A stretch of 64,000 nucleotides of DNA. Origin: Leptotrichia wadei. Its GTDB lineage: Bacteria > Fusobacteriota > Fusobacteriia > Fusobacteriales > Leptotrichiaceae. The position numbers were made by a program, and so were the translations under genes. The DNA lies in the NCBI RefSeq assembly GCF_007990445.1, contig NZ_AP019841.1, positions 372,001 through 436,000 on the forward strand, written 5' to 3'. Of the stretch, positions 1-64,000 are shown piece after piece (within the stretch, counting starts at the first letter, position 1; each line of letters opens with the position of its first letter). The notes under the pieces are model-generated. The model was not told the DNA's origin and did not search any database. It worked only from the letters and a program-made list of their open reading frames with translations.

Positions 1-597
1 GAAATTCAAAAAATACCAAGTAGCGATAAAGTAATTGGACTTGATTTTTCAATGTCTGAATTATTTGTCAGTTCTGAAAACCAAAGAGCTGATTATCCAA
101 GATATTTTAGGATGTTGGAGAAAAAATTGAAAAAATTACAAAAATCATTATCAAGAAAAGTTAAATTTTCTAAAAATTGGTATAAGCAAAAAGCGAAAAT
201 ATCAAAATTGCATGAGTATATTAAAAATTGTCGAAGAGATTTTTTGCATAAATTATCGAAAAAATTGTCTGAAGAATACAATGCTGTGGTTGTTGAGAAT
301 TTGAATATGAAAGGGATGAGTCAGGCATTAAATTTTGGGAAAAGTGTAGGAGACAATGGATGGGTAATGTTTTTGAGGATGCTTAAGTATAAACTGATGT
401 TTTTAGGAAAGCAATTTTTGAAGATAGATAAGTGGTTTCCATCGTCGAAAACTTGTAATAAATGTGGAAACGTTAAAGAAAAATTGAAATTATCAGAAAG
501 AAGTTATAAATGTGAGTGCTGTGGAATTGAGATTGATAGAGATTACAATGCGGCACTGAATATAAAAAACATTGGAAAAGAAATGTTGAAATATTAG
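1..597 (+). CDS. tnpB: TnpB RNA-guided nuclease, 5'-truncated by the window edge
   Basis: The reading frame is open from base 1. It corresponds to about residue 168 onward of the full-length copy at 4443-5540, so the true start lies upstream. The RuvC-like core is visible: the first catalytic Asp in IGLDFS, the Glu in VVVENLNMKG, the CxxC pairs of the zinc finger (CNKCGN and CECCG), and the last Asp in DRDYNAALNI. TnpB proteins are RNA-guided endonucleases that cut DNA next to a short motif using an RNA made from the element's right end. Compared with the other copies it has small substitutions, such as GWVMFLRMLKYKLM where they have GWGMFLRMLEYKLM, so it has begun to diverge. Whether it is active cannot be told from this fragment. 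Confidence 0.9.
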   Translation, partial: EIQKIPSSDKVIGLDFSMSELFVSSENQRADYPRYFRMLEKKLKKLQKSLSRKVKFSKNWYKQKAKISKLHEYIKNCRRDFLHKLSKKLSEEYNAVVVENLNMKGMSQALNFGKSVGDNGWVMFLRMLKYKLMFLGKQFLKIDKWFPSSKTCNKCGNVKEKLKLSERSYKCECCGIEIDRDYNAALNIKNIGKEMLKY

Positions 598-708
598 GAA
601 ATAAAAAAACAAGGCAGGGACTGTCCGAAGAGCTTGGTAAATATATTTGGCTAACAAAATCAGATACTTCCCAAGAAGTTCCCGCTTCTAAAAGCGGGAG
701 TAGTTCAC
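1..708 (+). mobile_element. IS200/IS605-type tnpB-only element, copy 1 (left part outside window)
   Basis: The right part of an insertion sequence that has two more copies in this window (4282-5653 and 60557-61452). The right end is set by comparing all three copies: similarity stops at the shared sequence GTAGTTCAC (ending at 708), and the flanks differ afterwards. The subterminal hairpin (about 679-700, arms TTCCCGCTT and AAGCGGGAG) is typical of the right ends that TnpA transposases recognise. No tnpA is present, so movement would need a transposase in trans. The left end lies outside the window. Confidence 0.85.
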
Positions 709-781
709 GTGATTTTAGCATTAAATAAAATCAAAAAGATTTCAAATTTAGTAAAAATATCAAAAAAAGTTTTAAAATAAG

Positions 782-810
782 TTGACAAAATTGAAAAAAT
801 ATATTATAAT
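782..810 (+). promoter_or_regulatory. Promoter of tRNA-Leu
   Basis: TTGACA (782-787), a 17-base spacer and TATAAT (805-810): an exact sigma-70 consensus promoter ending 21 bases before the tRNA. Confidence 0.9.
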
Positions 811-831
811 AATTGAGTAATTTGAAAATTA

Positions 832-917
832 GCCCGAGTGGTGAAATTGGTAGACGCAACGGACTCAAAATCCGTCGATTTTATATCGTGCCGGTTCGAC
901 TCCGGCCTCGGGCACCA
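832..917 (+). tRNA. tRNA-Leu (anticodon CAA)
   Basis: A class II tRNA with a long variable arm. The acceptor stem GCCCGAG/CTCGGGC pairs perfectly and is followed by an encoded ACCA end. The anticodon stem ACGGA/TCCGT encloses the loop CTCAAAA, giving anticodon CAA, which reads UUG leucine codons. The T arm carries GGTTCGA. It has its own promoter and terminator, so it is a single-gene transcript. Confidence 0.96.
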
Positions 918-949
918 ATAATATAATTAAATTTTTTCATAATGAATTG

Positions 950-976
950 CACTCTACACTTTTAGAGTGTTTTTTA
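950..976 (+). terminator. Terminator of tRNA-Leu
   Basis: Arms CACTCTA (950-956) and TAGAGTG (963-969), followed by a run of six T. Confidence 0.85.
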
Positions 977-1420
977 TTTATTATTATATAAAAAAAGAGA
1001 ATATTAAATAGTGAATTATTAGAAAATGTGTCGAAATTTTATTTCTAATGCTATTTCTCGATAAAATAATAAATTTGTTATATCTACTATGCAAGGGATC
1101 AAGACCTCTTGTCAGGAAATAAATAAAATATAATTTCTATTTTTTAAATGGGATTTAGTATAAATTAAATTTTAAAAGCATTTTTACTAAAATAATTTGT
1201 AAACTTCTTTATTATTTGGGATATTAAGGGAAACTAATAATAAAAATTTCTTGAAATTCTAAAATAAAAATGATACCATTATGACAAGAGAAAATAGTCT
1301 TGAAAATGTAGATTTTGGCTTGGATAGTTATTGGAAAGCTGTTTGAGCGGAAAGATATATCATATTTGCGGCAATTCAAAAGCTATTCAGAAAAATCATA
1401 AAAACTAGAAAAGAACTGAA
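977..1420 (+). other. Intergenic region before miaB, carrying a dispersed repeat
   Basis: I see no gene here. Bases 1092-1163 are the clearest copy of a repeat found in several intergenic regions of this window. It consists of a short hairpin-like part (CAAGGGATCAAGACCTCTTG), then AAATAAATAAAATA, then the tail AAATGGGATTTAGTATAA. The rest is AT-rich and has no convincing ORF. Confidence 0.6.
1092..1163 (+). repeat. Dispersed intergenic repeat, type copy
   Basis: Related blocks recur at 33688-33739, 44505-44570, 48687-48757, 49990-50033 and 53642-53684, and in reverse orientation at 25753-25775. All are between genes. Shared pieces are AATAAATAAAATA and AAATGGGATTTAGTATAA, with an AAGGGG/CCCCTT-type hairpin in some copies. 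It could be a miniature mobile element, or a processing or terminator module; no coding content is seen. Confidence 0.6.
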
Positions 1421-1435
1421 ATTTGGAGGGAAAAA

Positions 1436-2764
1436 GTGGAAAAAAGAGCGACAATAATAACTTATGGTTGTCAGATGAACGTAAATGAAAGTGCAAAAAT
1501 GAAACAGATGTTGCAGACAATGGGATACAGTATGACTGAAGATATTGAAAATACGGATTTGGTGTTTTTGAATACTTGTACGGTTAGAGAAGGCGCTGCT
1601 GTTAAGGTGTATGGAAAACTTGGAGATTTGAAGAGAATTAAGGAAGAAAAAGATGGGAAAATGATTATTGGAGTTACGGGGTGTTTAGCTCAAGAAGTGA
1701 GAGATGAGTTTATTAAAAAGACGCCTTATGTTGACTTGGTGCTTGGAAATCAGAATATTGGGAGAATTCCTGATCTTCTGGAAAGAATTGAATCTGGGGA
1801 AGAAACGCATATTGTTATGGTGGAGGATGAAGATGAATTACCGACTAGAGTAGATGCGGACTTTGGAGATGATATTGTAGCTTCCATTTCGATAACTTAT
1901 GGATGCAATAATTACTGTACTTTCTGTATTGTGCCTTATGTGCGTGGAATGGAGCGTTCTGTGCCACTTAATGAAGTTGTGAGGGATGTTGAGCAGTATA
2001 CTAAAAAAGGATATAAGGAAATATTGTTTTTGGGGCAAAATGTAAATTCATACGGAAGTGATTTTGCAAACGGGCAAGATAATTTTGCTGAACTTTTGGA
2101 GCAAAGTGCAAATGTGGAAGGAGATTTCTGGATAAAATATGTGTCACCACATCCAAAGGACTTTAGCGATGAAGTAATCGATACGATTGCAAGAAATCCT
2201 AAAATAGCTAGAATGTTACATCTGCCATTACAATCAGGATCTACAAAAATTTTGAATGCAATGAATAGAGGATATACAAAGGAGGAATTTATTGCGCTTG
2301 CTAGGAAAATTAAGGAAAAAGTGCCTGATATTGGGCTTACAACTGATATTATTGTAGGATTTCCAGGAGAAACAGATGAAGACTTTCAAGATACGATGGA
2401 TGTTGTAAATGAAGTTGGATTTGAAAATGCATTTATGTTTATGTATTCCAAGAGAAGCGGGACTCCTGCAGCTACAATGGAAGGGCAGGTCGATGAGCAT
2501 ACTAAAAATGAAAGATTGCAGCAGCTTATGAGACTGCAAAATATGAAGGCAAAGGAAGAAAGTCAAAAATATTTAGGGAAAATTGTAAAAGTTTTAGTTG
2601 AAGGACCTAGTAAAAAGAATCCTGAAATGTTGACTGGAAGAAGTTCTACGCATAAAATAGTTTTATTTAAAAGCGATAGAAAGGATTTGAAGGGAAAATT
2701 TGTAAATACAAGAATTTATGATGCTAAAACATGGACATTATATGGAGAGCTGGTGGAGGAATAG
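1436..2764 (+). CDS. miaB: MiaB, tRNA-2-methylthio-N6-dimethylallyladenosine synthase
   Basis: A radical-SAM methylthiotransferase that converts i6A37 to ms2i6A37 in tRNAs reading UNN codons. The N-terminal UPF0004 domain holds the auxiliary [4Fe-4S] cysteines C12, C48 and C83. The radical-SAM CxxxCxxC is C157, C161, C164 (YGCNNYCTFC). A TRAM RNA-binding domain ends the protein (about residues 375-440). At 442 residues it has normal family length. The start is GTG, 5 bases after the ribosome site GGAGGG. Its TAG stop is directly followed by the ATG of rho, so the two are translationally linked. The only doubt is between MiaB and the related MtaB/RimO; the YGCQMNVNES opening is typical of MiaB. 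Confidence 0.95.
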   Translation: MEKRATIITYGCQMNVNESAKMKQMLQTMGYSMTEDIENTDLVFLNTCTVREGAAVKVYGKLGDLKRIKEEKDGKMIIGVTGCLAQEVRDEFIKKTPYVDLVLGNQNIGRIPDLLERIESGEETHIVMVEDEDELPTRVDADFGDDIVASISITYGCNNYCTFCIVPYVRGMERSVPLNEVVRDVEQYTKKGYKEILFLGQNVNSYGSDFANGQDNFAELLEQSANVEGDFWIKYVSPHPKDFSDEVIDTIARNPKIARMLHLPLQSGSTKILNAMNRGYTKEEFIALARKIKEKVPDIGLTTDIIVGFPGETDEDFQDTMDVVNEVGFENAFMFMYSKRSGTPAATMEGQVDEHTKNERLQQLMRLQNMKAKEESQKYLGKIVKVLVEGPSKKNPEMLTGRSSTHKIVLFKSDRKDLKGKFVNTRIYDAKTWTLYGELVEE

Positions 2765-4219
2765 ATGATAAAAAAAGAAAAGGAAATTGAGGCTGAAAAG
2801 TTACTGGAAGAACAGGCAGAAACGGTAAAACCTAGAAGAGGACGGCCAAGAAAAGCTGAGGTAGATAAATCATTGGCAAATACAGAATTAGCTGAAGAAA
2901 AAAAGCAAAAACATGATGAAGAAGATTCAAGTAAAAAAACTGCCTTTGAAAATTCAAATTATGAAGAAAAAATGATAAAGGATATTCTTTCTGAAAATGT
3001 AACTAAATTGAAAAGAATGGCAAAAGAATATAAAATTGAAGGTTTTTCAGGAATGTCAAAACTTGAACTTATAAATGCTATTTTAATTAAAAAAGGTGAG
3101 GAAAGAGGGAAAACCTATGGATTTGGGAAACTGGATGTAATAGGTGATGGAAATTATGGATTTTTGAGAAATACGTCAATTGGACCTGATGTATATGTGT
3201 CGATTTCTCAAATAAAGAGATTTTTTTTAAGAAATGAAGATATTGTATTTGGGGAATTAAGAATTCCGATTGGAACAGAGAAAAATTATGGGATTTTGAA
3301 GGTTTTGCTTGTAAATGGGGATTTGCCTGAAAAATCGCTGGAACGTCCGTATTTTGATGATTTAGTGCCATCTTATCCAGATGAAAAGTTAAATTTGGGA
3401 GGTGGAGAAATTTCATCTAGAATTATAGACCTTGTTTCGCCTATTGGGAAAGGGCAGAGAGGGCTTATAGTTGCTCCGCCAAAGGCTGGGAAAACTGTGC
3501 TTCTTTCAACACTTGCAAATGATGTTATAAAATATAATCCAGAAATTGATGTCTGGATACTGCTAATTGATGAACGGCCTGAGGAAGTTACGGATATTAA
3601 GGAAAATGTGAAGGATGCGGAAGTTTATTCGGCGACTTTTGATGAAGATCCAAGAGTTCATACGGAAGTTACGGAAAATGTGCTTCAGATGGCAAAAAGA
3701 CAAGTGGAACGTGGAAAAGATATTTTAATTCTTATGGACAGCTTGACAAGGCTTGCACGTTCGTATAACATTACTATTCCATCAAGCGGGAAGTTAATTT
3801 CAGGTGGAATTGACCCAAATGCGCTTTATTATCCAAAGAGATTTTTAGGAGCTGCAAGAAATATAAAAAATGGTGGAAGTTTAACAATTATTGCAACGGC
3901 TCTTGTTGAAACTGGAAGCAGAATGGATGAAGTGATTTTTGAGGAATTTAAAGGGACAGGAAATATGGAAATCATTTTAAGCAGAACACTTGAGCAGTTG
4001 AGAATATTTCCAGCGATTGATGTGTTAAAAAGTGGAACAAGACGTGAGGAGCTTTTAATTCCAAGGAAGAATTTGGAAAAAATATGGAAATTGCGAAGAG
4101 AATTAAGTGAAATGTCTGAAGTTGAAGGAACAAGAAATTTAATTGAACTTATAAAAAAATATAAAAATAATGATGAATTATTGGAAGATTTGTATAAAAC
4201 GAAAAAAATAAATAAATAG
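2765..4219 (+). CDS. rho: Transcription termination factor Rho
   Basis: A hexameric RNA-dependent ATPase/helicase that ends transcription. Residues 1-65 form a charged extension with an AT-hook-like patch (PRRGRPRKAEV, 23-33). The Rho N-terminal helical domain follows (about 70-112), then the cold-shock-like RNA-binding domain (about 115-195) and the RecA-like motor with Walker A APPKAGKT (237-244) and Walker B ILILMDS (320-326). FKGTGNMEI, about 395-403, lies near the arginine-finger region. It starts on the base after the miaB stop. At 484 residues it is longer than the roughly 420 of E. coli Rho because of the N-terminal extension, which is common outside the Proteobacteria. Confidence 0.97.
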   Translation: MIKKEKEIEAEKLLEEQAETVKPRRGRPRKAEVDKSLANTELAEEKKQKHDEEDSSKKTAFENSNYEEKMIKDILSENVTKLKRMAKEYKIEGFSGMSKLELINAILIKKGEERGKTYGFGKLDVIGDGNYGFLRNTSIGPDVYVSISQIKRFFLRNEDIVFGELRIPIGTEKNYGILKVLLVNGDLPEKSLERPYFDDLVPSYPDEKLNLGGGEISSRIIDLVSPIGKGQRGLIVAPPKAGKTVLLSTLANDVIKYNPEIDVWILLIDERPEEVTDIKENVKDAEVYSATFDEDPRVHTEVTENVLQMAKRQVERGKDILILMDSLTRLARSYNITIPSSGKLISGGIDPNALYYPKRFLGAARNIKNGGSLTIIATALVETGSRMDEVIFEEFKGTGNMEIILSRTLEQLRIFPAIDVLKSGTRREELLIPRKNLEKIWKLRRELSEMSEVEGTRNLIELIKKYKNNDELLEDLYKTKKINK

Positions 4220-4442
4220 AAAATAGAAGGTGAATAAAAATGCTTGGGAATGTAAAAAATGAAGCTGGATTTCTATTTAACAAAAAGATAGCAAGAAGTC
4301 GTAGGCTTTCTATAAGTGGGAGATGAATTGCTTTTTTTGTAAAAAAATTGAAAAAAGGGTATATCCATGATACAATTTTTGTATAAAATATCGAAGAGAA
4401 ATAATTAAAAAAATATTCAAAATCAAGAGGAGGTGTAATTTC

Positions 4443-5540
4443 ATGAAATATAATTTAGCATTCAAATACAGGATTTATCCAAATAAAGAGCAGGAATTAT
4501 TGATAAATAAGACTTTTGGATGTGTTCGTTTTGTTTATAATACGATTTTGTACACTGCGAATAAATTTTATAAAGAAACTGGAAAAAATAAAATAATTAC
4601 ACCTGCTAGTTTGAAAAGTGAAAACCAATTTTTGAAAGAAGTAGACAGTTTGGCACTTTCAAATGCTCAATTGAATGTAAAACGATCGTTTACGAATTTC
4701 TTTCAAAAGAGAGCGAAGTTTCCAAAGTTCAAATCTAAAAAAAATAATGTTAAAAGTTATACGACAAATTGTGTGAATGATTCGATACGAATTGAAGAAA
4801 ACAAATATTTGGTTTTGCCAAAATTGAAAAGAGTAAAATTGAAATATCATAGAGAAATACCGAAGGATTACAAGATAAAGTCAGTAACACTAACAAACAG
4901 TAATGGAAATTACTATGTTTCTGTTTTGACAGAATTTAAGAAAGAAATCCAAAAAATCCCAAGTAATGATAAAGTAATTGGACTTGATTTTTCAATGTCT
5001 GAATTATTTGTCAGTTCTGAAAACCAAAGGGCTGATTATTCAAGATATTTTAGGATGTTGGAGAAAAAATTGAAGAAATTACAAAAATCATTATTGAGAA
5101 AAGTAAAATTTTCTAAAAATTGGTATAAGCAAAAAGCGAAAATATCAAAATTGCATGAGTATATCAAAAATTGCCGAAGAGATTTTTTACATAAATTATC
5201 AAAAAAATTATCTGAAATGTATAATGCTGTGGTTGTTGAGGATTTGAATATGAAAGGGATGAGCCAGTCATTAAATTTTGGTAAAAGTGTAGGAGATAAT
5301 GGATGGGGAATGTTTTTGAGAATGCTTGAGTATAAACTGATGCTTTTAGGGAAACAATTTTTGAAGATAAGTAAATGGTTTCCGTCATCGAAAACTTGCA
5401 GTAAATGTGGAAACGTTAAAGAGGAACTGAAATTATCAGAAAGAAGTTATAAATGTGAGTGCTGTGGGATTGAAATTGATAGAGATTACAATGCTGCAGT
5501 GAATATAAAAAACATTGGAAAATTGATGTTGGAATATTAG
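4443..5540 (+). CDS. tnpB: TnpB RNA-guided nuclease, full length
   Basis: A 365-residue protein with the order expected of TnpB. The N-terminal OrfB/helix-turn-helix region starts KYNLAFKYRIYPN. A linker leads into the RuvC-like nuclease with D182 (IGLDFS), E266 (VVVEDLNMKG) and D348 (DRDYNAAVNI). A zinc finger lies between the second and third RuvC motifs (C319, C322, C338, C341). All three catalytic acids are intact, so activity is plausible. The ATG follows AGGAGGTG by 6 bases. Family knowledge: TnpB uses an RNA from the element's right end to cut next to a target-adjacent motif, which usually matches the insertion target, here TTTAAC or part of it. No tnpA accompanies it. Confidence 0.93.
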   Translation: MKYNLAFKYRIYPNKEQELLINKTFGCVRFVYNTILYTANKFYKETGKNKIITPASLKSENQFLKEVDSLALSNAQLNVKRSFTNFFQKRAKFPKFKSKKNNVKSYTTNCVNDSIRIEENKYLVLPKLKRVKLKYHREIPKDYKIKSVTLTNSNGNYYVSVLTEFKKEIQKIPSNDKVIGLDFSMSELFVSSENQRADYSRYFRMLEKKLKKLQKSLLRKVKFSKNWYKQKAKISKLHEYIKNCRRDFLHKLSKKLSEMYNAVVVEDLNMKGMSQSLNFGKSVGDNGWGMFLRMLEYKLMLLGKQFLKISKWFPSSKTCSKCGNVKEELKLSERSYKCECCGIEIDRDYNAAVNIKNIGKLMLEY

Positions 5541-5653
5541 GAAAATAAAAAAAACAGGGCAGGGACTGCCCGAAGAGCTTGGTAAATATATTTGGCTAGC
5601 AAAAGCAGATACTTCCCAAGAAGCTCCCGCTTCTAAAAGCGGGAGTAGTTCAC
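5541..5653 (+). ncRNA. Predicted omega (right-end) RNA scaffold of TnpB copy 2
   Basis: In TnpB elements the guide RNA covers the 3' end of tnpB and the right end, with the guide being the flank beyond. Conserved helices are visible: GGGCA/TGCCC (about 5557-5571; copy 3 has GGGCA/TGTCC, a G-U change that keeps the pair), CTTGG/CCAAG, and the terminal CTCCCGCTT/AAGCGGGAG stem. The guide would start at about 5653 in the disrupted ORF. The 5' end probably lies inside tnpB; the boundaries are approximate. Confidence 0.5.
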
Positions 5654-5785
5654 ATGAAACTGAAAAACATATTTTAGTTCCAGGAGATATTTTGCATTTT
5701 GATGGAGTAAATTTTATTAATGGTGCTGCTTTGGAGGATTCTGAAGTTAGTGTTACATTGATAAAAAAATAGGAGCATTAAAAAA

Positions 5786-5829
5786 GGCTGTATTTCATAA
5801 ATTAATTTTATGAGGCAGCCATTTTTTTT
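5786..5829 (+). terminator. Strong terminator after the rho/IS region
   Basis: A long hairpin with outer arms GGCTG (5786-5790) and CAGCC (5816-5820), an inner TTCATAAA/TTTTATGA pairing and a following T run. It separates the plus-strand block from the convergent rnf genes. Confidence 0.85.
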
Positions 5830-5947
5830 ATTTTTATCAAAATTTTTAGTTAAAAGATATTTTTAAATAATTTTCAATATTTATATCAGTTAATCTAAAT
5901 TGCTCGTTTAAAAGGATTGCAATATTTTTAGAAGTAAATACTGGAGT

Positions 5948-7405
5948 TTATATTGCATTTTTTAGATTTTTATGAATTATTTTATTTTTACTTGAAATTA
6001 AATTTAATGTAGATATCAGAATATAAAGATATACTAGATACGGCATAGCTCCTATCTTATGGATTCCAGCAAAAATAATTGCAAAAGCAAAAATTCCAAG
6101 AGTAAGTAAAATCATTTTTCCAGAGTTTTTTAACATTTCTTCCTTTACAGCGTAACCAAATACTGCAGGTCGAAAAACTTTGTTTATAATTCGTGCAAAA
6201 GGATTTAATATTAACAGAACATAAGATAATATTTCATTTTTTATTCCAAGTATTGATAAAAGCCCAATTACAAGTCCTAACATTATTCCGTAGTATATTT
6301 TTCCTGGTGCAGATGATGGGCTTGTTGGCATATCTGTTGCCATAAAGATTCCTGTTAATAATAATCCGCCAGTTGAAACATTGCTTTTTAGAAATATTGT
6401 AACTAGAAAAAATGTTACAAACAGGCTTACTGGAATATGCCATGAAATACGATTTTTTAGCAGCAGATATAATCCTCCTAAAATTAAGGCGAATGCCGAA
6501 TAAGATCCAACAGATCCTGAGGGTGTTAATAGTAATCCGTCTAGATAGTTTGAAAACATAGAATTATTAAATCCTGTAAAAAATTTTATTCCAGATGACT
6601 GCAATAATTCTTGACTGAACCAGATTGTTCCAGAAGACATTGCAGATGAAAAAAATACAGTCATAAATTCCCAACCTATTACAGCAGGATTAAAAATGTT
6701 TTTTCCGATTCCTCCATAAATCAATTTTCCAAAAATGACTGCCATGCAGGCTCCAAAAATAACGATAGGCAATGGAGTCAACGGGGCAAGTGTCATAGCC
6801 AGAAGGATACCTGTTATAACTGCTGATAAGTCATGAACAGAATTATTGTCATTCAGGAAATATTTTGAAAAAAGTTTTTCAGTTACAACAGCGGATAAAA
6901 CGGAAAATGCTATTAAAAGAAGCGCTCTCGTTCCGTAAACTAAAGCTGAGGCGATGATAGCCGGAAATAATGATATAATTACATCTTTCATAATGTCTCT
7001 TACTTCAATTTCAGTTCTTATATATGGAGTAAAAGATAGTTTTTTTAATTTTCTTTTTTTAAAAAAACTTTTTATTATTTTTTTTCTTTTAATTTCTTTA
7101 TCACTTTCTGGAACTTCTTTTTTAGAAAATATTTTTTTTATATTAATCTTATCTTTTTTTATTTCTTTTTCTTTTATTTTTTTTACTTTTTCAAGTTTTC
7201 CAGTATTATTCAAATTTTTTACTTTATTATTATTTTTATTTGTTTCAGAATTTTGAGAGTAATTATTTTGTAATTTTTCAGTTTTTGGAAGGCTGTGAAC
7301 TGTAGAATTTAAAAGCGTGTCATCATTGTCTAAAAGTTCATTTTTACTGTTATCTTTTTTTCTGCCTAATATTTCTTCCATTAACGATTTTTCGTTATTT
7401 TTCAT
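5948..7405 (-). CDS. rnfD: RnfD-type subunit of the Rnf electron-transport complex, with long N-terminal extension
   Basis: NqrB/RnfD family. In the Rnf complex this membrane subunit carries a covalent FMN and helps couple ferredoxin:NAD+ electron transfer to ion pumping. Residues 1-125 are a soluble Lys/Asn/Glu-rich extension that I do not know from typical RnfD proteins of about 310-350 residues. Nine or so hydrophobic segments follow. HDLSAVITGILLAMTLAP and the GSVGSYSAFALILGG region are family hallmarks. The usual SGAT flavinylation motif before that last region is not visible; the closest is SSGTIWF, near residue 255. It overlaps rnfC by 11 bases. No rnfG, rnfE, rnfA or rnfB follows; the gene ends against the terminator and IS. 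Confidence 0.85.
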   Translation of the reverse strand: MKNNEKSLMEEILGRKKDNSKNELLDNDDTLLNSTVHSLPKTEKLQNNYSQNSETNKNNNKVKNLNNTGKLEKVKKIKEKEIKKDKINIKKIFSKKEVPESDKEIKRKKIIKSFFKKRKLKKLSFTPYIRTEIEVRDIMKDVIISLFPAIIASALVYGTRALLLIAFSVLSAVVTEKLFSKYFLNDNNSVHDLSAVITGILLAMTLAPLTPLPIVIFGACMAVIFGKLIYGGIGKNIFNPAVIGWEFMTVFFSSAMSSGTIWFSQELLQSSGIKFFTGFNNSMFSNYLDGLLLTPSGSVGSYSAFALILGGLYLLLKNRISWHIPVSLFVTFFLVTIFLKSNVSTGGLLLTGIFMATDMPTSPSSAPGKIYYGIMLGLVIGLLSILGIKNEILSYVLLILNPFARIINKVFRPAVFGYAVKEEMLKNSGKMILLTLGIFAFAIIFAGIHKIGAMPYLVYLYILISTLNLISSKNKIIHKNLKNAI

Positions 7406-8780
7406 TATTTTTTACCTCCAATTCCGACAAGATTAATTTTCCAGTTTTTATGCTTTCCATCAAAGGAACTCTTGAAGGGCATACAAATTCACAAGCCCCA
7501 CATTCAATACAGTTTTGAATATTAGCTGTTGCCATTTTTTCATATTTTCCATTTTTATAGTAATCTGCAAATTCAAAAGGCATTAGGTTCATTGGGCAGG
7601 CTTCTACACAATATCCGCAAGAAATGCAGCTTTTACGCTCAATTTCTTCCGTGTCTAAAAATAATATTCCAGAAGTTCCCTTTACTGTCGGCACTCTAGA
7701 ATCAAAAATTTCTGTTCCCATCATTGGTCCGCCAAAAATTACCTTGTCTTCGTTAGTAATTTTTAATTCCCGCACAATATGGTAAACTGGAGTTCCAAAT
7801 TTTAATCTGTAGTTTCCAATATTTTTAGCTTTTTCTCCAGAAATTGTCACAATTCTTTCAGTTAACGGCTTTCCTTCAAAAAAAGCATCATAAATAGCTT
7901 TGACTGTACTTACATTGCTTACAATTACTCCCTTTTCAAGCGGAAGTTTCCCTTTTTTAACTTCTTTTCCAGTAATTGTGTTTATTAATTGCAGTTCACT
8001 TCCTTGAGGATAAATTACAGGAAGCAGTTCTATTTTTATTTTAAATTCTTCTTCATCCTGTACTTTTTCAAATATTTCAATTAATTCTTTATTCTCTTCT
8101 TCAATTCCAATGACAATCTCCTTTGGATTTAATAATTTCTGTATAACCTTTAAGCCACGTAAAATCTCTTTTGTAAAGTTTTTCATGACAGAATAGTCAG
8201 AAGTTAAATAAGGTTCACATTCAGCGCCATTTATTATAAAAGTTTCTACTTTTCTGAATTTTATATCATATTTTACATGTGTAGGGAACTGCACTCCTCC
8301 AAGTCCAACTATTCCTGCCTCCTTGATTATTTTAAAAATTTCATCTTTTTTTATTGATTTCAAGTCACGAAGTTCTCTTTTTGTCAAATCCGCTTCCTTG
8401 TTCTGAAAATCATTTGCAATAATAATTGTTTTTATCTTTTTTCCATTTGCGATGAAATGATCGACAACGTCGACAACATCTCCAGAAATTGGTGAATGAA
8501 TATTGGCTGAAATACTTCCTGAAGCATCTCCGATTTTTTCATATTTTTTTACATAGTCTCCAATTTCTACTATTGGAATTGACAGGCTTCCTATATGCTG
8601 TGAAAGAGGTATATAAAAAAGGCTTGAATCCTTAATTTCCTTTATTTCAGTATTCTTTGTGAGAGGTTTCATTGGCTGGCGTTCTTTTTTCATATTTTTT
8701 TTTGCTTCTTTTTCATTTTCATCAATATCTTTGCTGAAAAGTATATTTGTTATTCGTTTAAAACTTATTCTTCTAAGCAT
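7395..8780 (-). CDS. rnfC: RnfC, NADH-side iron-sulfur flavoprotein of the Rnf complex
   Basis: The peripheral subunit that exchanges electrons with NAD+/NADH. It has a barrel-sandwich N-terminal part and a Rossmann-like FMN/NADH region with GIVGLGGVQFPTHVK and NGAECEPYLTSD. Two [4Fe-4S] motifs follow: CISCGYCVEACP and CIECGACEFVCP (C389/392/395/399 and C428/431/434/438, counted from the upstream ATG at 8792). I prefer the ATG at 8780 because GGAG lies 6 bases before it, while the ATG at 8792 has no ribosome site. All eight cysteines are intact. It is first in a two-gene unit with rnfD. Confidence 0.92.
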   Translation of the reverse strand: MLRRISFKRITNILFSKDIDENEKEAKKNMKKERQPMKPLTKNTEIKEIKDSSLFYIPLSQHIGSLSIPIVEIGDYVKKYEKIGDASGSISANIHSPISGDVVDVVDHFIANGKKIKTIIIANDFQNKEADLTKRELRDLKSIKKDEIFKIIKEAGIVGLGGVQFPTHVKYDIKFRKVETFIINGAECEPYLTSDYSVMKNFTKEILRGLKVIQKLLNPKEIVIGIEEENKELIEIFEKVQDEEEFKIKIELLPVIYPQGSELQLINTITGKEVKKGKLPLEKGVIVSNVSTVKAIYDAFFEGKPLTERIVTISGEKAKNIGNYRLKFGTPVYHIVRELKITNEDKVIFGGPMMGTEIFDSRVPTVKGTSGILFLDTEEIERKSCISCGYCVEACPMNLMPFEFADYYKNGKYEKMATANIQNCIECGACEFVCPSRVPLMESIKTGKLILSELEVKNNEK

Positions 8781-8946
8781 TTCTATCTCCATTTTTATTT
8801 GTTAATTTTAATTTTTTTTTATACTCAAGACCTAGGGAGCTGACTGAGTTTAAGCAGAATAGTTATAATTTTTTAGTTCAGTCTTATTTTAGTCGGGCAA
8901 AAATCTTTTCTGAAGGCAGTAAAAAAATTAGATTAGCCTATAATCA

Positions 8947-8971
8947 GAAAACAAGGGGTTTTTGCCCCTCG
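8947..8971 (-). terminator. Terminator of the flavoprotein gene
   Basis: On the minus strand, GAGGGGC/ACCCCTT-type arms are followed by GTTTT, just after the stop at 8995. The same CAAGGGG-type hairpin recurs at 48721 and 59899. Confidence 0.75.
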
Positions 8972-8994
8972 TTCTTGAACTGATTATTGAAATT

Positions 8995-10158
8995 TTAATT
9001 ATTTCCTGTCATAAGTTCATCTATCAGATCTTTTACATGCACAAGCTCCTTTAATCTCCATCCATTAGCTCCTGAGAAAAATAATCCGCTTTGAAGTCTA
9101 CCTAGATAAGCATCTCCTAAACTGTCGGCAATACAGTATCCCACTCTGTTTGCTCCTTTTCCACGTTCACAAGGAAATACGCAGTTGCTTATACATTGAA
9201 TTTTTTTCTCACCAGGTTCTAATGTTTTGATTAAATTTGTTTTTACTGCACGTCCAGGATAACCAACTGGAGAACTTACGATTACAATGTCTTCTTCCTT
9301 TGCCTCAAGCAATACCTGTTTTAGAACATCGCTTGCATCACATTCGTAAGTACCGATAAATCTTGTTCCCATTTGAACGGCATCTGCTCCAAGAGCCATA
9401 ATATTTTTTATATCATTATTGTCCCATATTCCACCTGCTGCAATAATAGGAAAATCTCCCCATTTATCACGTTCTTCCTTTATTGGAGGCAAGATTGCTT
9501 CCAGCTGATGTTCAGGAGCGAATAGCTCTTCATATTTTGCACCTTGGTGTCCTCCGCTTTTTGGACCTTCTACAATTACTGCCCCTGGCATTTTTCCAGC
9601 AGCCTTCCATTTTTTACAAATTATTTTCAATGCTCTGGCTGATGAAACTATCGGAACAATTTCCACATCTGGATAATCTTTTACAAGCTTTGGAAGTTCC
9701 AGCGGAAGTCCAGCTCCTGTAACAATAATATTTGCTCCAGCCTCAAGCGCATCATTTACAACTCTTGCATAATCATTTATCGCATGAAGAATGTTGCAGG
9801 CAAGCGGTCTGTCTCCGCAAATTTTTCTTGCATTTTTAAATATTTCAAAAAGCGCTTCACGATTGTAGGCATTTTCTGTTCCAAGAGGACGTCCTTTTAC
9901 AGCCTTTTTCACAAATTTCATATTTTGGTAATATCCAGTGCAGATGGCGCTTATTGTTCCAAGACATCCATTTTTTGCTACATTTCCAGCAAGTCTGTCC
10001 CAGCTGATTCCAACTCCCATTCCACCTTGAACAATTGGTTTTTCAATATAATATTTTCCTATTTTAATTCCCTTTAATTCGATTTTTTTATTTTCATTTA
10101 TTTTTTCTTCATTTAAATTTACAGAATTTTCTTTTTTTATTTCTGATATTTTATTCAC
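8995..10158 (-). CDS. Nitronate monooxygenase / FabK-like flavin oxidoreductase
   Basis: An NPD-family TIM-barrel FMN protein. PIVQGGMGVGIS is the N-terminal FMN loop, and EGPKSGGHQG carries the conserved His region. AAGGI and GADAVQMGTRFI are the phosphate-binding strands. A C-terminal tail contains CVFPCERG. Relatives are nitronate monooxygenases and FabK enoyl-ACP reductases; this longer form with the Cys-containing tail is generally annotated only as an NAD(P)H-dependent flavin oxidoreductase. The frame is open to 10233, but GGAGGG lies 7 bases before a GTG at 10158, which also avoids overlap with the upstream gene. It could serve fatty-acid synthesis; the neighbours do not decide this. 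Confidence 0.85.
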   Translation of the reverse strand: MNKISEIKKENSVNLNEEKINENKKIELKGIKIGKYYIEKPIVQGGMGVGISWDRLAGNVAKNGCLGTISAICTGYYQNMKFVKKAVKGRPLGTENAYNREALFEIFKNARKICGDRPLACNILHAINDYARVVNDALEAGANIIVTGAGLPLELPKLVKDYPDVEIVPIVSSARALKIICKKWKAAGKMPGAVIVEGPKSGGHQGAKYEELFAPEHQLEAILPPIKEERDKWGDFPIIAAGGIWDNNDIKNIMALGADAVQMGTRFIGTYECDASDVLKQVLLEAKEEDIVIVSSPVGYPGRAVKTNLIKTLEPGEKKIQCISNCVFPCERGKGANRVGYCIADSLGDAYLGRLQSGLFFSGANGWRLKELVHVKDLIDELMTGNN

Positions 10159-10202
10159 TTTGATTCCCTCCAGTTTTTTTTTATTTTTATTAGTAGCTGT
10201 TT

Positions 10203-10670
10203 TTAATAAAAATCGTATGGAGGAGCTCTGCAAATTTTTGTGTTTGAACTTATTGAAGTATAATTTAAAAGAATATAAAAAAATAAATATAGTTTTTGTA
10301 AAATCTCTAATATTTTTTTTATTCTTTCAATTATTTTATCTCTAATATCATTTTCAATAAAATTTTTATATCCATTGGCACAAAGCCTCTCAAATTTTTC
10401 AACGAGCTTTTTTAAATCGACATTTTCCAAAAAGGATAAGTCAATGCCTGAATTGGAAATGTATTTATCCAAAGCCTTTAGAAATACATCGCTTTTGCTA
10501 ATAACAATATTTTTATTTTTTTTATATAATAAAGCAACGTTTTCAATATTTAAAAAATTTATTTTAGAAAAAGTACCAAAGTAATCTTTTTTTGCTATTT
10601 GCTCAAAAAGATTTGATATAACCGACTGTACAACCTTTGAGAGTTTTTTTAGCCGAAATTTTTCAAACAT
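10203..10670 (-). CDS. Unknown protein, 155 residues
   Basis: Not recognised. Start chosen at the ATG at 10670, which follows AAAGGAGG by 4 bases; the frame is open to 10700. The sequence is Lys/Ile/Phe-rich and mostly helical, with a hydrophobic stretch near the end (LYLFFYILL) that could be a membrane helix or the result of a frame change into non-coding DNA. The last residues (SNTKICRAPPYDFY) look unlike the rest, so the C-terminus may be altered. It lies 44 bases upstream of the flavoprotein gene on the same strand and may be co-transcribed. Confidence 0.5.
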   Translation of the reverse strand: MFEKFRLKKLSKVVQSVISNLFEQIAKKDYFGTFSKINFLNIENVALLYKKNKNIVISKSDVFLKALDKYISNSGIDLSFLENVDLKKLVEKFERLCANGYKNFIENDIRDKIIERIKKILEILQKLYLFFYILLNYTSISSNTKICRAPPYDFY

Positions 10671-11060
10671 AAAACCTCCTTTATTATTTATTTTAGTCAT
10701 TTGTAAAAGTTTAAAAATCTGATAAACATAGTATTTTTATGCTTGATTTTCTTGTTATTCTCCATTCCTTGATAAGGAATCTCGCCTCCTTGTGATATAA
10801 ATACTGCTGTTATTCAATCGTTACCGCTTTTATTTCTGCAATCGCCTATATTTGGTTATTTTGATACAAGAAAATTTAGTTATACAACACATGTTATTTT
10901 AATTATATAATGTTTTTGTAATTTTTACAATTAAATATTTTTATTTTGTTAATCAAAGTATTTTAAAAATAGATAGAATAACAGTAAAAATAAATAAAAG
11001 AATAAAAAAATATTAATAATTTTATAGAAAATAAATAATTTTTGAAATGCCGTCAAAAAA
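10671..11060. other. Intergenic region with a possible decayed gene
   Basis: No intact gene. On the minus strand, about 10730-10870 is richer in G and C than its surroundings and gives short coding-looking pieces (for example AIAEIKAVTIE before a stop) in more than one frame, as expected for a decayed gene end. The rest is very AT-rich. Confidence 0.35.
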
Positions 11061-11089
11061 TTGCAATCTTGAAAATTTTAGAGTATAAT
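11061..11089 (+). promoter_or_regulatory. Promoter of the DUF262 gene
   Basis: TTGCAA (11061-11066), a 17-base spacer and TATAAT (11084-11089), about 120 bases before the start codon. Confidence 0.65.
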
Positions 11090-11212
11090 ATATTTTGGAA
11101 TATTAGGGTTACTATAGATAAAAAATGTGAGATAAAGAAACGAAAAATTGTAAAAGTAAATTGTATAAACTTTTATGTAAAATTAAAATAAAGAGAAATT
11201 ATAGGAGGTTTT

Positions 11213-12922
11213 ATGGTTGCAACAATACAAGTTAATAAGCAAAGTATAAAGCGGCTGCTGGAAAGCGGAAAAGAACAGATGTTTTTAATACCTGAATATC
11301 AAAGACCATATTCCTGGACTGAAAATGAAACTAAGACGTTATTTTATGATCTTTTGGAGTTTACAGAAAGTGAGTCGAAAAAAAATAGTGAAGTAGAAGG
11401 GACATATTTTTTAGGAAGCATTGTTTCTTATGAAAATGAAGAGGGGGAACAGGAAATTATTGATGGACAGCAGAGAATAACTTCCTTATTTTTGCTTCTT
11501 CGTGCCATTTATACAAAATTGATTTCTTATGAGGAAAAAACCATTGAACAGGAAAATTTTATAAGGCAAATTCAGCCTGCACTTTGGAAACAGGAAAAAC
11601 TGACTGGAGAAGTTGACTATAAAAGTGTGCTGATTACATCAAGAGTTATAGATAATGAAGGGAATAAAATTTTGCAGGATATTTTAGAAACAGGAATTGC
11701 CGATCATAAGAGAAAAGACAATTATTCTAAAAATTATATTTTATTCCAGAGACTATTTGACAAACTTAGTGAATTAAGTCCGACTCTAATGCTGGAATTT
11801 ATTTATTACACTTTAAATAAAGTAGTAGTTTTTCCAATAAAGACAGATTCTCAGGATGATGCCCTAAGCGTGTTCTCCACTTTGAATGACAGGGGTCTGC
11901 CTTTGTCTGAAGCGGATATATTTAAGGCAAAAATGTATAACAGAATAAAAAAAGAATATAAGAAAATGTTCATTAAGCAATGGAAAAACCTGAGTGAACG
12001 GGCAACTTACGCCAGAGAAAATGTAAAACAGCTGTTCTATTACTATATGTTCTATTTGAGGGCATTGGAAAAGGATATTGCAACAACGACACTTGGACTT
12101 AGACGTTTTTATTCTAAAAATGGATTTACAAGGCTGTATAAGTCAAATTTACTAAAACATCTGGATCAAATTCTGGATTTGTGGGTTGTAATGAACAGGC
12201 ATGAATCTATTGACGACAAGCCTTGGACTGAAAATGTAAATATTATTAAAATCTTGGATACTTTGTCGGCATATCCAAATGAATCTTGGAAATATCCAGT
12301 TGTTGTATATTATTTGTCACACGGTGAGAAGGAAAATTTTGAAGTATATTTTTTAAAATTTTTAAGAAAGCTGTTTTTAGAATTGACTGCCAATTATCTT
12401 GTAACACCAAGTGTTTCAGCAGTAAAAGCGGATATTCTCAAATTAAATGTTGATATAGTTGATAATATTTCTCCAAAAGTTGCGTTTAAAAATATTCCAA
12501 TCACGATATTACAGGAAAGAGTTAAAACGCCCAATAAAAATCTTGTGCGTATGATTTTAAAAATGGTTGTCTATAATAATCAAGATGAACTGTTGCCTGA
12601 AAAATGGGAAGTTGAGTATATATTACCCCAAAAATGGAGTGACCGGTTTACAGAAAGCGTGGAGAATAAAGAAGTTAAAACGCATATAAATTATATAGGA
12701 AATAAAATTCCTTTTGAAAGAAGATTGACAATTAAAGCTACAGAAAACTTTTTTGAAAAGAAAAAGACAAGCTATAAAAAATCTAAAATTAAATATGTTA
12801 GGGAGTTAATTCCAGATGATAAAAATGACTGGACTTTTGAAGATATTGAAAAAAGAAATAAAAAAGTTGCAGAAGAACTTGTGAAATTATTTATTACTTG
12901 GAATGGAGAATATGAATTTTAA
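11213..12922 (+). CDS. DUF262/DUF1524 protein, GmrSD-type restriction family, altered nuclease motif
   Basis: The N-terminal DUF262 (ParB/Srx-like) domain has IPEYQRPYSW (26-35), DGQQR (84-88) and FSTLNDRGLPLSEADIFKAK (221-240). In this family it binds or hydrolyses nucleotides. The C-terminal part matches DUF1524, an HNH-like nuclease: EVEYILPQKW (467-475), then NYIGNKIP and a Lys-rich FFEKKKTSYKKSK. The family normally reads EHI(L)PQ; here Tyr469 replaces the catalytic His, so nuclease activity is doubtful. Members act in type IV restriction (GmrSD, BrxU) and with phosphorothioate marks (SspE). It has its own promoter and no recognisable modification partner nearby. ATG at 11213 follows AGGAGG. 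Confidence 0.8.
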   Translation: MVATIQVNKQSIKRLLESGKEQMFLIPEYQRPYSWTENETKTLFYDLLEFTESESKKNSEVEGTYFLGSIVSYENEEGEQEIIDGQQRITSLFLLLRAIYTKLISYEEKTIEQENFIRQIQPALWKQEKLTGEVDYKSVLITSRVIDNEGNKILQDILETGIADHKRKDNYSKNYILFQRLFDKLSELSPTLMLEFIYYTLNKVVVFPIKTDSQDDALSVFSTLNDRGLPLSEADIFKAKMYNRIKKEYKKMFIKQWKNLSERATYARENVKQLFYYYMFYLRALEKDIATTTLGLRRFYSKNGFTRLYKSNLLKHLDQILDLWVVMNRHESIDDKPWTENVNIIKILDTLSAYPNESWKYPVVVYYLSHGEKENFEVYFLKFLRKLFLELTANYLVTPSVSAVKADILKLNVDIVDNISPKVAFKNIPITILQERVKTPNKNLVRMILKMVVYNNQDELLPEKWEVEYILPQKWSDRFTESVENKEVKTHINYIGNKIPFERRLTIKATENFFEKKKTSYKKSKIKYVRELIPDDKNDWTFEDIEKRNKKVAEELVKLFITWNGEYEF

Positions 12923-12934
12923 AGGAGAGAAATT

Positions 12935-13429
12935 TTGGAAAGTTTTATTTTTTTAGGAATTATTTTACTGGTAGGAGCGATAACTAATAATAAATCTATT
13001 GTTTTTGCGACAATTTTTGTGCTGATTCTGAAATGTCTGTTTAATATTACTGAATATTTTAAAATAAAAGGAGTCAATATTGAAGGAATAATGACTCAAT
13101 TTAGAAAGGAAGGGATAAACTGGGGAGTGCTAATAATTACAATTGCAATTTTAATCCCTATTGCAACTGGAGAAATTGGCTTTTCCCATCTGCTTTCCGC
13201 CTTTAAATCCCCAGTTGGATGGGTTGCAATTATAAGCGGAATTACAGTTTCAATCCTTTCTTCCAAAGGAGTCGGACTTCTTTCAGGGCAGCCTGAAATT
13301 ACAGTTGCCCTTGTAATTGGGACAATAATGGGAGTTGTATTTTTTAAGGGAATTGCGGCTGGACCAGTTATTGCCAGTGGAATTACATTTTGTATTTTAA
13401 AGGTGCTGGAGTTATTTTTAAAACATTAA
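12935..13429 (+). CDS. UPF0756 (DUF441) membrane protein
   Basis: A 164-residue protein with about five hydrophobic segments and the DUF441 pattern: an opening with LGAITNNKSIV-like residues, then SPVGWVAIISGI, SSKGVGLLSGQPEITVALVIGTI and GVVFFKGIAAGPVIASGI. The family is widespread in Bacillota and enterobacteria (E. coli YeaL) and has no known function. It starts with TTG after GGAGAG, 12 bases after the DUF262 gene, so the two are probably co-transcribed. Confidence 0.85.
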   Translation: MESFIFLGIILLVGAITNNKSIVFATIFVLILKCLFNITEYFKIKGVNIEGIMTQFRKEGINWGVLIITIAILIPIATGEIGFSHLLSAFKSPVGWVAIISGITVSILSSKGVGLLSGQPEITVALVIGTIMGVVFFKGIAAGPVIASGITFCILKVLELFLKH

Positions 13430-13507
13430 TTTCATTTGAAATTACACAGTTGTTTAGCAGATTTACAAAAAAATGGAAAAAATTTAAAAAAAACAAAGAA
13501 AATGGTG

Positions 13508-13536
13508 TTGACAAAAACTATAGAGTATGGTATTAT
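13508..13536 (+). promoter_or_regulatory. Promoter of rpmG operon
   Basis: TTGACA (13508-13513), a 17-base spacer and TATTAT (13531-13536), about 55 bases before rpmG. Confidence 0.75.
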
Positions 13537-13591
13537 AAATAAGCTAGTTTATTCTGGTAATACCAATATTTTATTGGGAGGGATAGAAACA

Positions 13592-13741
13592 ATGAGAGTA
13601 CAAGTTATTTTAGAGTGCACTGAAACTAAGTTGAGACATTATGTTACAACTAAAAACAAAAAAACTCATCCTGAAAGATTAGAAATGAGAAAATACAATC
13701 CAGTGCTTAAAAGACATTCTCTTTACAGAGAAGTTAAATAA
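13592..13741 (+). CDS. rpmG: 50S ribosomal protein L33
   Basis: A 49-residue L33 starting [20 protein letters not shown] and ending SLYREVK. The ATG at 13592 follows GGGAGGG. The frame is open further upstream to 13436, but that part crosses the promoter and is not coding. The cysteine pairs of zinc-binding L33 are absent except for one Cys, so this is the zinc-independent form. The order rpmG, tRNA-Trp, secE, nusG is conserved in many bacteria. Confidence 0.95.
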
Positions 13742-13857
13742 TCTCATAAAAATAGATAGGTCAGTAGTTCAATTGGTAGAGCGTCGGTCTCCAAAACCGA
13801 AAGTTGCGGGTTCGATTCCTGCCTGGCCTGCCATTTTATTTTATGAGAATTTTTTTT
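13742..13857 (+). repeat. Perfect 10-bp inverted repeat enclosing tRNA-Trp, followed by a T run
   Basis: TCTCATAAAA (13742-13751) and TTTTATGAGA (13839-13848) flank the tRNA, and ATTTTTTTT follows. In RNA the pair would close a stem around the whole tRNA. It may be a processing stem or a terminator that works only with the tRNA folded. Confidence 0.7.
13758..13833 (+). tRNA. tRNA-Trp (anticodon CCA)
   Basis: Acceptor stem AGGTCAG/CTGGCCT with one wobble, D arm with AGTTCAATTGGTAGAGC, anticodon loop CTCCAAA giving CCA, T arm GGTTCGATTCC and an encoded GCCA end. It lies between rpmG and secE. Confidence 0.96.
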
Positions 13858-13975
13858 AATAAAGAAACTTAGTTGTATATGGTTTTAAGGACTATTTATT
13901 TTTTAGGTTAAATTTCTTTATTAAAGCAGGAGAATTTAGTTTTTTAAAATTCTTGGATGATTCTAGGAGATAATT

Positions 13976-14191
13976 ATGAGCAAATTTAATTTAAAGGATG
14001 CTATTGGGAATTTACGTGAAGAATATAAAAAAATATATTGGCCGGATAAAATTGAAATTTATCACGTTACTGTAATCGTGATCTTGATGACAGCTTTTAT
14101 AGCTATATATACACTTCTTTTTGATACAGCGTTTAATTTTGTGCTGGCAAAAATAAGTGATATTCTAAGAAATATTTTAGGAGGCGCGTAA
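13976..14191 (+). CDS. secE: Preprotein translocase subunit SecE
   Basis: A 71-residue single-span SecE that clamps SecY in the Sec channel. The amphipathic NLREEYKKIYWPDK segment (about 13-26) and one membrane helix (about 31-52) are the minimal bacterial form. ATG follows GGAG. Its end contains the ribosome site of nusG, one base separating the stop from the nusG GTG. Confidence 0.95.
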   Translation: MSKFNLKDAIGNLREEYKKIYWPDKIEIYHVTVIVILMTAFIAIYTLLFDTAFNFVLAKISDILRNILGGA

Positions 14192-14192
14192 A

Positions 14193-14819
14193 GTGACTGA
14201 AGCAAATGAAAAAGTTGAAGATGAAGTTGCATACGAAAAAAAATGGTATATAATTCACACTTATTCTGGTTACGAAAAAAAAGTGGCTGCTGACTTGGAA
14301 AAAAGAATAGAGTCGCTTGACTTGACAGATAGGGTTTTTAGAATTTTAGTGCCTGAAGAAGAGGTGCTGGAGGAAAAACGTGGAAAAATGGTAAAAGTTC
14401 CAAGAAAACTTTTTCCAAGCTACGTAATGATAGAAATGCTTTCTGTTAGGGAAGAAAATGAATTAGGACTGGGATATCGTGTTGACAGTGATGCCTGGTA
14501 TGTAATAAGAAATACTAATGGAGTTACTGGATTTGTCGGAGTTGGAAGTGATCCAATACCGTTGTCTGATGAAGAAGCCGCAGATTTACTTTCTAAAATT
14601 GGAATTGATATTGATGGGGAGGAAAAAGCTCCAAGACTTGATATTAATTTTAAAGTTGGTGAAGTTGTTACTGTTAAAGGTGGTTCATTTGATGGACAAC
14701 AGGGAGAAATTTCAGAAATTGACCATGAACATGGTAAAATAAAAGTAATGCTTGAAGTGCTGGGGCGTTTGACTCCTGTGGAAGTAGAGCATACTGAAAT
14801 AGAAAAAATAGATTATTAA
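14193..14819 (+). CDS. nusG: Transcription elongation factor NusG
   Basis: The N-terminal NGN domain begins KKWYIIHTYSGYEKKVAADL and binds RNA polymerase. The C-terminal KOW domain (FKVGEVVTVKGGSFDGQQG) binds Rho or ribosomal protein S10. GTG start one base after secE, with AGGAGG inside the secE end. At 208 residues it is slightly longer than E. coli NusG because of an insertion around residues 85-110. It probably works with the Rho encoded at 2765. Confidence 0.96.
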   Translation: MTEANEKVEDEVAYEKKWYIIHTYSGYEKKVAADLEKRIESLDLTDRVFRILVPEEEVLEEKRGKMVKVPRKLFPSYVMIEMLSVREENELGLGYRVDSDAWYVIRNTNGVTGFVGVGSDPIPLSDEEAADLLSKIGIDIDGEEKAPRLDINFKVGEVVTVKGGSFDGQQGEISEIDHEHGKIKVMLEVLGRLTPVEVEHTEIEKIDY

Positions 14820-14904
14820 AATTTAAAAACAGAAAAAAATATTATTTTAAAGAGAAGTATTATTAAAGAATAACAATTAGCGAAATTTTAATTTGAAAGA
14901 AAAA

Positions 14905-14933
14905 GTGGGAGATTTTAAAAATTCAATTACCAC
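14905..14933 (+). promoter_or_regulatory. Likely L1-binding hairpin before rplK
   Basis: GTGG (14905-14908) and CCAC (14930-14933) close a stem with GATTTT/AAAATTC inside, followed directly by AGAGGAGG. The same CCACAGAGGAGG layout stands before rplA. In other bacteria L1 represses its own operon by binding the rplK leader; applying that here is inference. Confidence 0.5.
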
Positions 14934-14945
14934 AGAGGAGGAAAA

Positions 14946-15371
14946 ATGGCTAAAGAAGTAATCGGAAAGATTAAATTACAATTAGAAGCGGGGAAAGCAA
15001 ATCCTGCACCACCAGTAGGGCCTGCATTAGGACAACACGGGGTAAATATTGCAGAATTCTGTAAATCATTCAACGCTCAAACACAAGATAAAATGGGATT
15101 TGTAATTCCAGTAGAAATTACTGTATATGCAGATAGAAGTTTTACATTTGTATTAAAAACACCGCCTGCATCAGACTTATTGAAAAAAGCGGCTAAAGTT
15201 AAAAAAGGTGCTGGAAATTCATTAAAAGAAGTTGCTGGAACTATAACTAAAGCTCAATTACAAGAAATTGCAGAAACTAAAATGCCAGATTTAAATGCTG
15301 GAAGTGTTGAAGCGGCTATGAACATTATTGCAGGAACTGCAAGAAGTATGGGAATTAAAATTTCTGAATAA
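14946..15371 (+). CDS. rplK: 50S ribosomal protein L11
   Basis: A 141-residue L11 with the family landmarks [28 protein letters not shown] and [12 protein letters not shown]. It binds the GTPase-associated centre of 23S rRNA and is needed for stringent-response sensing. ATG follows GAGGAGG. First of the rplK-rplA pair. Confidence 0.97.
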
Positions 15372-15423
15372 TTAATATTAAAATAGAGATAAGAAATAAA
15401 GAATTAAACGATTATTAGAACAA

Positions 15424-15450
15424 GTGGAAGGTTATAAAACCAATGACCAC
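15424..15450 (+). promoter_or_regulatory. Likely L1-binding hairpin before rplA
   Basis: GTGG (15424-15427)/CCAC (15447-15450) with an inner GGTT/AACC stem, then AGAGGAGG. It mirrors the motif before rplK. Confidence 0.5.
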
Positions 15451-15467
15451 AGAGGAGGAAATAATAA

Positions 15468-16175
15468 ATGGCAAAAAGAGGAAAAAGATACGATAACATT
15501 TCTCAAAAAGTAGATAAAATGAAAGTTTACACACCAGAAGAAGCATTGGATTTAGTTTTTGAAACTAAAAGTGCAAAATTTGTGGAAACAGTAGAATTAG
15601 CAATTAGATTGGGAGTAGATCCAAGACACGCTGATCAGCAAGTAAGAGGTACAGTTTCATTACCAAACGGAACAGGTAAGACAGTAAGAATCTTGGCTAT
15701 CACAAGTGGAGAAAATATTGATAAGGCATTGGCAGCAGGAGCAGATTTTGCTGGAGATGATGAATATATTAACAAAATCCAAGGTGGATGGCTTGATTTT
15801 GACTTAGTAATTGCTACACCTGACATGATGCCTAAATTAGGAAGATTAGGAAGAATCTTAGGAACTAAAGGACTTATGCCTAACCCTAAATCAGGAACAG
15901 TTACAACAAATATTGAACAAACAGTTCAAGAATTTAAAAAAGGAAAAGTTGCATTTAAAGTTGATAAATTAGGATCAATTCACTTACCAATCGGTAAAGT
16001 TGATTTTACAAAGGAAGCTATCGTAGAAAACTTCAAAGTAGCATTAGATCAAATTATCAAATTAAAACCAGCTACTTCAAAAGGACAATATTTAAGAACA
16101 GTTGCAATCTCATTAACTATGGGACCTGGAATTAAAGTTGATCCATTATTGGCTGGAGCATTTGTTGCTAAATAG
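15468..16175 (+). CDS. rplA: 50S ribosomal protein L1
   Basis: A 235-residue L1 with the signature LGRLGRILGTKGLMPNPKSG near the middle. It forms the L1 stalk and in many bacteria also represses its own operon. Normal length; ATG follows GAGGAGG. A weak hairpin, ATTACCG/CGGTAAT (16200-16230), follows but lacks a clear T run. Confidence 0.97.
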   Translation: MAKRGKRYDNISQKVDKMKVYTPEEALDLVFETKSAKFVETVELAIRLGVDPRHADQQVRGTVSLPNGTGKTVRILAITSGENIDKALAAGADFAGDDEYINKIQGGWLDFDLVIATPDMMPKLGRLGRILGTKGLMPNPKSGTVTTNIEQTVQEFKKGKVAFKVDKLGSIHLPIGKVDFTKEAIVENFKVALDQIIKLKPATSKGQYLRTVAISLTMGPGIKVDPLLAGAFVAK

Positions 16176-16272
16176 TAAATAATCTTATATAATATATAAA
16201 TTACCGGATGGATTTTTTCTGTTCGGTAATTTAAAAAATATAAAAAATTAATAATAAATTTTTAAAATATAC

Positions 16273-16301
16273 TTGCAATTTTGTAAAAGTTATTGTATAA
16301 T
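16273..16301 (+). promoter_or_regulatory. Promoter of rplJ-rplL
   Basis: TTGCAA (16273-16278), a 17-base spacer and TATAAT (16296-16301), about 205 bases before rplJ. Confidence 0.75.
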
Positions 16302-16350
16302 AATACATATTGGTTTATAATCATATAAATCATACAAAGTAAATATAACC

Positions 16351-16489
16351 AAAGACAGTAGGTAGAATTTTGATTCTTTAAACCCTACCGAGGTAAATAT
16401 TATTACAAATAGATATTAAAATTAAATAATAGATATTTTTATAATATGATACCTCTGGGCTTATTGTTTTTGTTTCAGAGGTTTTTATT
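16351..16489 (+). promoter_or_regulatory. L10 leader with attenuator before rplJ
   Basis: The leader contains GACAGTAGGTAG and CCCTACCGAGGT, the conserved arms of ribosomal L10 leaders (GTAGG at 16358-16362 pairs with CCTAC at 16384-16388). Downstream is an intrinsic terminator, ACCTCTG (16451-16457)/CAGAGGT (16476-16482) followed by T5. AGGTA (16391-16395) can pair with TACCT (16450-16454) and would open the terminator. Family knowledge: L10(L12)4 binding favours termination. Confidence 0.8.
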
Positions 16490-16507
16490 ATAAGGAGGTG
16501 AAATGAA

Positions 16508-17014
16508 TTGCCAGCACAAGAAAAATTAGAAGTTGTAAAAAGTCTAGTTGAAAAATTAAAAGATGCTAAAGCGGTAGTATTTGTTGATTATAAAGGGATT
16601 AGTGTTAATGAAGATACTGAACTTCGTAAAAATGCTAGAGAAGCAGGAGTAGAATACTTTGTTGCTAAAAACAGATTGTTTAAAATAGCGTTGAAAGAAG
16701 CAGGATTTGACACAGATGTTGATGATTTATTGGAAGGAACTACATCATTCGCAGTAGGATATGAAGATGGAGTTGCACCATCTAAATTAGTTTTTGATTT
16801 TGGGAAAAAATTAAAAGATAAATTAACAATTAAAGGTGGATTGCTAGAAACTGGAAGAGTTGAAGTATCTACTGTTGAAGCATTGGCTAAATTACCATCT
16901 AGAGATGAATTACTTGGTCAAATTGCTTACGGATTGTTGTCGCCAGTTAGAATGTTGGCTGTGGCATTGACAAATGTTGCAGAACAAAAGGAAACTGGAG
17001 CAGCAGCTGAATAA
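16508..17014 (+). CDS. rplJ: 50S ribosomal protein L10
   Basis: A 168-residue L10 (AQEKLEVVKSLVEKLKDAKA, VVFVDYKGIS). It anchors L7/L12 dimers to the ribosome through its C-terminal helix. The start is TTG at 16508, 7 bases after AAGGAGGTG. An ATG at 16503 is in another frame and gives only an eight-codon peptide, so it is not the start. Poor start codon and attenuator both suggest tight control. Confidence 0.95.
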   Translation: MPAQEKLEVVKSLVEKLKDAKAVVFVDYKGISVNEDTELRKNAREAGVEYFVAKNRLFKIALKEAGFDTDVDDLLEGTTSFAVGYEDGVAPSKLVFDFGKKLKDKLTIKGGLLETGRVEVSTVEALAKLPSRDELLGQIAYGLLSPVRMLAVALTNVAEQKETGAAAE

Positions 17015-17090
17015 TTGAATGAAAATATTAATAAACTAAAATAATAAAAAATAAACAAATTAAAGAAGAAAATTAGGAGGAAATAAAATA

Positions 17091-17459
17091 ATGGCATTTA
17101 ATAAAGAACAATTTATAGAAGATTTAAAAGCTATGTCTGTATTAGAATTAAAAGAAGTAGTTGAAGCTATTGAAGAAACATTTGGAGTATCAGCTCAACC
17201 AGTAGCAGTTGCAGGAGGAGCAGCAGCAGGAGCAGCAGCTGAAGAAAAAACTGAATTTGATGTAGTATTAGTATCTGCAGGAGGAACTAAATTAGCAGTA
17301 ATTAAAGAAGTAAGAGGAATTACTGGATTAGGACTTAAAGAAGCTAAAGAATTAGTTGAAGCTGGCGGAAAAGCAGTTAAAGAAGGAGTTTCTAAAGAAG
17401 AAGCTGAAGAAATTAAAGGTAAATTAGAAGCTGCAGGAGCAACTGTAGAAGTTAAATAG
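17091..17459 (+). CDS. rplL: 50S ribosomal protein L7/L12
   Basis: A 122-residue L12: N-terminal dimer helices, an Ala/Gly-rich hinge ([13 protein letters not shown], about 42-54) and the factor-binding domain with [22 protein letters not shown] follows GGAGG. It is the last gene before a clear terminator. Confidence 0.97.
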
Positions 17460-17480
17460 TCAAAATCAAATTAATAGTTA

Positions 17481-17515
17481 AGACACTCTTAGACATTACA
17501 GAGAGTGTCTTTTTC
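17481..17515 (+). terminator. Terminator after rplL
   Basis: AGACACTCT (17481-17489) and AGAGTGTCT (17502-17510), then TTTTT. It separates rplJL from rpoBC. Confidence 0.85.
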
Positions 17516-18035
17516 CACTATAAAACTTTAAGGTTGAATAGACAATTTATTCTTTTTTGTATTAATTTTTAGAGATAAAAATAGGTCAAAACAAATTCAT
17601 ATATGTAATATGGCAAAGCTGCTTGTAAAAGAATATGGACATTGAAAAAAATAGATTGTTTTTTAGGTAAATTTGATTATTTTTAAATAGTTAAATTGGA
17701 AAAAGTAGTTTTGGTATAATAACTTTAAGACTAAATATAGAGGTTCAAATGTTTAAAACAGAAGTATTTTTAGTCTATTTTTTAGTTTTTTATAATATAA
17801 TTGATGTAATTTTATAGGTAAAAAAGTTATATTGTATTAGATTTATTTGGAATGCAGAATTTTGCAGTTTCCAGAAGGTTGCCATTTTTATGGGAACAAC
17901 TCACGTGATATAAAATAACAAATCGAAATTATGAGAACATTTTTAGATGAGGTTTAAATTTAGAAGTTTATAAAAGTTTAATTTTTGATTTGAATTGATG
18001 AAGAATGTGTTCTTTATTAGGGAGGAATTTTTTAA
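17516..18035 (+). promoter_or_regulatory. rpoB upstream region with extended -10 promoter and leader
   Basis: No gene. TGGTATAAT (17712-17720) is an extended -10 element without a good -35. The leader of about 310 bases contains a small hairpin, GTTGCC/GGGAACAAC (about 17879-17907). This gives rpoBC its own promoter apart from rplJL. Confidence 0.5.
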
Positions 18036-21000
18036 ATGAACAAACTTATTGAAAGATATAGTTTCGGAAAAATAGTAGATAGAGGGGAAATGCCGCACTT
18101 TTTAGAATTTCAGTTAAATTCTTATGAAGATTTTTTGCAGACGAAAGTGCCACCTCAAAAGAGAGAAAATAAAGGTTTTGAAGCGATCTTTAATGAAATT
18201 TTTCCAATTGAATCCAGCAATGGGTTATTGAAATTAGAATACTTATGGTATGAAATTCATGATAATGATGAGCCTTTAAATGATGAATTGGAATGTAAAA
18301 AAAGAGGTAAAACGTATTCTGGTCAATTAAAAGTTAGATTGAAATTAACTAACAAGAGAACAGGAGAAATTCAGGAAACATTAGTTCATTTTGGAGATAT
18401 ACCGCTTATGACTGATAAAGCAACGTTTATTGTAAATGGTGCAGAAAGAGTTGTTATTTCCCAATTACACAGATCACCAGGGATCACTTTTAACAAGGAA
18501 TTGAATATTCAAACAGGAAAAGATGTGTTTATCGGGAAAATTATCCCTTATAAAGGAACATGGCTTGAATTTGAAACTGACAAGAATGATATTTTAAATG
18601 TAAAAATTGATAGAAGAAAGAAAGTTTTATTGCCTGTTTTCCTTAAAGCAGTTGATTTTTTCCATACTAACGAAGAAATTATGAATAATTTTTTTGAGCT
18701 AAAGGAAGTGGAATTATCAGAACTTTATTCAAAATATAAAGATACTGAACTTGAAGAAGTTTTACGTTCAAAACTGGAGGGAAGTTTTGTAAGAGAAGAT
18801 ATTTTGGATGAAGAAACTGGGGAATTTGTCGCTGAAGCCGAAGAAATCATCGACATACCTGTTATTCAAAAAATAATAGATGCAAAGGTAGAAAAATTAA
18901 GTATTTGGGAAGTAAAACCTGAAGATAGAATAATTGCAAATGCTTTGGTACATGATAGCACTAAAAATAGTGATGAAGCGGTTATCGAAGTGTTTAGAAA
19001 ATTACGTCCAGGGGATTTAGTAACTGTTGACAGTGCCAGATCGCTTGTTAAGCAGATGTTCTTTAATCCACAAAGATATGATTTGGCAGATGTTGGAAGA
19101 TATAAAGTTAATAAAAGATTAAAGTTGGATGTTCCAGCAGATGTAATTGTATTGACAAAGGAAGATGTTTTGCAAACTATTGAATATGTGAAAAATCTTG
19201 TAAGCGGAGAAGGATTTACAGATGACATTGATAATTTGTCAAATAGACGTGTAAGAGGTGTTGGAGAATTGCTTTCTATCCAAATAAAAGGTGGAATGCT
19301 GAAAATGTCTAAAATGGTCAGAGAAAAAATGACAATTCAAGATATTACAACATTGACTCCACAAAGTTTGTTAAATACAAAACCTCTAAATGCACTAATT
19401 CTTGAGTTTTTTGGAAGTGGACAATTGTCACAATTTATGGATCAGTCAAATCCGTTATCTGAATTGACTCATAAGAGAAGAATTTCAGCGTTAGGACCTG
19501 GAGGACTTTCGAGAGATAGAGCGGGATTTGAAGTTCGGGACGTTCATAATTCGCATTATGGAAGAATCTGTCCAATAGAAACTCCAGAAGGACCGAATAT
19601 CGGACTTATCGCTTCACTTTCAACTTATGGAAAAGTTAATAAATATGGATTTATTGAAACTCCGTTTGTAAAAATAAACGATGGAAAAGCCGATTTTAAT
19701 GATATTAGATATTTAGCAGCTGATGAAGAAGAAGGATTATTTATCGCTCAAGCAGATACGCCAATTGACAAGGATGGAAATTTCTTGACTGATGAAGTTG
19801 TTTGCCGTTATGGGGATGAAATTGTGCATATTGACAAGTCAAAAGTTGATATTCTAGACGTGTCGCCAAAACAATTAGTGTCTGTTTCAGCGGGATTAAT
19901 ACCATTTTTGGAACACGATGATGCCAATCGTGCGTTAATGGGATCAAATATGCAACGTCAAGCAGTACCTTTATTAAAAACAGAAGCACCTTATGTTGGA
20001 ACTGGACTTGAAAGAAAAGTTGCCGTGGATTCAGGGGCAGTTATTACTTCAAAGGCAGCTGGAACTGTAACTTTTGTAGATGCAAGAAAGATTGTTGTAA
20101 CTGATGAAGATGGAAAAGAATATTCTCATAGATTACTAAACTTTGAAAAATCTAACCAGTCAATGTGTTTACATCAAAAACCGATTATTGATTTGGGAGA
20201 TAAAGTTCAAAAGGGAGATATTATTGCAGATGGACCATCTACTGCAGGCGGGGATTTAGCATTAGGTAAAAATATCCTGCTAGCATTTATGCCTTGGGAA
20301 GGATATAATTTTGAAGATGGAATCCTTATTTCAGAAAGACTTAGAAAAGATGATGTATTTACTTCAATTCATATTGAAGAATTTGACATTGAAGCGAGAA
20401 CTACAAAATTAGGTGATGAGGAAATTACAAGGGAAATTCCTAATGTTTCTGAAGAAGCCTTGAGAAACCTTGATGAAAATGGAATTATAAGAATCGGAGC
20501 ACACGTAACTCCTGATGATATTCTTGTCGGAAAAGTAACTCCTAAAGGGGAAACTGAGCCGCCAGCAGAAGAAAAACTATTACGTGCAATCTTTGGGGAA
20601 AAGGCAAAAGATGTAAGAGATACTTCATTAAGACTTCCTCATGGAGTAAAAGGGACTGTTGTAGATGTGCTTGAGCTGTCTAAAGAAAACGGAGATGACT
20701 TGAAGGCTGGAGTAAATAAATTAATTAGAATTTACATTGCTGAAAAAAGAAAAATAATGGTTGGGGATAAAATGTCTGGACGTCATGGAAATAAAGGGGT
20801 AATTTCAAGAGTATTGCCAATTGAAGATATGCCACACTTGGAAGACGGTACACCAATTGATGTTTGTCTTAACCCACTTGGAGTGCCATCTCGTATGAAT
20901 ATTGGACAGGTGCTGGAAGTTCACTTGGGACTTGCAATTGGAGATATTGATAAATATATCGCAACACCAGTATTTGATGGTGCAAGTGAAGACGATGTAA

Positions 21001-21482
21001 AAAATTACTTGGAAGAAGCTGGATACAGCAGAACTGGTAAAGTAAAACTAATAGACGGAAGAACTGGACAGCCATTTGACAACCCAGTAACAGTTGGTCG
21101 TATGTATATGCTAAAACTTCACCACTTGGTAGAAGACAAAATGCACGCCAGAGCAATCGGACCATATTCACTTGTTACTCAACAGCCACTTGGAGGAAAA
21201 GCCCAATTTGGTGGACAAAGACTTGGAGAAATGGAAGTCTGGGCATTGGAAGCCTACGGTGCATCAAATATTTTACAAGAAATGCTTACAGTTAAATCAG
21301 ATGACATCAGTGGAAGAACAAAAACTTATGAAGCCATCGTAAAAGGACAAGAAATGCCAGAAGCAGATGCTCCAGAATCATTTAGAGTATTAATTAAGGA
21401 ATTCCAGTCACTTGGACTAGATGTAGCCCTTTATGATAAGGATGGGGAACAAATTGAATTAGATAAGAATGTAGATGCTTAG
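18036..21482 (+). CDS. rpoB: RNA polymerase beta subunit
   Basis: A 1148-residue RpoB without the large lineage insertions of E. coli. The rifampicin pocket reads [18 protein letters not shown] and [15 protein letters not shown], matching the sensitive consensus. [15 protein letters not shown] and the C-terminal [20 protein letters not shown] are also intact. ATG follows GGGAGG. It forms the catalytic core with RpoC, 125 bases downstream; that gap holds a CCACTTT/AAAGTGG hairpin (21556-21581). Confidence 0.98.
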
Positions 21483-21607
21483 TAAAAAATATTTTTGGGA
21501 ACTGAAATTTTGCATATAAATTTTAGTTTAAAAAAACAAATATAGAAAAAGTTTTCCCACTTTACTTTTCAAAAAAAGTGGAATAAAGAATTGAGGAGTC
21601 TTATTAA

Positions 21608-24600
21608 ATGAGTATAAGAGATTTTGACAGTATTCAAATAAAATTGGCATCGCCAGAAAAGATTTTGGAATGGTCTTATGGTGAAATTACGAAAGCCGAA
21701 ACAATAAATTATAGAACATTAAAGCCTGAAATGGACGGATTATTCTGTGAGAGAATATTTGGGCCATCTAAGGATTATGAGTGTGCCTGCGGGAAGTATA
21801 AGAGAATGCGTTACAAAGGCATGGTATGTGAAAAATGTGGTGTTGAAGTGACAACTTCAAAGGTTAGACGTGAAAGAATGGGACATATTAAACTTGCTAC
21901 GCCGATTGCACATATCTGGTATTCTAAAGGTACGCCTAACAAAATGAGTCTTTTGTTGGGGATTAGTACGAAGGAATTGGAGTCAGTTTTGTATTTTTCA
22001 AGATATATTGTAACTGATCCTGGAGAAACTGGGCTTGAAAAAGGTCAAATTTTGACAGAAAGAGAATATAAATTGCATGAAAGTCAATTTAAAGGTGAGT
22101 TTACAGCAAAAATGGGTGCTGAAGGAGTTTTAACCTTACTTGAGGAAATTGATTTGCATGAATTGGAAAGTAAACTTCAAAATGAGATGGATGTGGAACA
22201 TTCTACACAAAAAAGAAGAAAAGTTATAAAAAGATTAAAAGTAGTAAGAGATTTAATAGAAGCTGGAAATAGACCTGAATGGATGATTTTAACTGTGTTG
22301 CCAGTTATTCCAGCTGATTTAAGACCGATGGTTCAGTTAGATGGTGGAAGATTTGCTACTTCTGACTTGAATGATTTGTATAGAAGAGTAATTAATAGAA
22401 ATATCAGGCTAAAAAAATTGATGTCAATTAAAGCTCCTGAAATTGTAATAAAAAATGAAAAGAGAATGTTGCAAGAAGCTGTGGATGCGTTAATTGATAA
22501 TGGTAGACGTGGAAAACCAGTTGTTAATCAAAGCAACAGGGAATTGAAATCACTTTCTGATATGTTAAAGGGGAAACAAGGACGTTTTAGACAAAATCTA
22601 TTGGGAAAACGTGTGGATTATTCAGGAAGATCGGTTATTGTCGTTGGACCAAGCTTGAAAATGAATCAATGTGGATTGCCTAAAAAGATGGCGCTTGAAC
22701 TGTATAAGCCATTCTTGATGAGAGAGCTTGTAAAAAGGGAATTGGCTTCAAATATTAAAGTTGCTAAGAAAATGGTTGAAGAAGAAGATGAAAATGTATG
22801 GGAATTGATTGAAGAAATTATTAAAAATCACCCAGTACTTTTAAATCGTGCTCCGACATTACATAGACTTTCAATTCAAGCATTTGAGCCAATTTTGATA
22901 GAAGGAAAAGCTATTAGACTGCATCCGCTTGTATGTTCTGCATTTAATGCGGATTTTGATGGTGACCAAATGGCGGTTCATCTGGTATTGTCACAGGAAG
23001 CGCAGATGGAAGCAAAATTACTTATGCTTGCAACAAATAACATTATAGCTACATCAAATGGTGGACCAATAGCAGTTCCGTCACAAGATATGGTAATGGG
23101 ATGTTATTATATGACAAAAGAGAAAAAAGGTTCAATGGGAGAAGGGAAGCTATTTTCTAGCAGAAATCAATTAATTACTGCTTATCAAAATGGAAAAGTG
23201 TCTGTTCATGCTATAGTAAAAGTTAGAGTAGATGGTAATTTAATTGAAACGACGCCAGGAAGATTGATGTTTAACTTGATCTTGCCAAAAGAAGTTAGAA
23301 ATTATGGAATTACGTTTGGTAAAAAAGAATTGAAAAATCTGATCGCTGAACTTTATAAGAGATATGGATTTGAAAAAACTTCAAAATTACTGGATGATAT
23401 TAAAGAGTTTGGATACCATTACGGTACACTTGCTGGAATTACAGTTGGAATTGAAGATTTGAAGATTCCTGAAACTAAGAAGGAAATACTTGAAAATGCT
23501 GAAAAAAGTGTGGCAGAAGTTGAGAAGCAATATAAAGCTGGAGAAATTATCAATGAAGAAAGATACAGAAAAACAGTGGGTATTTGGTCAGAAGCTACTG
23601 AAAAAGTAACAAAAGATATGATGGATAACCTTGATGAATTTAATCCAGTTTACATGATGGCAAATTCAGGAGCCAGAGGGTCAATTGCGCAAATGCGTCA
23701 GCTTGGTGGAATGCGTGGACTTATGGCGGATACGCAAGGTAGAATCATTGAAATGCCGATTAAAGCCAACTTTAGGGAAGGTCTTAACATCTTGGAATTC
23801 TTTATGTCATCACATGGAGCGAGAAAAGGGCTTGCCGATACAGCACTAAGAACGGCGGATTCAGGATATTTGACAAGAAGGCTTGTTGATATTTCGCACG
23901 AAGTTATTGTAAATCATGATGACTGCGGATGTGAACATGGAATTGTCGTAACGGACTTGATGGATGCTGGGGAAGTTATCGAAAAATTAAGTGAAAGAAT
24001 TTATGGAAGAAATTTGGCGACAGATTTAGTTCATAATGGAGAAGTTATTGCGACTAGAAATACTTTGATTGATGATGAATTGATTAAAAAGATTGAAGAA
24101 TTAGATATTCGTGAAGTGGAAATTAGAACACCTTTGACTTGTAAATTGGAAAAGGGAGTTTGTAAGAAATGTTATGGATTGGATCTTTCTAACCATAAGG
24201 AAATCTTGAAAGGGGAAGCAGTTGGAGTTATTGCGGCTCAATCAATTGGAGAACCTGGTACACAGCTTACAATGCGTACTTTCCATACTGGAGGAGTTGC
24301 CACAGCAGCTTCAGTTCAATCTGATTATAAGTCGGATATTGCTGGAAAAGTTAAGTTTAGAGGTATTTCTACACTTTTAGATAAAGAAGGAAAAGAAATC
24401 GTTGTTTCTCAAAATGGACGTTTAATAATAGGAAAACATAGATATGAAATTCAATCTGGTTCAATTTTACATGTAAAAGATGGAGATGAAGTTAAAAAAG
24501 GACAAATCCTAGTTGAATTTGATCCTTATCAAACGCCAATTATTACATCTGAAGAAGGTAAAGTAGAATTTAGAGATATTTATGTAAGAGAGAACATTGA

Positions 24601-25672
24601 CGTAAAATATGGAGTTACTGAAAAAGTAGCTATAAAACCTGTGGAAAGCAGCGATGTAAACCCTAGAATCATAATTTACACAAAAGATGACAGAAGAGTG
24701 GAATATGCAGTTCCTTATGGAGCATATTTAATGGTAAATGAAGGAGATCATGTTAAAAAAGGTCAAACTATTACAAAAATCTTGAAAACAGGAGAAGGAA
24801 ATAAAGATATCACTGGAGGTCTTCCTCGTGTGCAAGAATTGTTTGAAGCAAGAAATCCTAAAGGAAAAGCTATCTTGTCAGAATTTGCAGGGCGTGTTGT
24901 ATTCTCGGATAAGAAGAAAAAGGGTATGAGATTAATATTGATTGAAGATCCTGAAACTGGGGAATTAATTCAAGAATATACAGTTCCTGTGGGGGAACAT
25001 TTGGTTGTAACTAATGAAATGCTGATTGAAAAAGGTGCTAAAATTACAGATGGACCAGTTTCGCCTCACGATATTTTGAAAATTAAAGGGCTTGTGGAAG
25101 CACAGCAATTTATCTTGGAATCAGTACAGCAAGTTTATCGTGAACAAGGAGTTGCGGTTAATGACAAGCATATTGAAATAATCGTAAAACAAATGTTCCA
25201 AAAAATTAAGATTAAGGAAGCTGGAGATTCACTATTCCTTGAAGATGAATTAATTGATAAGAAAATTGTGGAACGTGAAAATGAAAAACTTATTGCAAAT
25301 GGAAAACGTCCTGCAACTTACGAACCTGTAATACAAGGTATTACAAAAGCGGCAGTAAACACGGAAAGTTTCATTTCTGCGTCATCATTCCAAGAAACAA
25401 CAAAAGTTCTTGCAAATGCTGCAGTTGAAGGAAAAACAGACAGACTTGAAGGGCTTAAGGAAAATGTAATTATTGGTAAGAAAATACCAGGAGGTACTGG
25501 TTTCAAAGATTACAAATATCTGGATGCAACTTTGAAAAGTGACATTGCCGAAGAAATTGAAACAGAGGCAGAAACTGATGCGGATGGAATAAATGAAGAA
25601 ATTGAAACAGTTTCAGATTTATCGGATGAATCAGTAGAAACTGTGGAAAATTCAGAAGAAACAGAAGTTTAA
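21608..25672 (+). CDS. rpoC: RNA polymerase beta' subunit
   Basis: A 1354-residue RpoC. N-terminal zinc site C59, C61, C74, C77; catalytic [12 protein letters not shown] with magnesium ligands D449, D451, D453; the second zinc cluster in DDCGCEHG and [14 protein letters not shown]; and the trigger-loop region near [10 protein letters not shown]. The last about 40 residues form an acidic tail (many Glu/Asp) beyond the conserved core. ATG follows GAGGAG. Normal family length. Confidence 0.98.
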
Positions 25673-25872
25673 TAAGAATTAAATTAGGTGACTGGCAAAA
25701 TCTTTTGTAAATTAAAATAATTTGTCAGTTGCTTATTTGAAAATGAAAAATGCTTAATACTAAATTCCATTATAAAGTAGAGGTTAGTAAGAGTTTATTG
25801 ACTATTGTTAAAAAAATCTGCTATTAAATGGAAAATAGTTTAAGAATTAGAAAATAGGAAAATAAATTGGAT

Positions 25873-25956
25873 GAATAGGGGGAATTTATGAAATAGTGCA
25901 AGAACACTCGCAACTTTAGTCGTGGGAGGTTCAGAAATCTGAATTTCCCCTTATTC
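25873..25956 (+). repeat. Relic hairpin resembling an IS200/IS605 right end, inside an inverted repeat
   Basis: GAACACTCGCAACTTTAGTCGTGGGAGGTTCA-like sequence (25903-25933 region) has the layout of right ends of tnpB elements: a Cys-loop-like stem, CTTTAG, GTGGGAGGTTCA. It is not the type found in the three copies here. It sits inside an outer imperfect inverted repeat, GAATAGGGGGAATTT (25873-25887) and AATTTCCCCTTATTC (25942-25956). No transposase gene adjoins. The rest of 25673-25981 holds a weak hairpin after rpoC (25688-25735) and a piece of the dispersed repeat (25753-25775, reverse). Confidence 0.4.
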
Positions 25957-25981
25957 ACTTAAAAATAAAGGTGGGTTCTTA

Positions 25982-26527
25982 ATGAAAGGAAAACTATTTA
26001 TCGTTTCAGGGCCTTCAGGCTCAGGAAAATCAACAGTCACAAAATTAGTAAAAGATAGATTAAATATCCCATTATCAATATCAGCTACAACTCGCAAGCC
26101 AAGAAATGGAGAAATCGATGGAAAAGATTACTTCTTCTTAACTAAGGAAACTTTTGAACAAAAAATAAAAAATGATGAATTTTATGAATATGCAAATGTT
26201 CACGGCAATTATTATGGAACATTAAAGGAAGTTGTGGAAAGCAACTTGAATAAAGGATTAAATGTAATTTTGGAAATTGATGTTCAAGGTGCATTAATTG
26301 CGAAGGAAAAGAAAAAAGATGCTGTTTTGGTGTTTTTTCGTACAAAGGATATGGAAACACTTGAAAAAAGGCTTCGCAATAGAAATACTGACACAGAGGA
26401 AGTCATTCAGACACGTTTGAAAAATGCATTGAAAGAGCTGGAGTATGAAAAAAAATACGATTATACAATAATAAATAATGATATTGAAGAATCTTGCAGG
26501 GAATTAATAAATATTATTAATTTGTAA
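25982..26527 (+). CDS. gmk: Guanylate kinase
   Basis: Phosphorylates GMP to GDP. P-loop GPSGSGKST (residues 10-18) and the GMP-binding region SATTRKPRNGEIDGKDY are plain, as is YGTLKEVVE. At 181 residues it is of normal to slightly short length. ATG follows AAGGTGG. Gmk followed by rpoZ is a conserved pair. Confidence 0.96.
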   Translation: MKGKLFIVSGPSGSGKSTVTKLVKDRLNIPLSISATTRKPRNGEIDGKDYFFLTKETFEQKIKNDEFYEYANVHGNYYGTLKEVVESNLNKGLNVILEIDVQGALIAKEKKKDAVLVFFRTKDMETLEKRLRNRNTDTEEVIQTRLKNALKELEYEKKYDYTIINNDIEESCRELINIINL

Positions 26528-26561
26528 AGTTAATATAAATTCTAAAATAATAGGAGAAATT

Positions 26562-26768
26562 ATGAAAAAGGAAAAAATAACAATAGATGAATTATTGACT
26601 AAAGTACCTAATAAATACGAACTTGCAATTATTTCAGGAAAAATTGCAAAAAAAGAATTTGCTAAAGGAAAACCAAAATCAGAAATAATGGATGAAGTTT
26701 TTAAGGACATTATGGAAGATGAAGTAGTAGTTATTAGAGAAAAGAATGAAGAAAACGAAGAAAATTAA
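26562..26768 (+). CDS. rpoZ: RNA polymerase omega subunit
   Basis: A 68-residue short omega: ITIDELLTKVPNKYELAIIS then GKIAKKEF and an acidic end. It helps RpoC fold and assemble. ATG after TAGGAG, 34 bases after gmk. Family and position agree; the short length is usual outside Proteobacteria. Confidence 0.9.
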   Translation: MKKEKITIDELLTKVPNKYELAIISGKIAKKEFAKGKPKSEIMDEVFKDIMEDEVVVIREKNEENEEN

Positions 26769-26787
26769 AAAATTTATTTGGAAAGTA

Positions 26788-26822
26788 TTGACTATTTAAA
26801 AAAATACACTATACTAATAGTG
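26788..26822 (+). promoter_or_regulatory. dnaG-rpoD promoter overlapped by a palindrome
   Basis: TTGACT (26788-26793), a 16-base spacer and TATACT (26810-26815). The -10 box lies inside CACTAT-ACTA-ATAGTG (26807-26822), a perfect 6-bp inverted repeat that could be an operator. Confidence 0.65.
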
Positions 26823-26864
26823 TAGGTATTTTTTAGTGACTGTTTTGCGGAGGAATAGAATATA

Positions 26865-28703
26865 ATGTTTTACAGTAAAAAAGAAATACAAAAGTTAATT
26901 GACAATCTGGACATCGTTCAAGTGATTGGTGAATATGTTAATTTGAAAAAGGCAGGTTCAGATTATAAAGGGTTATCTCCGTTTAAGGAGGAAAAGACTC
27001 CTTCCTTCACAGTCAGTCCAGTAAAAAATATTTTTAAAGATTTTAGTACTCAAATTGGTGGAAATGTAATTTCGTTTTATATGAAAATTAATGACATTGG
27101 ATTTATTCAAGCGGTGGAGGAATTGTCACAAAAGTATAATATTCCGCTTAGAAAAAATAGGGGATATGAGGCAGTTAATCGGGAAACTGAGAAGAAAAAG
27201 GCTGTAAACAGGGAATATTTTGAAATAATAAAGGAAGCTCAGATATTTTTTAGGGAAAATATTGAGAAGTATGATGAAGCATTGGAATATATGAAGGAGA
27301 GGGATTTTTCGCTAGAGGAAATAAAAAAGTTTGGAATTGGATTTGCTTCAAGTTCACGAGATGATTTATTTCAATATTTACTAGAAAAAGATTTTCCAGA
27401 AGAAAAAATAATGGAACTGGGACTTGCCAAAAGAAATGAAAATGGAGAAATCTATGACAGTTTCAGAAATAGGGTAATTTTTCCAATTTACAATGCGGAT
27501 GCCCAAATTGTTGGATTTGGAGGTCGTATAATTGAGAAAAATACTAACTTGCCTAAATATCTTAATTCTCCAGATTCGCCTATTTTTAAAAAAGGAAATG
27601 AACTTTTTGGAATAAAGTACCGAGGGGAAAATATTAGGAAAAAAGGTTTTGCAATGCTGATGGAAGGTTATCTTGACGTGCTGACAGCCCAGAAACATGG
27701 GTTTGAAAATGCAGTAGCAAGTCTTGGAACGGCATTTACCGAAGAACAGGCGGAACTTTTGAAGAGATATACAGATAAGGTGCTGATTTCGTATGATAAT
27801 GATGAAGCGGGAAAAAATGCTATTGTAAAAGCTGGATATATTTTGAAAAAATATGATTTTGATGTGAAATGTCTGGTTATGGACGGGAGTGAGAAGGATC
27901 CTGATGAGTTTTTGAGAAAAAATGGGAAAAGGGCTTTTATAGAAGTTGTAAAAAAATCAGAAGAAATTTTTGACTTTTTGACAAGGGAAGCTTCAAAGGA
28001 TTTGGATCTGAATAATATAAATGGCGAGAAAAAGTTTATTGAAAGGTTAAAGCCATTTTTTTCAAATATCACGAATAATCTTAGTAAAAATTTATATTTA
28101 CAGCGATTGTCAGTTAATTTTGGAATTAATGACTTTGTATTGGAAGAATCGCTAAAAAATATATCAGTTGAAACTTCAAAAAGAAAAAAAAGAAAAGATC
28201 GTGGAAACCAGAAAGTCCAGTATAAAAAGTTAAAGGAAGACTTGAATATTGCATTGGAAGAGCAGACGCTTATGTACATTCTGGAATTTTACGATTCTGA
28301 AAGGAAAAGATGCGAAGAATTGTTAAATAAGGAATTTAGCCATTCTTTGTTTAATGAGCTGATTAAAAAGCTGAAACTTGTAAACTTTGATATAGTACAG
28401 CTTGATAAAAATGATATTAGCGAAGAAAGCAGGGAAGCTGTAACACAGTTAAAATTACGGGCAGATAAGGATATTAAGTATAAGGACAGCTATTTTAAAG
28501 ATAGATATTTTATGGAAGTCTATTCTGGATGGTTTGAGCGGGAAATAAGAGAGGAAAGTAAAAAATCAGAAGAAGAAAATAATAAAATAAAAAAAATTGA
28601 ATTAAAAAAATTGTTGTTAAAAATGAAAAATGTTAATAAAATTGAGGAAATAAAGAAATTATATGATGAATTTATATTGATAAGGAGACTGGGTTATGTC
28701 TGA
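26865..28703 (+). CDS. dnaG: DNA primase DnaG with substituted zinc-binding residues
   Basis: Makes RNA primers for replication. The N-terminal zinc-ribbon fold is recognisable ([32 protein letters not shown]), but the four ligand positions are S38, K41, D59 and T62 where the family has Cys, His, Cys, Cys. The TOPRIM catalytic core is intact: [11 protein letters not shown] (about 265) and SYDNDEAG (about 310). The last third, about 430-612, is the helicase-binding part. ATG follows GGAGG. It overlaps rpoD by 8 bases, as in the classic macromolecular-synthesis operon. Confidence 0.93.
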
Positions 28704-29874
28704 TAAAAAACAAAATTTAAAAAATAGTCTCGCAAATTTTATAAAACAGGCACGAGAGCAAAAAGTTGTAAGTTACGAAGAAATAAATTCTGTTTTGTCT
28801 ATTGGATTTTCAACTGAAAAAATTGATCAGTTAATAAAAAAGCTGACTGATGACGGTGTTCAAATCGTAGATACTATAAAGGAAAAGGAAGATTTGTTAA
28901 AAGTTCCTGAATCTTTGGAAGATATTGAGAAAATGGAATTATCAGATTTTGAGGATTCGCATGATGAATTTGTAGAGAGTGAAATCGACGATTCGGAAGT
29001 GGATAAATTATTGCAGACAGATCTATTGAAAATGGCTGAAAGTATGGATGTGGATGAGCCAATAAAAATGTATTTAAGAGAAATTGGGCAAATTCCTTTA
29101 CTTAGCTATGAAGAGGAAATTGATTATGCTCAAAGAGTTTTAAATGGAGAAGAGGAAGCCAAGCAGAAATTAATTGAATCAAATTTAAGACTTGTTGTCA
29201 GCATTGCAAAAAAACATACTAATCGTGGACTGAAAATGTTGGATTTAATTCAGGAAGGGAATATGGGGCTTATGAAAGCTGTGGAAAAATTTGAATACGA
29301 AAAAGGGTTCAAATTTTCAACTTATGCAACTTGGTGGATTAGACAGGCTATAACACGTGCGATTGCAGATCAGGGAAGAACAATAAGAATACCTGTTCAT
29401 ATGATTGAAACGATTAATAAAATTAAAAAGGAAAGCAGAATAATTCTTCAGGAAACTGGAAAGGAACCAACTGCAGAAGAACTGGCTAAAAAACTTGAGC
29501 TGCCTGTAGAAAAGGTAAAAAGTATTCTTGAAATGAATCAAGATCCAATCTCGCTGGAAACTCCAGTTGGAAGTGAAGAGGATAGTGAACTTGGGGATTT
29601 TGTAGAAGATGACAAATTTGCAAATCCTTATGATGCAACAACTAGAGTCCTTTTAAAGGAACAGCTTGATGAGGTGCTGAAAACATTGAATGATCGTGAA
29701 GAGATGGTACTTAGATATAGATATGGGCTGGATGATGGTTCTCAAAAGACTTTGGAGGAAGTTGGAAAAATCTTTAATGTAACGAGAGAACGTATCAGAC
29801 AGATTGAGGTAAAGGCATTAAGAAAATTAAGACATCCGAGCAGAAGAAAAAAATTGGAAGATTATAGGAGCTAA
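28696..29874 (+). CDS. rpoD: Primary sigma factor RpoD (sigma-70)
   Basis: A 392-residue primary sigma factor. Short region 1, acidic linker, then region 1.2 ([18 protein letters not shown]), region 2 with [17 protein letters not shown] (about 206-222), region 3 and region 4.2 [17 protein letters not shown] (about 363). The length resembles SigA of Bacillota. It recognises the TTGACA/TATAAT promoters common here. Start ATG overlaps the dnaG end. Confidence 0.97.
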
Positions 29875-29896
29875 AGTTATTATTTAGCTCCTTTTA
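29867..29896 (+). terminator. Terminator overlapping the rpoD stop codon
   Basis: GGAGCTAAA (29867-29875, includes the stop) and TTTAGCTCC (29883-29891), then TTTT. Confidence 0.85.
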
Positions 29897-30000
29897 GATA
29901 TATTTAGGATAAATAATATAAAAATATTTAAATGGGTTAAATAAATGTAATTTCTGGAGCTGTATGTCATAAATAAAATAACAAATAAGGGGAGAAATGA

Positions 30001-30951
30001 ATGTTAAAAAAAATTTTTGAAGATATTAAAAAGAAGGGAAGTTTTAGTTTCGAGAAAATCATTGAAAATTACACAATGAGTGATGATGAGTTTTTTGAGT
30101 TTCTAAAATTTATTCATCTGGAAAATATTCCTGAAGTTAGAAATTCGACTGATGGAAGTGATTTTATTGTACTGGAGGATGAAAATGTTTTTATTGCGGA
30201 AAAAGACATTATAAAGTCATATTTGGAAAATATAAAGGAAAAATATGAGGAATCTGAGAAAAAGAGCGAGAGTGAAAGGGAAAATGAAGAATTAATTGAC
30301 AAGTATTTGAAAATCGCTGTAAAGGAAAGTCTGCTTTATTCAAAATATGGATTTTCATTTTTAGATACGGTTCAGGAGGCTACGCTAGGAATTATGTCGG
30401 GGCTGAATTACTATAATCAAATTATGGAAATTACAAAGGAGCCTGAATTTTTTATAAAAAATTTTGCTGTAAAATATATTTTGGAATTTCAGAAGAATTT
30501 ATTAAAAGATATTAAATCTTCAGAATTATCATATATTTTGTATTTGAAAGTAAAAGTGGATAAAAGCATGGGACTTTCAATGGAGGAAATAAGCAGGCAG
30601 ATGAATGTCTCAACAGAATATATCGAGCAGCTGGAAATGCTGTTTGATGAAGTTGAGCCTGAAGAATTGATGGAAAATACGCAAGTATTTGAAAAAGCTG
30701 ATAAAATTACACAAATGTATATTTTAGAAAATATTCCGAAAAAATTAAATTATTTGGATGAGCAAATTTTAGTCATGACTTACGGGCTTGATGATAAAGT
30801 TTATACAGAAAAGGAAATTGCGAGATCATTGAATATTGCAAAACATAATGTGAAAATTTTAAAGGAGAAGGCGCTTAATAAGCTTTCAATTGATATGATG
30901 AGAAATGATTTTGTGGAAAATAGCGAAGAGGCAAATTATACGGTAAATTAA
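30001..30951 (+). CDS. Divergent sigma-70-like protein next to rpoD
   Basis: A 316-residue protein that resembles RpoD at two places. SFLDTVQEATLGIMSGLNYY (about 118-137) matches region 2.2 ([18 protein letters not shown]). LDEQILVMTYGLDD with a following helix-turn-helix, IARSLNIAKHNVKILKEKAL (about 250-295), matches region 4. The DNA-melting segment of region 2.3/2.4 is changed: where RpoD has [11 protein letters not shown], this has FIKNFAVKYILEFQ, without the paired Trp. The N-terminal 100 residues are acidic and helical. I infer a paralogue of the neighbouring rpoD that keeps core-polymerase contacts but may not open promoters. ATG follows GGGGAG. Confidence 0.65.
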   Translation: MLKKIFEDIKKKGSFSFEKIIENYTMSDDEFFEFLKFIHLENIPEVRNSTDGSDFIVLEDENVFIAEKDIIKSYLENIKEKYEESEKKSESERENEELIDKYLKIAVKESLLYSKYGFSFLDTVQEATLGIMSGLNYYNQIMEITKEPEFFIKNFAVKYILEFQKNLLKDIKSSELSYILYLKVKVDKSMGLSMEEISRQMNVSTEYIEQLEMLFDEVEPEELMENTQVFEKADKITQMYILENIPKKLNYLDEQILVMTYGLDDKVYTEKEIARSLNIAKHNVKILKEKALNKLSIDMMRNDFVENSEEANYTVN

Positions 30952-31182
30952 TAGAATTTTTAGGAATTGGGATTCTGAAACAAGGAGATTTGTTTGCTTG
31001 TGAAAATATAGCGAAACTTATTTGAAAACGAACTCAAAAACTATGATTGTTTTAAGTTTATATGATTTTTAATAGTTTAATTTTGAATGGATTCGAGTAT
31101 AAAATGAAAATACTTGATGCAAAAAGGTTGAGAAGATAGGAAAATTATAAAATAGAAAAAACTGTGAAAGGAAATAAAAATT

Positions 31183-31995
31183 ATGAAATTATGGCAAATA
31201 ATGGGAGAACTGCAGACAATTTTCAGTCCAAAAATAGCGGAAGAATGGGATAATGTCGGGCTTCTTGTGGGGGATAACACTAGAGAAATAAATAAAGTAT
31301 TATTTTGCTTGGATGTGACAGAGAAGGCTGTGCAGAAGGCTGTGGATAATAATGTGGATTTAATAATTTCACATCATCCAGTTATTTTTTCAGGATTGAA
31401 GAAAATTACAAATGAAACTGTGCATGGGAGAAAAATTTTAAAACTGATAGAAAATAAAATAGCAGTTTATTCAATTCATACAAATTCAGATTTTGCAATA
31501 AATGGACTAAATGATTTTATAATGGATAAATTGAATTTGGATGGTGAAAAAGTAATTTTTAATGAGCATGAATTTGAAGATTATAATCCAATAAAAAATA
31601 AAATGGAACATGTTCGTAGCGGACTTGCCAGAATTAAAATATTAAATGAAAAAATGAAACTTGGGGATTTAATAGAAAGAATAAAGGATTCGCTTGGGAT
31701 AAGCTATGTGAGATATGTTGGGAATAAAAATTCTTATGTGAGAAAGATTGGGCTTGTTACAGGTGGCGGAAGTTCGTTTATGTACGAAGTGGCAAATAAG
31801 ATAGATGTATTTTTAACTGGGGATTTGAGATACCACGAGGCTCTGGATGCTTTGGAGGAAGGGCATATTTTAGTTGATATTGGGCATTTTGAAAGTGAAT
31901 ATCTGTTTGTAGATATGATGGAGCAGGAAATGGGAAAATTTTTTAAAGGAGGAATGATACGTCATTTTGAAGATGAAGTATTTAAATTAGGATAA
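31183..31995 (+). CDS. NIF3-family dinuclear metal protein
   Basis: NIF3/YqfO family, sometimes annotated as GTP cyclohydrolase I type 2; true role uncertain. Metal ligands are visible: H64/H65 in ISHHPVIF, H99 and D103 in SIHTNSD, and the C-terminal VDIGHFESEY. At 270 residues it lacks the insert domain of B. subtilis YqfO. In Bacillota this gene also lies near dnaG-rpoD, so the position is conserved. ATG after AAAGG. Confidence 0.85.
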   Translation: MKLWQIMGELQTIFSPKIAEEWDNVGLLVGDNTREINKVLFCLDVTEKAVQKAVDNNVDLIISHHPVIFSGLKKITNETVHGRKILKLIENKIAVYSIHTNSDFAINGLNDFIMDKLNLDGEKVIFNEHEFEDYNPIKNKMEHVRSGLARIKILNEKMKLGDLIERIKDSLGISYVRYVGNKNSYVRKIGLVTGGGSSFMYEVANKIDVFLTGDLRYHEALDALEEGHILVDIGHFESEYLFVDMMEQEMGKFFKGGMIRHFEDEVFKLG

Positions 31996-32054
31996 AATTA
32001 CTTTAAAAAAAATAGAAATAAATCTAAAAATATACTAAAATTAGCCAAAAAAAT

Positions 32055-32083
32055 TTTGAATATTTAAGACAAAGTGCTATAAT
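32055..32083 (+). promoter_or_regulatory. Promoter of the Nramp-related transporter leader
   Basis: TTTGAA/TTGAAT (32055-32061) and an extended -10, TGCTATAAT (32075-32083). The leader is about 210 bases. Confidence 0.65.
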
Positions 32084-32147
32084 ACCTATATAATTTCAAA
32101 AATTTGGTAATCAAAATATACTTAAACTTGGGAAAATTTAGAAAATT

Positions 32148-32219
32148 TTTACATAATTTAACAGGAAAGTCTACGATTTCTGTAAGTGAGATTAACTGAA
32201 TTAATAAGAATTATGTAAA
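32148..32219 (+). promoter_or_regulatory. Three-way-junction RNA in the transporter leader, riboswitch candidate
   Basis: P1: TTTACATAATT (32148-32158) with AATTATGTAAA (32209-32219), 11 perfect pairs. P2: ACAGGAA (32161-32167) with TTTCTGT (32177-32183), seven pairs with one G-U, loop AGTCTACGA. P3: ATTAA (32191-32195) with TTAAT (32201-32205). Joining strands are TA, AAGTGAG and AAG; they are more G-rich than the surroundings. I could not assign it to a known riboswitch class. Confidence 0.5.
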
Positions 32220-32298
32220 TTTAAAGTTTGAGGATTATAATTTTGGAGGAATTTACTGTAGTTTTTGAAACAAATAATAGAAAAGGAAGGTATATTTT

Positions 32299-33582
32299 AT
32301 GACAAATATAGCAAAGACGAAAGCAGGATGGTATAGCAAGTTTAAAGCCTTTGGGCCTGGTATTCTTATGGCTTCGGCGGCTATTGGGGGATCTCATATT
32401 GTGGCATCTACGCAAGCGGGTGCATTATACGGATGGCAACTGGCAATTATTGTAATTTTAGTAAATGTTTTTAAATATCCGTTTTTCCGTTTTGGAACTC
32501 AATATACTTTAGAAAGAAAGAAATCGTTAATTGAAGGTTATGAGGAAAAAGGAAAGATTTATTTATGGGTATTTTTCATTATGAATATATTTTCAGCAAT
32601 TATTAATATTGCAGCAGTAGGTATTTTGACAGCGGCAATTTTGGCAAATATCTTGAAATTGACAATTTTACCTAGTCTTACACCTGCAGCGATGGCTTCA
32701 ATGATTAATATGCTTACTACAATTGTTCTTGTGGGATCGCTTGCAATGATGATATTTGGAGGTTATAAGCTTTTAGACAGTTCATCGAAATTTATTGTTG
32801 TTTCATTGACAATAGCGACAGTTGTTGCTGTTATTATAGCATTATTTAAGCATCACCCTATGGCACCGAATTTTGTAGCACCATCTCCGTGGAAATTAAA
32901 GGCATTGCCATTTATCATATCATTGATGGGGTGGATGCCTGCACCAATTGAGATTTCGGCAATTAATTCGATGTGGACTGTTGAAAAGCAGCATGAAATG
33001 AAAGTGCCACGTAAAATTGCAATGCTTGACTTTAATGTAGGTTATTTTGTTACAACAATATTAGCCTTTGTGTTTTTAGCGCTTGGAGCATTGATTCAGT
33101 ATGGTACAGGAACTGCGATTAAAGGAGCAAGTGCAGCTTATATTACTCAATTTATAAAAATGTACTCAAGTGTAATTGGAAACTGGTCTGGACTTCTTAT
33201 TGCATTTATCGCATTTATGTGTATTTTTGGTACGACAATTACAGTTGTGGATGGTTATTCACGTGCAAATGCTGAAACTTTACGTTTGATTCGTAAGCAA
33301 AAGGAAATAACAACTGCACATTTCAATACTTGGATGATCGTAACTGTAATTTTAGCAATGATTATAGTATTTTTCTTTGCTGGAAATGTGGCTGCAATGA
33401 TGAATTTTGCGATGATATTTTCATTTGTTTCAGCTCCCGTTTATTCTTACCTTAATTTCTCACTTGTTAAAGATAACAGTAAATTACCTGTCTGGCTATG
33501 GTTTTTGTCAGTTGCGGGAATTGTATATTTAGCAGGATTCACAATATTTTTCCTTGTTTATTTATCAGGAATTTTAAAATAA
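32299..33582 (+). CDS. Nramp-related metal transporter with non-canonical metal site
   Basis: A 427-residue membrane protein with about 11 helices and the Nramp fold signature GPGILMASAAIGGSHIVAST in helix 1. Canonical Nramp proteins have DPGN where this has AIGGSH (about 28-33), and helix 6 reads MGWMPAPIEISAINS (about 212-226) without the usual MPH. Such Nramp-related proteins have different metal preferences; some relatives import magnesium. The substrate here is therefore open. ATG follows AAGGAAGG. Confidence 0.8.
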   Translation: MTNIAKTKAGWYSKFKAFGPGILMASAAIGGSHIVASTQAGALYGWQLAIIVILVNVFKYPFFRFGTQYTLERKKSLIEGYEEKGKIYLWVFFIMNIFSAIINIAAVGILTAAILANILKLTILPSLTPAAMASMINMLTTIVLVGSLAMMIFGGYKLLDSSSKFIVVSLTIATVVAVIIALFKHHPMAPNFVAPSPWKLKALPFIISLMGWMPAPIEISAINSMWTVEKQHEMKVPRKIAMLDFNVGYFVTTILAFVFLALGALIQYGTGTAIKGASAAYITQFIKMYSSVIGNWSGLLIAFIAFMCIFGTTITVVDGYSRANAETLRLIRKQKEITTAHFNTWMIVTVILAMIIVFFFAGNVAAMMNFAMIFSFVSAPVYSYLNFSLVKDNSKLPVWLWFLSVAGIVYLAGFTIFFLVYLSGILK

Positions 33583-33604
33583 ATAAAAATAATGTATTTT
33601 TAAG

Positions 33605-33629
33605 TCGGGATTTTTTTCCCGATTTTTTT
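33605..33629 (+). terminator. Terminator after the Nramp-related gene
   Basis: TCGGGA (33605-33610), loop of T, TCCCGA (33617-33622), then seven T. Confidence 0.9.
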
Positions 33630-33687
33630 CTTTTTTTATACTGTTTCCTATTTAAGTAGTGAACTTATCTATAAATTTCCTTGAAAA

Positions 33688-33739
33688 GAATAAAGAACAT
33701 ACAAAATAGAACTTCTATTTTTAAATGAGTTTAGTACAA
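33688..33739 (+). repeat. Dispersed intergenic repeat, partial copy
   Basis: AATAAAGAACATACAAAATA then TTCTATTTTTAAATGAG and TTTAGTACAA. It is diverged from the copy at 1092-1163. The rest of 33630-33810 shows nothing else. Confidence 0.5.
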
Positions 33740-33810
33740 TCCTAATTTTACTTAGCTGTTATTAGTTTTGCTGAGTATGTTTTAATGGCAAAATAAATTG
33801 AAAAATAAGT

Positions 33811-33839
33811 TTGATGTTATAAAAAAATTATGATATAAT
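33811..33839 (+). promoter_or_regulatory. Promoter of the D,D-carboxypeptidase gene
   Basis: TTGATG (33811-33816), a 17-base spacer and TATAAT (33834-33839). The -10 box overlaps an in-frame ATG at 33838, which rules that ATG out as the start. Confidence 0.75.
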
Positions 33840-33885
33840 GTTCTTTAGAAAAATTATCAGATATGAAAAGAGGAAAGAAAAGGAA

Positions 33886-35211
33886 ATGAGAAAAAAAGTA
33901 AAAATTGGCATTAAAAGTAAAAAAATGGTGTTGTCTATGGCATTTTTGGCTATGTCGGCGTTTTCATTTGCTGATGGCGAGAATTATCATGATTACAAGG
34001 CATTGTTAATTGGAGATGTAAATGGAAATATTATAAAGGAAGACAACAGTTTGGCAGTTCGACCTTTGGCATCAGTTACAAAAATTATGACATCAATATT
34101 GACATTAGATAAAATAAAATCAGGGCAAATTTCATACGATGATAAGGTAACAGTTTCATCAAAAGCGGCTTCAGTTCCTTATGGGGTAAAATTGACTGCT
34201 GGAAAACAGTATACAGTAAGGGATTTGTTAAAGGCTACAATTATAAAGTCATCAAATAATGCTGCTTATGCACTTGCTGAATATGTGGGAGGAGATGTGC
34301 CGAGTTTTGTACGTTCAATGAATGAAAAGGCAAGAAGTTATGGCTTAGATTCGCTTAGATATTGTTCTCCAAACGGATTGCCGCCTAGTTATACAGGTTC
34401 TTGCATGGATCAGGGAAATGCACGTGATTTGTATAAATTAGCTCAAATAACGTTAAAAGATTATAGCGATTATTTAAATTTTTCAAAAAATAAAGTAGAT
34501 TACATTGACAATGGAAATACAAAAGTGACTTCTACAAATACTCTTTTGGGAAATGTGCAAGGAGTAGACGGATTAAAGACAGGTTATCACGATGCTGCAG
34601 GTTCAAATATTGTATTGACGGCAAATAGGGGCGATGATAGAATGATAGCTGTCATTTTAGGTTCAAATCATGCGAAGGATAGAAATGCAATTGGGGCAAG
34701 AGAAATAAATGATTATTATATAGATGGATATGCAAAGAAAAATAGCGGAAACAGCTATGCTTATACAGGCAATAATAATGGAAGTAATAATAACAGCAAT
34801 AGCAGCAGTAAAAATAGACGTAATCATAACAATAGCCAAAATAGCAATAGTGATAGTTTCAATAATGATAATGAGTCCAATAATAACAGTAATGCTGAAA
34901 ATAACACTGATCAGAAGGGCAATAAAATAGAGCAGTTCTTTAATTCAATTTTTGGTAAAAATAATAATCCAGCAAGGAAAATGAAAATTATAAGTAGAAA
35001 TGATATAGTAGCAGTAGCAAAAATAGGTGAAAATAAATATAATTTATATCCTACAAAAGATGTGGAAATAACTGCAACTCAACGACCAAATTTGACTTAT
35101 ACAGTAAACTTAAATTCAGGAGTGAATAAAAATAGCAGGGGTAAAATTGTAGGAACTTATATTGCAACTGATGGAACATTGACTTATAGTGGAGAGTTAA
35201 TTATGAAATAA
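33886..35211 (+). CDS. D-alanyl-D-alanine carboxypeptidase (PBP5 family)
   Basis: Trims the terminal D-Ala of peptidoglycan stems outside the cytoplasmic membrane. Signal peptide about 1-30 (MVLSMAFLAMSAFSFADG core). Active-site motifs: SVTK (S63-K66), SSN (122-124) and KTG (231-233). A low-complexity Asn/Ser linker (about 275-350) separates the peptidase from a C-terminal beta-rich domain, and no clear C-terminal amphipathic anchor is seen. The start is ATG 33886, because the earlier in-frame ATG lies in the -10 box. Length 441 residues, longer than usual owing to the linker. Confidence 0.93.
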   Translation: MRKKVKIGIKSKKMVLSMAFLAMSAFSFADGENYHDYKALLIGDVNGNIIKEDNSLAVRPLASVTKIMTSILTLDKIKSGQISYDDKVTVSSKAASVPYGVKLTAGKQYTVRDLLKATIIKSSNNAAYALAEYVGGDVPSFVRSMNEKARSYGLDSLRYCSPNGLPPSYTGSCMDQGNARDLYKLAQITLKDYSDYLNFSKNKVDYIDNGNTKVTSTNTLLGNVQGVDGLKTGYHDAAGSNIVLTANRGDDRMIAVILGSNHAKDRNAIGAREINDYYIDGYAKKNSGNSYAYTGNNNGSNNNSNSSSKNRRNHNNSQNSNSDSFNNDNESNNNSNAENNTDQKGNKIEQFFNSIFGKNNNPARKMKIISRNDIVAVAKIGENKYNLYPTKDVEITATQRPNLTYTVNLNSGVNKNSRGKIVGTYIATDGTLTYSGELIMK

Positions 35212-35217
35212 TAAAAA

Positions 35218-35245
35218 GAGCTGTTTTTATAACGGCTCAATTTTA
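35218..35245 (+). terminator. Terminator before murI
   Basis: GAGCTG (35219-35224) and CGGCTC (35234-35239) with one weak pair, then ATTTTATTTTATT. Confidence 0.55.
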
Positions 35246-35282
35246 TTTTATTAAAATAAATGGATAACGGAAAGGAAAAAAA

Positions 35283-36068
35283 ATGTCTATTGGAGTATTT
35301 GATTCAGGAATTGGAGGGCTTACTGTATTAAAGGAAATTAGAAAAGTTTTGCCAGATGAAAAAATATATTATCTTGGAGATACGGCAAGAGTTCCGTATG
35401 GTGAAAAGACAAAAGAACTGATTATAAGATATTCAAAGGAAATCGTTGAATTTTTGCTGGAAAAAAATGTGAGCGCTATTGTAGTAGCTTGTAATACAGC
35501 CACTGCACTTGCATTAAAGGAATTGAAGGAAACTTTTAAAATTCCGATTATTGGAGTAATTGAAGCTGGGGCGAGAACGGCGATAGAAGCGACAAAAAAT
35601 GGTAAAATCGGTGTAATTGGAACGAAGGCGACTATACAGTCTGGAAAATATGAAGAGGAAATAAAACTTTTTAATAAAAAAGTGGAGGTGCTTCAAAAGG
35701 CTTGCCCGCTTTTTGTTCCGGCGGTGGAAGAGGGGATTTTAAGCGGTAAGCTGGTAAATCAAATAATAAAAACGTATCTTGATGATTTTAAGGGGAAAGT
35801 AGATACTTTGATATTGGGATGTACTCATTATCCTTTGTTAAAAGATGCCATAAGTAAAATTTATCCAGATATAAAAATTGTAGATCCAGCAAAAGAAACA
35901 GCTTTGGATTTGAAGGAAATTTTGGAGCAAAATGAATTTTTAAAAAATGATGCGAAAAAAGATGAAGAAGTAAAATATTATGTGACAGATGGGCAGGAAA
36001 AATTTAAGGAAATTGGAATTATGTTTTTGGAGGAAGATATTCCAAAAGTTGAATTGGTAAAATTATAG
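35283..36068 (+). CDS. murI: Glutamate racemase
   Basis: Supplies D-glutamate for peptidoglycan. Both catalytic cysteines are present: C70 in VVACNTATA and C180 in LGCTHYPLL. The N-terminal FDSGIGGLTVLKEI and LGDTARVPYGEK are diagnostic. 261 residues, normal length; ATG follows GAAAGGA. It fits beside the carboxypeptidase as a wall gene. Confidence 0.97.
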   Translation: MSIGVFDSGIGGLTVLKEIRKVLPDEKIYYLGDTARVPYGEKTKELIIRYSKEIVEFLLEKNVSAIVVACNTATALALKELKETFKIPIIGVIEAGARTAIEATKNGKIGVIGTKATIQSGKYEEEIKLFNKKVEVLQKACPLFVPAVEEGILSGKLVNQIIKTYLDDFKGKVDTLILGCTHYPLLKDAISKIYPDIKIVDPAKETALDLKEILEQNEFLKNDAKKDEEVKYYVTDGQEKFKEIGIMFLEEDIPKVELVKL

Positions 36069-36152
36069 ATGTTATTTGTCGAGAAGTCAGAATAAATAAA
36101 CGAGTCTTATTTTTATTAAATAGAGAATATAAAAAATGGAGAAAAGGTGTAA

Positions 36153-36794
36153 ATGTTTGAATATATTTCAGGAAAATTAGCAATAAAAAAAATAGATTAT
36201 GTTGCATTAGAAATAAATGGATTGGCATATAAAATTCATATATCGTTGAAAACATTTGAAAAAATAGGAAATATTGGGAATGATGAAAAATTATATATTT
36301 TTACGAATGTGAAGGAAGATGATATTTCGCTTTATGGGTTTAAAACACAAAATGAAAGGGAACTTTTTAAGGCTTTGATAAGCATAAGCGGAGTAGGGCC
36401 AAAACTTGCAATTGCGATATTATCAACTTTTAATATGAGGGAAATTATTGAAATTGTTACGGAAGATGAGTCTAAAATTTTTACAAGAGTTCCAGGGCTT
36501 GGAATAAAAAAGGCTCAAAAAATAATACTGGATCTGAAGGATAAAGTGAAAAAAATAGATATATCGGAAATGCTTGAAGAAACTAGCAATCTATCGAACG
36601 GAAAACTGATAACTTCAGAATCCTTTGATCCTAAAATTTCACTAATGAAGGAAGATCTAAAATTAGCCTTGGAATCTTTAGGATATACAAATACTGATAT
36701 TTCCAAATGGATAAAAGATAGTGAATTGGCTCAATTAAAGGATATTAGCGAGGCTATAAAAATAGTTTTGCAAAAGATTCAAAATAAAAAATAG
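36153..36794 (+). CDS. ruvA: Holliday junction protein RuvA
   Basis: Binds Holliday junctions and recruits the RuvB motor. Domain I is an OB fold (1-62). Domain II holds two helix-hairpin-helix motifs: ISGVGPKLAIAIL (about 78-90) and VPGLGIKKAQKII (about 113-125). Domain III (about 160-213) would contact RuvB. No ruvB or ruvC adjoins. ATG follows AAAAGGTG. A terminator follows at 36849. Confidence 0.95.
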   Translation: MFEYISGKLAIKKIDYVALEINGLAYKIHISLKTFEKIGNIGNDEKLYIFTNVKEDDISLYGFKTQNERELFKALISISGVGPKLAIAILSTFNMREIIEIVTEDESKIFTRVPGLGIKKAQKIILDLKDKVKKIDISEMLEETSNLSNGKLITSESFDPKISLMKEDLKLALESLGYTNTDISKWIKDSELAQLKDISEAIKIVLQKIQNKK

Positions 36795-36848
36795 TTTTGC
36801 AAAAATGTTAGTCCTTTTGGTTTTACAAATAAATATGATATATAAAAA

Positions 36849-36902
36849 ATGTACCTTTAAACTTTTTACTTTAAAATTAAGTTTTTAGGTACATATTTTT
36901 TT
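36849..36902 (+). terminator. Terminator after ruvA
   Basis: ATGTACC (36849-36855) and GGTACAT (36888-36894) with additional inner pairing, then ATTTTTTT. Confidence 0.75.
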
Positions 36903-36959
36903 GCTAAAAAAATCTTTCTAATCTTATCATTTAAAATCAAGGAATAGATTTATTATTAA

Positions 36960-37187
36960 TTATTTACCATGTCTTTTTACCATAGTCTTTTTATTATTTC
37001 TTTTTTCTTGAAAATTTGCAGTTCGTTTCTTTTCTGGTTTTTTATTAGTTATTTTTCTTTTTGGTTGAACGATCATCGCTTTTTGCTTTGGATTTTTGGG
37101 CTTGGGCGGCATGGCGAAAGATACAATTGATATTCCTGTAATTCCCAAAATTGCAACCATTTTTTTAAAAGTATTTTTCATATTCAT
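36960..37187 (-). CDS. Small secreted, strongly basic protein of unknown function
   Basis: About 75 residues. A signal peptide is clear (KNTFKKMVAILGITGISIVS, then FA before MPPKPK). The mature part is about 50 residues, nearly half Lys/Arg with Pro and Asn and no Cys. I chose ATG 37187, about 9 bases after GGAG; the frame opens at 37202. Similar short basic exported proteins may bind wall or nucleic acid, but nothing here shows that. It is divergent from the J-domain gene. Confidence 0.6.
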   Translation of the reverse strand: MNMKNTFKKMVAILGITGISIVSFAMPPKPKNPKQKAMIVQPKRKITNKKPEKKRTANFQEKRNNKKTMVKRHGK

Positions 37188-37348
37188 ATTAATCATCTCC
37201 ATTCAGATTTATCTTTATTTTTTTGTTTTGTTCATATCTCTTCTTGAACAAATATATAATATCATTTAATTTTGACAAAAATATGTAAAATTTATGACTT
37301 TTTTGTGAAATTTCAAATTATTTATTTTAAAATTAAATTAAAAATATA

Positions 37349-37377
37349 TTGACAAAAATATAAAAATATAGTATTAT
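37349..37377 (+). promoter_or_regulatory. Promoter of the J-domain gene and signalling island
   Basis: TTGACA (37349-37354), a 17-base spacer and TATTAT (37372-37377), 41 bases before the start codon. Confidence 0.75.
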
Positions 37378-37418
37378 TTAATTAATATTAAATATTAATT
37401 AATAAAAAAGGAAGAAAA

Positions 37419-37868
37419 ATGAATTATTATGAAGTGCTAGGTGTATCTGAAAATGCTGATATTTCAGAAATAAAGAAAAAATATAGGAAATTGGCGATGA
37501 AATATCATCCAGACAGGAATTCGGGGGATGAAAATGCTACTAAAAAATTTCGGGAGGTAACTGAGGCTTATGAGGTTCTTGGGGATGAAAAGAAAAGGGA
37601 AGAGTATGACTATAAAAGAAAAAATGTTCAGAGTCAAAGAAGAAATAAGAATAGAAAGGAAAATGTCAAGGATGAATTTTCTCAAAATGACTTTACTTTT
37701 GGAAGGGATTTTTTTAAAAGTGCTAAGGAAATGAGAGGGATGTTTGAAAATAGTTTTAGGATGGATAAAAAGGGAGAGAAAAGGGCAAGGTCTGAAAAAG
37801 AGAATATTAAAAGTAGATTTGATCAGTTTTTTGATGTAAAGAAAAAAAATAATGATAATTTGGGGTAA
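37419..37868 (+). CDS. J-domain protein (type III, J domain plus charged tail)
   Basis: Residues 1-66 form a canonical J domain: [20 protein letters not shown], the HPD triad at H30-P31-D32, and [15 protein letters not shown] domains stimulate ATP hydrolysis by Hsp70. The other 83 residues are charged, with no Gly/Phe region, zinc fingers or substrate-binding domain, so this is not DnaJ proper. It heads a same-strand island that includes an Hsp70-like protein (44705), its probable partner. ATG follows AAGGAAG. Confidence 0.88.
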
Positions 37869-38016
37869 CTTTATAAATTTTTATAAGAAATTTTGAGTTT
37901 AATATTATTAAAAATTATATAAATTTATGTTTTAAGTAAAATAGTCATAGTTTTTGAGTTCAGTTTTAAGGCAGTTTTACTATAAAAAAGATAAATTGAG
38001 GGAAGGAAAAAAGGAA

Positions 38017-38835
38017 ATGTTATGGGGAATTAGAAGATTTTTGTCAAATTTTAGAAGTATTTTTAGACGGCCGTTTGGACGAGGCAGTATTTATCGGCTG
38101 GAAAGGCTTAGAAGTATTGCACGAATGAGGGAAAGTGGAAAAAGTAGAAGTGAAAGAAGCAGTTTGGGAGTTGACAGAGGGATTAAAAAATATGAAAAAC
38201 GAAAGTTAAATGCTAGAAATCAGAAAAGTTATAAATTTTTTAATGTGAAAAATATTTTAATAATGATGGTTTTGATATTTACGTTTATTTTTGTACATTT
38301 TTCAGGATATTCTGCAAAAAGTCTTTATTTTTCGATTTTTATTTATATTGGAGTTACACTTTATTTGCTTATTGTGGAAAGATTTTTTGAAAAGGTGGAA
38401 GTTCAAGAGGAAATTAGGAATATAAAAAATGACAGGGAAAGGGAACATAATGTTTTTTTGGAAAAAGTGAAGGAAATAGAGGATTTGGAGAAAAGTCAGA
38501 TTGAGCATATATTTTTGAAGGATTCTGAAGATTATGATATGAAAATTTGGAAAGTTGGAAGAGCGACTTCTCTTTTGATTGGAAAACAGACACCTAGAAA
38601 TAGGGTTGATATTGATGTAAGTGATGGAATTTATTCTAATTTAGTTAGCAGGGCTCATGGAATTTTAAATCGAGTCAATGGGATTTGGTATTATGAGGAT
38701 TTGGGTTCGCAAAATGGGAGCGGAATTGAAAGAAATCTGGATAAGCGGAAAATAAAATTAAAAAAAAATATACCTGTAAAAGTGGAGTCAGGCGATATAA
38801 TTTACTTGGCAACTACAAAAATATTATTAAAATAA
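38017..38835 (+). CDS. Membrane-anchored FHA-domain protein
   Basis: 272 residues from ATG 38017 (preceded by GAGGGAAGG and AAGGA); the frame is open to a TTG at 37954. A basic N-terminal region of about 70 residues is followed by two membrane helices (NILIMMVLIFTFIFVHF and YFSIFIYIGVTLYLLIV), a charged linker, and a C-terminal FHA domain. FHA signatures: KVGRATSLLIGK, SNLVSRAHGIL (the SRxH motif) and DLGSQNGSGIE. FHA domains bind phosphothreonine peptides; the domain would face the cytoplasm. The likely phosphate donor is the kinase at 43589. Confidence 0.8.
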   Translation: MLWGIRRFLSNFRSIFRRPFGRGSIYRLERLRSIARMRESGKSRSERSSLGVDRGIKKYEKRKLNARNQKSYKFFNVKNILIMMVLIFTFIFVHFSGYSAKSLYFSIFIYIGVTLYLLIVERFFEKVEVQEEIRNIKNDREREHNVFLEKVKEIEDLEKSQIEHIFLKDSEDYDMKIWKVGRATSLLIGKQTPRNRVDIDVSDGIYSNLVSRAHGILNRVNGIWYYEDLGSQNGSGIERNLDKRKIKLKKNIPVKVESGDIIYLATTKILLK

Positions 38836-38984
38836 AAAAAGGCAATAATAAAAGTGGAAATTTCAAAAAGCCAGGGATTAAAATTTTTATTAGAGAGTAA
38901 GAATAAAATTTATGTTTTTTCATGAAGTTTAGCATTGCAGGTTTTCATAAATAGATAAGATAAAAAATGGAGGATTATTTTAAA

Positions 38985-39641
38985 ATGAAATTAGATAGAT
39001 GTAAAAATGGGCATATATACGATGTTTCCAGATATAGTTCGTGTCCCTACTGTAAATCGGAAGGATTGGAAACAGAAGTTCAAGATGATAAAATTAATTT
39101 AGTTGAACAAATGGAAGATGAGGATAGAACTACTGCCTACTGGTCAAAGGACAGCACGGTGGATCCTGTTGTGGGATGGCTTACGTGTATTGAAGGGCAT
39201 GATAAGGGGAAGGATTATAGAATTGTGAGTGAACGGAACTTTATTGGACGTGGGGAAAATATGGACATCCAGATTTCAGGGGATACTATGATTTCAAGGA
39301 AAAATCATTGTTCGATAAGTTATAATCCGAAGCAGCGGAAATTTATGCTAACTCCTGGAGATTCCAATGGATTGATTTATTTAAATGGAGAAGCTGTTTA
39401 TAATACGGTGGAATTGAGGGCTTATTCGGTTGTGGAAATGGGGGAGAGCAAATTTGTATTTGTAAATTTGTGTGGAGATTATTTTGATTGGGAGAAGGAA
39501 AAAGCCAGGGATGAAAATTTGAGAAAAAGATATGAAAATTTGGCTGATGAAAAAACAGCTGGAAATATGAATTTTGTGAATAGAAATAGTAAAAATGGGG
39601 ATTTGGAAGTAAAAATTGAAGATTATGAAGAAAATTTATAA
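38985..39641 (+). CDS. Zinc-ribbon plus FHA-domain protein
   Basis: A soluble protein of 218 residues. N-terminal metal site CKNGHIYDVSRYSSCPYC (C6, H10, C20, C23). FHA domain in the middle: NFIGRGENMDIQI, SRKNHCSISYNP and YLNGEAV. The C-terminal 50 residues are charged. In clostridia, as I recall, zinc-ribbon FHA proteins of this kind sit next to PP2C phosphatases and kinases, as here. ATG at 38985 lies 11 bases after GGAGG; an ATG at 38967 has no ribosome site. Confidence 0.8.
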   Translation: MKLDRCKNGHIYDVSRYSSCPYCKSEGLETEVQDDKINLVEQMEDEDRTTAYWSKDSTVDPVVGWLTCIEGHDKGKDYRIVSERNFIGRGENMDIQISGDTMISRKNHCSISYNPKQRKFMLTPGDSNGLIYLNGEAVYNTVELRAYSVVEMGESKFVFVNLCGDYFDWEKEKARDENLRKRYENLADEKTAGNMNFVNRNSKNGDLEVKIEDYEENL

Positions 39642-39671
39642 GTTAATGAAATTAAGGGGAGAAGTGGAAAA

Positions 39672-42074
39672 ATGAGGAAGGATGAGGCAAAATTTATTAC
39701 GGAATTTTTGAGCGAGGCTGGAACGAAGGCTGAAAATAGTGATTATTTTGGATATATTTTGCTGGATAATTATGCGATTTGGGCTGCAGCTGATGGATTT
39801 GATGAGGAAGATGGGGCAAAAGTTGCGGCAAGGATTGCTGTAGAATCTGTAATTGAATATTTTATGCTACGTCCACGATTTAATTATGACGTTATTAAGG
39901 AAATGATGGATTATGCCAATTTGAAGGTTAAGGAAAAACAGGAAGAAGCTAAAAAATATTCTCTTATGCACACTTCTCTTTTAATCGTTATAAGCAATTA
40001 TAATTCAATTTTATATGGAAATGTTGGAAATACTAGATTTTATCATATTAGAGGCGGATATATTGTTTCTCAAAGTAAAGATGATACGATAGCGCAGCTT
40101 TTGGTGGATGAAGAAGCGTTAAATGTATCGGATATGAAATTTCATAGGCAGAGAAATGATTTACTGCAGGCAATTGGGGATTTTGGAAAAATTAAGCCGA
40201 ATATTATAAAAAGCCCTGTAGAGCTTATGGAAAAAGATATTTTTTGCTTGACAACCGTGGGATTTTGGGAAAATATTGATGAACATGATATGGAAAATGA
40301 TTTGTCTAGATTTGAGGATAAAAAGCAATGGCTGAATTCATTGGAAAAGAGAATACTCGCTTCGCTTAGGGACAATATTGAAAATTATACGATTGCACAG
40401 GTGGAAGTGCAGGCGGTGGCAAGTCCAGAGCCGATGGAAAAGGATAGAAGCAAATTGATAAAAAAAATAATTTTGATAATAATGATTGTTGTTGTGATTA
40501 TTTTATTTATTGTAATTTGGAATGTGAAAAGGCGAAATGGGATTTTACAGGCGGCGACACAGTATGAAAAGCTGGCGGATGAGGAAATTTTGAAAAAGAA
40601 TTTTAATAATTCGATTGATAATTTAAAATTGGAAATTGGGGAATATGAGAAATTAAAGCCAAAAAGCAGAGGTGTGATTGGATTTTTTACAAATGCAGAG
40701 AAAAAAAGGAACGATGCGAATAAAAAGATTGATGAAATAAATAAAAAAATTGGAGAAACTGAAAAGATTAAGGAGGCATTTTCAGATATTAATGAAGGAA
40801 ATGATCTGTTTAACAATGGAAATTATGATGAGGCAAATGAGAAGTATCAGCAGGCTAAATATAATCTGAATGACAATACTTATAAACGTGATGAGTTGAA
40901 TACAGAAGAAATTTTAGCAACATTGGATTCACGGATTAATTCGGGTGTGAACCTGAAGGAGGCGAAGGCTTTGGAAATGGCTGGGGATAATGCGGTTAAT
41001 GAAGGAAGTTACAATTTGGCGAAAGTCAGTTACAAAAATGCGGCAGATATGTATTTGGCAAATGGAAAGGCGGATTATGTTTCACAAATTGAGAAAAAGA
41101 TAGAGGAAATAGCGGACAAGGAAAAAACGGCATATAATGGGGCAATGCTTGCAGAAAATAAAGGGGATTCATTGGCACAGAGCAACATTAATTCTTCTAG
41201 GGAGGCATATTATCAGGCACGGCAGATGTACCAGATACTTGGAGATACTGTGAAAGTGGGAGAGATTGACAATAAGATACAGGAGCTTAATTCTCAGCAG
41301 AATGCTGATTTACAAACTGCTAATAATCTTGTTCAAGAGGGGCTTTCGCAAATTACGGCTAATAATCCAGCACAGGCAATAGGAATTTTGACACAGGCTA
41401 AAAATATTTATCAAAAAATGAAAGATGCAAATAATGTAAATGCTGTTGGAAAATATATAAGCCAGGCACAGGAATTTATTAAATTTGAAAGCCAGAATGC
41501 TGAAAAACTGAAGGAAAAGGAACTGGAATATTCGGAAAAATTAAAATCTCAAGAAACAGAATATTCAGAAAGGCTAAGACAGCAGGAGATTCAGCTGCAG
41601 CAGCAATTACAGGCAAGAGAAGCAGAAATAAAGGCACAGCAGGAACAAATGGAGATAGAAAGGCAAAAGCGGGAAGAAATATCAAGAAAAATGGAAAATG
41701 CCTTAAATCTGGAAATGCAGGCGGATCAGCTGGAATTAGATGAAAAATTTGAGGAAAGTATTTCAAAATACGAGGAAACGAAGAAAATTTTGGAAGAAGT
41801 AAATACTGATGGTAATTTTGGAAATCAAGTGGCTAAGATTGAAGGTTTAAATAAAAAAATTGAAAAAAGTGAAGGATATTTGCTGAAGAAAAAGGGAGAA
41901 GAGGATCTTAAAAATAAAAAATGGAAGGATGCTATGGAAAAGCTTACGCAGGCAAAGGAAAAACTGGAAAAAGTTGGAATAAAGCAAGATGAACTGGAAA
42001 AAATAGGGAAAGAACTGAAAAGGGCTGTGAAAAAAGCAAATAAGAAATGGTGGCAGTTCTGGAAGATTTTTTAG
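39672..42074 (+). CDS. PP2C-fold membrane protein with helical repeats and coiled coil
   Basis: Residues 1-250 follow the PP2C order: WAAADGFDEEDG (ADG at 40-42), YGNVGNTRFYHI (matching GDSR), LLQAIGDFG, and FCLTTVGFWENI where active enzymes have a metal-binding SDG (here TVG, 195-197). ENYT replaces the usual DN-T. So one metal Asp is kept and others are lost; activity is uncertain. A single membrane helix (about 262-285) follows. Then about 500 residues of TPR-like helical repeats (FNNGNYDEANEKYQQAK type) and a Gln/Glu-rich coiled coil (about 600-690), ending with KKWWQFWKIF. If the N-terminus is cytoplasmic, the repeats are outside, or the helix is peripheral. Confidence 0.75.
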   Translation: MRKDEAKFITEFLSEAGTKAENSDYFGYILLDNYAIWAAADGFDEEDGAKVAARIAVESVIEYFMLRPRFNYDVIKEMMDYANLKVKEKQEEAKKYSLMHTSLLIVISNYNSILYGNVGNTRFYHIRGGYIVSQSKDDTIAQLLVDEEALNVSDMKFHRQRNDLLQAIGDFGKIKPNIIKSPVELMEKDIFCLTTVGFWENIDEHDMENDLSRFEDKKQWLNSLEKRILASLRDNIENYTIAQVEVQAVASPEPMEKDRSKLIKKIILIIMIVVVIILFIVIWNVKRRNGILQAATQYEKLADEEILKKNFNNSIDNLKLEIGEYEKLKPKSRGVIGFFTNAEKKRNDANKKIDEINKKIGETEKIKEAFSDINEGNDLFNNGNYDEANEKYQQAKYNLNDNTYKRDELNTEEILATLDSRINSGVNLKEAKALEMAGDNAVNEGSYNLAKVSYKNAADMYLANGKADYVSQIEKKIEEIADKEKTAYNGAMLAENKGDSLAQSNINSSREAYYQARQMYQILGDTVKVGEIDNKIQELNSQQNADLQTANNLVQEGLSQITANNPAQAIGILTQAKNIYQKMKDANNVNAVGKYISQAQEFIKFESQNAEKLKEKELEYSEKLKSQETEYSERLRQQEIQLQQQLQAREAEIKAQQEQMEIERQKREEISRKMENALNLEMQADQLELDEKFEESISKYEETKKILEEVNTDGNFGNQVAKIEGLNKKIEKSEGYLLKKKGEEDLKNKKWKDAMEKLTQAKEKLEKVGIKQDELEKIGKELKRAVKKANKKWWQFWKIF

Positions 42075-42173
42075 GCGAAAGCTAAGATTAAAAATCGAAT
42101 AACAATAGCATTAATTAAAAAATTATGACAGTTCACTATTTAAATGGAAAATGATACAGGATAGGAGGGGAAA

Positions 42174-43574
42174 ATGGTAAAAAGCATAAAATTAAAAACT
42201 TTCTTTTTTAAGGAATATGCACAAATTGCTGAAAAAAATACGTATTCGGCATATATTCCGAATGGGAACAGGGGAATCTGGTGCATTGCTAATTTTGAGG
42301 AAAAAATTCAGAGACGAGAAAATGTGGAAATTGAGGGAAAAATAGGAAGTAGCGGTATTGAGAGTAAAAAAAATAAAAAGAATGTAAAAAGGAAGAATTT
42401 GGCAAAGGCTGGAGTTCATAAAGTTATTGAAAAATATTTGGAAAATGGTGGTTTTTCAACGGAAAATATGAAAAAAATTATTCAATCTTCTAAAGATAAA
42501 GTAATTTTTGAGAAAAGTAAGTTTTTTAAAGTTGAAAAAAATAATGAAAAAGATTTTGATTCTAAAAATTTTTATTCGCAAATTGTTGTTATTATTGACA
42601 AAGATGACATGATTGCGGGAAATATGGGGAAAACGGAGCTTGCTTTGTATCGGGAAAATAGGATTGTGGATAAAATATGTGGAGAGGAAATTAAGAGAGT
42701 AAAGTTACGAAAAAATGATTATTTGCTGGCTGGAAGTCCTGAATTTTGGAAAAATGTTGATGAGAATGAGATTGAGGAAGTTTTTGTTGATTTGAAAAGT
42801 AAGGAGAATATTGAGAAAAATTTAAGCAGGAAAATAAAGGCTGCTGAAGTGAAATTAAAAAAAGTCATACCATTTTTGTCGATTTTTGTGGAAAATGTTG
42901 AAATGGAAGATAGTGATGAAGAATTGGAAAGGGAAGTTGACAGAGAAAATAAGAAAAGGGAAATAGCTGTAAAGCATACGTTTTTAATGATAATATTTTT
43001 ATTTTTGTTTATTTCCGTGGGGAAAAATATTCAAAGGGGGAATCTGAAAATTAGGAAGGAAAAAAATTTGGAAAGTGTGGTAGCTGGAAAAATTGGGGAA
43101 AAGGCGAAATTGATGGAAAATAATTTGATTGAAAAAATGGAAATTGAAAAAAATAAAATAATGAGAAAAGATAAAATTGGGCTGGAAAATGTTGAGAGTG
43201 CTGAGGAAAAAGATGGAGATGAAGGAGAGAAAAAAGCAGGAGATGGAATTAAAAGTGTGGAGGGGAAAAATAAAAATGCGGGAAATTTAGAAGTAGTTCA
43301 AAATATTGAAGAAAATGATGGAAAAAGAAAAATTAAAAAAAATAAAGTAAGCAAAGTGAAAATGGGTAAGAAGGAAAAAAGTCAGAAAAGATGGGAAAAA
43401 GTTGCTGGAAATGAAAAAAATCAAAATAAAAAAAATTTTAACGTAAATAATAAAAGTTTTAAAAAAGATCAAAATTTAAAAAATAACAAACTTTCACAAC
43501 TTGATAAGGAAATTGAGAGGAACTGGAAAATTTTGGGGCGTGATAGGAATGGAAATAATTTGAAGAAAGTATAA
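42174..43574 (+). CDS. Degenerate PP2C-like membrane protein (paralogue of the previous gene)
   Basis: The first 250 residues align by motif order with the upstream PP2C: NRGIWCIANFEE stands where the other has WAAADGFDE, MIAGNMGKTELALYRE where it has YGNVGNTRFYHI, and YLLAGSPEFWKNVDENEIE where it has FCLTTVGFWENIDEHDME. The metal-binding Asp residues are gone, so it should be a pseudo-phosphatase. One membrane helix follows (HTFLMIIFLFLFISVG, about 264-279), then a very Lys/Glu/Asn-rich tail of about 185 residues. ATG after AGGAGGGG. Nothing like it is known to me by name. Confidence 0.65.
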   Translation: MVKSIKLKTFFFKEYAQIAEKNTYSAYIPNGNRGIWCIANFEEKIQRRENVEIEGKIGSSGIESKKNKKNVKRKNLAKAGVHKVIEKYLENGGFSTENMKKIIQSSKDKVIFEKSKFFKVEKNNEKDFDSKNFYSQIVVIIDKDDMIAGNMGKTELALYRENRIVDKICGEEIKRVKLRKNDYLLAGSPEFWKNVDENEIEEVFVDLKSKENIEKNLSRKIKAAEVKLKKVIPFLSIFVENVEMEDSDEELEREVDRENKKREIAVKHTFLMIIFLFLFISVGKNIQRGNLKIRKEKNLESVVAGKIGEKAKLMENNLIEKMEIEKNKIMRKDKIGLENVESAEEKDGDEGEKKAGDGIKSVEGKNKNAGNLEVVQNIEENDGKRKIKKNKVSKVKMGKKEKSQKRWEKVAGNEKNQNKKNFNVNNKSFKKDQNLKNNKLSQLDKEIERNWKILGRDRNGNNLKKV

Positions 43575-43588
43575 AAGGGAAAAGTGAG

Positions 43589-44503
43589 ATGGATTTTTTA
43601 TTAAAGAGAACGATGTTGAATGGGAAATATAAGATTGTGAGTTATATGGCTAAGAGTGATTTTTCTAATATTTATTTGGCTGAAAATAATTTAGGGGAAA
43701 AAGTTGTTATTAAGGAGTGTTATCCTGAAAAAATTGTTATGAGAGATGGGAAGGAAGTTTTTACGGAAAAATATAGGAAAGATTTTGAGAGATTAAAGAG
43801 ATGTTTTTGGAAGGAAAAATGTATTTTGGAGAAATTTAGAAAGAAGTCTAAGGGAAATAGGGGAAAATTTCAAAATAATCTTATTAAAAATGGTGTTATT
43901 AAAATTCTGGATTTTTTTAGTGAAAATGGAACAAATTATATTGTTATGGAATATTTTGGGATTACTTTGAAAGAGTATATTTTGGAAAATAAGGTTCAAG
44001 ATGAAAAAATAAATATAAATTATATTTTGAAAATATTTCTTAAAGTTGCAAGGGCTGTTTGTAAAATCCATAAAAAGGGGATTATTCATTGTGATTTAAA
44101 GCCATCAAATATTTTGGTTGATATTAGGGGGAATATTAGAATTATTGACTTTGGATCAAGTTTGAGAAAAGGGGAAAAGGTTGATTTTATTGAGGTTTCA
44201 GAAGGGTATTCGCCGATTGAAGTTTATTCAGAAAAGGTTCAGATTGATGAAAGAGCTGATGTTTATTCGCTTTCGGCACTTTTGTATTTTATGCTTTGTG
44301 GGAAGAAAATTAGTGGGGCAGTTAAGAGGTTTTATAAGCCAGAATTGGAATTTGCAAGAGAAGTGATTTTAGGGTTTGAGAAAATTGGGAAGTTTAAGGA
44401 AGTGGAAAAAATAATAAAAAAAGGATTGGAATTTGAAAGGAAAAAAAGATTTGGAAGTGTCAGGGAAATGATTGAAAAGTTAGAATTATTAAATTCTATT
44501 TAG
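43589..44503 (+). CDS. Serine/threonine protein kinase, soluble
   Basis: A Hanks-type kinase of 304 residues, almost only the catalytic domain. VVIKECYP supplies the ATP-binding Lys42, E76 is the probable helix-C Glu, and the catalytic loop is HCDLKPSNIL (D169, K171, N174). DFG is at 187-189, and GYSPIEVY fills the APE region. HCD in place of HRD means it is a non-RD kinase, so activation may not need loop phosphorylation. There is no membrane helix or PASTA domain, unlike PknB-type wall sensors. It follows the pseudo-phosphatase by 14 bases. Confidence 0.9.
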   Translation: MDFLLKRTMLNGKYKIVSYMAKSDFSNIYLAENNLGEKVVIKECYPEKIVMRDGKEVFTEKYRKDFERLKRCFWKEKCILEKFRKKSKGNRGKFQNNLIKNGVIKILDFFSENGTNYIVMEYFGITLKEYILENKVQDEKININYILKIFLKVARAVCKIHKKGIIHCDLKPSNILVDIRGNIRIIDFGSSLRKGEKVDFIEVSEGYSPIEVYSEKVQIDERADVYSLSALLYFMLCGKKISGAVKRFYKPELEFAREVILGFEKIGKFKEVEKIIKKGLEFERKKRFGSVREMIEKLELLNSI

Positions 44504-44504
44504 C

Positions 44505-44570
44505 GAAGGGACTTATCACCTTTACAATAAATAAAATATATCTTCTATTTTTTAAATTAGATTTAGTATT
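44505..44570 (+). repeat. Dispersed intergenic repeat, copy
   Basis: GCGAAGGG-CACCTTT hairpin-like part, AATAAATAAAATA, then CTATTTTTTAAATTAGATTTAGTATT. The only sizeable gap in the signalling island. Confidence 0.6.
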
Positions 44571-44704
44571 AGAATATAGTTCGTATAAAAAAGTATATAA
44601 TTTTATGTAAATGTATGAATTTATCGGCATAGAGATTTTTTGTTAGAATTATATAAAAAGTTTAGATTTTTACAAATTCAATAAATAAAGGGGAAAATAT
44701 AGAG

Positions 44705-47335
44705 ATGAAATTGTTTTATGAGGAAGAATTGCGGAGAAAATCCTATTATGAGATGTATCAGATTGCGATTGAGGAAAAGCTGGTGGATGTGCATTTAGAA
44801 ACGCCTACGAGAGAGGAGCTTATTACACTTTTGATGAAATATCGGGGAGTGAAGGCTAATTATTGTATTGACAAGTATAAAAAAAATGGGCTTGTAAATG
44901 TTCAGCTGCTTTTTGACAGTAAACTTGGGGAGAGGATTCATCATGAGAATAAAATACGAGTACCGCACAAAATTATTTTGTATAAGGAGCTTGATTTGAT
45001 GAGGGAGGACAATTATAAGATTGAGATTCCTGAAAATGTGAGCAGTGCAAATGTCTTTCTTATAAATGCAAATAATTATCTTTGTGGAATTTTTCAGCTG
45101 GAAAAGGATTTGAAGAGCAGGAATAAATATTTTTTGATTAGTAAAAAAGAATTTTTTAGAGTTGAGATATTGAGAAATAATAAGTTTTCGTTTTTATTTT
45201 TTAAAGAAAATGACTTAAAATTTATTCATGAATTTTATAATTGGAAGGAAGATGAGCCATATCCGCTTTATCCGTATCAGATGGATTATTATAAAGTTGA
45301 AATTGAAAATTTTGTTGTAAAAAATCTGGAAACTACGAATACTCCGCTTTGTATTGATTTTGGGACTGTAAATACAGCTCTGGGAGCATATCTGGATAGA
45401 AATTATGTGAAGGATTTGCCGACTAATGATATTTTGAATGGGAATATTGTCATTGATGCGATAAACTATGCGAAATTTGATGATGGGGAAAGGCATTACC
45501 GTGAGATTTTTCCAACATTGGTTTATGTTGAAGATTGTAGCGATAGTAATAATATTAAGTATTCGTTTGGATATGATGTGGTAAGAAAATTGGAAAAAAA
45601 TGATTATATTGTTAATGGATCGATTTTTTATAGTTTGAAAAGGTGGGTGCATGAGCATAATAAGATGGAAAAAATTAATGATGAGTTTGGGAATATTTTG
45701 TATGTAAAAAGAAAGGAAATAATAAAGGCTTATTTGAAATATGTTGTAAATCGTGCAGAATATATGTTTAAATGTAAATTTAAAAAAATTCATGCTTCCA
45801 GCCCTGTAAAATTGAAAGAGCAGTTTTTGACAATGTTTCAGGAAATTTTTATGGTTGAAAATAATTTTAATAAAAGTTCTTATGAAAAAAATTATGAATA
45901 TGAAATTATTCGTGAAAATGCTATGGATGAAGCTATTGCTGTGCTTTATAATACGATTGAGATACAGATAAGGAAGGGGAGATATAAGGAAAATGAAGAA
46001 TATAGTGCTTTAATTATTGATTGTGGTGGTGGAACTACTGATTTGGCAGCTTGTAAATATGTGATTAATAAGGACAGGATTTCATATTATCTGGATATAA
46101 GGACAAGTTTTGAAAATGGAGATGAAAATTTTGGGGGAAATGACTTGACTTATAGGATTATGCAGTTTTTGAAGATTGTGCTGGGAGCAAAGTATTCTGA
46201 GAATAGGACTGTTTCTGTTAATGATTTGATAAAATATGATAATGATATGATTTATAAAGTGATTGATGACAGCGGTGTTGATAAAATTTTTGAAAATATG
46301 AATTTGGAATATGAAAAATATGAGAAAATAATACCGACAAAATATTCACAATTTGAAAATAAAATGAGCGAAGAATATCAAAAAATACGAAATAATTTTT
46401 ATATGCTTTGGGAAGCTGCTGAAAATTTAAAAAAAGAATTTTTTACATCTGATGGAAGACTGCGGACACGTTTTGATGCGCCTAGAAATTATGAAAAAAG
46501 GAATGACATTCATATAACGCAGTTAAAAAGCTGGAAAATTCACACTTATGAAAATGAAATATTTAACACAGTAACAGATTATCCAAGACATATTTTTACA
46601 ATAAAGGAAATAGAAAAAATTGTAAAAGCCGATATTTACGGAATGCTTAGAAAATTTTTGAACACTTATTACAAGGAAGGGCTGCTTTTTGAGTATTCGT
46701 TGATAAAGTTGAGCGGACAATCGACTAAAATTAGTACATTTCAGGAAGTTCTGAAGGAATTTGTGCCTGGAAAAATGATAGAATACAAGGAACTTAGCCA
46801 TCGTGATGATTATGAGCTGAAGTTGAACTGTCTGGATGGTGCTATAAAATATTTGGATTATAAGCGGTTTGGGCATATAGATGTGGAAATTGTGAATGAA
46901 GTGCCGCTTGTGCCGTATTCTGTGTGGGTGGAAAAATACGATGGGAAAAAAGTTGAAATGATACAGACTTCACGAAAGGCTGATATCTTGGTTGGGCAAA
47001 TTGACAAAAAAAGTTCAGCTGAAGAACTCAAAATTTATGTCTATAATGCTGAAGGGGAACTCAAAAAAGAGATGATTTATAAAAATGAAGATGACTATGA
47101 GGAAATGGATGCACAGGAAATCTTGCCAGAATTTGTAAATATTATTTCTCAAAATGATACTGATACAATTCAAAATGATACAGTTAGATTTTTCGTTTAC
47201 ACTGATTTAAATAACTGGGGATTTTTTGTCGTGCCAATCCAAAGAAAGTCAGATCAGCTTTATCTTGGACGTAAGCAATATTTTCCTTATGAAGATAATT
47301 TAAGTGAAAATTCCTATTTTGATGGAAATCACTAA
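44705..47335 (+). CDS. Hsp70/actin-fold ATPase with a 210-residue N-terminal extension
   Basis: Hsp70-type nucleotide-binding motifs are in order: phosphate 1 LCIDFGTVNTALGAY (about 214-228), phosphate 2 ALIIDCGGGTTDLAAC (about 435-450) with FGGNDLTYRIM after it, and the adenosine-region motif LIKLSGQSTKIS (about 660). The first about 210 residues are a separate domain I do not recognise; no DnaK-type beta substrate domain or helical lid is evident, and the end (about 730-876) is a different beta-rich tail. So it is not DnaK. With a J-domain protein in the same island, a dedicated chaperone or switch pair is likely. ATG at 44705 after GGGGAA. Confidence 0.8.
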   Translation: MKLFYEEELRRKSYYEMYQIAIEEKLVDVHLETPTREELITLLMKYRGVKANYCIDKYKKNGLVNVQLLFDSKLGERIHHENKIRVPHKIILYKELDLMREDNYKIEIPENVSSANVFLINANNYLCGIFQLEKDLKSRNKYFLISKKEFFRVEILRNNKFSFLFFKENDLKFIHEFYNWKEDEPYPLYPYQMDYYKVEIENFVVKNLETTNTPLCIDFGTVNTALGAYLDRNYVKDLPTNDILNGNIVIDAINYAKFDDGERHYREIFPTLVYVEDCSDSNNIKYSFGYDVVRKLEKNDYIVNGSIFYSLKRWVHEHNKMEKINDEFGNILYVKRKEIIKAYLKYVVNRAEYMFKCKFKKIHASSPVKLKEQFLTMFQEIFMVENNFNKSSYEKNYEYEIIRENAMDEAIAVLYNTIEIQIRKGRYKENEEYSALIIDCGGGTTDLAACKYVINKDRISYYLDIRTSFENGDENFGGNDLTYRIMQFLKIVLGAKYSENRTVSVNDLIKYDNDMIYKVIDDSGVDKIFENMNLEYEKYEKIIPTKYSQFENKMSEEYQKIRNNFYMLWEAAENLKKEFFTSDGRLRTRFDAPRNYEKRNDIHITQLKSWKIHTYENEIFNTVTDYPRHIFTIKEIEKIVKADIYGMLRKFLNTYYKEGLLFEYSLIKLSGQSTKISTFQEVLKEFVPGKMIEYKELSHRDDYELKLNCLDGAIKYLDYKRFGHIDVEIVNEVPLVPYSVWVEKYDGKKVEMIQTSRKADILVGQIDKKSSAEELKIYVYNAEGELKKEMIYKNEDDYEEMDAQEILPEFVNIISQNDTDTIQNDTVRFFVYTDLNNWGFFVVPIQRKSDQLYLGRKQYFPYEDNLSENSYFDGNH

Positions 47336-47350
47336 AAAAGGGGAAAAATA

Positions 47351-48607
47351 TTGAAAAAAAAAGATGAACTAATTTGGTTAATGCCGACGATTTTTATTTT
47401 TATTATCCTTTTTATGATAAAATTTTGTACACCTAAAATTAATAGAAAATATATTATTAGTAAAATAAAACGTGAAAATCTTGAACTTTTTGTAGATATG
47501 AAAGGAACTGTTGTTGCAAATAATGTTACTAAAATTGGATTAGATGTAAATTTATCAGTTGATAATGTTTATTTTAAAGCTGGAGATTTTGTGAAAAAGG
47601 GCGATATAATAGTAAAATTTAGCGACTATCAGAAAAGTGATATTAGTGAAAAAAGAGCATTGCTAGTCGTAAAAAATGCACAGTTGAGGAACCTTGAAAA
47701 ACAGCAGGAATTAGGGGCGGATGTGAATCAGAAAATTCAAGAAGTAAAAGGGGAAATAGATGGATTGGAGCTGGAAGTAAAAGATGAAATGAAAAATGCT
47801 GTGTTAGTTCAGAGAACTGTGAGAAGTCCGTTTGATGGATATATTGTAAAAATTAATGCTGTAAAAGGTGGAATTGTAAATAAAAATGAGCCTATAGTTG
47901 TTTTGGCGAAAAAGAATGATCTGAAAATAGTAAGTGAAAGTATGACAGATGAAAAAATTAAAAATTTGGGTATTGGAAATATGGCTGAAGTAAGCCTTTT
48001 TAGGAGAAAAAATAAAAAAGCTGGGGAAGAGAAAACGCTTGAGGAATTAGTTGAAATTAAAAATGATAAAGGCAAAGAAGGTTTTCAAAATAGAGATAAT
48101 AAAGGGAATTTAGATTTATTTTCTGAAAGAAAAGTTATTGAAGCGGAATTATTTAAGATTAATAAAGTTGTAAATATGAATGTGCTTGAGTTTTTGCCGA
48201 TTTCCTTTAAGGATTTATTTTTAAATGAGCAGGTGGATATTCGTGTTATTTATAGAAAGAAAGAGAATGTTTTAACTGTTTCTAAAAAAGCGATTATTTT
48301 TAAAAATCAGAAAAGTTATATTTATTTGATTGATAAAAATAATTTGGTTAGGGAAAGGGAAGTTTTTGTTGGGGTGGATAATGGAGAAAAGATTGAGATT
48401 TTTGGGATGAATATTGAGGAAGGGATGGAAATTGTGGAAAATCCTGATGATAAAATTACAAATAATGTAATTGTGGAAAGAAGAAATATTCAAGATGAAG
48501 AAATTGAAAAGAAAAAAAGAATAGAAAAATTAGAGAATGAAAATGAAAAAATAGGAAATAAAATGGATGAAAATGAGAGGGAGATTATTAGATTGAAGCA
48601 AAAATAA
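47351..48607 (+). CDS. Membrane-fusion (HlyD/RND adaptor)-like protein
   Basis: Starts with TTG after GGGGAA, 15 bases after the Hsp70-like gene. One N-terminal membrane helix (LIWLMPTIFIFIILFMIKF), then a biotinyl-lipoyl-like half motif (VYFKAGDFVKKGDIIVKF), a helical hairpin (about 95-150), the second half motif (RSPFDGYIVKINAVKGGIV) and beta-barrel parts (VLTVSKKAIIF). The tail is a Lys/Glu coiled coil. Adaptor proteins of this fold link inner-membrane transporters to outer-membrane channels, but neither an ABC/RND pump nor a TolC is nearby, so the role is open. Confidence 0.75.
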   Translation: MKKKDELIWLMPTIFIFIILFMIKFCTPKINRKYIISKIKRENLELFVDMKGTVVANNVTKIGLDVNLSVDNVYFKAGDFVKKGDIIVKFSDYQKSDISEKRALLVVKNAQLRNLEKQQELGADVNQKIQEVKGEIDGLELEVKDEMKNAVLVQRTVRSPFDGYIVKINAVKGGIVNKNEPIVVLAKKNDLKIVSESMTDEKIKNLGIGNMAEVSLFRRKNKKAGEEKTLEELVEIKNDKGKEGFQNRDNKGNLDLFSERKVIEAELFKINKVVNMNVLEFLPISFKDLFLNEQVDIRVIYRKKENVLTVSKKAIIFKNQKSYIYLIDKNNLVREREVFVGVDNGEKIEIFGMNIEEGMEIVENPDDKITNNVIVERRNIQDEEIEKKKRIEKLENENEKIGNKMDENEREIIRLKQK

Positions 48608-48686
48608 TAGATTGAAATTTTTTAAATTATTTGAAAGTAAATATTGGGTTTAATCTAGTAAAAAGATTTATAACGTATTCATTATT

Positions 48687-48757
48687 CAAATGGTATTTAG
48701 TAAAAATAAAAGATTTTTCACAAGGGGTAAAAACCCCTTGCCAGTAAATAAATAAAA
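48687..48757. terminator. CAAGGGG hairpin terminator within a dispersed-repeat copy
   Basis: CAAGGGG (48721-48727) and CCCCTTG (48734-48740). On the minus strand it follows the capA-like stop and runs into T-rich sequence; on the plus strand it may end the signalling island. The repeat pieces ATGGTATTTAGTAAAA and AAATAAATAAAATAAA flank it. Confidence 0.6.
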
Positions 48758-48766
48758 TAAAGTTTT

Positions 48767-49927
48767 TTAATTTGAATTGCCAATTTTGGTCATTTTTCCA
48801 TCATCAGTTATAGAAAGTCCATTTCCGTTTGGAAAATCAGATTTATTTAAGGAAATTATTTTTTTGATAACTAATTTTTCTGAGTCTATGAAAGGGCCTA
48901 AACTTCCGTAAGTTTGTCTTACAGGAATAATCTCTCCAGAGATAAAATTCCCGTTGCTGTCTATTTTAATTTTAAAAATTGGAGCAAGGCCCATAGAGCC
49001 TGAAATATTTATCTTTCCAAAAGTTGCAAAATTTCCGCCACTGTAGGAAATAAATTTATTTTTGTAAAGCTCGGCTGCTCTTGTAACGTGCGGTCCTTGT
49101 CCAAAAACAATATCTGCTCCATTATCTATCGCAAAATGGGCAAATTCATATACATTTCCCCGATCTTCCCCATGAAAAATTTCGTGATTTCGAGTAATAT
49201 GTTCTGCTCCAGCACCTTCAGCACCGCCGTGAAACATGACAATTACAATATCAACTTTTGACTTTAATTCAGAAATAAGTTTTCTTGCATAATTGTAGTC
49301 ATTCAATTTTACAGTGGCTGAATTTGGAGCAAAGGAAATAAATCCAAATTTTTTACCATCTTTTTCTAAAATTGAACTTTCAGCAATATCTTTAATTCCA
49401 GAATATTTTATATTTAAATTATCAAGATTTTTAATAGTTTCCCTAATTCCAGTTTCTCCAAAATCATTGCTATGATTATTAGCAACACTCAAATAATCAA
49501 ATCCAGCTTGCTTTAAATATTTTCCATATTTTGATGGCATGCGAAAAGCATAACATACATTTGGATTATCACAGCTTTTCGGAGTACCGCCATTATCAAA
49601 TAACGTTCCTTCCAGATTTCCCACGGTAATATCTGCATTTTGAAGCACATCTTGAGTATTTTTCAAAATATTTTCATCATTTTTTGGAAGTAAATCAGAT
49701 GGATAATTTGAGCCAAGCATTATATCTCCAACTCCAATTATTGTAAATTCTGATTTTTCATTTGTTTTATCATTTCCATTATTTTTAGAAATATTTTTTT
49801 TGATTCCTAATATTTTTTCGGCATTAATAAATCTGTTTCTAAAGTTTTTGAAAAAAGGGCTTGTAATAATTAATGCAAGTGCAAAAGCCAAAATAGCAAA
49901 TAAAATTAATAGTATATTTTTTTTCAT
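48767..49927 (-). CDS. CapA-family (poly-gamma-glutamate/capsule) protein
   Basis: A PGA_cap calcineurin-fold protein. Membrane anchor at residues 1-27. Metal-site motifs: GVGDIMLGSNYP, TVGNLEGTLFD, SVANNHSNDFGETG and FGQGPHVTRAAELY; the last carries the His pair of the family. In Bacillus, CapA/PgsA takes part in poly-gamma-glutamate export, but no capB or capC homologue is nearby, and most lone CapA proteins have unknown roles. ATG follows GAAAGGA. 386 residues, usual length. Confidence 0.88.
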   Translation of the reverse strand: MKKNILLILFAILAFALALIITSPFFKNFRNRFINAEKILGIKKNISKNNGNDKTNEKSEFTIIGVGDIMLGSNYPSDLLPKNDENILKNTQDVLQNADITVGNLEGTLFDNGGTPKSCDNPNVCYAFRMPSKYGKYLKQAGFDYLSVANNHSNDFGETGIRETIKNLDNLNIKYSGIKDIAESSILEKDGKKFGFISFAPNSATVKLNDYNYARKLISELKSKVDIVIVMFHGGAEGAGAEHITRNHEIFHGEDRGNVYEFAHFAIDNGADIVFGQGPHVTRAAELYKNKFISYSGGNFATFGKINISGSMGLAPIFKIKIDSNGNFISGEIIPVRQTYGSLGPFIDSEKLVIKKIISLNKSDFPNGNGLSITDDGKMTKIGNSN

Positions 49928-49989
49928 TTATTAAATCCTTTCATAGTTTATTAGTAGTCATTACAAATAAGCAATTTAGCAATTTCTTG

Positions 49990-50033
49990 GCAAAGGATCA
50001 AGTTTTTTGTTACCTGATAAATAAAATTGCAAT
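49990..50033 (+). repeat. Dispersed intergenic repeat, partial copy
   Basis: GCAAAGGATCAAG, then TTTTTTGTTACC and TGATAAATAAAATT, matching the first half of the copy at 1092-1163 (CAAGGGATCAAG...AAATAAATAAAATA). Confidence 0.5.
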
Positions 50034-50111
50034 ATTAATATATTTTACATATATTTACTGTAAAAAGCAATATGATTCATAAAAAAATAATTTTAGAAGA
50101 GAAAAATATTC

Positions 50112-50140
50112 TTTACATTTTCTGTTTTTTCTATTATACT
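50112..50140 (+). promoter_or_regulatory. Promoter of the DIP1984-family gene
   Basis: TTTACA (50112-50117), a 17-base spacer and TATACT (50135-50140). Confidence 0.7.
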
Positions 50141-50177
50141 TTAAATATGTAAAAACAAAAAATTGGAGGATAAATAA

Positions 50178-50636
50178 ATGAAAATTGCTGAAGCTCTTAT
50201 TTTACGTGCTGATATTCAAAAGAGAATTGCACAGCTGAAAACAAGACTTAATAATAATGCCAAAGTTCAGGAAAATGAAGAACCTGCTGAAAATCCTGAA
50301 CTTTTATTAACTGAATTAGAAAATTTGATTTCGCAGTTAAATGATTTAATAGTAAAAATAAATAGAACAAATACACTTTCAAAAATTGATGGAATTTCAT
50401 TGGTGGAGTTAATTGCAAAAAAAGATACGCTTTCACAAAAAGCAGGAATTTTGCGTGAATTTATTGAAATTGCAAGTCAAAAGGTGAATTTGTATTCTAC
50501 AGCGGAAATAAAGGTTTTCAGTACGGTTAATGTTCCTGAACAGCAGAAAAAGCTGGATAAATTGTCTAAGGAAATTCGGGAAACTGATACAAAGTTGCAA
50601 CAGGCAAACTGGACTATTGACTTAGTTGAAGAATAA
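50178..50636 (+). CDS. DIP1984-family protein (septicolysin-like)
   Basis: A 152-residue, soluble, mostly helical protein beginning MKIAEALILRADIQKRIAQL, typical of the DIP1984 family. Some members are annotated as septicolysin, but the biochemical function is unknown. No signal peptide or membrane helix. ATG follows TTGGAGG and the gene has its own promoter. Long coiled-coil-like helices flank a central NRTNTLSKIDGISLVELIAK segment. Confidence 0.8.
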   Translation: MKIAEALILRADIQKRIAQLKTRLNNNAKVQENEEPAENPELLLTELENLISQLNDLIVKINRTNTLSKIDGISLVELIAKKDTLSQKAGILREFIEIASQKVNLYSTAEIKVFSTVNVPEQQKKLDKLSKEIRETDTKLQQANWTIDLVEE

Positions 50637-50698
50637 AAAATAGTGTATTTAATATTGTAATTTATAAAAATAAAAAGATTTTTGGTGTAGATATTTTT

Positions 50699-50797
50699 AA
50701 GGTGAACATAAACCTTTGGATATTAGGGGAAAAATATCCTACAAGAATGAGTAATGCGGGGAAGTTACAAAAGTTATGATTAATCCCAGTATTGTTA
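50699..50797 (+). promoter_or_regulatory. Structured leader before the symporter gene
   Basis: Three successive foldable parts: AAGGT (50699-50703)/ACCTT (50712-50716); GGATATT (50718-50724)/AATATCC (50733-50739); and GTAA with GGG (50751-50760) pairing CCC and TTAC (50785-50797). No T run follows. It may be a cis-regulatory RNA; I cannot assign a class. Confidence 0.35.
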
Positions 50798-50909
50798 CAT
50801 CTGTACGAATTATTGTAATTGTTACTACCATATGTTAATTAATAATATTGAGGCTGGGTTGCGGGAATGGTTTTGCTATGTAGAAATTTATAAGGAGAGA
50901 AAAAATTTT

Positions 50910-52091
50910 ATGAAAAAAATAGGGCTTGTGCCACGTTTGATTATTTCGATTGTGCTTGGTATTTTACTTGGATTAGTTTTGCCAAGTCCGATTATAAGGA
51001 TTTTTGTCACGTTTTCGTCGTTGTTTAGTAAATATTTGTCGTTTATTATTCCATTTATGATTATTGGATTTGTTGTAACTGGAATTTCAGATTTACGTCA
51101 TGGAGCGGGAAAATTGCTTGGAATTACAACTTTACTGGCTTATCTTTCTACAATTGTTGCAGGTACGCTTTCGTATCTTATGGCAATTAGTATTTTCCCG
51201 AAAATTCTTAACTTTGCTTCGTTTACAACGGTGGAACATCCTGAAAAGAATCTTTTGACAGCTTATTTTGACATTCCAGTTGCACCAATGTTTGATGTAA
51301 CTTCAGCAATTATTTTTGCATTCATAATGGGACTTTCGATTAGCTGGCTTAGAAATAATGGAGAAGGGCAAATTACATATAACCTTTTTCGAGAATTTTC
51401 AAAGATAATTACAAAATTGTTAAGCACATCAATTATTCCGTTGCTTCCTGTCTATATTTTTGGAACATTTATGAATATGACTTACAGTGGACAAATTTTT
51501 GCAACGCTTTCAATATTTTTAAAGGTATTTATTTGTGTAATAATTTTGCATATTTTATATACTGCAGGTTTATTCATATTTGCTGGCGGGCTTTCAGGAA
51601 AAAATCCATTTGTCTGTATGAAAAATCAGATTCCTGGATATTTTACAGCTCTTGGGACACAATCTTCAGCCGCTACAATCCCAATAAATATTGAATGTGC
51701 CAAAAGAAATGGAACATCGCCTGAAATCCGTGAATTTGTAGTTCCTTTATGTGCCACAATTCATTTGGCTGGAAGTATTATTACAATTACAAGCTGTGTT
51801 GTTACTGTACTTATGATGTACAGCATGTCCTACGGAATTTCAACAATTTTTCCGTTTATAATGGTACTTGGAGTAGCAATGGTAGCTGCGCCTGGAGCGC
51901 CTGGAGGAGCAATAATGTCTGCACTTCCATTTTTAGGAATGGTTGGAATTGCCTCAAGCAGCCCAATGGCTTCACTCTTAATCGCACTTTACATAACACA
52001 GGATAGCTTTGGAACAGCGGCTAATGTTTCTGGAGATAATGCGATTGCCATTATAGTTGATTGGATATATCATAAATTTATAAAAAAATAA
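50910..52091 (+). CDS. Dicarboxylate/amino-acid:cation symporter (DAACS family)
   Basis: A sodium- or proton-coupled transporter of the glutamate/aspartate/serine family. There are about eight membrane segments and two re-entrant hairpins. GTQSSAATIPINIECAK is the serine-rich HP1 region. IHLAGSIITITS lies in helix 7, and the C-terminal GAPGGAIMSALPFLG and DSFGTAANVSGDNAIAIIVD form HP2/helix 8. The last motif with Asp and Asn ligands is intact. Closest by feel to SstT-like carriers. The ATG at 50910 follows AAGGAGAG; the frame is open back to 50832 but lacks a ribosome site there. 394 residues. Confidence 0.88.
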   Translation: MKKIGLVPRLIISIVLGILLGLVLPSPIIRIFVTFSSLFSKYLSFIIPFMIIGFVVTGISDLRHGAGKLLGITTLLAYLSTIVAGTLSYLMAISIFPKILNFASFTTVEHPEKNLLTAYFDIPVAPMFDVTSAIIFAFIMGLSISWLRNNGEGQITYNLFREFSKIITKLLSTSIIPLLPVYIFGTFMNMTYSGQIFATLSIFLKVFICVIILHILYTAGLFIFAGGLSGKNPFVCMKNQIPGYFTALGTQSSAATIPINIECAKRNGTSPEIREFVVPLCATIHLAGSIITITSCVVTVLMMYSMSYGISTIFPFIMVLGVAMVAAPGAPGGAIMSALPFLGMVGIASSSPMASLLIALYITQDSFGTAANVSGDNAIAIIVDWIYHKFIKK

Positions 52092-52102
52092 AATTAGTAT
52101 GA

Positions 52103-52131
52103 TTGAAAAAGTAGAAAATTTATGCTATAAT
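52103..52131 (+). promoter_or_regulatory. Promoter of the small RNA upstream of the toxin-like gene
   Basis: TTGAAA (52103-52108), a 17-base spacer and TATAAT (52126-52131). Confidence 0.75.
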
Positions 52132-52137
52132 TAACCC

Positions 52138-52220
52138 ATAAAGGTAATGGATATACTCCATTTTAAGGTAAAAAATAGCGGAAAAAATATCTTCTTCTTA
52201 GTTGAAGGGGGTATTTTTTT
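52138..52220 (+). ncRNA. Small RNA, candidate antitoxin
   Basis: Bounded by a strong promoter and a 16-pair hairpin (52182-52197 with 52204-52219, several G-U) ending in T-rich sequence. It contains a 6-bp hairpin AATGGA/TCCATT (52146-52162). Bases 52156-52169 (CTCCATTTTAAGGT) can form 14 contiguous pairs, one G-U, with 52251-52264 just before and within the toxin ribosome site. RNA ends are inferred. Confidence 0.6.
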
Positions 52221-52230
52221 ATGTTATAAT
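52202..52230 (+). promoter_or_regulatory. Promoter of the toxin-like mRNA, inside the small-RNA terminator
   Basis: TTGAAG (52202-52207), a 17-base spacer and TATAAT (52225-52230), with TG one base before the -10 box. The -35 box lies in the right arm of the preceding terminator. The mRNA would start near 52237 with hairpin TGGGT/ACCCA (52236-52250). Confidence 0.65.
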
Positions 52231-52278
52231 ATTTCTGGGTTCGCTACCCAACCTTGAAATGGAGGGAGGTGAATAGTA

Positions 52279-52347
52279 ATGATGAATGGTGATGTTGTTA
52301 CTTTCATTGTTATGGTTATAATTTTGTATATAATCTTTAACAAATAG
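52279..52347 (+). CDS. 22-residue hydrophobic peptide, type I toxin candidate
   Basis: ATG ATG AAT at 52279 follows the strong ribosome site GGAGGGAGGTG by 7 bases. The peptide starts MMNGDVV, then has a hydrophobic core of about 13 residues (TFIVMVIILYIIF) and ends NK. One membrane helix of this size is the hallmark of type I toxins, though I cannot assign it to a named family. The ribosome site (TGGAGG, 52260-52265) can pair with CCTCCA (52369-52374) near the 3' end, resembling the fold-back inhibition known from hok mRNA. An alternative is a harmless leader or small membrane peptide. Confidence 0.65.
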   Translation: MMNGDVVTFIVMVIILYIIFNK

Positions 52348-52377
52348 ATGACAAATTGCCATTTTTTGCCTCCAAGA

Positions 52378-52407
52378 TCTGCAGGAAATTATAACCTGCA
52401 GGTTTTT
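52378..52407 (+). terminator. Terminator of the toxin-like mRNA
   Basis: CTGCAGG (52379-52385) and CCTGCAG (52395-52401), then GTTTTT. A strong, GC-rich stem for this genome. Confidence 0.85.
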
Positions 52408-52460
52408 CCATAAAAATTATAAATATAATAAATTTTAATGAGGAATAGCAGGAAATAATA

Positions 52461-52503
52461 AAAAAAGTGAATTACTAATTAATTTTAGTTTTTCACTTTT
52501 TAT
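52461..52503. terminator. Bidirectional terminator between the toxin-like locus and asnA
   Basis: AAAAGTGAA (52463-52471) and TTCACTTTT (52492-52500), with A and T runs on both sides. It ends the minus-strand asnA and can also work on the plus strand. Confidence 0.75.
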
Positions 52504-52527
52504 TATGTTATTTTTTTGTTTTTTATA

Positions 52528-53544
52528 TTAGTACCATAAAAGGTTAATTCCATTTTCCTTACATGTTTTTACGATTTCTGGTGTCCATACTGAAGCTTGA
52601 ACTTCTCCAATGTGGGCTTTTTGCAATAAAAACATGCAGATTCTTGATTGCCCGATTCCTCCACCAATTGTTAATGGTAATTCATCGTTTAGAAGCATTT
52701 TGTGGAAATCAAGATTTTTTCTTTCTTCCAGGTTTAATTCTTTTAATTGACGTTCTAATGCGGCTTTATCAACACGGATTCCCATTGAAGATAATTCTAA
52801 TGATCTGTCTAAAACTGGATTCCACATAATTAGATCTCCGTTTAGTTCCCAGTCATCGTAATCTGGGGCACGTCCATCGTGTCTTTTTCCAGAATTTAAC
52901 ACTTTTCCGATTTGCATAATGAAGATTGCCTTGTGTTCTTTTGCAAATTTGTCTTCTCTTTCATTTGGAGTTAATTCAGGATATAAATCTTCTAATTCTT
53001 GAGAAGTAATAAAAGTAACTTCTTTTGGCAAGAATTTTTCAAATTTTTCAAATTTTTCAGTCAATTCTTTTTCTGTATTTAAAAAGGCTTGATATATTTT
53101 TTTAACAGTTGCTTTTAAAAAGTCAATATTTCTATCTTCTTTTGAAATAACTTTTTCCCAGTCCCATTGGTCAACGTAAATTGAATGCATATTATCTAAA
53201 TCTTCATCTCTTCTAATGGCATTCATATCTGTATAAATACCCTTTCCTTCTTCAACACCATATTGCTTCAATGCAATTCTTTTCCATTTTGCAAGTGAAT
53301 GTACAATTTCCAATGTTACATCTGGCATTTCCTTCATTTCAAAAGCCACAGGACGTTCAACGCCATTCAAATTATCATTAATCCCAACAGACTTTCTAAC
53401 AAACATAGGTGCTGAAATTCTTGTTAAGTCTAATGCTTTTGCAAGTTCTCTCTCAAAACAGTCTTTTGCAGCTTTTATTGCAATTTCTGTTTCCATGATT
53501 CCATATTTTGGATCATAATTTTTTGGAATTATAGTTTTTGACAT
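52528..53544 (-). CDS. asnA: Aspartate-ammonia ligase (AsnA)
   Basis: ATP-dependent synthesis of asparagine from aspartate and ammonia, a class II aminoacyl-tRNA-synthetase-like fold. Recognised by EIVHSLAKWKR, YTDMNAIRRDED, HSIYVDQWDWEKVI and the C-terminal PLTIGGGIGQSRICM motif 3. 338 residues, normal. ATG after AGAAGGAGAG. Single-gene unit with its own promoter and terminator. Confidence 0.96.
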   Translation of the reverse strand: MSKTIIPKNYDPKYGIMETEIAIKAAKDCFERELAKALDLTRISAPMFVRKSVGINDNLNGVERPVAFEMKEMPDVTLEIVHSLAKWKRIALKQYGVEEGKGIYTDMNAIRRDEDLDNMHSIYVDQWDWEKVISKEDRNIDFLKATVKKIYQAFLNTEKELTEKFEKFEKFLPKEVTFITSQELEDLYPELTPNEREDKFAKEHKAIFIMQIGKVLNSGKRHDGRAPDYDDWELNGDLIMWNPVLDRSLELSSMGIRVDKAALERQLKELNLEERKNLDFHKMLLNDELPLTIGGGIGQSRICMFLLQKAHIGEVQASVWTPEIVKTCKENGINLLWY

Positions 53545-53583
53545 ATACTCTCCTTCTTTCTCAATTTTTTATTCTACCTATAG

Positions 53584-53612
53584 ATGTTATCAAAATTATT
53601 ATCTATTGTCAA
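53584..53612 (-). promoter_or_regulatory. Promoter of asnA
   Basis: On the minus strand TTGACA (53607-53612), a 17-base spacer and TAACAT (53584-53589), 40 bases before asnA. Confidence 0.7.
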
Positions 53613-53641
53613 ATTTTTTTAAATTGAGCCTATTTAAGTTA

Positions 53642-53684
53642 TTTTTTAAAGAAATAATCTTTTTCTAAATGGGATTTAGTATAA
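53642..53684 (+). repeat. Dispersed intergenic repeat, partial copy
   Basis: Ends with CTAAATGGGATTTAGTATAA, identical over 18 bases to the copy at 1092-1163. It lies between the divergent asnA and pdhA promoters. The rest of this gap holds only the promoters. Confidence 0.6.
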
Positions 53685-53730
53685 AATATTGTTTTTTAGT
53701 ATTAATATTTGAATTAGTTATAAATATATA

Positions 53731-53759
53731 TTGTAATGATTATAAAATTATGATAAAAT
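53731..53759 (+). promoter_or_regulatory. Promoter of the pyruvate/acetoin dehydrogenase operon
   Basis: TTGTAA (53731-53736), a 17-base spacer and TAAAAT (53754-53759) preceded by TGA. Confidence 0.55.
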
Positions 53760-53868
53760 TAAATAAAGAATTTTGAATAACAAAATATTAATAGCTTTAT
53801 ACTAAATATGTATATATTTAGAATTATAGAAAAACTTAAAAGTTAAAATATCAAGAATGGAGGAAAAA

Positions 53869-54837
53869 ATGGAAAATATATCTAAAGATAAATTATTAAG
53901 TATGTATGAATCAATGTTAGATATTAGAAACTTTGATTTGAAGGTGAATCAACTTGTAAAAAGAGGGATGGTTCCAGGAATGACACATTTGTCAGTTGGA
54001 GAAGAAGCGGCAAATGTTGGAGCGATTGCGGCGTTAAATCCTGATGATTTTATAACGTCTAATCATAGAGGACATGGGCAAGTTATTGCGAAAGGAATTG
54101 ACTTGAATGGAATGATGGCTGAGATTATGGGGAAAGCTACAGGAACTTGTAAAGGTAAAGGTGGTTCAATGCATATTGCCGATTTAGAAAGTGGAAATTT
54201 AGGAGCTAACGGAATTGTTGGTGGAGGACACGGAATGGCAGTAGGAGCAGCTTATACTCAAAAAGTTAAAAATACTGGAAAAATCGTACTGTGTTGTTTT
54301 GGAGATGGAGCCACAAATGAAGGAAGTTTTCATGAAGCAATGAACTTGGCATCAGTTTGGAATGTACCAATTATTTTTTATTCAATTAATAATGGATATG
54401 GAATAAGTACAGATATTAAAAAAGTTACAAATGTAGAGCATATTTATCAAAGAGCGGTAGCTTATGGAATGCCTGGATATTTCATTGAAGATGGAAATGA
54501 TGTTTTGGCAGTTTATGAAACATTTAGAAAAGCAGTGGATGATGTAAGAGCAGGAAAAGGTCCTGTTTTAATTGAAAGTGTGACATATAGATGGTTTGGG
54601 CACTCGAGTTCAGATCCTGGGAAATATAGAACAAAAGAAGAAGTGGATTCTTGGAAGGCAAAAGATCCTATTATTAAGTTTAAAAATAGATTGATTGAAG
54701 AAGGAATTGCTACTGAGGAAGAATTAACTAAATTGGAAGAAAATTCGAAACAAAAAATTGAAGAAGCAGTTGATTTTGCGAAAAACAGTCCAGAACCAAC
54801 TCTTGAATCAGCATTTGAGGATATTTTTGCAGATTAA
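53869..54837 (+). CDS. pdhA: Pyruvate/acetoin dehydrogenase E1, alpha subunit
   Basis: A TPP-dependent E1 alpha subunit of about 322 residues. TPP-binding motif GDGATNEGSFHEAMN (GDG at 145-147), SNHRGHGQ for the active-site His, and the phosphorylation-loop region RWFGHSSSDPGKYR. Together with E1 beta it decarboxylates the 2-oxoacid and passes the acyl group to a lipoyl arm. I start at ATG 53869 (GGAGG 5 bases before); the ATG at 53857 contains that ribosome site. Motifs do not separate pyruvate from acetoin as substrate; the operon with lipoate ligase is compatible with either. Confidence 0.93.
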   Translation: MENISKDKLLSMYESMLDIRNFDLKVNQLVKRGMVPGMTHLSVGEEAANVGAIAALNPDDFITSNHRGHGQVIAKGIDLNGMMAEIMGKATGTCKGKGGSMHIADLESGNLGANGIVGGGHGMAVGAAYTQKVKNTGKIVLCCFGDGATNEGSFHEAMNLASVWNVPIIFYSINNGYGISTDIKKVTNVEHIYQRAVAYGMPGYFIEDGNDVLAVYETFRKAVDDVRAGKGPVLIESVTYRWFGHSSSDPGKYRTKEEVDSWKAKDPIIKFKNRLIEEGIATEEELTKLEENSKQKIEEAVDFAKNSPEPTLESAFEDIFAD

Positions 54838-54988
54838 TTAAAGTGTTTGTTACTAAAAGAATTTTTGGGAATTTAGTAAAAAGATATTGATTTAAAAAAT
54901 ATAAATTTCGAAAAAATTCTAAGAGAGTTAAATTAGGAAAATAGTGTTTGAAAAAAGAAGAGATAAAAACTGGGAGGAAAAAATAAAT

Positions 54989-55981
54989 ATGGAGACAAAA
55001 TTAATGTCTGTAAAAGAGGCAATAATTACAGCAATGTCAGAAGAAATGAGAAGAGATGAAAATGTATTTCTTATGGGAGAAGATGTTGGAATATTCGGAG
55101 GAGATTTTGGGACTTCGGTAGGAATGTTGGAAGAATTTGGAGAAGAGAGAATTAAGGATATGCCTATTTCAGAATCAGCAATTTCAGGAGCAGCTATTGG
55201 AGCGGCAATGACTGGTTTAAGACCAATTGTAGACGTAACATTTATGGATTTTATCGTGTATATGATGGATAATATTGTAAATCAGGCGGCTAAAACTAGA
55301 TATATGTTTGGTGGAAAAGGAAGAGTACCAGTAACATTTAGATGTGCAGCAGGAAGTGGAGTAGGTTCAGCGGCACAACATTCGCAATCATTGGAGGCTT
55401 GGTTTACGCATATTCCTGGAGTGAAAGTAGTTGCACCTGGAACACCTGCAGATGTGAAAGGGTTGTTGAAAGCAGCTATTAGAGATAATAATCCAGTAAT
55501 TTTCTTGGAATATAAAGCGCAATATAATATGAAAGGTGAAGTTCCAACAGATCCTGAATTTGTTATTCCTTTAGGAAAGGGAGAAATAAAAAGAGAAGGT
55601 ACGGATATTACAATAGTAAGTTACGGAAGAATGCTTGAAAGAGTATTGAAGGCAGCAGAAATAGTGGCTGGAGAAGGAATTAGCGTAGAAGTGGTAGATC
55701 CTAGAACATTGATACCATTAGATAAAGAGATAATTTTGGATTCAGTTAAGAAAACAGGAAGAGTTATTTTAGTGAATGATGCTCATAAAACAAGTGGATT
55801 TATTGGGGAAATTTCAGCGATTATTTCAGAAAGTGATGCATTTGATTATTTGGATCATCCAATTGTGAGATTGGCTGGAGAAGACGTGCCTATGCCATAT
55901 AATCATACTTTAGAAACAGCGATGGTTCCGAGTGTTGAAAAAATTGTTGAGGCAATTAGAAAAGTAAAAAATAAACAATAG
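54989..55981 (+). CDS. pdhB: Pyruvate/acetoin dehydrogenase E1, beta subunit
   Basis: 331 residues from ATG 54989, which follows GGGAGG; the frame is open to 54944 without a ribosome site. Transketolase-like fold: GEDVGIFGGDFGTSVG, AAQHSQSLEAWFTHIPGVKV and a C-terminal domain with RLAGEDVPMPYNHTLE. It pairs with PdhA to form the E1 active site. The 150-base gap after pdhA shows no clear terminator. Confidence 0.94.
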   Translation: METKLMSVKEAIITAMSEEMRRDENVFLMGEDVGIFGGDFGTSVGMLEEFGEERIKDMPISESAISGAAIGAAMTGLRPIVDVTFMDFIVYMMDNIVNQAAKTRYMFGGKGRVPVTFRCAAGSGVGSAAQHSQSLEAWFTHIPGVKVVAPGTPADVKGLLKAAIRDNNPVIFLEYKAQYNMKGEVPTDPEFVIPLGKGEIKREGTDITIVSYGRMLERVLKAAEIVAGEGISVEVVDPRTLIPLDKEIILDSVKKTGRVILVNDAHKTSGFIGEISAIISESDAFDYLDHPIVRLAGEDVPMPYNHTLETAMVPSVEKIVEAIRKVKNKQ

Positions 55982-55999
55982 TAGAAGGTGAAAAATAAG

Positions 56000-57034
56000 A
56001 TGGAAAATAGCAAATTGAGAGCTACACCTGCTGCGAGAGATTTAGCTAAAATGATGGGAATAGATTTGTTAAATGTTAGAGGCAGTGGAGCTAAAGGTAG
56101 AATTCATAAAGAAGATGTGGAAGAATTTAATTTTGAGAAAAAAGTGAGAATTACTCCGTTGGCTAGTAAAATAGCACAAGAATACAACATTGATTTGAGT
56201 ACAGTAGAAGGTAGCGGACATAACGGGAAAATAATGAAAGAAGATATTTTGAATATCATTGCTAAACCGAAAGAAACTGAAGAATTGGCAAGACATGAAA
56301 AAGCAATATTGGCTGAAAAAGAACAAGTGGAAGAAGCTGATATTGAAGTTATTCCAATGTCACCAATGAGAAAAGTAATAGCGAAAAGAATGTCAGACAG
56401 TTACTTTACGGCACCTACATTTACATTAAATTATGAAGTTGATATGACAGAATTGATTTCATTGAGAAAAAAAGTTATGGATACAATTATGGAAAATACA
56501 GGTAAAAAGATAACTGTAACAGATTTAATTTCATTTGCTGTAGTTAAAACATTGATGAAACACAAATATGTAAATTCTGAATTGTCTGCAGATGGAACAC
56601 AAATTACATTGCATAATTATGTAAATTTATCAATTGCTGTTGGAATGGACGATGGGCTTTTGGTGCCTGTAATCAAAGGTGCTGATAAAATGTCATTAAG
56701 TGAATTGGTAGTTGCGTCTAAAGATATTATTAAAAAGGCGTTGGCAATGAAATTGAGTCCTTCTGAACAAAGTGGAAGTACGTTTACAATTAGTAATTTG
56801 GGAATGTTTGGAACGCAAAGTTTTAATCCTATTATAAATCAACCAAATTCGGCAATTTTAGGAGTTGCTGCGACAGTTGAAAAACCAGTAGTTGTAGATG
56901 GAGAGATTGTAATTAGACCAATAATGACAATGTGTTTAACAATTGACCATAGAGTTGTGGATGGACTTGCTGGAGCTAAATTTATGCAAGATTTGAAGAA
57001 ATTATTGGAAAATCCATTAGCAATGTTAATTTAG
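56000..57034 (+). CDS. pdhC: E2 acyltransferase without a lipoyl domain
   Basis: Dihydrolipoamide acyltransferase of 344 residues. It begins directly with two peripheral-subunit-binding domains (RATPAARDLAKMMGIDLLNV at about 6 and RITPLASKIAQEYNIDLSTV at about 50). The trimeric catalytic domain follows with TIDHRVVDGLAG (about 315). The usual N-terminal lipoyl domain is missing; the lipoyl Lys is found instead on the next gene's E3. I start at ATG 56000, 9 bases after AAGGTG; the GTG at 55988 overlaps that ribosome site. No lost N-terminus is visible upstream, since pdhB ends 18 bases before. Confidence 0.93.
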   Translation: MENSKLRATPAARDLAKMMGIDLLNVRGSGAKGRIHKEDVEEFNFEKKVRITPLASKIAQEYNIDLSTVEGSGHNGKIMKEDILNIIAKPKETEELARHEKAILAEKEQVEEADIEVIPMSPMRKVIAKRMSDSYFTAPTFTLNYEVDMTELISLRKKVMDTIMENTGKKITVTDLISFAVVKTLMKHKYVNSELSADGTQITLHNYVNLSIAVGMDDGLLVPVIKGADKMSLSELVVASKDIIKKALAMKLSPSEQSGSTFTISNLGMFGTQSFNPIINQPNSAILGVAATVEKPVVVDGEIVIRPIMTMCLTIDHRVVDGLAGAKFMQDLKKLLENPLAMLI

Positions 57035-57086
57035 AAAATTTGAAATACTATAAATACCATTAAATAAAATAAAGGAAGTGAAATAA

Positions 57087-58859
57087 ATGGCAGTAGAAGT
57101 AATTATGCCTAAAGCTGGAATAGATATGACAGAAGGGCAAATCGTGAAATGGAACAAAAAAGAAGGGGAAAAAGTAGAAGAGGGAGAAATCTTACTTGAA
57201 ATAATGACTGATAAAACAAGTATGGAATTGGAGGCAGAGGCTTCAGGATACTTAATTAAAGTGTTAAAACAAGATGGAGAAACTGTGCCAGTTACGGAAG
57301 TTATTGGGTATATTGGAGCTGAAGGAGAAGAAGCACCAACAGGAGCAGCACCTCAAGCGGCACCAGAACCAAAAGCAGCAGAACCAGTGACAGCAGCTCA
57401 ACCAGCAGTTTCAGCTTCAAATGAACCAAAAGCACCAAAAGGTGACGATGAATTTGATGTGGTTGTAATCGGTGGAGGACCTGCAGGATATGTAGCGGCA
57501 ATTAAAGCAGCACAATTAGGTGGAAAAGTAGCGATTGTGGAAAAAGTTCATTTTGGAGGAACTTGTTTGAATAAAGGATGTATTCCTACGAAAACATTCT
57601 TGAAAAATGCTGAAATTATCGAAGGAATTGAAATGGCAGGAAAAAGAGGAATTATCTTGGAAAATGATAAATTCACAATTGATATGCCAAAAGTTGTTAA
57701 ATTGAAAAATGATATCGTAAAAACATTGACAAACGGAGTTCAAGGATTATTGAAGAGTAATGATGTTAAAATCTATAACGGTATTGGAAAAATAAATGTT
57801 GATAAAGATGTTGTTGTTACAAATGATAAAGGTGAAACAGTATTGAGAACTGATAAAATCATTTTAGCAGGTGGTTCAAAAGTAGGAAGAATCAATATTC
57901 CAGGAATTGACAGTCCAAAAGTATTGACAAGTGATGATATTTTAGATATTCAACAAATTCCTAAATCATTAGCTGTAATTGGTGGAGGAGTAGTTGGAAT
58001 TGAGTTGGGGCAAGTGTTTAATTCATTTGGTTCAGAAGTAACTGTTGTGGAAATGATGGATAGAATTATTCCTGGTGTGGATAGGGAATCTTCTGAAACA
58101 TTGAGAAAAGAATTAGAGAAAAAAGGAATGAAAATCTTAACTTCAACTGCAATTAAGGAAATAGTTGATAATGGAGATACATTAACAATTAAAGTTGATG
58201 GAAAAGATGATATTGTGGCTGAAAAAGCATTGTTGTCAATTGGAAGAGTGCCTGATTTAGAAGGAATTGGAGAAATTGACTTAGAATTGGAAAATGGTAA
58301 AGTTAAAGTGGATAAATATATGGAAACTAGCGTTAAAGGTATTTATGCGCCTGGAGATATTAATGGAACTAGAATGTTGGCTCATGCGGCATTTAGAATG
58401 GGAGAAATTGCAGCAGAAAATGCAATTCAAGGAAACCACAGAGCAACAAGATTAGAAACAAATTCTTCAGCTTCAATTTATACAATTCCATCAGCGATTT
58501 ACACTGTGCCAGAAGTAGCAATGGTTGGATTGACAGAAGAACAAGCTAAAGAAAAATATGATATAAGTGTAGGGAAATTCGCATTTGTAGGAAATGGAAG
58601 AGCGTTGGCATCAGGGGAATCTGCTGGATTTGTAAAAGTTATTGCTGATAAAAAATATGGAGAAATTTTAGGAGTTCATATTGTAGGGCCTTCAGCTGCT
58701 GAAATTATTAACGAAGCTGCGACATTAATGAAAATGGAAATTACAGTTGATGAAGTAATCAAAACGATACACGGACATCCTACTTATTCAGAAGCATTGT
58801 TTGAAGCATGTGCAGATGTTTTAGGAGAAGCTGTTCATTTACCTAAAAAGAAAAAATAG
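57087..58859 (+). CDS. lpdA: Dihydrolipoamide dehydrogenase (E3) with N-terminal lipoyl domain
   Basis: 590 residues. Lipoyl domain at 1-80 with the target Lys43 in IMTDKTSMELEA. An Ala/Pro-rich flexible linker (about 84-118) follows, then the E3 flavoprotein: FAD loop VVVIGGGPAGYVAA (125-138), redox disulfide GGTCLNKGCIPTK (C160, C165), NAD loop VIGGGVVGIELG, and the C-terminal HGHPTYSEALFE with the catalytic His-Glu pair. Reoxidises the dihydrolipoyl arm with NAD+. As the only lipoyl-bearing protein in this operon, it probably supplies the swinging arm for the whole complex. Confidence 0.96.
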   Translation: MAVEVIMPKAGIDMTEGQIVKWNKKEGEKVEEGEILLEIMTDKTSMELEAEASGYLIKVLKQDGETVPVTEVIGYIGAEGEEAPTGAAPQAAPEPKAAEPVTAAQPAVSASNEPKAPKGDDEFDVVVIGGGPAGYVAAIKAAQLGGKVAIVEKVHFGGTCLNKGCIPTKTFLKNAEIIEGIEMAGKRGIILENDKFTIDMPKVVKLKNDIVKTLTNGVQGLLKSNDVKIYNGIGKINVDKDVVVTNDKGETVLRTDKIILAGGSKVGRINIPGIDSPKVLTSDDILDIQQIPKSLAVIGGGVVGIELGQVFNSFGSEVTVVEMMDRIIPGVDRESSETLRKELEKKGMKILTSTAIKEIVDNGDTLTIKVDGKDDIVAEKALLSIGRVPDLEGIGEIDLELENGKVKVDKYMETSVKGIYAPGDINGTRMLAHAAFRMGEIAAENAIQGNHRATRLETNSSASIYTIPSAIYTVPEVAMVGLTEEQAKEKYDISVGKFAFVGNGRALASGESAGFVKVIADKKYGEILGVHIVGPSAAEIINEAATLMKMEITVDEVIKTIHGHPTYSEALFEACADVLGEAVHLPKKKK

Positions 58860-58880
58860 AATGAAAGAGGACTAGTTACT

Positions 58881-59873
58881 ATGATTTATTATATTAGTAA
58901 AACTCATGATACCGCATTTAATATTGCTTTGGAAGAATATTGCTTCAAAAATTTAAGAGATGAAGATGAAATATTTTTATTGTGGATAAATGAGCCTTCG
59001 ATAATTGTTGGGAAGTATCAGAATACGATTGAGGAGATTAATACGGAATATACGAGAGAAAAAGGGATTCATGTAATTCGTAGAATTTCTGGTGGAGGAG
59101 CAGTTTATCACGATTTGAATAATTTGAATTATACGATTATTTCTAATAGAGATAAAAATCAGGAAGGATTCAATTTTAAAGAATTTTCAAAACCAATAAT
59201 TGAAACATTGGCAGAATTAGGCGTAAAAGCTGAGTTTACTGGAAGAAATGACTTGGAAATTGATGGACAAAAATTTTGTGGAAATGCACAGGCTTACATA
59301 AAAGATAGAGTGATGCATCACGGTTGTCTTTTATTTAATGTTGATTTTAGTGCTTTGGGAGATGCTTTGAAAGTTTCCAAAGATAAAATTGAGTCAAAAG
59401 GTGTAAAATCTGTTAGAAGTAGAGTTACAAATATATTGCCTCATTTGAAAACTCCAATTACAGTTGAAGAATTTGGTGATAAAATTATGGAATATATGAA
59501 AAAACAGTATCCAGATATGAAAGAATATGTTTTCAGTAAGGAAGAGTTGGATTATATTGCTAAAAGAGCTGAAATTAAAAGAAGCTGGGAATGGAATTAT
59601 GGAGAGTCTCCAGAATTTAATATAACTAGAGGAAAAAGATTTAAAAATGGAAAAATCCAGATCTTTGCCACAGTTGAAAATTCTAGAATTAAAAATATTA
59701 AATTTTATGGGGATTTCTTCGGGAAAAATGAAGATTTGAGTGAAATCGAAAATCTTTTGAAAGATGTGAAATATACGAGGGAAGATGTTAAGGAAAAATT
59801 GGAAACGGTTGATATTGGGGAATATTTTTCTAAATTTACGGTGGATGAAGTTGTGGAAGTTATTGTAGAATAG
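58881..59873 (+). CDS. lplA: Lipoate-protein ligase A
   Basis: Attaches free lipoate to lipoyl domains via lipoyl-AMP. Signature RRISGGGAVYHD (67-78), GNDLEI-like TGRNDLEIDGQKFCGNAQ, and a C-terminal accessory domain (about 250-330). 330 residues, the full LplA type. 21 bases after the E3 gene, so it is probably in the operon and acts on the lipoyl domain of that E3. ATG after AGAGG. Confidence 0.95.
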   Translation: MIYYISKTHDTAFNIALEEYCFKNLRDEDEIFLLWINEPSIIVGKYQNTIEEINTEYTREKGIHVIRRISGGGAVYHDLNNLNYTIISNRDKNQEGFNFKEFSKPIIETLAELGVKAEFTGRNDLEIDGQKFCGNAQAYIKDRVMHHGCLLFNVDFSALGDALKVSKDKIESKGVKSVRSRVTNILPHLKTPITVEEFGDKIMEYMKKQYPDMKEYVFSKEELDYIAKRAEIKRSWEWNYGESPEFNITRGKRFKNGKIQIFATVENSRIKNIKFYGDFFGKNEDLSEIENLLKDVKYTREDVKEKLETVDIGEYFSKFTVDEVVEVIVE

Positions 59874-59898
59874 GGATTGATTATGAAATATTTTTTAG

Positions 59899-59930
59899 CA
59901 AGGGGTAAATCCCCTTGTTTTAAAATTTTT
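59899..59930 (+). terminator. Terminator of the dehydrogenase-lplA operon
   Basis: CAAGGGG (59899-59905) and CCCCTTG (59911-59917), then TTTTAAAATTTTTTT. Same hairpin type as at 8952 and 48721. Confidence 0.85.
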
Positions 59931-59994
59931 TTATTATATCATATTTTCAGAAATTATCAATAGTTTTTTTTGAAAAAGTGTAAAGAAAAAAAAC

Positions 59995-60023
59995 TTGACA
60001 ATTTATCAAAATTTTTGTATAAT
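59995..60023 (+). promoter_or_regulatory. Promoter of rpsP
   Basis: TTGACA (59995-60000), a 17-base spacer and TATAAT (60018-60023): exact consensus. Confidence 0.9.
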
Positions 60024-60082
60024 CATATTGCATTTAAAATAATAAGTTTTAAAATTATTGAATAGTATGGAGGTAACATTTA

Positions 60083-60352
60083 ATGTTAAAATTAAGATTG
60101 ACAAGATTAGGAAGAAAAAAAGTTCCTTTTTATAGAATAGTAGCTATGGAGGCTTTATCTAGAAGAGATGGGAAAGCTGTTGCTTACCTTGGAACTTTTA
60201 ACCCGCTTGTTGAAGATGACAAACAAGTAGTATTGAAAGAGGAAGAAATCTTGAAATACTTATCAAACGGTGCTCAACCAACTGAAACTGTTAAAAGTAT
60301 CTTAACAAAAGCAGGAGTTTGGGCTAAATTTCAAGAAACTAAGAAAAAATAG
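60083..60352 (+). CDS. rpsP: 30S ribosomal protein S16
   Basis: 89 residues, starting MLKLRLTRLGRKKVPFYRIV with the family segment YLGTFNPL. Needed for 30S assembly. ATG after GGAGG. In many bacteria rimM and trmD follow; here there are only hairpins and the IS, so the usual operon is broken or rearranged. Confidence 0.97.
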   Translation: MLKLRLTRLGRKKVPFYRIVAMEALSRRDGKAVAYLGTFNPLVEDDKQVVLKEEEILKYLSNGAQPTETVKSILTKAGVWAKFQETKKK

Positions 60353-60393
60353 TTCTGAAAATTCTTGATTCATAATTTATTTTCCATTTTTTG

Positions 60394-60508
60394 TTGTACT
60401 AGCAAGAGATTTTGGTCTTTTGTTAGTACAATTGAGATGTAATTTTCATTTGAGGTTTGAATATTGCATTTCAAAATATTTGTCCTAATTTTTAGGGCAA
60501 ATTTTTTT
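60394..60508 (+). terminator. Two hairpins after rpsP, the second a terminator
   Basis: First, TTGTACTAGCAA (60394-60405) with TTGTTAGTACAA (60420-60431), 12 pairs with one G-U and no T run. Second, ATTTGTCCTAA (60478-60488) with TTAGGGCAAAT (60492-60502), then TTTTTT. Confidence 0.75.
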
Positions 60509-60556
60509 AAGGAGAATTAATATTTATAGTTATTTTAAATTTAATTTTATTTTAAC

Positions 60557-61452
60557 AAAAAGATAGCAAGAAGTCTCCGACTTCTACAAGTGGGAGATGA
60601 ATTGCTTTTTTTGTAAAAAAAATTGAAAAAAGTCAAATTAAAATATCATAGAGAAATACCGAAGGATTACAAGATAAAGTCAGTAACATTGACAAACAGT
60701 AATGGAAATTACTATGTTTCTGTCTTGACGGAATTTGAAAAAGAAATTCAAAAAATGCCAAGTTATGATAAAGTAATTGGACTTGATTTTTCAATGTCTG
60801 AATTATTTGTCAGTTCTGAAAACCAAAGGGCTGATTATCTAAGATATTTTAGGATGTTAGAAGAAAAATTAAAGAAATTACAGAAATCATTATCAAGGAA
60901 AGTAAAATTTTCTAAAAATTGGTATAAGCAAAAAGCGAAAATATCAAAATTACATGAGTATATTAAAAATTGTCGAAGAGATTTTTTGCATAAATTATCG
61001 AAAAAATTGTCTGAAGAATACAATGCTGTGGTTGTTGAGAATTTGAATATGAAAGGGATGAGCCAGGCATTAAATTTTGGGAAAAGTATAGGAGATAATG
61101 GATGGGGAATGTTTTTGAGAATGCTTGAGTATAAGTTAATGTTTTTAGGGAAACAATTTTTGAAGATAGATAAGTGGTTTCCGTCATCGAAAACTTGCAG
61201 TAAATGCGGAAATATTAAAGAGGAACTGAAATTATCAGAAAGAAGTTATAAATGTGAGTGCTGTGGAATTGAAATTGATAGAGATTACAATGCGGCACTG
61301 AATATAAAAAACATTGGGAAATTGATGTTGGAATATTAGAAAAATAAAAAAAACAGGGCAGGGACTGTCCGAAGAGCTTGGTAAATATATTTGGCTAACA
61401 AAAGCAGATACTTCCCAAGAAGCTCCCGCTTCTAAAAGCGGGAGTAGTTCAC
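60557..61452 (+). mobile_element. IS200/IS605-type element, copy 3, internally deleted
   Basis: Begins right after TTTAAC (60551-60556), like copy 2, with a clean left-end hairpin GAAGT-CTCCG-ACTTC (60571-60585). Ends GTAGTTCAC at 61452 with the CTCCCGCTT/AAGCGGGAG stem. Relative to copy 2, about 476 bases are missing between AAAATTGAAAA in the left end (4344-4354) and the same 11 bases in tnpB (4820-4830). Both ends are intact, so it could still be moved in trans. It lies about 120 bases upstream of the autotransporter gene. Confidence 0.85.
60623..61339 (+). pseudogene. tnpB: TnpB lacking its N-terminal ~130 residues
   Basis: Open from a TTG at 60623. It keeps the sequence from KLKYHREIPKDYK onward and all RuvC acids (IGLDFS, VVVENLNMKG, DRDYNAALNI) and the zinc cysteines. 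The N-terminal region that binds RNA and the target-adjacent motif is gone and no ribosome site precedes the TTG. Most likely non-functional, though translation from an internal start cannot be excluded. Confidence 0.8.
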
Positions 61453-61576
61453 GAATAGATTTCAAATGAAATACTATTTTCATTTAAATAATGGATATGC
61501 TAAGTTTCACTTGGTATAGAAATTATTTTTTTGTGCTTAACATTAGGCAAAGTTTAGAATAAAAGGAGTTAGAATT

Positions 61577-64000
61577 ATGACGAATAATTTAACAGTTTTA
61601 AAGAAGGATTTGAAGTCTTTTGCAAAAAGAGTGAAGGACTTTAAATATACAGAATCAGCCCTTATAACTTTTTTATTAACTGGATTAATCGAACTGACAG
61701 GAGTTTCGTTTAATCTTTTTTCGGCTGAAAATGAAATCCAGGCGCAAACAAAGGCAATCAACACGTCGATAACGAACTTGAAGAGTGATTTCAGGTTTGC
61801 ACGGCATGAAAATGATAAGTTGCTTAGAAAGACAAACTTGGAATTAGTTAAGTTAATGGAACAAGGAGATCACGTTGTAAAAAGCCCATGGAGCAGCTGG
61901 CAATACGGAATAAACGGTTTCTACAACAGCTGGCAAGGTTCATACAAAGGTCGTGGAGACAAAACTGCTGACTACAAATACGAACGTGACAAAACAATGA
62001 GCAAAACCAAATACGAAGCATATCCTCACACTCTTTACGGAAACACGACAGAACTAGGATTAAAGCAAGAGCCAAATGCCTCAATCCCAGTATCAGCAAC
62101 ACTTAATCCGTTGATACCAAAAGTAAAGCATGCTAATGTATCAATGGCTGTGGATATAAGTGAGTTGCCTTCGTTTACTCCAAGAACGGTTAATCCGCCA
62201 GAAAAACCAAATATAGATACAACAGTAAGTGTTAATGCACCTACTTTTAGTCTGGCTGGAGAATCGCTTCAAAATGGTGGAGAACGTTTTTTTGATGCAA
62301 ATAAAGGATTGAAAAAACTTAAAAATGGAGTAATGGAAATCTATGGTCCATCAGGAAGCATAATAGATGAAACAGGTGGAGGTGTAATTGAATCTGTTGC
62401 AATACTTGGAGGTAATTTTGTTACAAGTAGGATAGATAACGGAAATAGTGCTTATCAAAATTATCCTTTTGGAGATGCATATCGTTATTTTGGTGTATGG
62501 GAATATGCTTATTCAGATTACAGTATACAAAATGCTTTTTCTCAACATATGCAGTCTAATAATCCTGATTTAATAAATAAAGTAGATGGAGGAACAAGTC
62601 CAATAGTGATTTCAGGGACACAAGGAACGGATTATTATATGAATACATCCAAACCTCTTGATCGAGCGTGGGCTTCGGGATCATACGGTTTTCCAGCATC
62701 AATTCCTGATGCAAATGTGCCTGGATATCCTACAGCATCAGAACGAGCAGTTGTAATAGCACCTAATACAGTGGTGAGACATCTTAATAGATCTCAAACA
62801 ATTACCGGGGCTAAATCAGGATTTATAAGAATGGCTAATAATATAGGTAATAATGGAAATCAGTCAGCAACTATGCTTAACAATGGAAATATATTATATG
62901 CAAGAAATTTTAAAACTGAATCAAATCCTGAAATACATAGATCTAATATAGGTAAGACATATAATACACCAATAAGAGAACTAGTTCATTTAGATACACA
63001 TGGTGCAGCAGATATTTTAACACAAAGAAACAATTTAATGACCGCACTTGGCAATGCTGAAGTTTCAGGTGTTGCAACAGATGTTACAAGAGCTTATGAT
63101 GATTTTAAAGATATTGCTCTTGCAAAAGGACTTGAAAAATCACAAACTTTTATAAATAGTGGAACAACTGTTATTGAGGGAGAAAAAGTAGCTTTTTCTA
63201 ACAGTTATGATCATTCAAATAATATGCCAAATGGGAAATGGATGGCAACAGTTATAAATACAGGAAATATAACTATACATCCTATGTACGTTTTAGGAAG
63301 TAATGTTCATCCGACAGGTACAAATGGATATTATTCATTTGAAAAAGATGAACTTAATTCAGATGCGGCTGTATTTGTAGTGTCGCCTGAAGTATATTGG
63401 GTAGGTAATGGAACAAATCCAGCTAATGGAATTCCGCAATTATTATATAATTCAGGAAAAATAAATGTGTATAATAGAAATTCTGCAGTATTTTTTATTA
63501 ATCCTGATCCTTTTGAAAGAACACAGAATACTACTGCAAGAAGAGACATTACTATAGTTAATAGAAAAGAAAATGGTATAAAGATGTATGGTAATAAAGG
63601 GGTTGGAGTTTACATTAAAACACCAAATTATGTTAAACAATTAAATTTAGATTTCTCTGATACACAAGCATCTGCTGGTAATTTTTCTCCAATGACATTA
63701 TACGGAGATAACAGTATAGGTTTGTATATTGAAAAGATTGATGATGCAAATGATACAGCTGATAAACCCCCTACTACTGGTACTAGTCCTTTCTTTATTG
63801 CTAGTGATGTTGGAAAAAATACCTCTATCAAAAAAGCTAGCAGCCAAAATAAGTCAGTGGTTTATGGAAACTTTGCTGTTGATATAGGAGATAGTTCTGA
63901 TACTGGAAATCAAAAATATACATCTAGCAATCAAGTTACAACTAGTACAGTTACAAATACTACAACTATAACTCCAGGTTTAACAGAAGGAACTCCACAT
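61577..64000 (+). CDS. Large autotransporter with fusobacterial-type N-terminal region, 3' end outside window
   Basis: ATG 61577 follows AAAAGGAG. The frame is open without a stop to base 64000 (808 codons). The N-terminus has a basic segment, a hydrophobic signal/anchor (ALITFLLTGLIELTGVSFNL, about 27-46) and a helical stretch (AQTKAINTSITNLKSDFRFA). A conserved block follows, HVVKSPWSSWQYGINGFYNS with WQGSYKGRGDK, which is the autotransporter-associated N-terminal region I know from Leptotrichia and Fusobacterium. The remainder is a repeat-poor, Asn/Thr-rich beta-helix-type passenger with NTGNI and NSGKI turns. An outer-membrane beta-barrel is expected beyond the window. Codons in about 61860-62110 end in C far more often than the rest. 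Confidence 0.9.
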   Translation, partial: MTNNLTVLKKDLKSFAKRVKDFKYTESALITFLLTGLIELTGVSFNLFSAENEIQAQTKAINTSITNLKSDFRFARHENDKLLRKTNLELVKLMEQGDHVVKSPWSSWQYGINGFYNSWQGSYKGRGDKTADYKYERDKTMSKTKYEAYPHTLYGNTTELGLKQEPNASIPVSATLNPLIPKVKHANVSMAVDISELPSFTPRTVNPPEKPNIDTTVSVNAPTFSLAGESLQNGGERFFDANKGLKKLKNGVMEIYGPSGSIIDETGGGVIESVAILGGNFVTSRIDNGNSAYQNYPFGDAYRYFGVWEYAYSDYSIQNAFSQHMQSNNPDLINKVDGGTSPIVISGTQGTDYYMNTSKPLDRAWASGSYGFPASIPDANVPGYPTASERAVVIAPNTVVRHLNRSQTITGAKSGFIRMANNIGNNGNQSATMLNNGNILYARNFKTESNPEIHRSNIGKTYNTPIRELVHLDTHGAADILTQRNNLMTALGNAEVSGVATDVTRAYDDFKDIALAKGLEKSQTFINSGTTVIEGEKVAFSNSYDHSNNMPNGKWMATVINTGNITIHPMYVLGSNVHPTGTNGYYSFEKDELNSDAAVFVVSPEVYWVGNGTNPANGIPQLLYNSGKINVYNRNSAVFFINPDPFERTQNTTARRDITIVNRKENGIKMYGNKGVGVYIKTPNYVKQLNLDFSDTQASAGNFSPMTLYGDNSIGLYIEKIDDANDTADKPPTTGTSPFFIASDVGKNTSIKKASSQNKSVVYGNFAVDIGDSSDTGNQKYTSSNQVTTSTVTNTTTITPGLTEGTPH

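What the first reader, a model, noticed from the sequence alone, without database searches (positions are those of the whole stretch)
30001..30951. Divergent sigma-like paralogue directly after rpoD
It keeps a region 2.2-like core-binding segment and a region 4-like helix-turn-helix, but the promoter-melting aromatic segment of rpoD is missing, and region 1 is replaced by an acidic helical part. It could be an alternative sigma, or an anti-sigma decoy that competes with RpoD for core polymerase.
Basis: partly seen in the sequence, partly recalled or inferred. Interest (0 to 1): 0.6.

Follow-up and report, generated by a model that had tools for sequence, protein, structure and literature searches.

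The report
Promoter-blind sigma paralogue beside rpoD
Next to its main transcription-initiation gene rpoD, this Leptotrichia-like bacterium carries an old, strongly conserved copy that kept the part which grips RNA polymerase but lost the parts which read and open promoters; copies of it occur across the Fusobacteria, and its job has not been described in anything I could find.

Summary
The ORF at 30001-30951 is real: a 316-aa sigma-70-family protein, monophyletic with relatives in all 27 genera of its order held here and one genus of another order. The usual order is dnaG-rpoD-X-NIF3. X's link to NIF3 (stop codon usually overlapping the NIF3 start) is stronger than its link to rpoD. Ten sampled relatives (seven genera) are canonical-looking sigma factors. 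In Leptotrichiaceae, in a Fusobacterium-like group and in a third lineage, promoter-melting, -10 and -35 residues are gone, which needs about three separate changes on a species tree. The Leptotrichiaceae protein matches RpoD at 0 of 9 melting/-10 positions and 1-2 of 5 -35 positions, but at 4-5 of 6 core-binding region 2.2 positions. Its most conserved 12-mer is region 2.2. dN/dS is 0.059, so it is functional. I think it most likely binds core RNA polymerase as a non-initiating, sigma-like regulator. An alternative sigma with a wholly changed promoter code is the main rival. No binding data exist, so the mechanism stays open.

The parts
30001..30951 (+). X: sigma-70-family paralogue, 316 aa
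30001..30135 (+). residues 1-45, region 1.1-like N-terminal segment
   Evidence: hhalign X to canonical X, and canonical X to RpoD from the N-terminus
30196..30240 (+). residues 66-80, stub of region 1.2 (EKDIIKSYLENIKEK against [12 protein letters not shown])
   Evidence: alignment
30289..30411 (+). residues 97-137, regions 2.1-2.2 (core-binding); GFSFLDTVQEAT (residues 117-128) is the most conserved 12-mer of the family
30439..30519 (+). residues 147-173, position of regions 2.3-2.4; no melting or -10 contact residues, replaced by a conserved NFAVKYILEFQK helix
30571..30648 (+). residues 191-216, region 3-like HTH; the sigma finger that should follow is shortened (about 13 aligned residues against 26)
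   Evidence: (HTH_25, below its cut-off)
30715..30891 (+). residues 239-297, region 4; the 4.2 recognition helix lost R584, E585, R588 and Q589 equivalents
   Evidence: Pfam Sigma70_r4
28696..29874 (+). rpoD (392 aa, regions 1.1 to 4), the parent-type gene
29866..29892 (+). hairpin overlapping the rpoD stop codon, followed by UUUUA; conserved in Leptotrichiaceae; likely terminator or attenuator between rpoD and X
   Evidence: -13.7 kcal/mol, z -3.0; similar fold in the 15 loci folded
31183..31995 (+). NIF3/DUF34 gene, the partner to which X is most tightly linked across the class
   Evidence: Pfam DUF34_NIF3 E 4e-76; synteny

Best explanation
X is an ancient sigma-70 paralogue of RpoD, present across the class and held between rpoD and NIF3. 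In this lineage it has been turned from a sigma factor into a sigma-like protein that no longer reads or opens promoters in the RpoD way. Most likely it still docks through region 2.2 on the beta' clamp helices of core RNA polymerase, and region 4 may still touch the beta flap, without forming a promoter-competent holoenzyme. It would thereby tune how much core is available to RpoD or other sigmas, or hold core in a non-initiating state. Expression below RpoD could be set by the hairpin at the rpoD stop codon. Shown by computation: homology, monophyly, synteny, loss of DNA-contact residues, retention of 2.2, purifying selection. Inferred: core binding, lack of initiation activity, competition. 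My confidence in the identity part alone is about 0.95; the figure below is for the mechanism.
For: Sigma homology. X proteins form one clade apart from RpoD and other sigmas (100/100). Region 2.2 motif LD.VQEA matches 4-5 of 6 chosen core-contact positions, while melting/-10 match 0/9, extended/3.0 0/5 and -35 1-2/5. The best-conserved window in Leptotrichiaceae X is 2.2 (92 percent pairwise identity). Position 584 of the -35 helix shows eight different residues among close relatives and R441 is replaced by Glu, although dN/dS is 0.059. 4.2 recognition-helix net charge falls from +5 (RpoD) and +4 (canonical X) to +1.5 (Leptotrichiaceae) and about 0 (Fusobacterium-like); the aligned sigma-finger segment shortens from 26 to 13 and 7 residues. 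Loss of the canonical signature needs 3 changes on a RpoD+DnaG+NIF3 tree, and an X outside the order shows the same pattern with FLDLLQEGTIGL kept.
Against: No direct evidence of core binding. ECF sigmas also lack the RpoD melting aromatics (PMC8103513), so loss of those residues alone does not exclude initiation. Region 4 still passes the Pfam cut-off. In the most diverged relatives (g3, g4, g7) the 2.2 motif also decays, so core binding is not a class-wide constant. One Leptotrichia genome has X split by a tnpB-like insertion and one genome of g19 lacks it, so it is not strictly essential.
Confidence: 0.42

Rival explanations
1. X is a working alternative sigma factor whose promoter code has diverged so far that RpoD contact residues no longer apply, as in ECF sigmas; region 2 melts and region 4 recognises a different -35 element.
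For: Region 4 is matched by Pfam in 9 of 9 Leptotrichiaceae members. The replacement segment NFAVKYILEFQK is conserved. Ten sampled X proteins keep regions 2, 3 and 4. ECF sigmas lack the RpoD melting residues and still initiate (PMC8103513).
Against: The -35 contact position is hypervariable among close relatives; recognition-helix and 2.4 charges fall; the finger is shortened. The Fusobacterium-like group loses region 4 recognition altogether (0 of 14 match Pfam r4).
Confidence: 0.3
2. X is a sigma mimic that titrates an anti-sigma factor or another sigma-binding regulator (a PhyR-like logic) rather than core.
For: Degenerate sigma-like domains working this way exist (PhyR/NepR, PMC8103513). 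The fold is kept while DNA contacts are lost. Where 2.2 decays a non-core partner is easier to imagine.
Against: No receiver domain and no anti-sigma gene recognised beside X. In Leptotrichiaceae the core-contact segment is the most conserved part, whereas the review describes PhyR's core contacts as degenerated.
Confidence: 0.13
3. X acts with NIF3 outside transcription; the sigma fold is an exapted scaffold.
For: X-NIF3 linkage is tighter and wider than X-rpoD linkage: overlaps in most genera, persistence where rpoD has moved away, and in a genus of another order. His/Cys-rich linkers occur in some relatives.
Against: In Leptotrichia itself the X-NIF3 gap is 231 nt. Region 2.2 conservation points to RNAP. 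g7 keeps X although no NIF3 was found there.
Confidence: 0.08
4. X is a decaying duplicate of rpoD without function.
For: Fast divergence, loss in one genome of g19, and a split copy in one Leptotrichia genome.
Against: dN/dS 0.059 in ten Leptotrichia species, lower than NIF3 (0.082); intact in the other genomes opened, apart from those cut by contig ends.
Confidence: 0.03

Closest known systems
RpoD/SigA, group 1 sigma-70 (the neighbour gene)
   Same: Same order of parts: 1.1-like N-terminus, stub of 1.2, 2.1-2.2, region 3-like HTH, region 4
   Different: Lacks the 2.3 aromatics, 2.4 recognition residues, RIPVH segment, full finger and the RERIRQ -35 residues
ECF (group IV) sigma factors
   Same: Also lack the RpoD melting residues in 2.3
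   Different: X has region 1.1-like and region 3-like parts, is RpoD-like and rpoD-linked, and its -35 face is not conserved
PhyR sigma-like domain (alphaproteobacterial anti-anti-sigma)
   Same: Sigma fold with degenerate promoter-contact residues
   Different: PhyR has a receiver domain and degenerate core contacts; X has no receiver and keeps region 2.2
SigO-RsoA two-subunit sigma of Bacillus subtilis
   Same: Sigma domains of incomplete function
   Different: X keeps regions 2 and 4 in one chain; no split partner found beside it
Phage T4 gp33/gp55 (from memory)
   Same: Sigma-like proteins that bind core with partial sigma function
   Different: Phage proteins, no sequence test done here

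Membership tests
sigma-70 family (homology) | Profile match to sigma regions 2 and/or 4 | tested here: met
   Sigma70_r4 38.2 bits against a 24.1 cut-off; hhalign to RpoD over 225 columns
sigma-70 family (homology) | Sigma-2 fold | tested here: met
   VIA-align Z 12.8, rmsd 1.7 A over 79 residues to 8b3z; the model has mean pLDDT 59
group 1 sigma (RpoD) | Invariant 2.3-2.4 aromatics and -10 recognition residues | tested here: not met
   0 of 9 positions
group 1 sigma (RpoD) | -35 recognition helix residues R584, E585, R588, Q589 | tested here: not met
   NCBIfam RpoD models far below their cut-offs
group 1 sigma (RpoD) | Region 1.1 | tested here: inconclusive
   Transitive alignment only; no Pfam r1_1 match
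core RNAP-binding protein through region 2.2 | Conserved LDLIQEG-type clamp-helix motif | tested here: met
   4-5 of 6 positions in Leptotrichiaceae, best conserved window
core RNAP-binding protein through region 2.2 | Physical binding to core | not testable with these tools
   needs pull-down or cryo-EM
ECF sigma | Match to the sigma70-ECF model above cut-off, two-domain architecture | tested here: not met
   TIGR02937 24.4 bits against 42.9; region 3-like segment present
PhyR-type sigma mimic | Receiver domain plus adjacent anti-sigma | tested here: not met
   No receiver domain in Pfam; neighbours are dnaG, rpoD, NIF3

The most novel reading that the evidence does not exclude
A class-wide, chromosomally encoded, promoter-blind sigma paralogue, co-located with rpoD and NIF3, that binds core RNA polymerase as a built-in competitor or partner of RpoD, with the same loss of promoter recognition arising independently in several fusobacterial lineages.
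Probability: 0.4. Interest if true: 0.8.

Novelty: new variant of a known kind. Interest (0 to 1): 0.62.

Why it matters
If X binds core without initiating, Fusobacteria (including oral and cancer-associated species) would have a built-in, sigma-derived regulator of RNA polymerase next to their housekeeping sigma gene. That is a different way of controlling sigma competition from anti-sigma factors or 6S RNA. The graded series of relatives, from canonical sigma to promoter-blind protein, makes the evolution of such a conversion testable. In other fusobacterial genera the same gene sits between rpoD and NIF3, largely unremarked.

Tried and rejected
Considered: chance HTH similarity (rejected by profile, profile-profile and structural matches). 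Pseudogene (rejected by dN/dS 0.059). A local oddity of one genome (rejected: 27 of 27 genera of the order). A phage sigma (rejected by conserved synteny). Led nowhere: the search for related loci with the broad alignment A1 (no conserved stretch); with A2 it returned only 6 loci, so the AlphaFold alignment had 7 sequences and mean pLDDT 59. Promoter scan of the region gave no more sites than shuffles, and its terminator pattern missed the hairpin because the T run is short. Rfam found nothing. Paper searches found no description of this gene. The gene tree groups all degenerate forms together, but with long branches; the species tree contradicts a single loss. Because the X outside the order is also degenerate, a degenerate ancestor with a later canonical replacement inside the order is not excluded.

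Full report
WHAT IS THERE. The window reads dnaG (26865-28703), rpoD (28696-29874), X (30001-30951, 316 aa) and NIF3/DUF34 (31183-31995), all on the + strand. X has no second copy in its genome.

IT IS A SIGMA PARALOGUE. Pfam finds Sigma70_r4 in X at E 9.8e-10 but not region 2 or 3. phmmer aligns residues 91-296 with SigA structures at about 4e-5. Profile-profile comparison of nine Leptotrichiaceae X proteins gives E 2.8e-9 against RpoD, 9e-25 against canonical X relatives over residues 7-299, and 3e-20 against the Fusobacterium-like X group. The AlphaFold model is of modest confidence (mean pLDDT 59, seven sequences), yet the 50 Foldseek hits listed are sigma factors, and residues 89-169 superpose on a sigma-2 domain with Z 12.8, rmsd 1.7 A over 79 residues. 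The helical-bundle caution printed with that result applies; the sequence evidence is the main support.

IT IS CLASS-WIDE AND SYNTENIC. In all 27 genera of the order held here, an ORF related to X was located. It usually lies between rpoD and NIF3. In most genera its stop codon overlaps the NIF3 start, typically by 4 nt; in the window the gap is 231 nt. In g3, g4 and g5 X has left rpoD but remains directly upstream of NIF3. In one genus of another order (G097) an X-like gene overlaps NIF3 with no rpoD nearby. One genome of g19 (G068) lacks X, and the 0.8-Mb genome G096 showed neither a NIF3 match nor an X beside rpoD. X proteins form one clade against RpoD and two other sigmas (100/100).

RESIDUES. 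Positions in E. coli numbering, mapped through RpoD. Leptotrichiaceae X: region 2.2 set 4-5 of 6; melting and -10 set 0 of 9; extended/3.0 set 0 of 5; -35 set 1-2 of 5. Canonical X in ten loci from seven genera (g12, g13, g20, g24, g25, g26, g27; profile separation): 4-5 of 9 in the melting set, with Y430, W433 and W434 kept. Pfam by group: canonical X 10 of 10 with regions 2, 3 and 4; Fusobacterium-like X 14 of 14 with region 2 and none with region 4; Leptotrichiaceae X 9 of 9 with region 4 and 2 of 9 with region 2. Net charge of the 4.2 recognition helix is +5, +4, +1.5 and about 0 in RpoD, canonical, Leptotrichiaceae and Fusobacterium-like X; the aligned finger segment is 26, 26, 13 and 7 residues. 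The choice of contact positions rests on established sigma-70 structural knowledge, not on a tool.

REPEATED LOSS. On a tree of RpoD, DnaG and NIF3, canonical and non-canonical X need three changes; well-supported branches alone force at least two to three. Leptotrichiaceae, genus g23 (next to canonical genera) and the Fusobacterium-like group are separate. The X gene tree instead puts all degenerate forms together, which long branches can cause. The X outside the order is also degenerate, so the ancestral state is not settled.

SELECTION. Ten Leptotrichia species: median dN/dS 0.059 for X, 0.021 for rpoD, 0.082 for NIF3 (Nei-Gojobori, dS near 0.9, so approximate). The best-conserved 12-mer among 13 Leptotrichiaceae X is residues 117-128, GFSFLDTVQEAT, region 2.2; next come residues 240-254 (region 4.1) and 154-165. 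The -35 position 584 carries K, R, S, T, L, H, Y or E among these relatives. A functional protein whose -35 face is free to vary and whose clamp-binding face is not is unlikely to be a normal promoter-reading sigma.

Region 1 is not replaced. Residues 1-45 align with the N-terminus of canonical X, and canonical X aligns with RpoD from region 1.1 on. Region 1.2 is shortened but its first helix is recognisable. The acidic stretch (87-96) is a poorly conserved linker (14 percent identity).

EXPRESSION CLUE. A 10-bp hairpin overlaps the rpoD stop codon and is followed by UUUUA (-13.7 kcal/mol, z -3.0). It recurs in the 15 Leptotrichiaceae loci folded, some with changed stems. It may terminate or attenuate transcription so that X is made at a lower level than RpoD. 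This is inference.

HOW IT PROBABLY WORKS. Best reading: a sigma-derived protein that docks on core through region 2.2 without RpoD-type promoter recognition, and so modulates core availability or state (0.42). Rivals: an alternative sigma with a changed code (0.30), a mimic that titrates an anti-sigma (0.13), a function with NIF3 (0.08), a decaying copy (0.03). ECF sigmas and PhyR show that both directions are possible (PMC8103513). No data here separate core binding from initiation.

NOVELTY. I found no paper on this gene in the held library; most subscription papers are not held. The protein is a divergent member of a known superfamily, so 'new variant of a known kind'. The conserved, repeatedly promoter-blind paralogue beside rpoD is the surprising part.

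Noticed in passing
29866-29892: Hairpin overlapping the rpoD stop codon followed by a short U run, conserved in Leptotrichiaceae; possible terminator or attenuator between rpoD and X.
   Followed up: partly
L116 2308-3561 (G006): A TnpB-like (IS200/IS605-type) ORF inserted in X of one Leptotrichia genome, separating about the first 60 residues from an intact 253-aa remainder.
   Followed up: partly
L099 3072-3938, L104, L118 2588-3457, L119: X relatives in several Fusobacterium-like genera carry His/Cys-rich stretches (e.g. HEHEHHHEEGHECSCGH; HDHHKGHFHTHD) that look metal-binding, next to the metal-dependent NIF3 family.
   Followed up: no
L138 4358-5233 (G097): X-NIF3 pair in a genus of another order, preceded by a methyltransferase gene instead of rpoD, so X-NIF3 linkage may be older than X-rpoD linkage.
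   Followed up: partly
L094, L095, L097, L098, L106, L108, L109 and others, downstream of NIF3: A conserved secreted-looking protein (LGKINDYRNVFSEE...) follows NIF3 in most Fusobacterium-like genera.
   Followed up: no
G085:C1:186240, C6:25907, C6:4646, C6:8726: Four nearly identical 265-aa sigma-like ORFs in one genome, probably a mobile or multicopy sigma gene.
   Followed up: no
L047, L049, L034, L139, L140: In the most diverged family members even the region 2.2 motif decays while the gene persists, mostly upstream of NIF3.
   Followed up: partly

Follow-up and report, generated by a model that had tools for sequence, protein, structure and literature searches.

Two adjacent PP2C-fold proteins with degenerate metal sites in a kinase–FHA gene cluster of Leptotrichia wadei

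The window, that is, the whole stretch of 64,000 nucleotides of Leptotrichia wadei DNA analysed here, carries two adjacent genes in which an earlier note had seen a common order of PP2C phosphatase motifs, each followed by a membrane helix. The second gene had been read as a dead copy next to its parent. The locus raises the question of whether the second protein has a PP2C fold at all, whether its neighbour is still an enzyme, and what such a pair may be doing immediately upstream of a protein kinase. The first gene is referred to here as PP2C-TPR, and the features of the locus are as follows.

37419..37868, + strand: J-domain protein (PF00226, 5.4e-29)
37954..38835, + strand: protein whose C-terminal part is an FHA domain (PF00498, 7e-7); hydrophobic segments by eye
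38967..39641, + strand: FHA-domain protein (PF00498, 1.9e-8)
39672..42074, + strand: PP2C-TPR, ORF of 800 aa; degenerate PP2C domain at about aa 1-250, one membrane helix at about aa 263-285 (by eye), followed by roughly 500 aa with TPR-like and coiled-coil character
42163..42170, + strand: Shine-Dalgarno-like AGGAGGGG before the second gene (read by eye)
42174..43574, + strand: second gene, a putative pseudophosphatase, ORF of 466 aa
42174-42902, + strand: PP2C-like domain of the second protein (hhalign to PP2C-TPR, AlphaFold2 model)
about 42969-43034, + strand: membrane helix of the second protein (helix 246-289 in the AlphaFold2 model), with a linker after it
43479-43571, + strand: conserved tail of the second protein (conserved residues among homologues)
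43589..44503, + strand: soluble-looking Hanks-type Ser/Thr kinase, 304 aa (PF00069, 4.3e-28)
44705..47335, + strand: conserved protein of 876 aa with actin/Hsp70-like phosphate motifs by eye only, syntenic in the clusters
47351..48607, + strand: HlyD-like protein adjoining the cluster in Leptotrichiaceae loci (PF13437, 2.7e-7; synteny)

An Hsp70 identity of the 876 aa protein was not confirmed; no convincing Hsp70 match was obtained. Further downstream, an ORF at 60623-61339 resembles, by eye only, a TnpB-type transposon protein.

Both ORFs lie where they had been described. PP2C-TPR matches the Pfam family PF13672 (PP2C_2) at 1.4e-7 and the NCBIfam Stp1 model at 8.6e-27, yet under that model's cut-off, and its profile finds PP2Cs among the PDB sequences at 9.1e-17 (tPphA). 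For the second protein, a Pfam search gave no match and no PDB sequence matched its profile significantly; the case for its fold is therefore made by profile-to-profile alignment and by a structural model. A profile of 16 homologues of the second protein aligns with one of 12 homologues of PP2C-TPR with an hhalign probability of 99.3 (E 1.1e-20) over 286 columns; about 40 residues are missing between the GKT and SPE motifs of the second protein, and the alignment runs through the membrane helix, in keeping with the shared layout noticed earlier. Against 8 intact PP2Cs from outside the phylum the E value is 4.7e-8, and a control comparison with the alignment of the neighbouring kinase gave a probability of 0.1. 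Judged from these profiles, the homology of the second protein to PP2C-TPR is far above chance.

The AlphaFold2 model of residues 1-290 of the second protein has a pLDDT of 76.1 and a pTM of 0.70. Its alignment consisted of 16 rows, 3 of the second-protein kind and 13 PP2Cs, and as the PP2C rows help the model, it is partly dependent on the hhalign result (the motif alignment and the model took 12 of the 13 loci from the relatives search, L135 being left out). Foldseek finds tPphA (2y09) at 6.6e-8 among 108 chains with E values no higher than 0.001; VIA-align superposes it on 2pk0 with a Z score of 18.9 (rmsd 2.9, 196 residues) and on the type VI secretion system (T6SS) phosphatase PppA (6jkv) with a Z score of 17.1. 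The model and these comparisons rule out a different fold, and the PP2C fold proposed for the second protein is borne out. Both proteins belong to the PP2C/PPM fold family, the second by its model and PP2C-TPR by its profile match to tPphA. In the homologue from genome G007 the conserved tail matches as a separate piece past the end of the ORF, and therefore seems to be out of frame there.

Of the five metal-centre aspartates (at NED, ADG, GDS, SDG and DN), PP2C-TPR has two and the second protein of the window none. The reference aspartates of tPphA, as counted from the alignment, are 18, 34, 119 and 193; the metal bound by each, and a fifth aspartate at the DN motif, follow the general picture of PP2Cs. 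In PP2C-TPR, ADG is intact and SDG has become TVG, as had been noted, and two further losses were found, with GNTR in place of GDSR and ENYT in place of the last DNxT. The second protein has ANF for ADG, KNT for NED, GKT for GDS and SPE for SDG, and its last motif is without Asp, also in another alignment that moves it by one column; the earlier description of this protein is confirmed.

Comparable losses occur in the relatives. In all 20 aligned rows of PP2C-TPR, which come from several families, the aspartates of NxD and ADG are present and those of GDS (N in all), SDG (V, I, M, H or Q) and DN (E, P, N or S) are lost, with the surroundings of the lost SDG aspartate preserved (TVGFWENID in the window versus CSDGFWENIE). 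None of the 16 homologues of the second protein has intact sites: the aspartate survives at the ADG site in six (G002, G005, G007, G008, G009 and G011), nowhere with its glycine, and at the GDS site in one (G010b), and those of NED, SDG and DN are present in none. Other PP2Cs have the SDG and DN aspartates (6/6). The residue table omits the PP2C-TPR of the extra G001 copy (G001b, with stops), two 236 aa ORFs of L075 and L076, L135 (uncertain start) and L136 (a near copy of L130), and takes 8 of the 10 intact outside loci; a second G009 copy of PP2C-TPR and homologues of G037, G051, G053, G072, G073, G081 and G086 were found but are not in the alignment, and the G061 homologue was read outside it. 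As read from these alignments, neither protein has the full set of Asp ligands required of a catalytically competent PPM phosphatase. The pseudoenzyme status of both proteins is well supported, and PP2C-TPR is probably inactive as well.

The closest relatives found outside Fusobacteriota are the intact PP2Cs with the motif CSDGFWEN[IV] (L127-L134, from Firmicutes and Betaproteobacteria MAGs). Most of them, like the pair in the window, adjoin FHA and kinase genes, one being shown with a vWA; in contrast to the pair, they keep all five metal aspartates (8/8), and they have no PP2C-TPR tail. In the Blautia locus L133 (460-5478), an FHA-FtsK/SpoIIIE protein lies near the intact CSDGFWEN PP2C, FHA and kinases; this protein suggests that a type VII-like, not contractile, system is under kinase-FHA-PP2C control there.

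A tree built from 50 PP2C domains places the second proteins in a single group (100/100); this group joins the rows of PP2C-TPR (99/98), and the intact relatives fall outside both. The inner order of the tree is unsure because of long branches (2.42 for the second-protein group, which neighbours pp_G034). Since the same three aspartates are lost in every PP2C-TPR row and the joint branch is well supported, their loss most likely preceded the duplication, and the notion of a living parent beside its dead copy is not supported. At loci without the second gene (G027, G041, G034, G061 and six small genomes), PP2C-TPR lies directly before the kinase, which fits a tandem duplication between the two. 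The second gene is present in 13 of 60 genomes, its own included. Pairwise Nei-Gojobori estimates (own script, 7 pairs) give dN/dS values for its PP2C-like domain of 0.13, 0.15, 0.25, 0.26, 0.33, 0.35 and 0.64, the last at a dS of 0.045; the domain is under purifying selection (0.13-0.35 in 6/7 pairs). The whole PP2C-TPR gene has values of 0.06-0.10 (6 pairs).

Kinase, PP2C-fold and FHA genes occur together in one cluster. The order dnaJ, FHA-TM, FHA, PP2C-TPR, second gene, kinase, 876 aa protein, HlyD-like protein is common to 10 carriers of the same genus and mostly kept in G026, G022 and G019; some loci have missing or inserted pieces, and the HlyD-like gene is split in G003. The second gene stands directly before the kinase in 16/16 loci and directly after PP2C-TPR in 14/16; where inserts have come between it and PP2C-TPR, in the additional copies of G005 and G001, it remains beside the kinase. 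A second, divergent cluster copy was seen in G010, G005 and G001, and by matches only in G009 (L072, L074-L076). The PP2C-TPR of the G001 copy is broken by stops, and the 236 aa ORFs of L075 and L076, one of which BLAST had placed near PP2C, are not PP2Cs on reading. In small-genome relatives (L140-L145) the kinases are truncated to 156-229 aa with HND..N and D[FY] kept, and look as if en route to pseudokinases. One contig assigned to an archaeal MAG (Ca. Methanovirga; L126, JAITPS010000059.1) carries a whole Fusobacteriota-type cluster with 47-75% identity to G041 proteins, and this assignment is likely a binning error. Scans of viral contigs with queries A1, A2 and A3 gave no relatives for any of them.

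In relatives, the clusters adjoin genes for 721 aa and 145 aa proteins, VgrG-like proteins and DUF4280 proteins, the last sometimes fused to HINT and nuclease domains. DUF4280 is described as PAAR-like in PMC5014421. The 721 aa and 145 aa genes are well conserved (50-86%, with the exception of one 27% tube-like paralogue), and are called putative sheath and putative tube from size, order and conservation only; neither protein has a significant match among solved structures (best hint Hcp1, 6bdc, E 0.81), and a single-sequence model of the putative tube has a pLDDT of 35. The genome of the window has a homologue of the sheath-like gene at C1:753120, about 340 kb from the module, DUF4280 at C1:750551 and C1:1257146 (both over the cut-off), and a VgrG-like gene at C1:1053866 (PF05954 over the cut-off, TIGR03361 at 1.8e-9, below it). 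By these domain matches, a VgrG-type spike and a PAAR-type tip are present in it.

Among 96 genomes of the order, the 721 aa gene and PP2C-TPR occur together in 23, PP2C-TPR alone in 1 (G086), the 721 aa gene alone in 10, and neither in 62; the Fisher value of 2e-13 is uncorrected for kinship and overstates the association, since related genomes are counted. Six of the genomes with the 721 aa gene alone were opened (G014, G015, G018, G023, G024 and G025; G016, G028, G031 and G084 were not), and each of the six encodes, next to that gene, FHA and FHA-TM proteins, a divergent protein resembling PP2C-TPR and a short kinase. We infer, on good grounds, a link of the module to a T6SS-like apparatus. 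The second gene is absent from several genera with apparatus-like genes, and is therefore not essential to the system in general. In the reading of the earlier note, the PP2C fold, the lack of intact metal residues in relatives and a probably inactive PP2C-TPR are supported, and the living parent is not; the wider cluster with its link to the apparatus had been missed.

In L074, DUF4280 is fused to pretoxin-HINT at 4181-5890 and 15433-18348, one of the two with a nuclease domain, near VgrG-like genes; these proteins are probably effectors against other bacteria. In the genome of the window, a 1311 aa protein (L090:13427-17362) with DUF4280 in the middle and CHAP at its end adjoins the 721 aa gene, and is possibly a spike tip with a wall-cutting end.

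A known T6SS circuit offers one comparison. According to PMC6082577, PpkA phosphorylates Fha, whereupon assembly starts, and the active phosphatase PppA takes the phosphate off again, which allows the machine to move; PpkA is described, in PMC12607579, as an inner-membrane kinase that gathers components. The cluster shares with this pathway a kinase, PP2C-fold and FHA proteins tied, here by our inference, to a contractile apparatus, and PppA itself is among the structural matches. It differs in that the kinase looks soluble, with no hydrophobic helix seen by eye in its 304 aa, and the PP2C-fold proteins are membrane-bound and without metal sites. As for an active PppA-type phosphatase, a search with the intact PP2C of G026 found none in the window's genome or in 8 of the 9 other same-genus genomes.

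We put at about even chances the reading that both proteins are PP2C pseudophosphatases tethered to the membrane, where they dock kinase and FHA proteins to a contractile, T6SS-like injection apparatus of the Fusobacteriota. Both would sit in a Ser/Thr phospho-signalling module, and neither would dephosphorylate. The second protein, whose gene always adjoins that of the kinase, would hold the soluble kinase at the inner membrane, PP2C-TPR would hold phosphorylated or FHA-bound partners there, and the two proteins would in this way place and license assembly of the apparatus. The membrane anchor would then be a pseudophosphatase, in contrast to the kinase PpkA of the T6SS threonine phosphorylation pathway. 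The proposed tethering builds on the soluble look of the kinase, the helices of the PP2C-fold proteins and the precedent of PHLPP2 and TAB1.

TAB1 activates the kinase TAK1. PMC12002173 describes PHLPP2 as a one-metal PPM pseudophosphatase, for which a scaffold role at membranes is proposed, and has TAB1, by name a TAK1-binding protein, retaining one site. The likeness to these proteins lies in a kept PP2C fold with the M1 and M3 residues lost, as found here, and, for PP2C-TPR, in the one site left. The differences are that TAB1 and PHLPP2 are eukaryotic, whereas here a bacterial tandem pair is clustered with a Hanks kinase and FHA proteins, and that the second protein lacks nearly every site.

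A plainer reading, unlikely but deserving weight, is that both PP2C-fold proteins are structural inner-membrane parts, an anchor or baseplate dock, for which phosphorylation no longer matters. The PP2C-like domain of small-genome relatives has degenerated completely and their kinase is down to 156-229 aa, while the order sheath-like, tube-like, FHA, FHA, PP2C-like, kinase is still kept, and a full glycine loop is present in 0/27 Fusobacteriota-type kinases of the motif table, that of the window included. However, the window's kinase, the sole PF00069 match in its genome, retains the lysine, HCD and DFG, the kinase gene has a dN/dS of 0.16-0.23 over 6 pairs, and the FHA domains score above the Pfam cut-offs.

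It is improbable that PP2C-TPR instead uses the metal site left to it to bind a phosphorylated substrate and shield that substrate from turnover. The constancy of the NxD and ADG aspartates would suit such a role, as would the one site likewise retained by TAB1 and PHLPP2 (PMC12002173), but an Arg beside the phosphate site of the intact rows is Lys in the PP2C-TPR of the window, and no intact PP2C to protect against was found in the genus. A third, intact PP2C lies inside the cluster in G026, where it is at L069:6588-7439, and in G027 and G034; with the G026 protein as query, nothing was found in 9 of 10 same-genus genomes, that of the window included, and G001 gave a weak match with a stop. 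In the window's genome (G000), PF07228 has no match and PF13672 matches PP2C-TPR and one 381 aa frame at C1:1937692 (E 0.13, below the cut-off). Beside its single Hanks-type kinase, this genome thus yielded no intact PP2C to the G026 protein or to the profiles PF13672 and PF07228.

We consider it very improbable that only the second protein is dead and that PP2C-TPR has kept a weak or unusual phosphatase activity: the ADG and NxD motifs of PP2C-TPR and its strong overall PP2C similarity are set against the loss of three of five metal aspartates in 20/20 rows, and PMC12002173 ascribes the inactivity of PHLPP2 and TAB1 to metal-site loss. That the second gene is a functionless, decaying duplicate is scarcely credible, for its fast divergence (branch 2.42), linker dN/dS of 0.37-0.58 in 7/7 pairs and apparently out-of-frame tail in G007 are outweighed by its retention in 13 genomes at 16 loci and the purifying selection on its PP2C-like domain.

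The reading of both proteins as pseudophosphatases that dock a kinase and FHA proteins may fit a wider history, which we put forward tentatively and rather doubt: that in Fusobacteriota the kinase-phosphatase-FHA switch of a contractile injection apparatus is changing from a circuit of enzymes to a scaffold. PP2C-TPR would be dead throughout, the true phosphatase lost in Leptotrichia, the dead copy duplicated for the kinase, and the kinase shrunk in small-genome relatives. If so, docking would act as the switch of the machine, and phosphorylation would be one-way or absent. The literature on PP2C pseudophosphatases is mostly eukaryotic, and in open-licence full texts nothing was found on such a Fusobacteriota apparatus, nor on pseudophosphatases in a T6SS. 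With intact relatives beyond the phylum and stepwise losses within it, this conserved pair of bacterial proteins would offer a natural series from phosphatase to scaffold; the finding also directs attention to an injection apparatus, and to how it is controlled, in oral Fusobacteriota.
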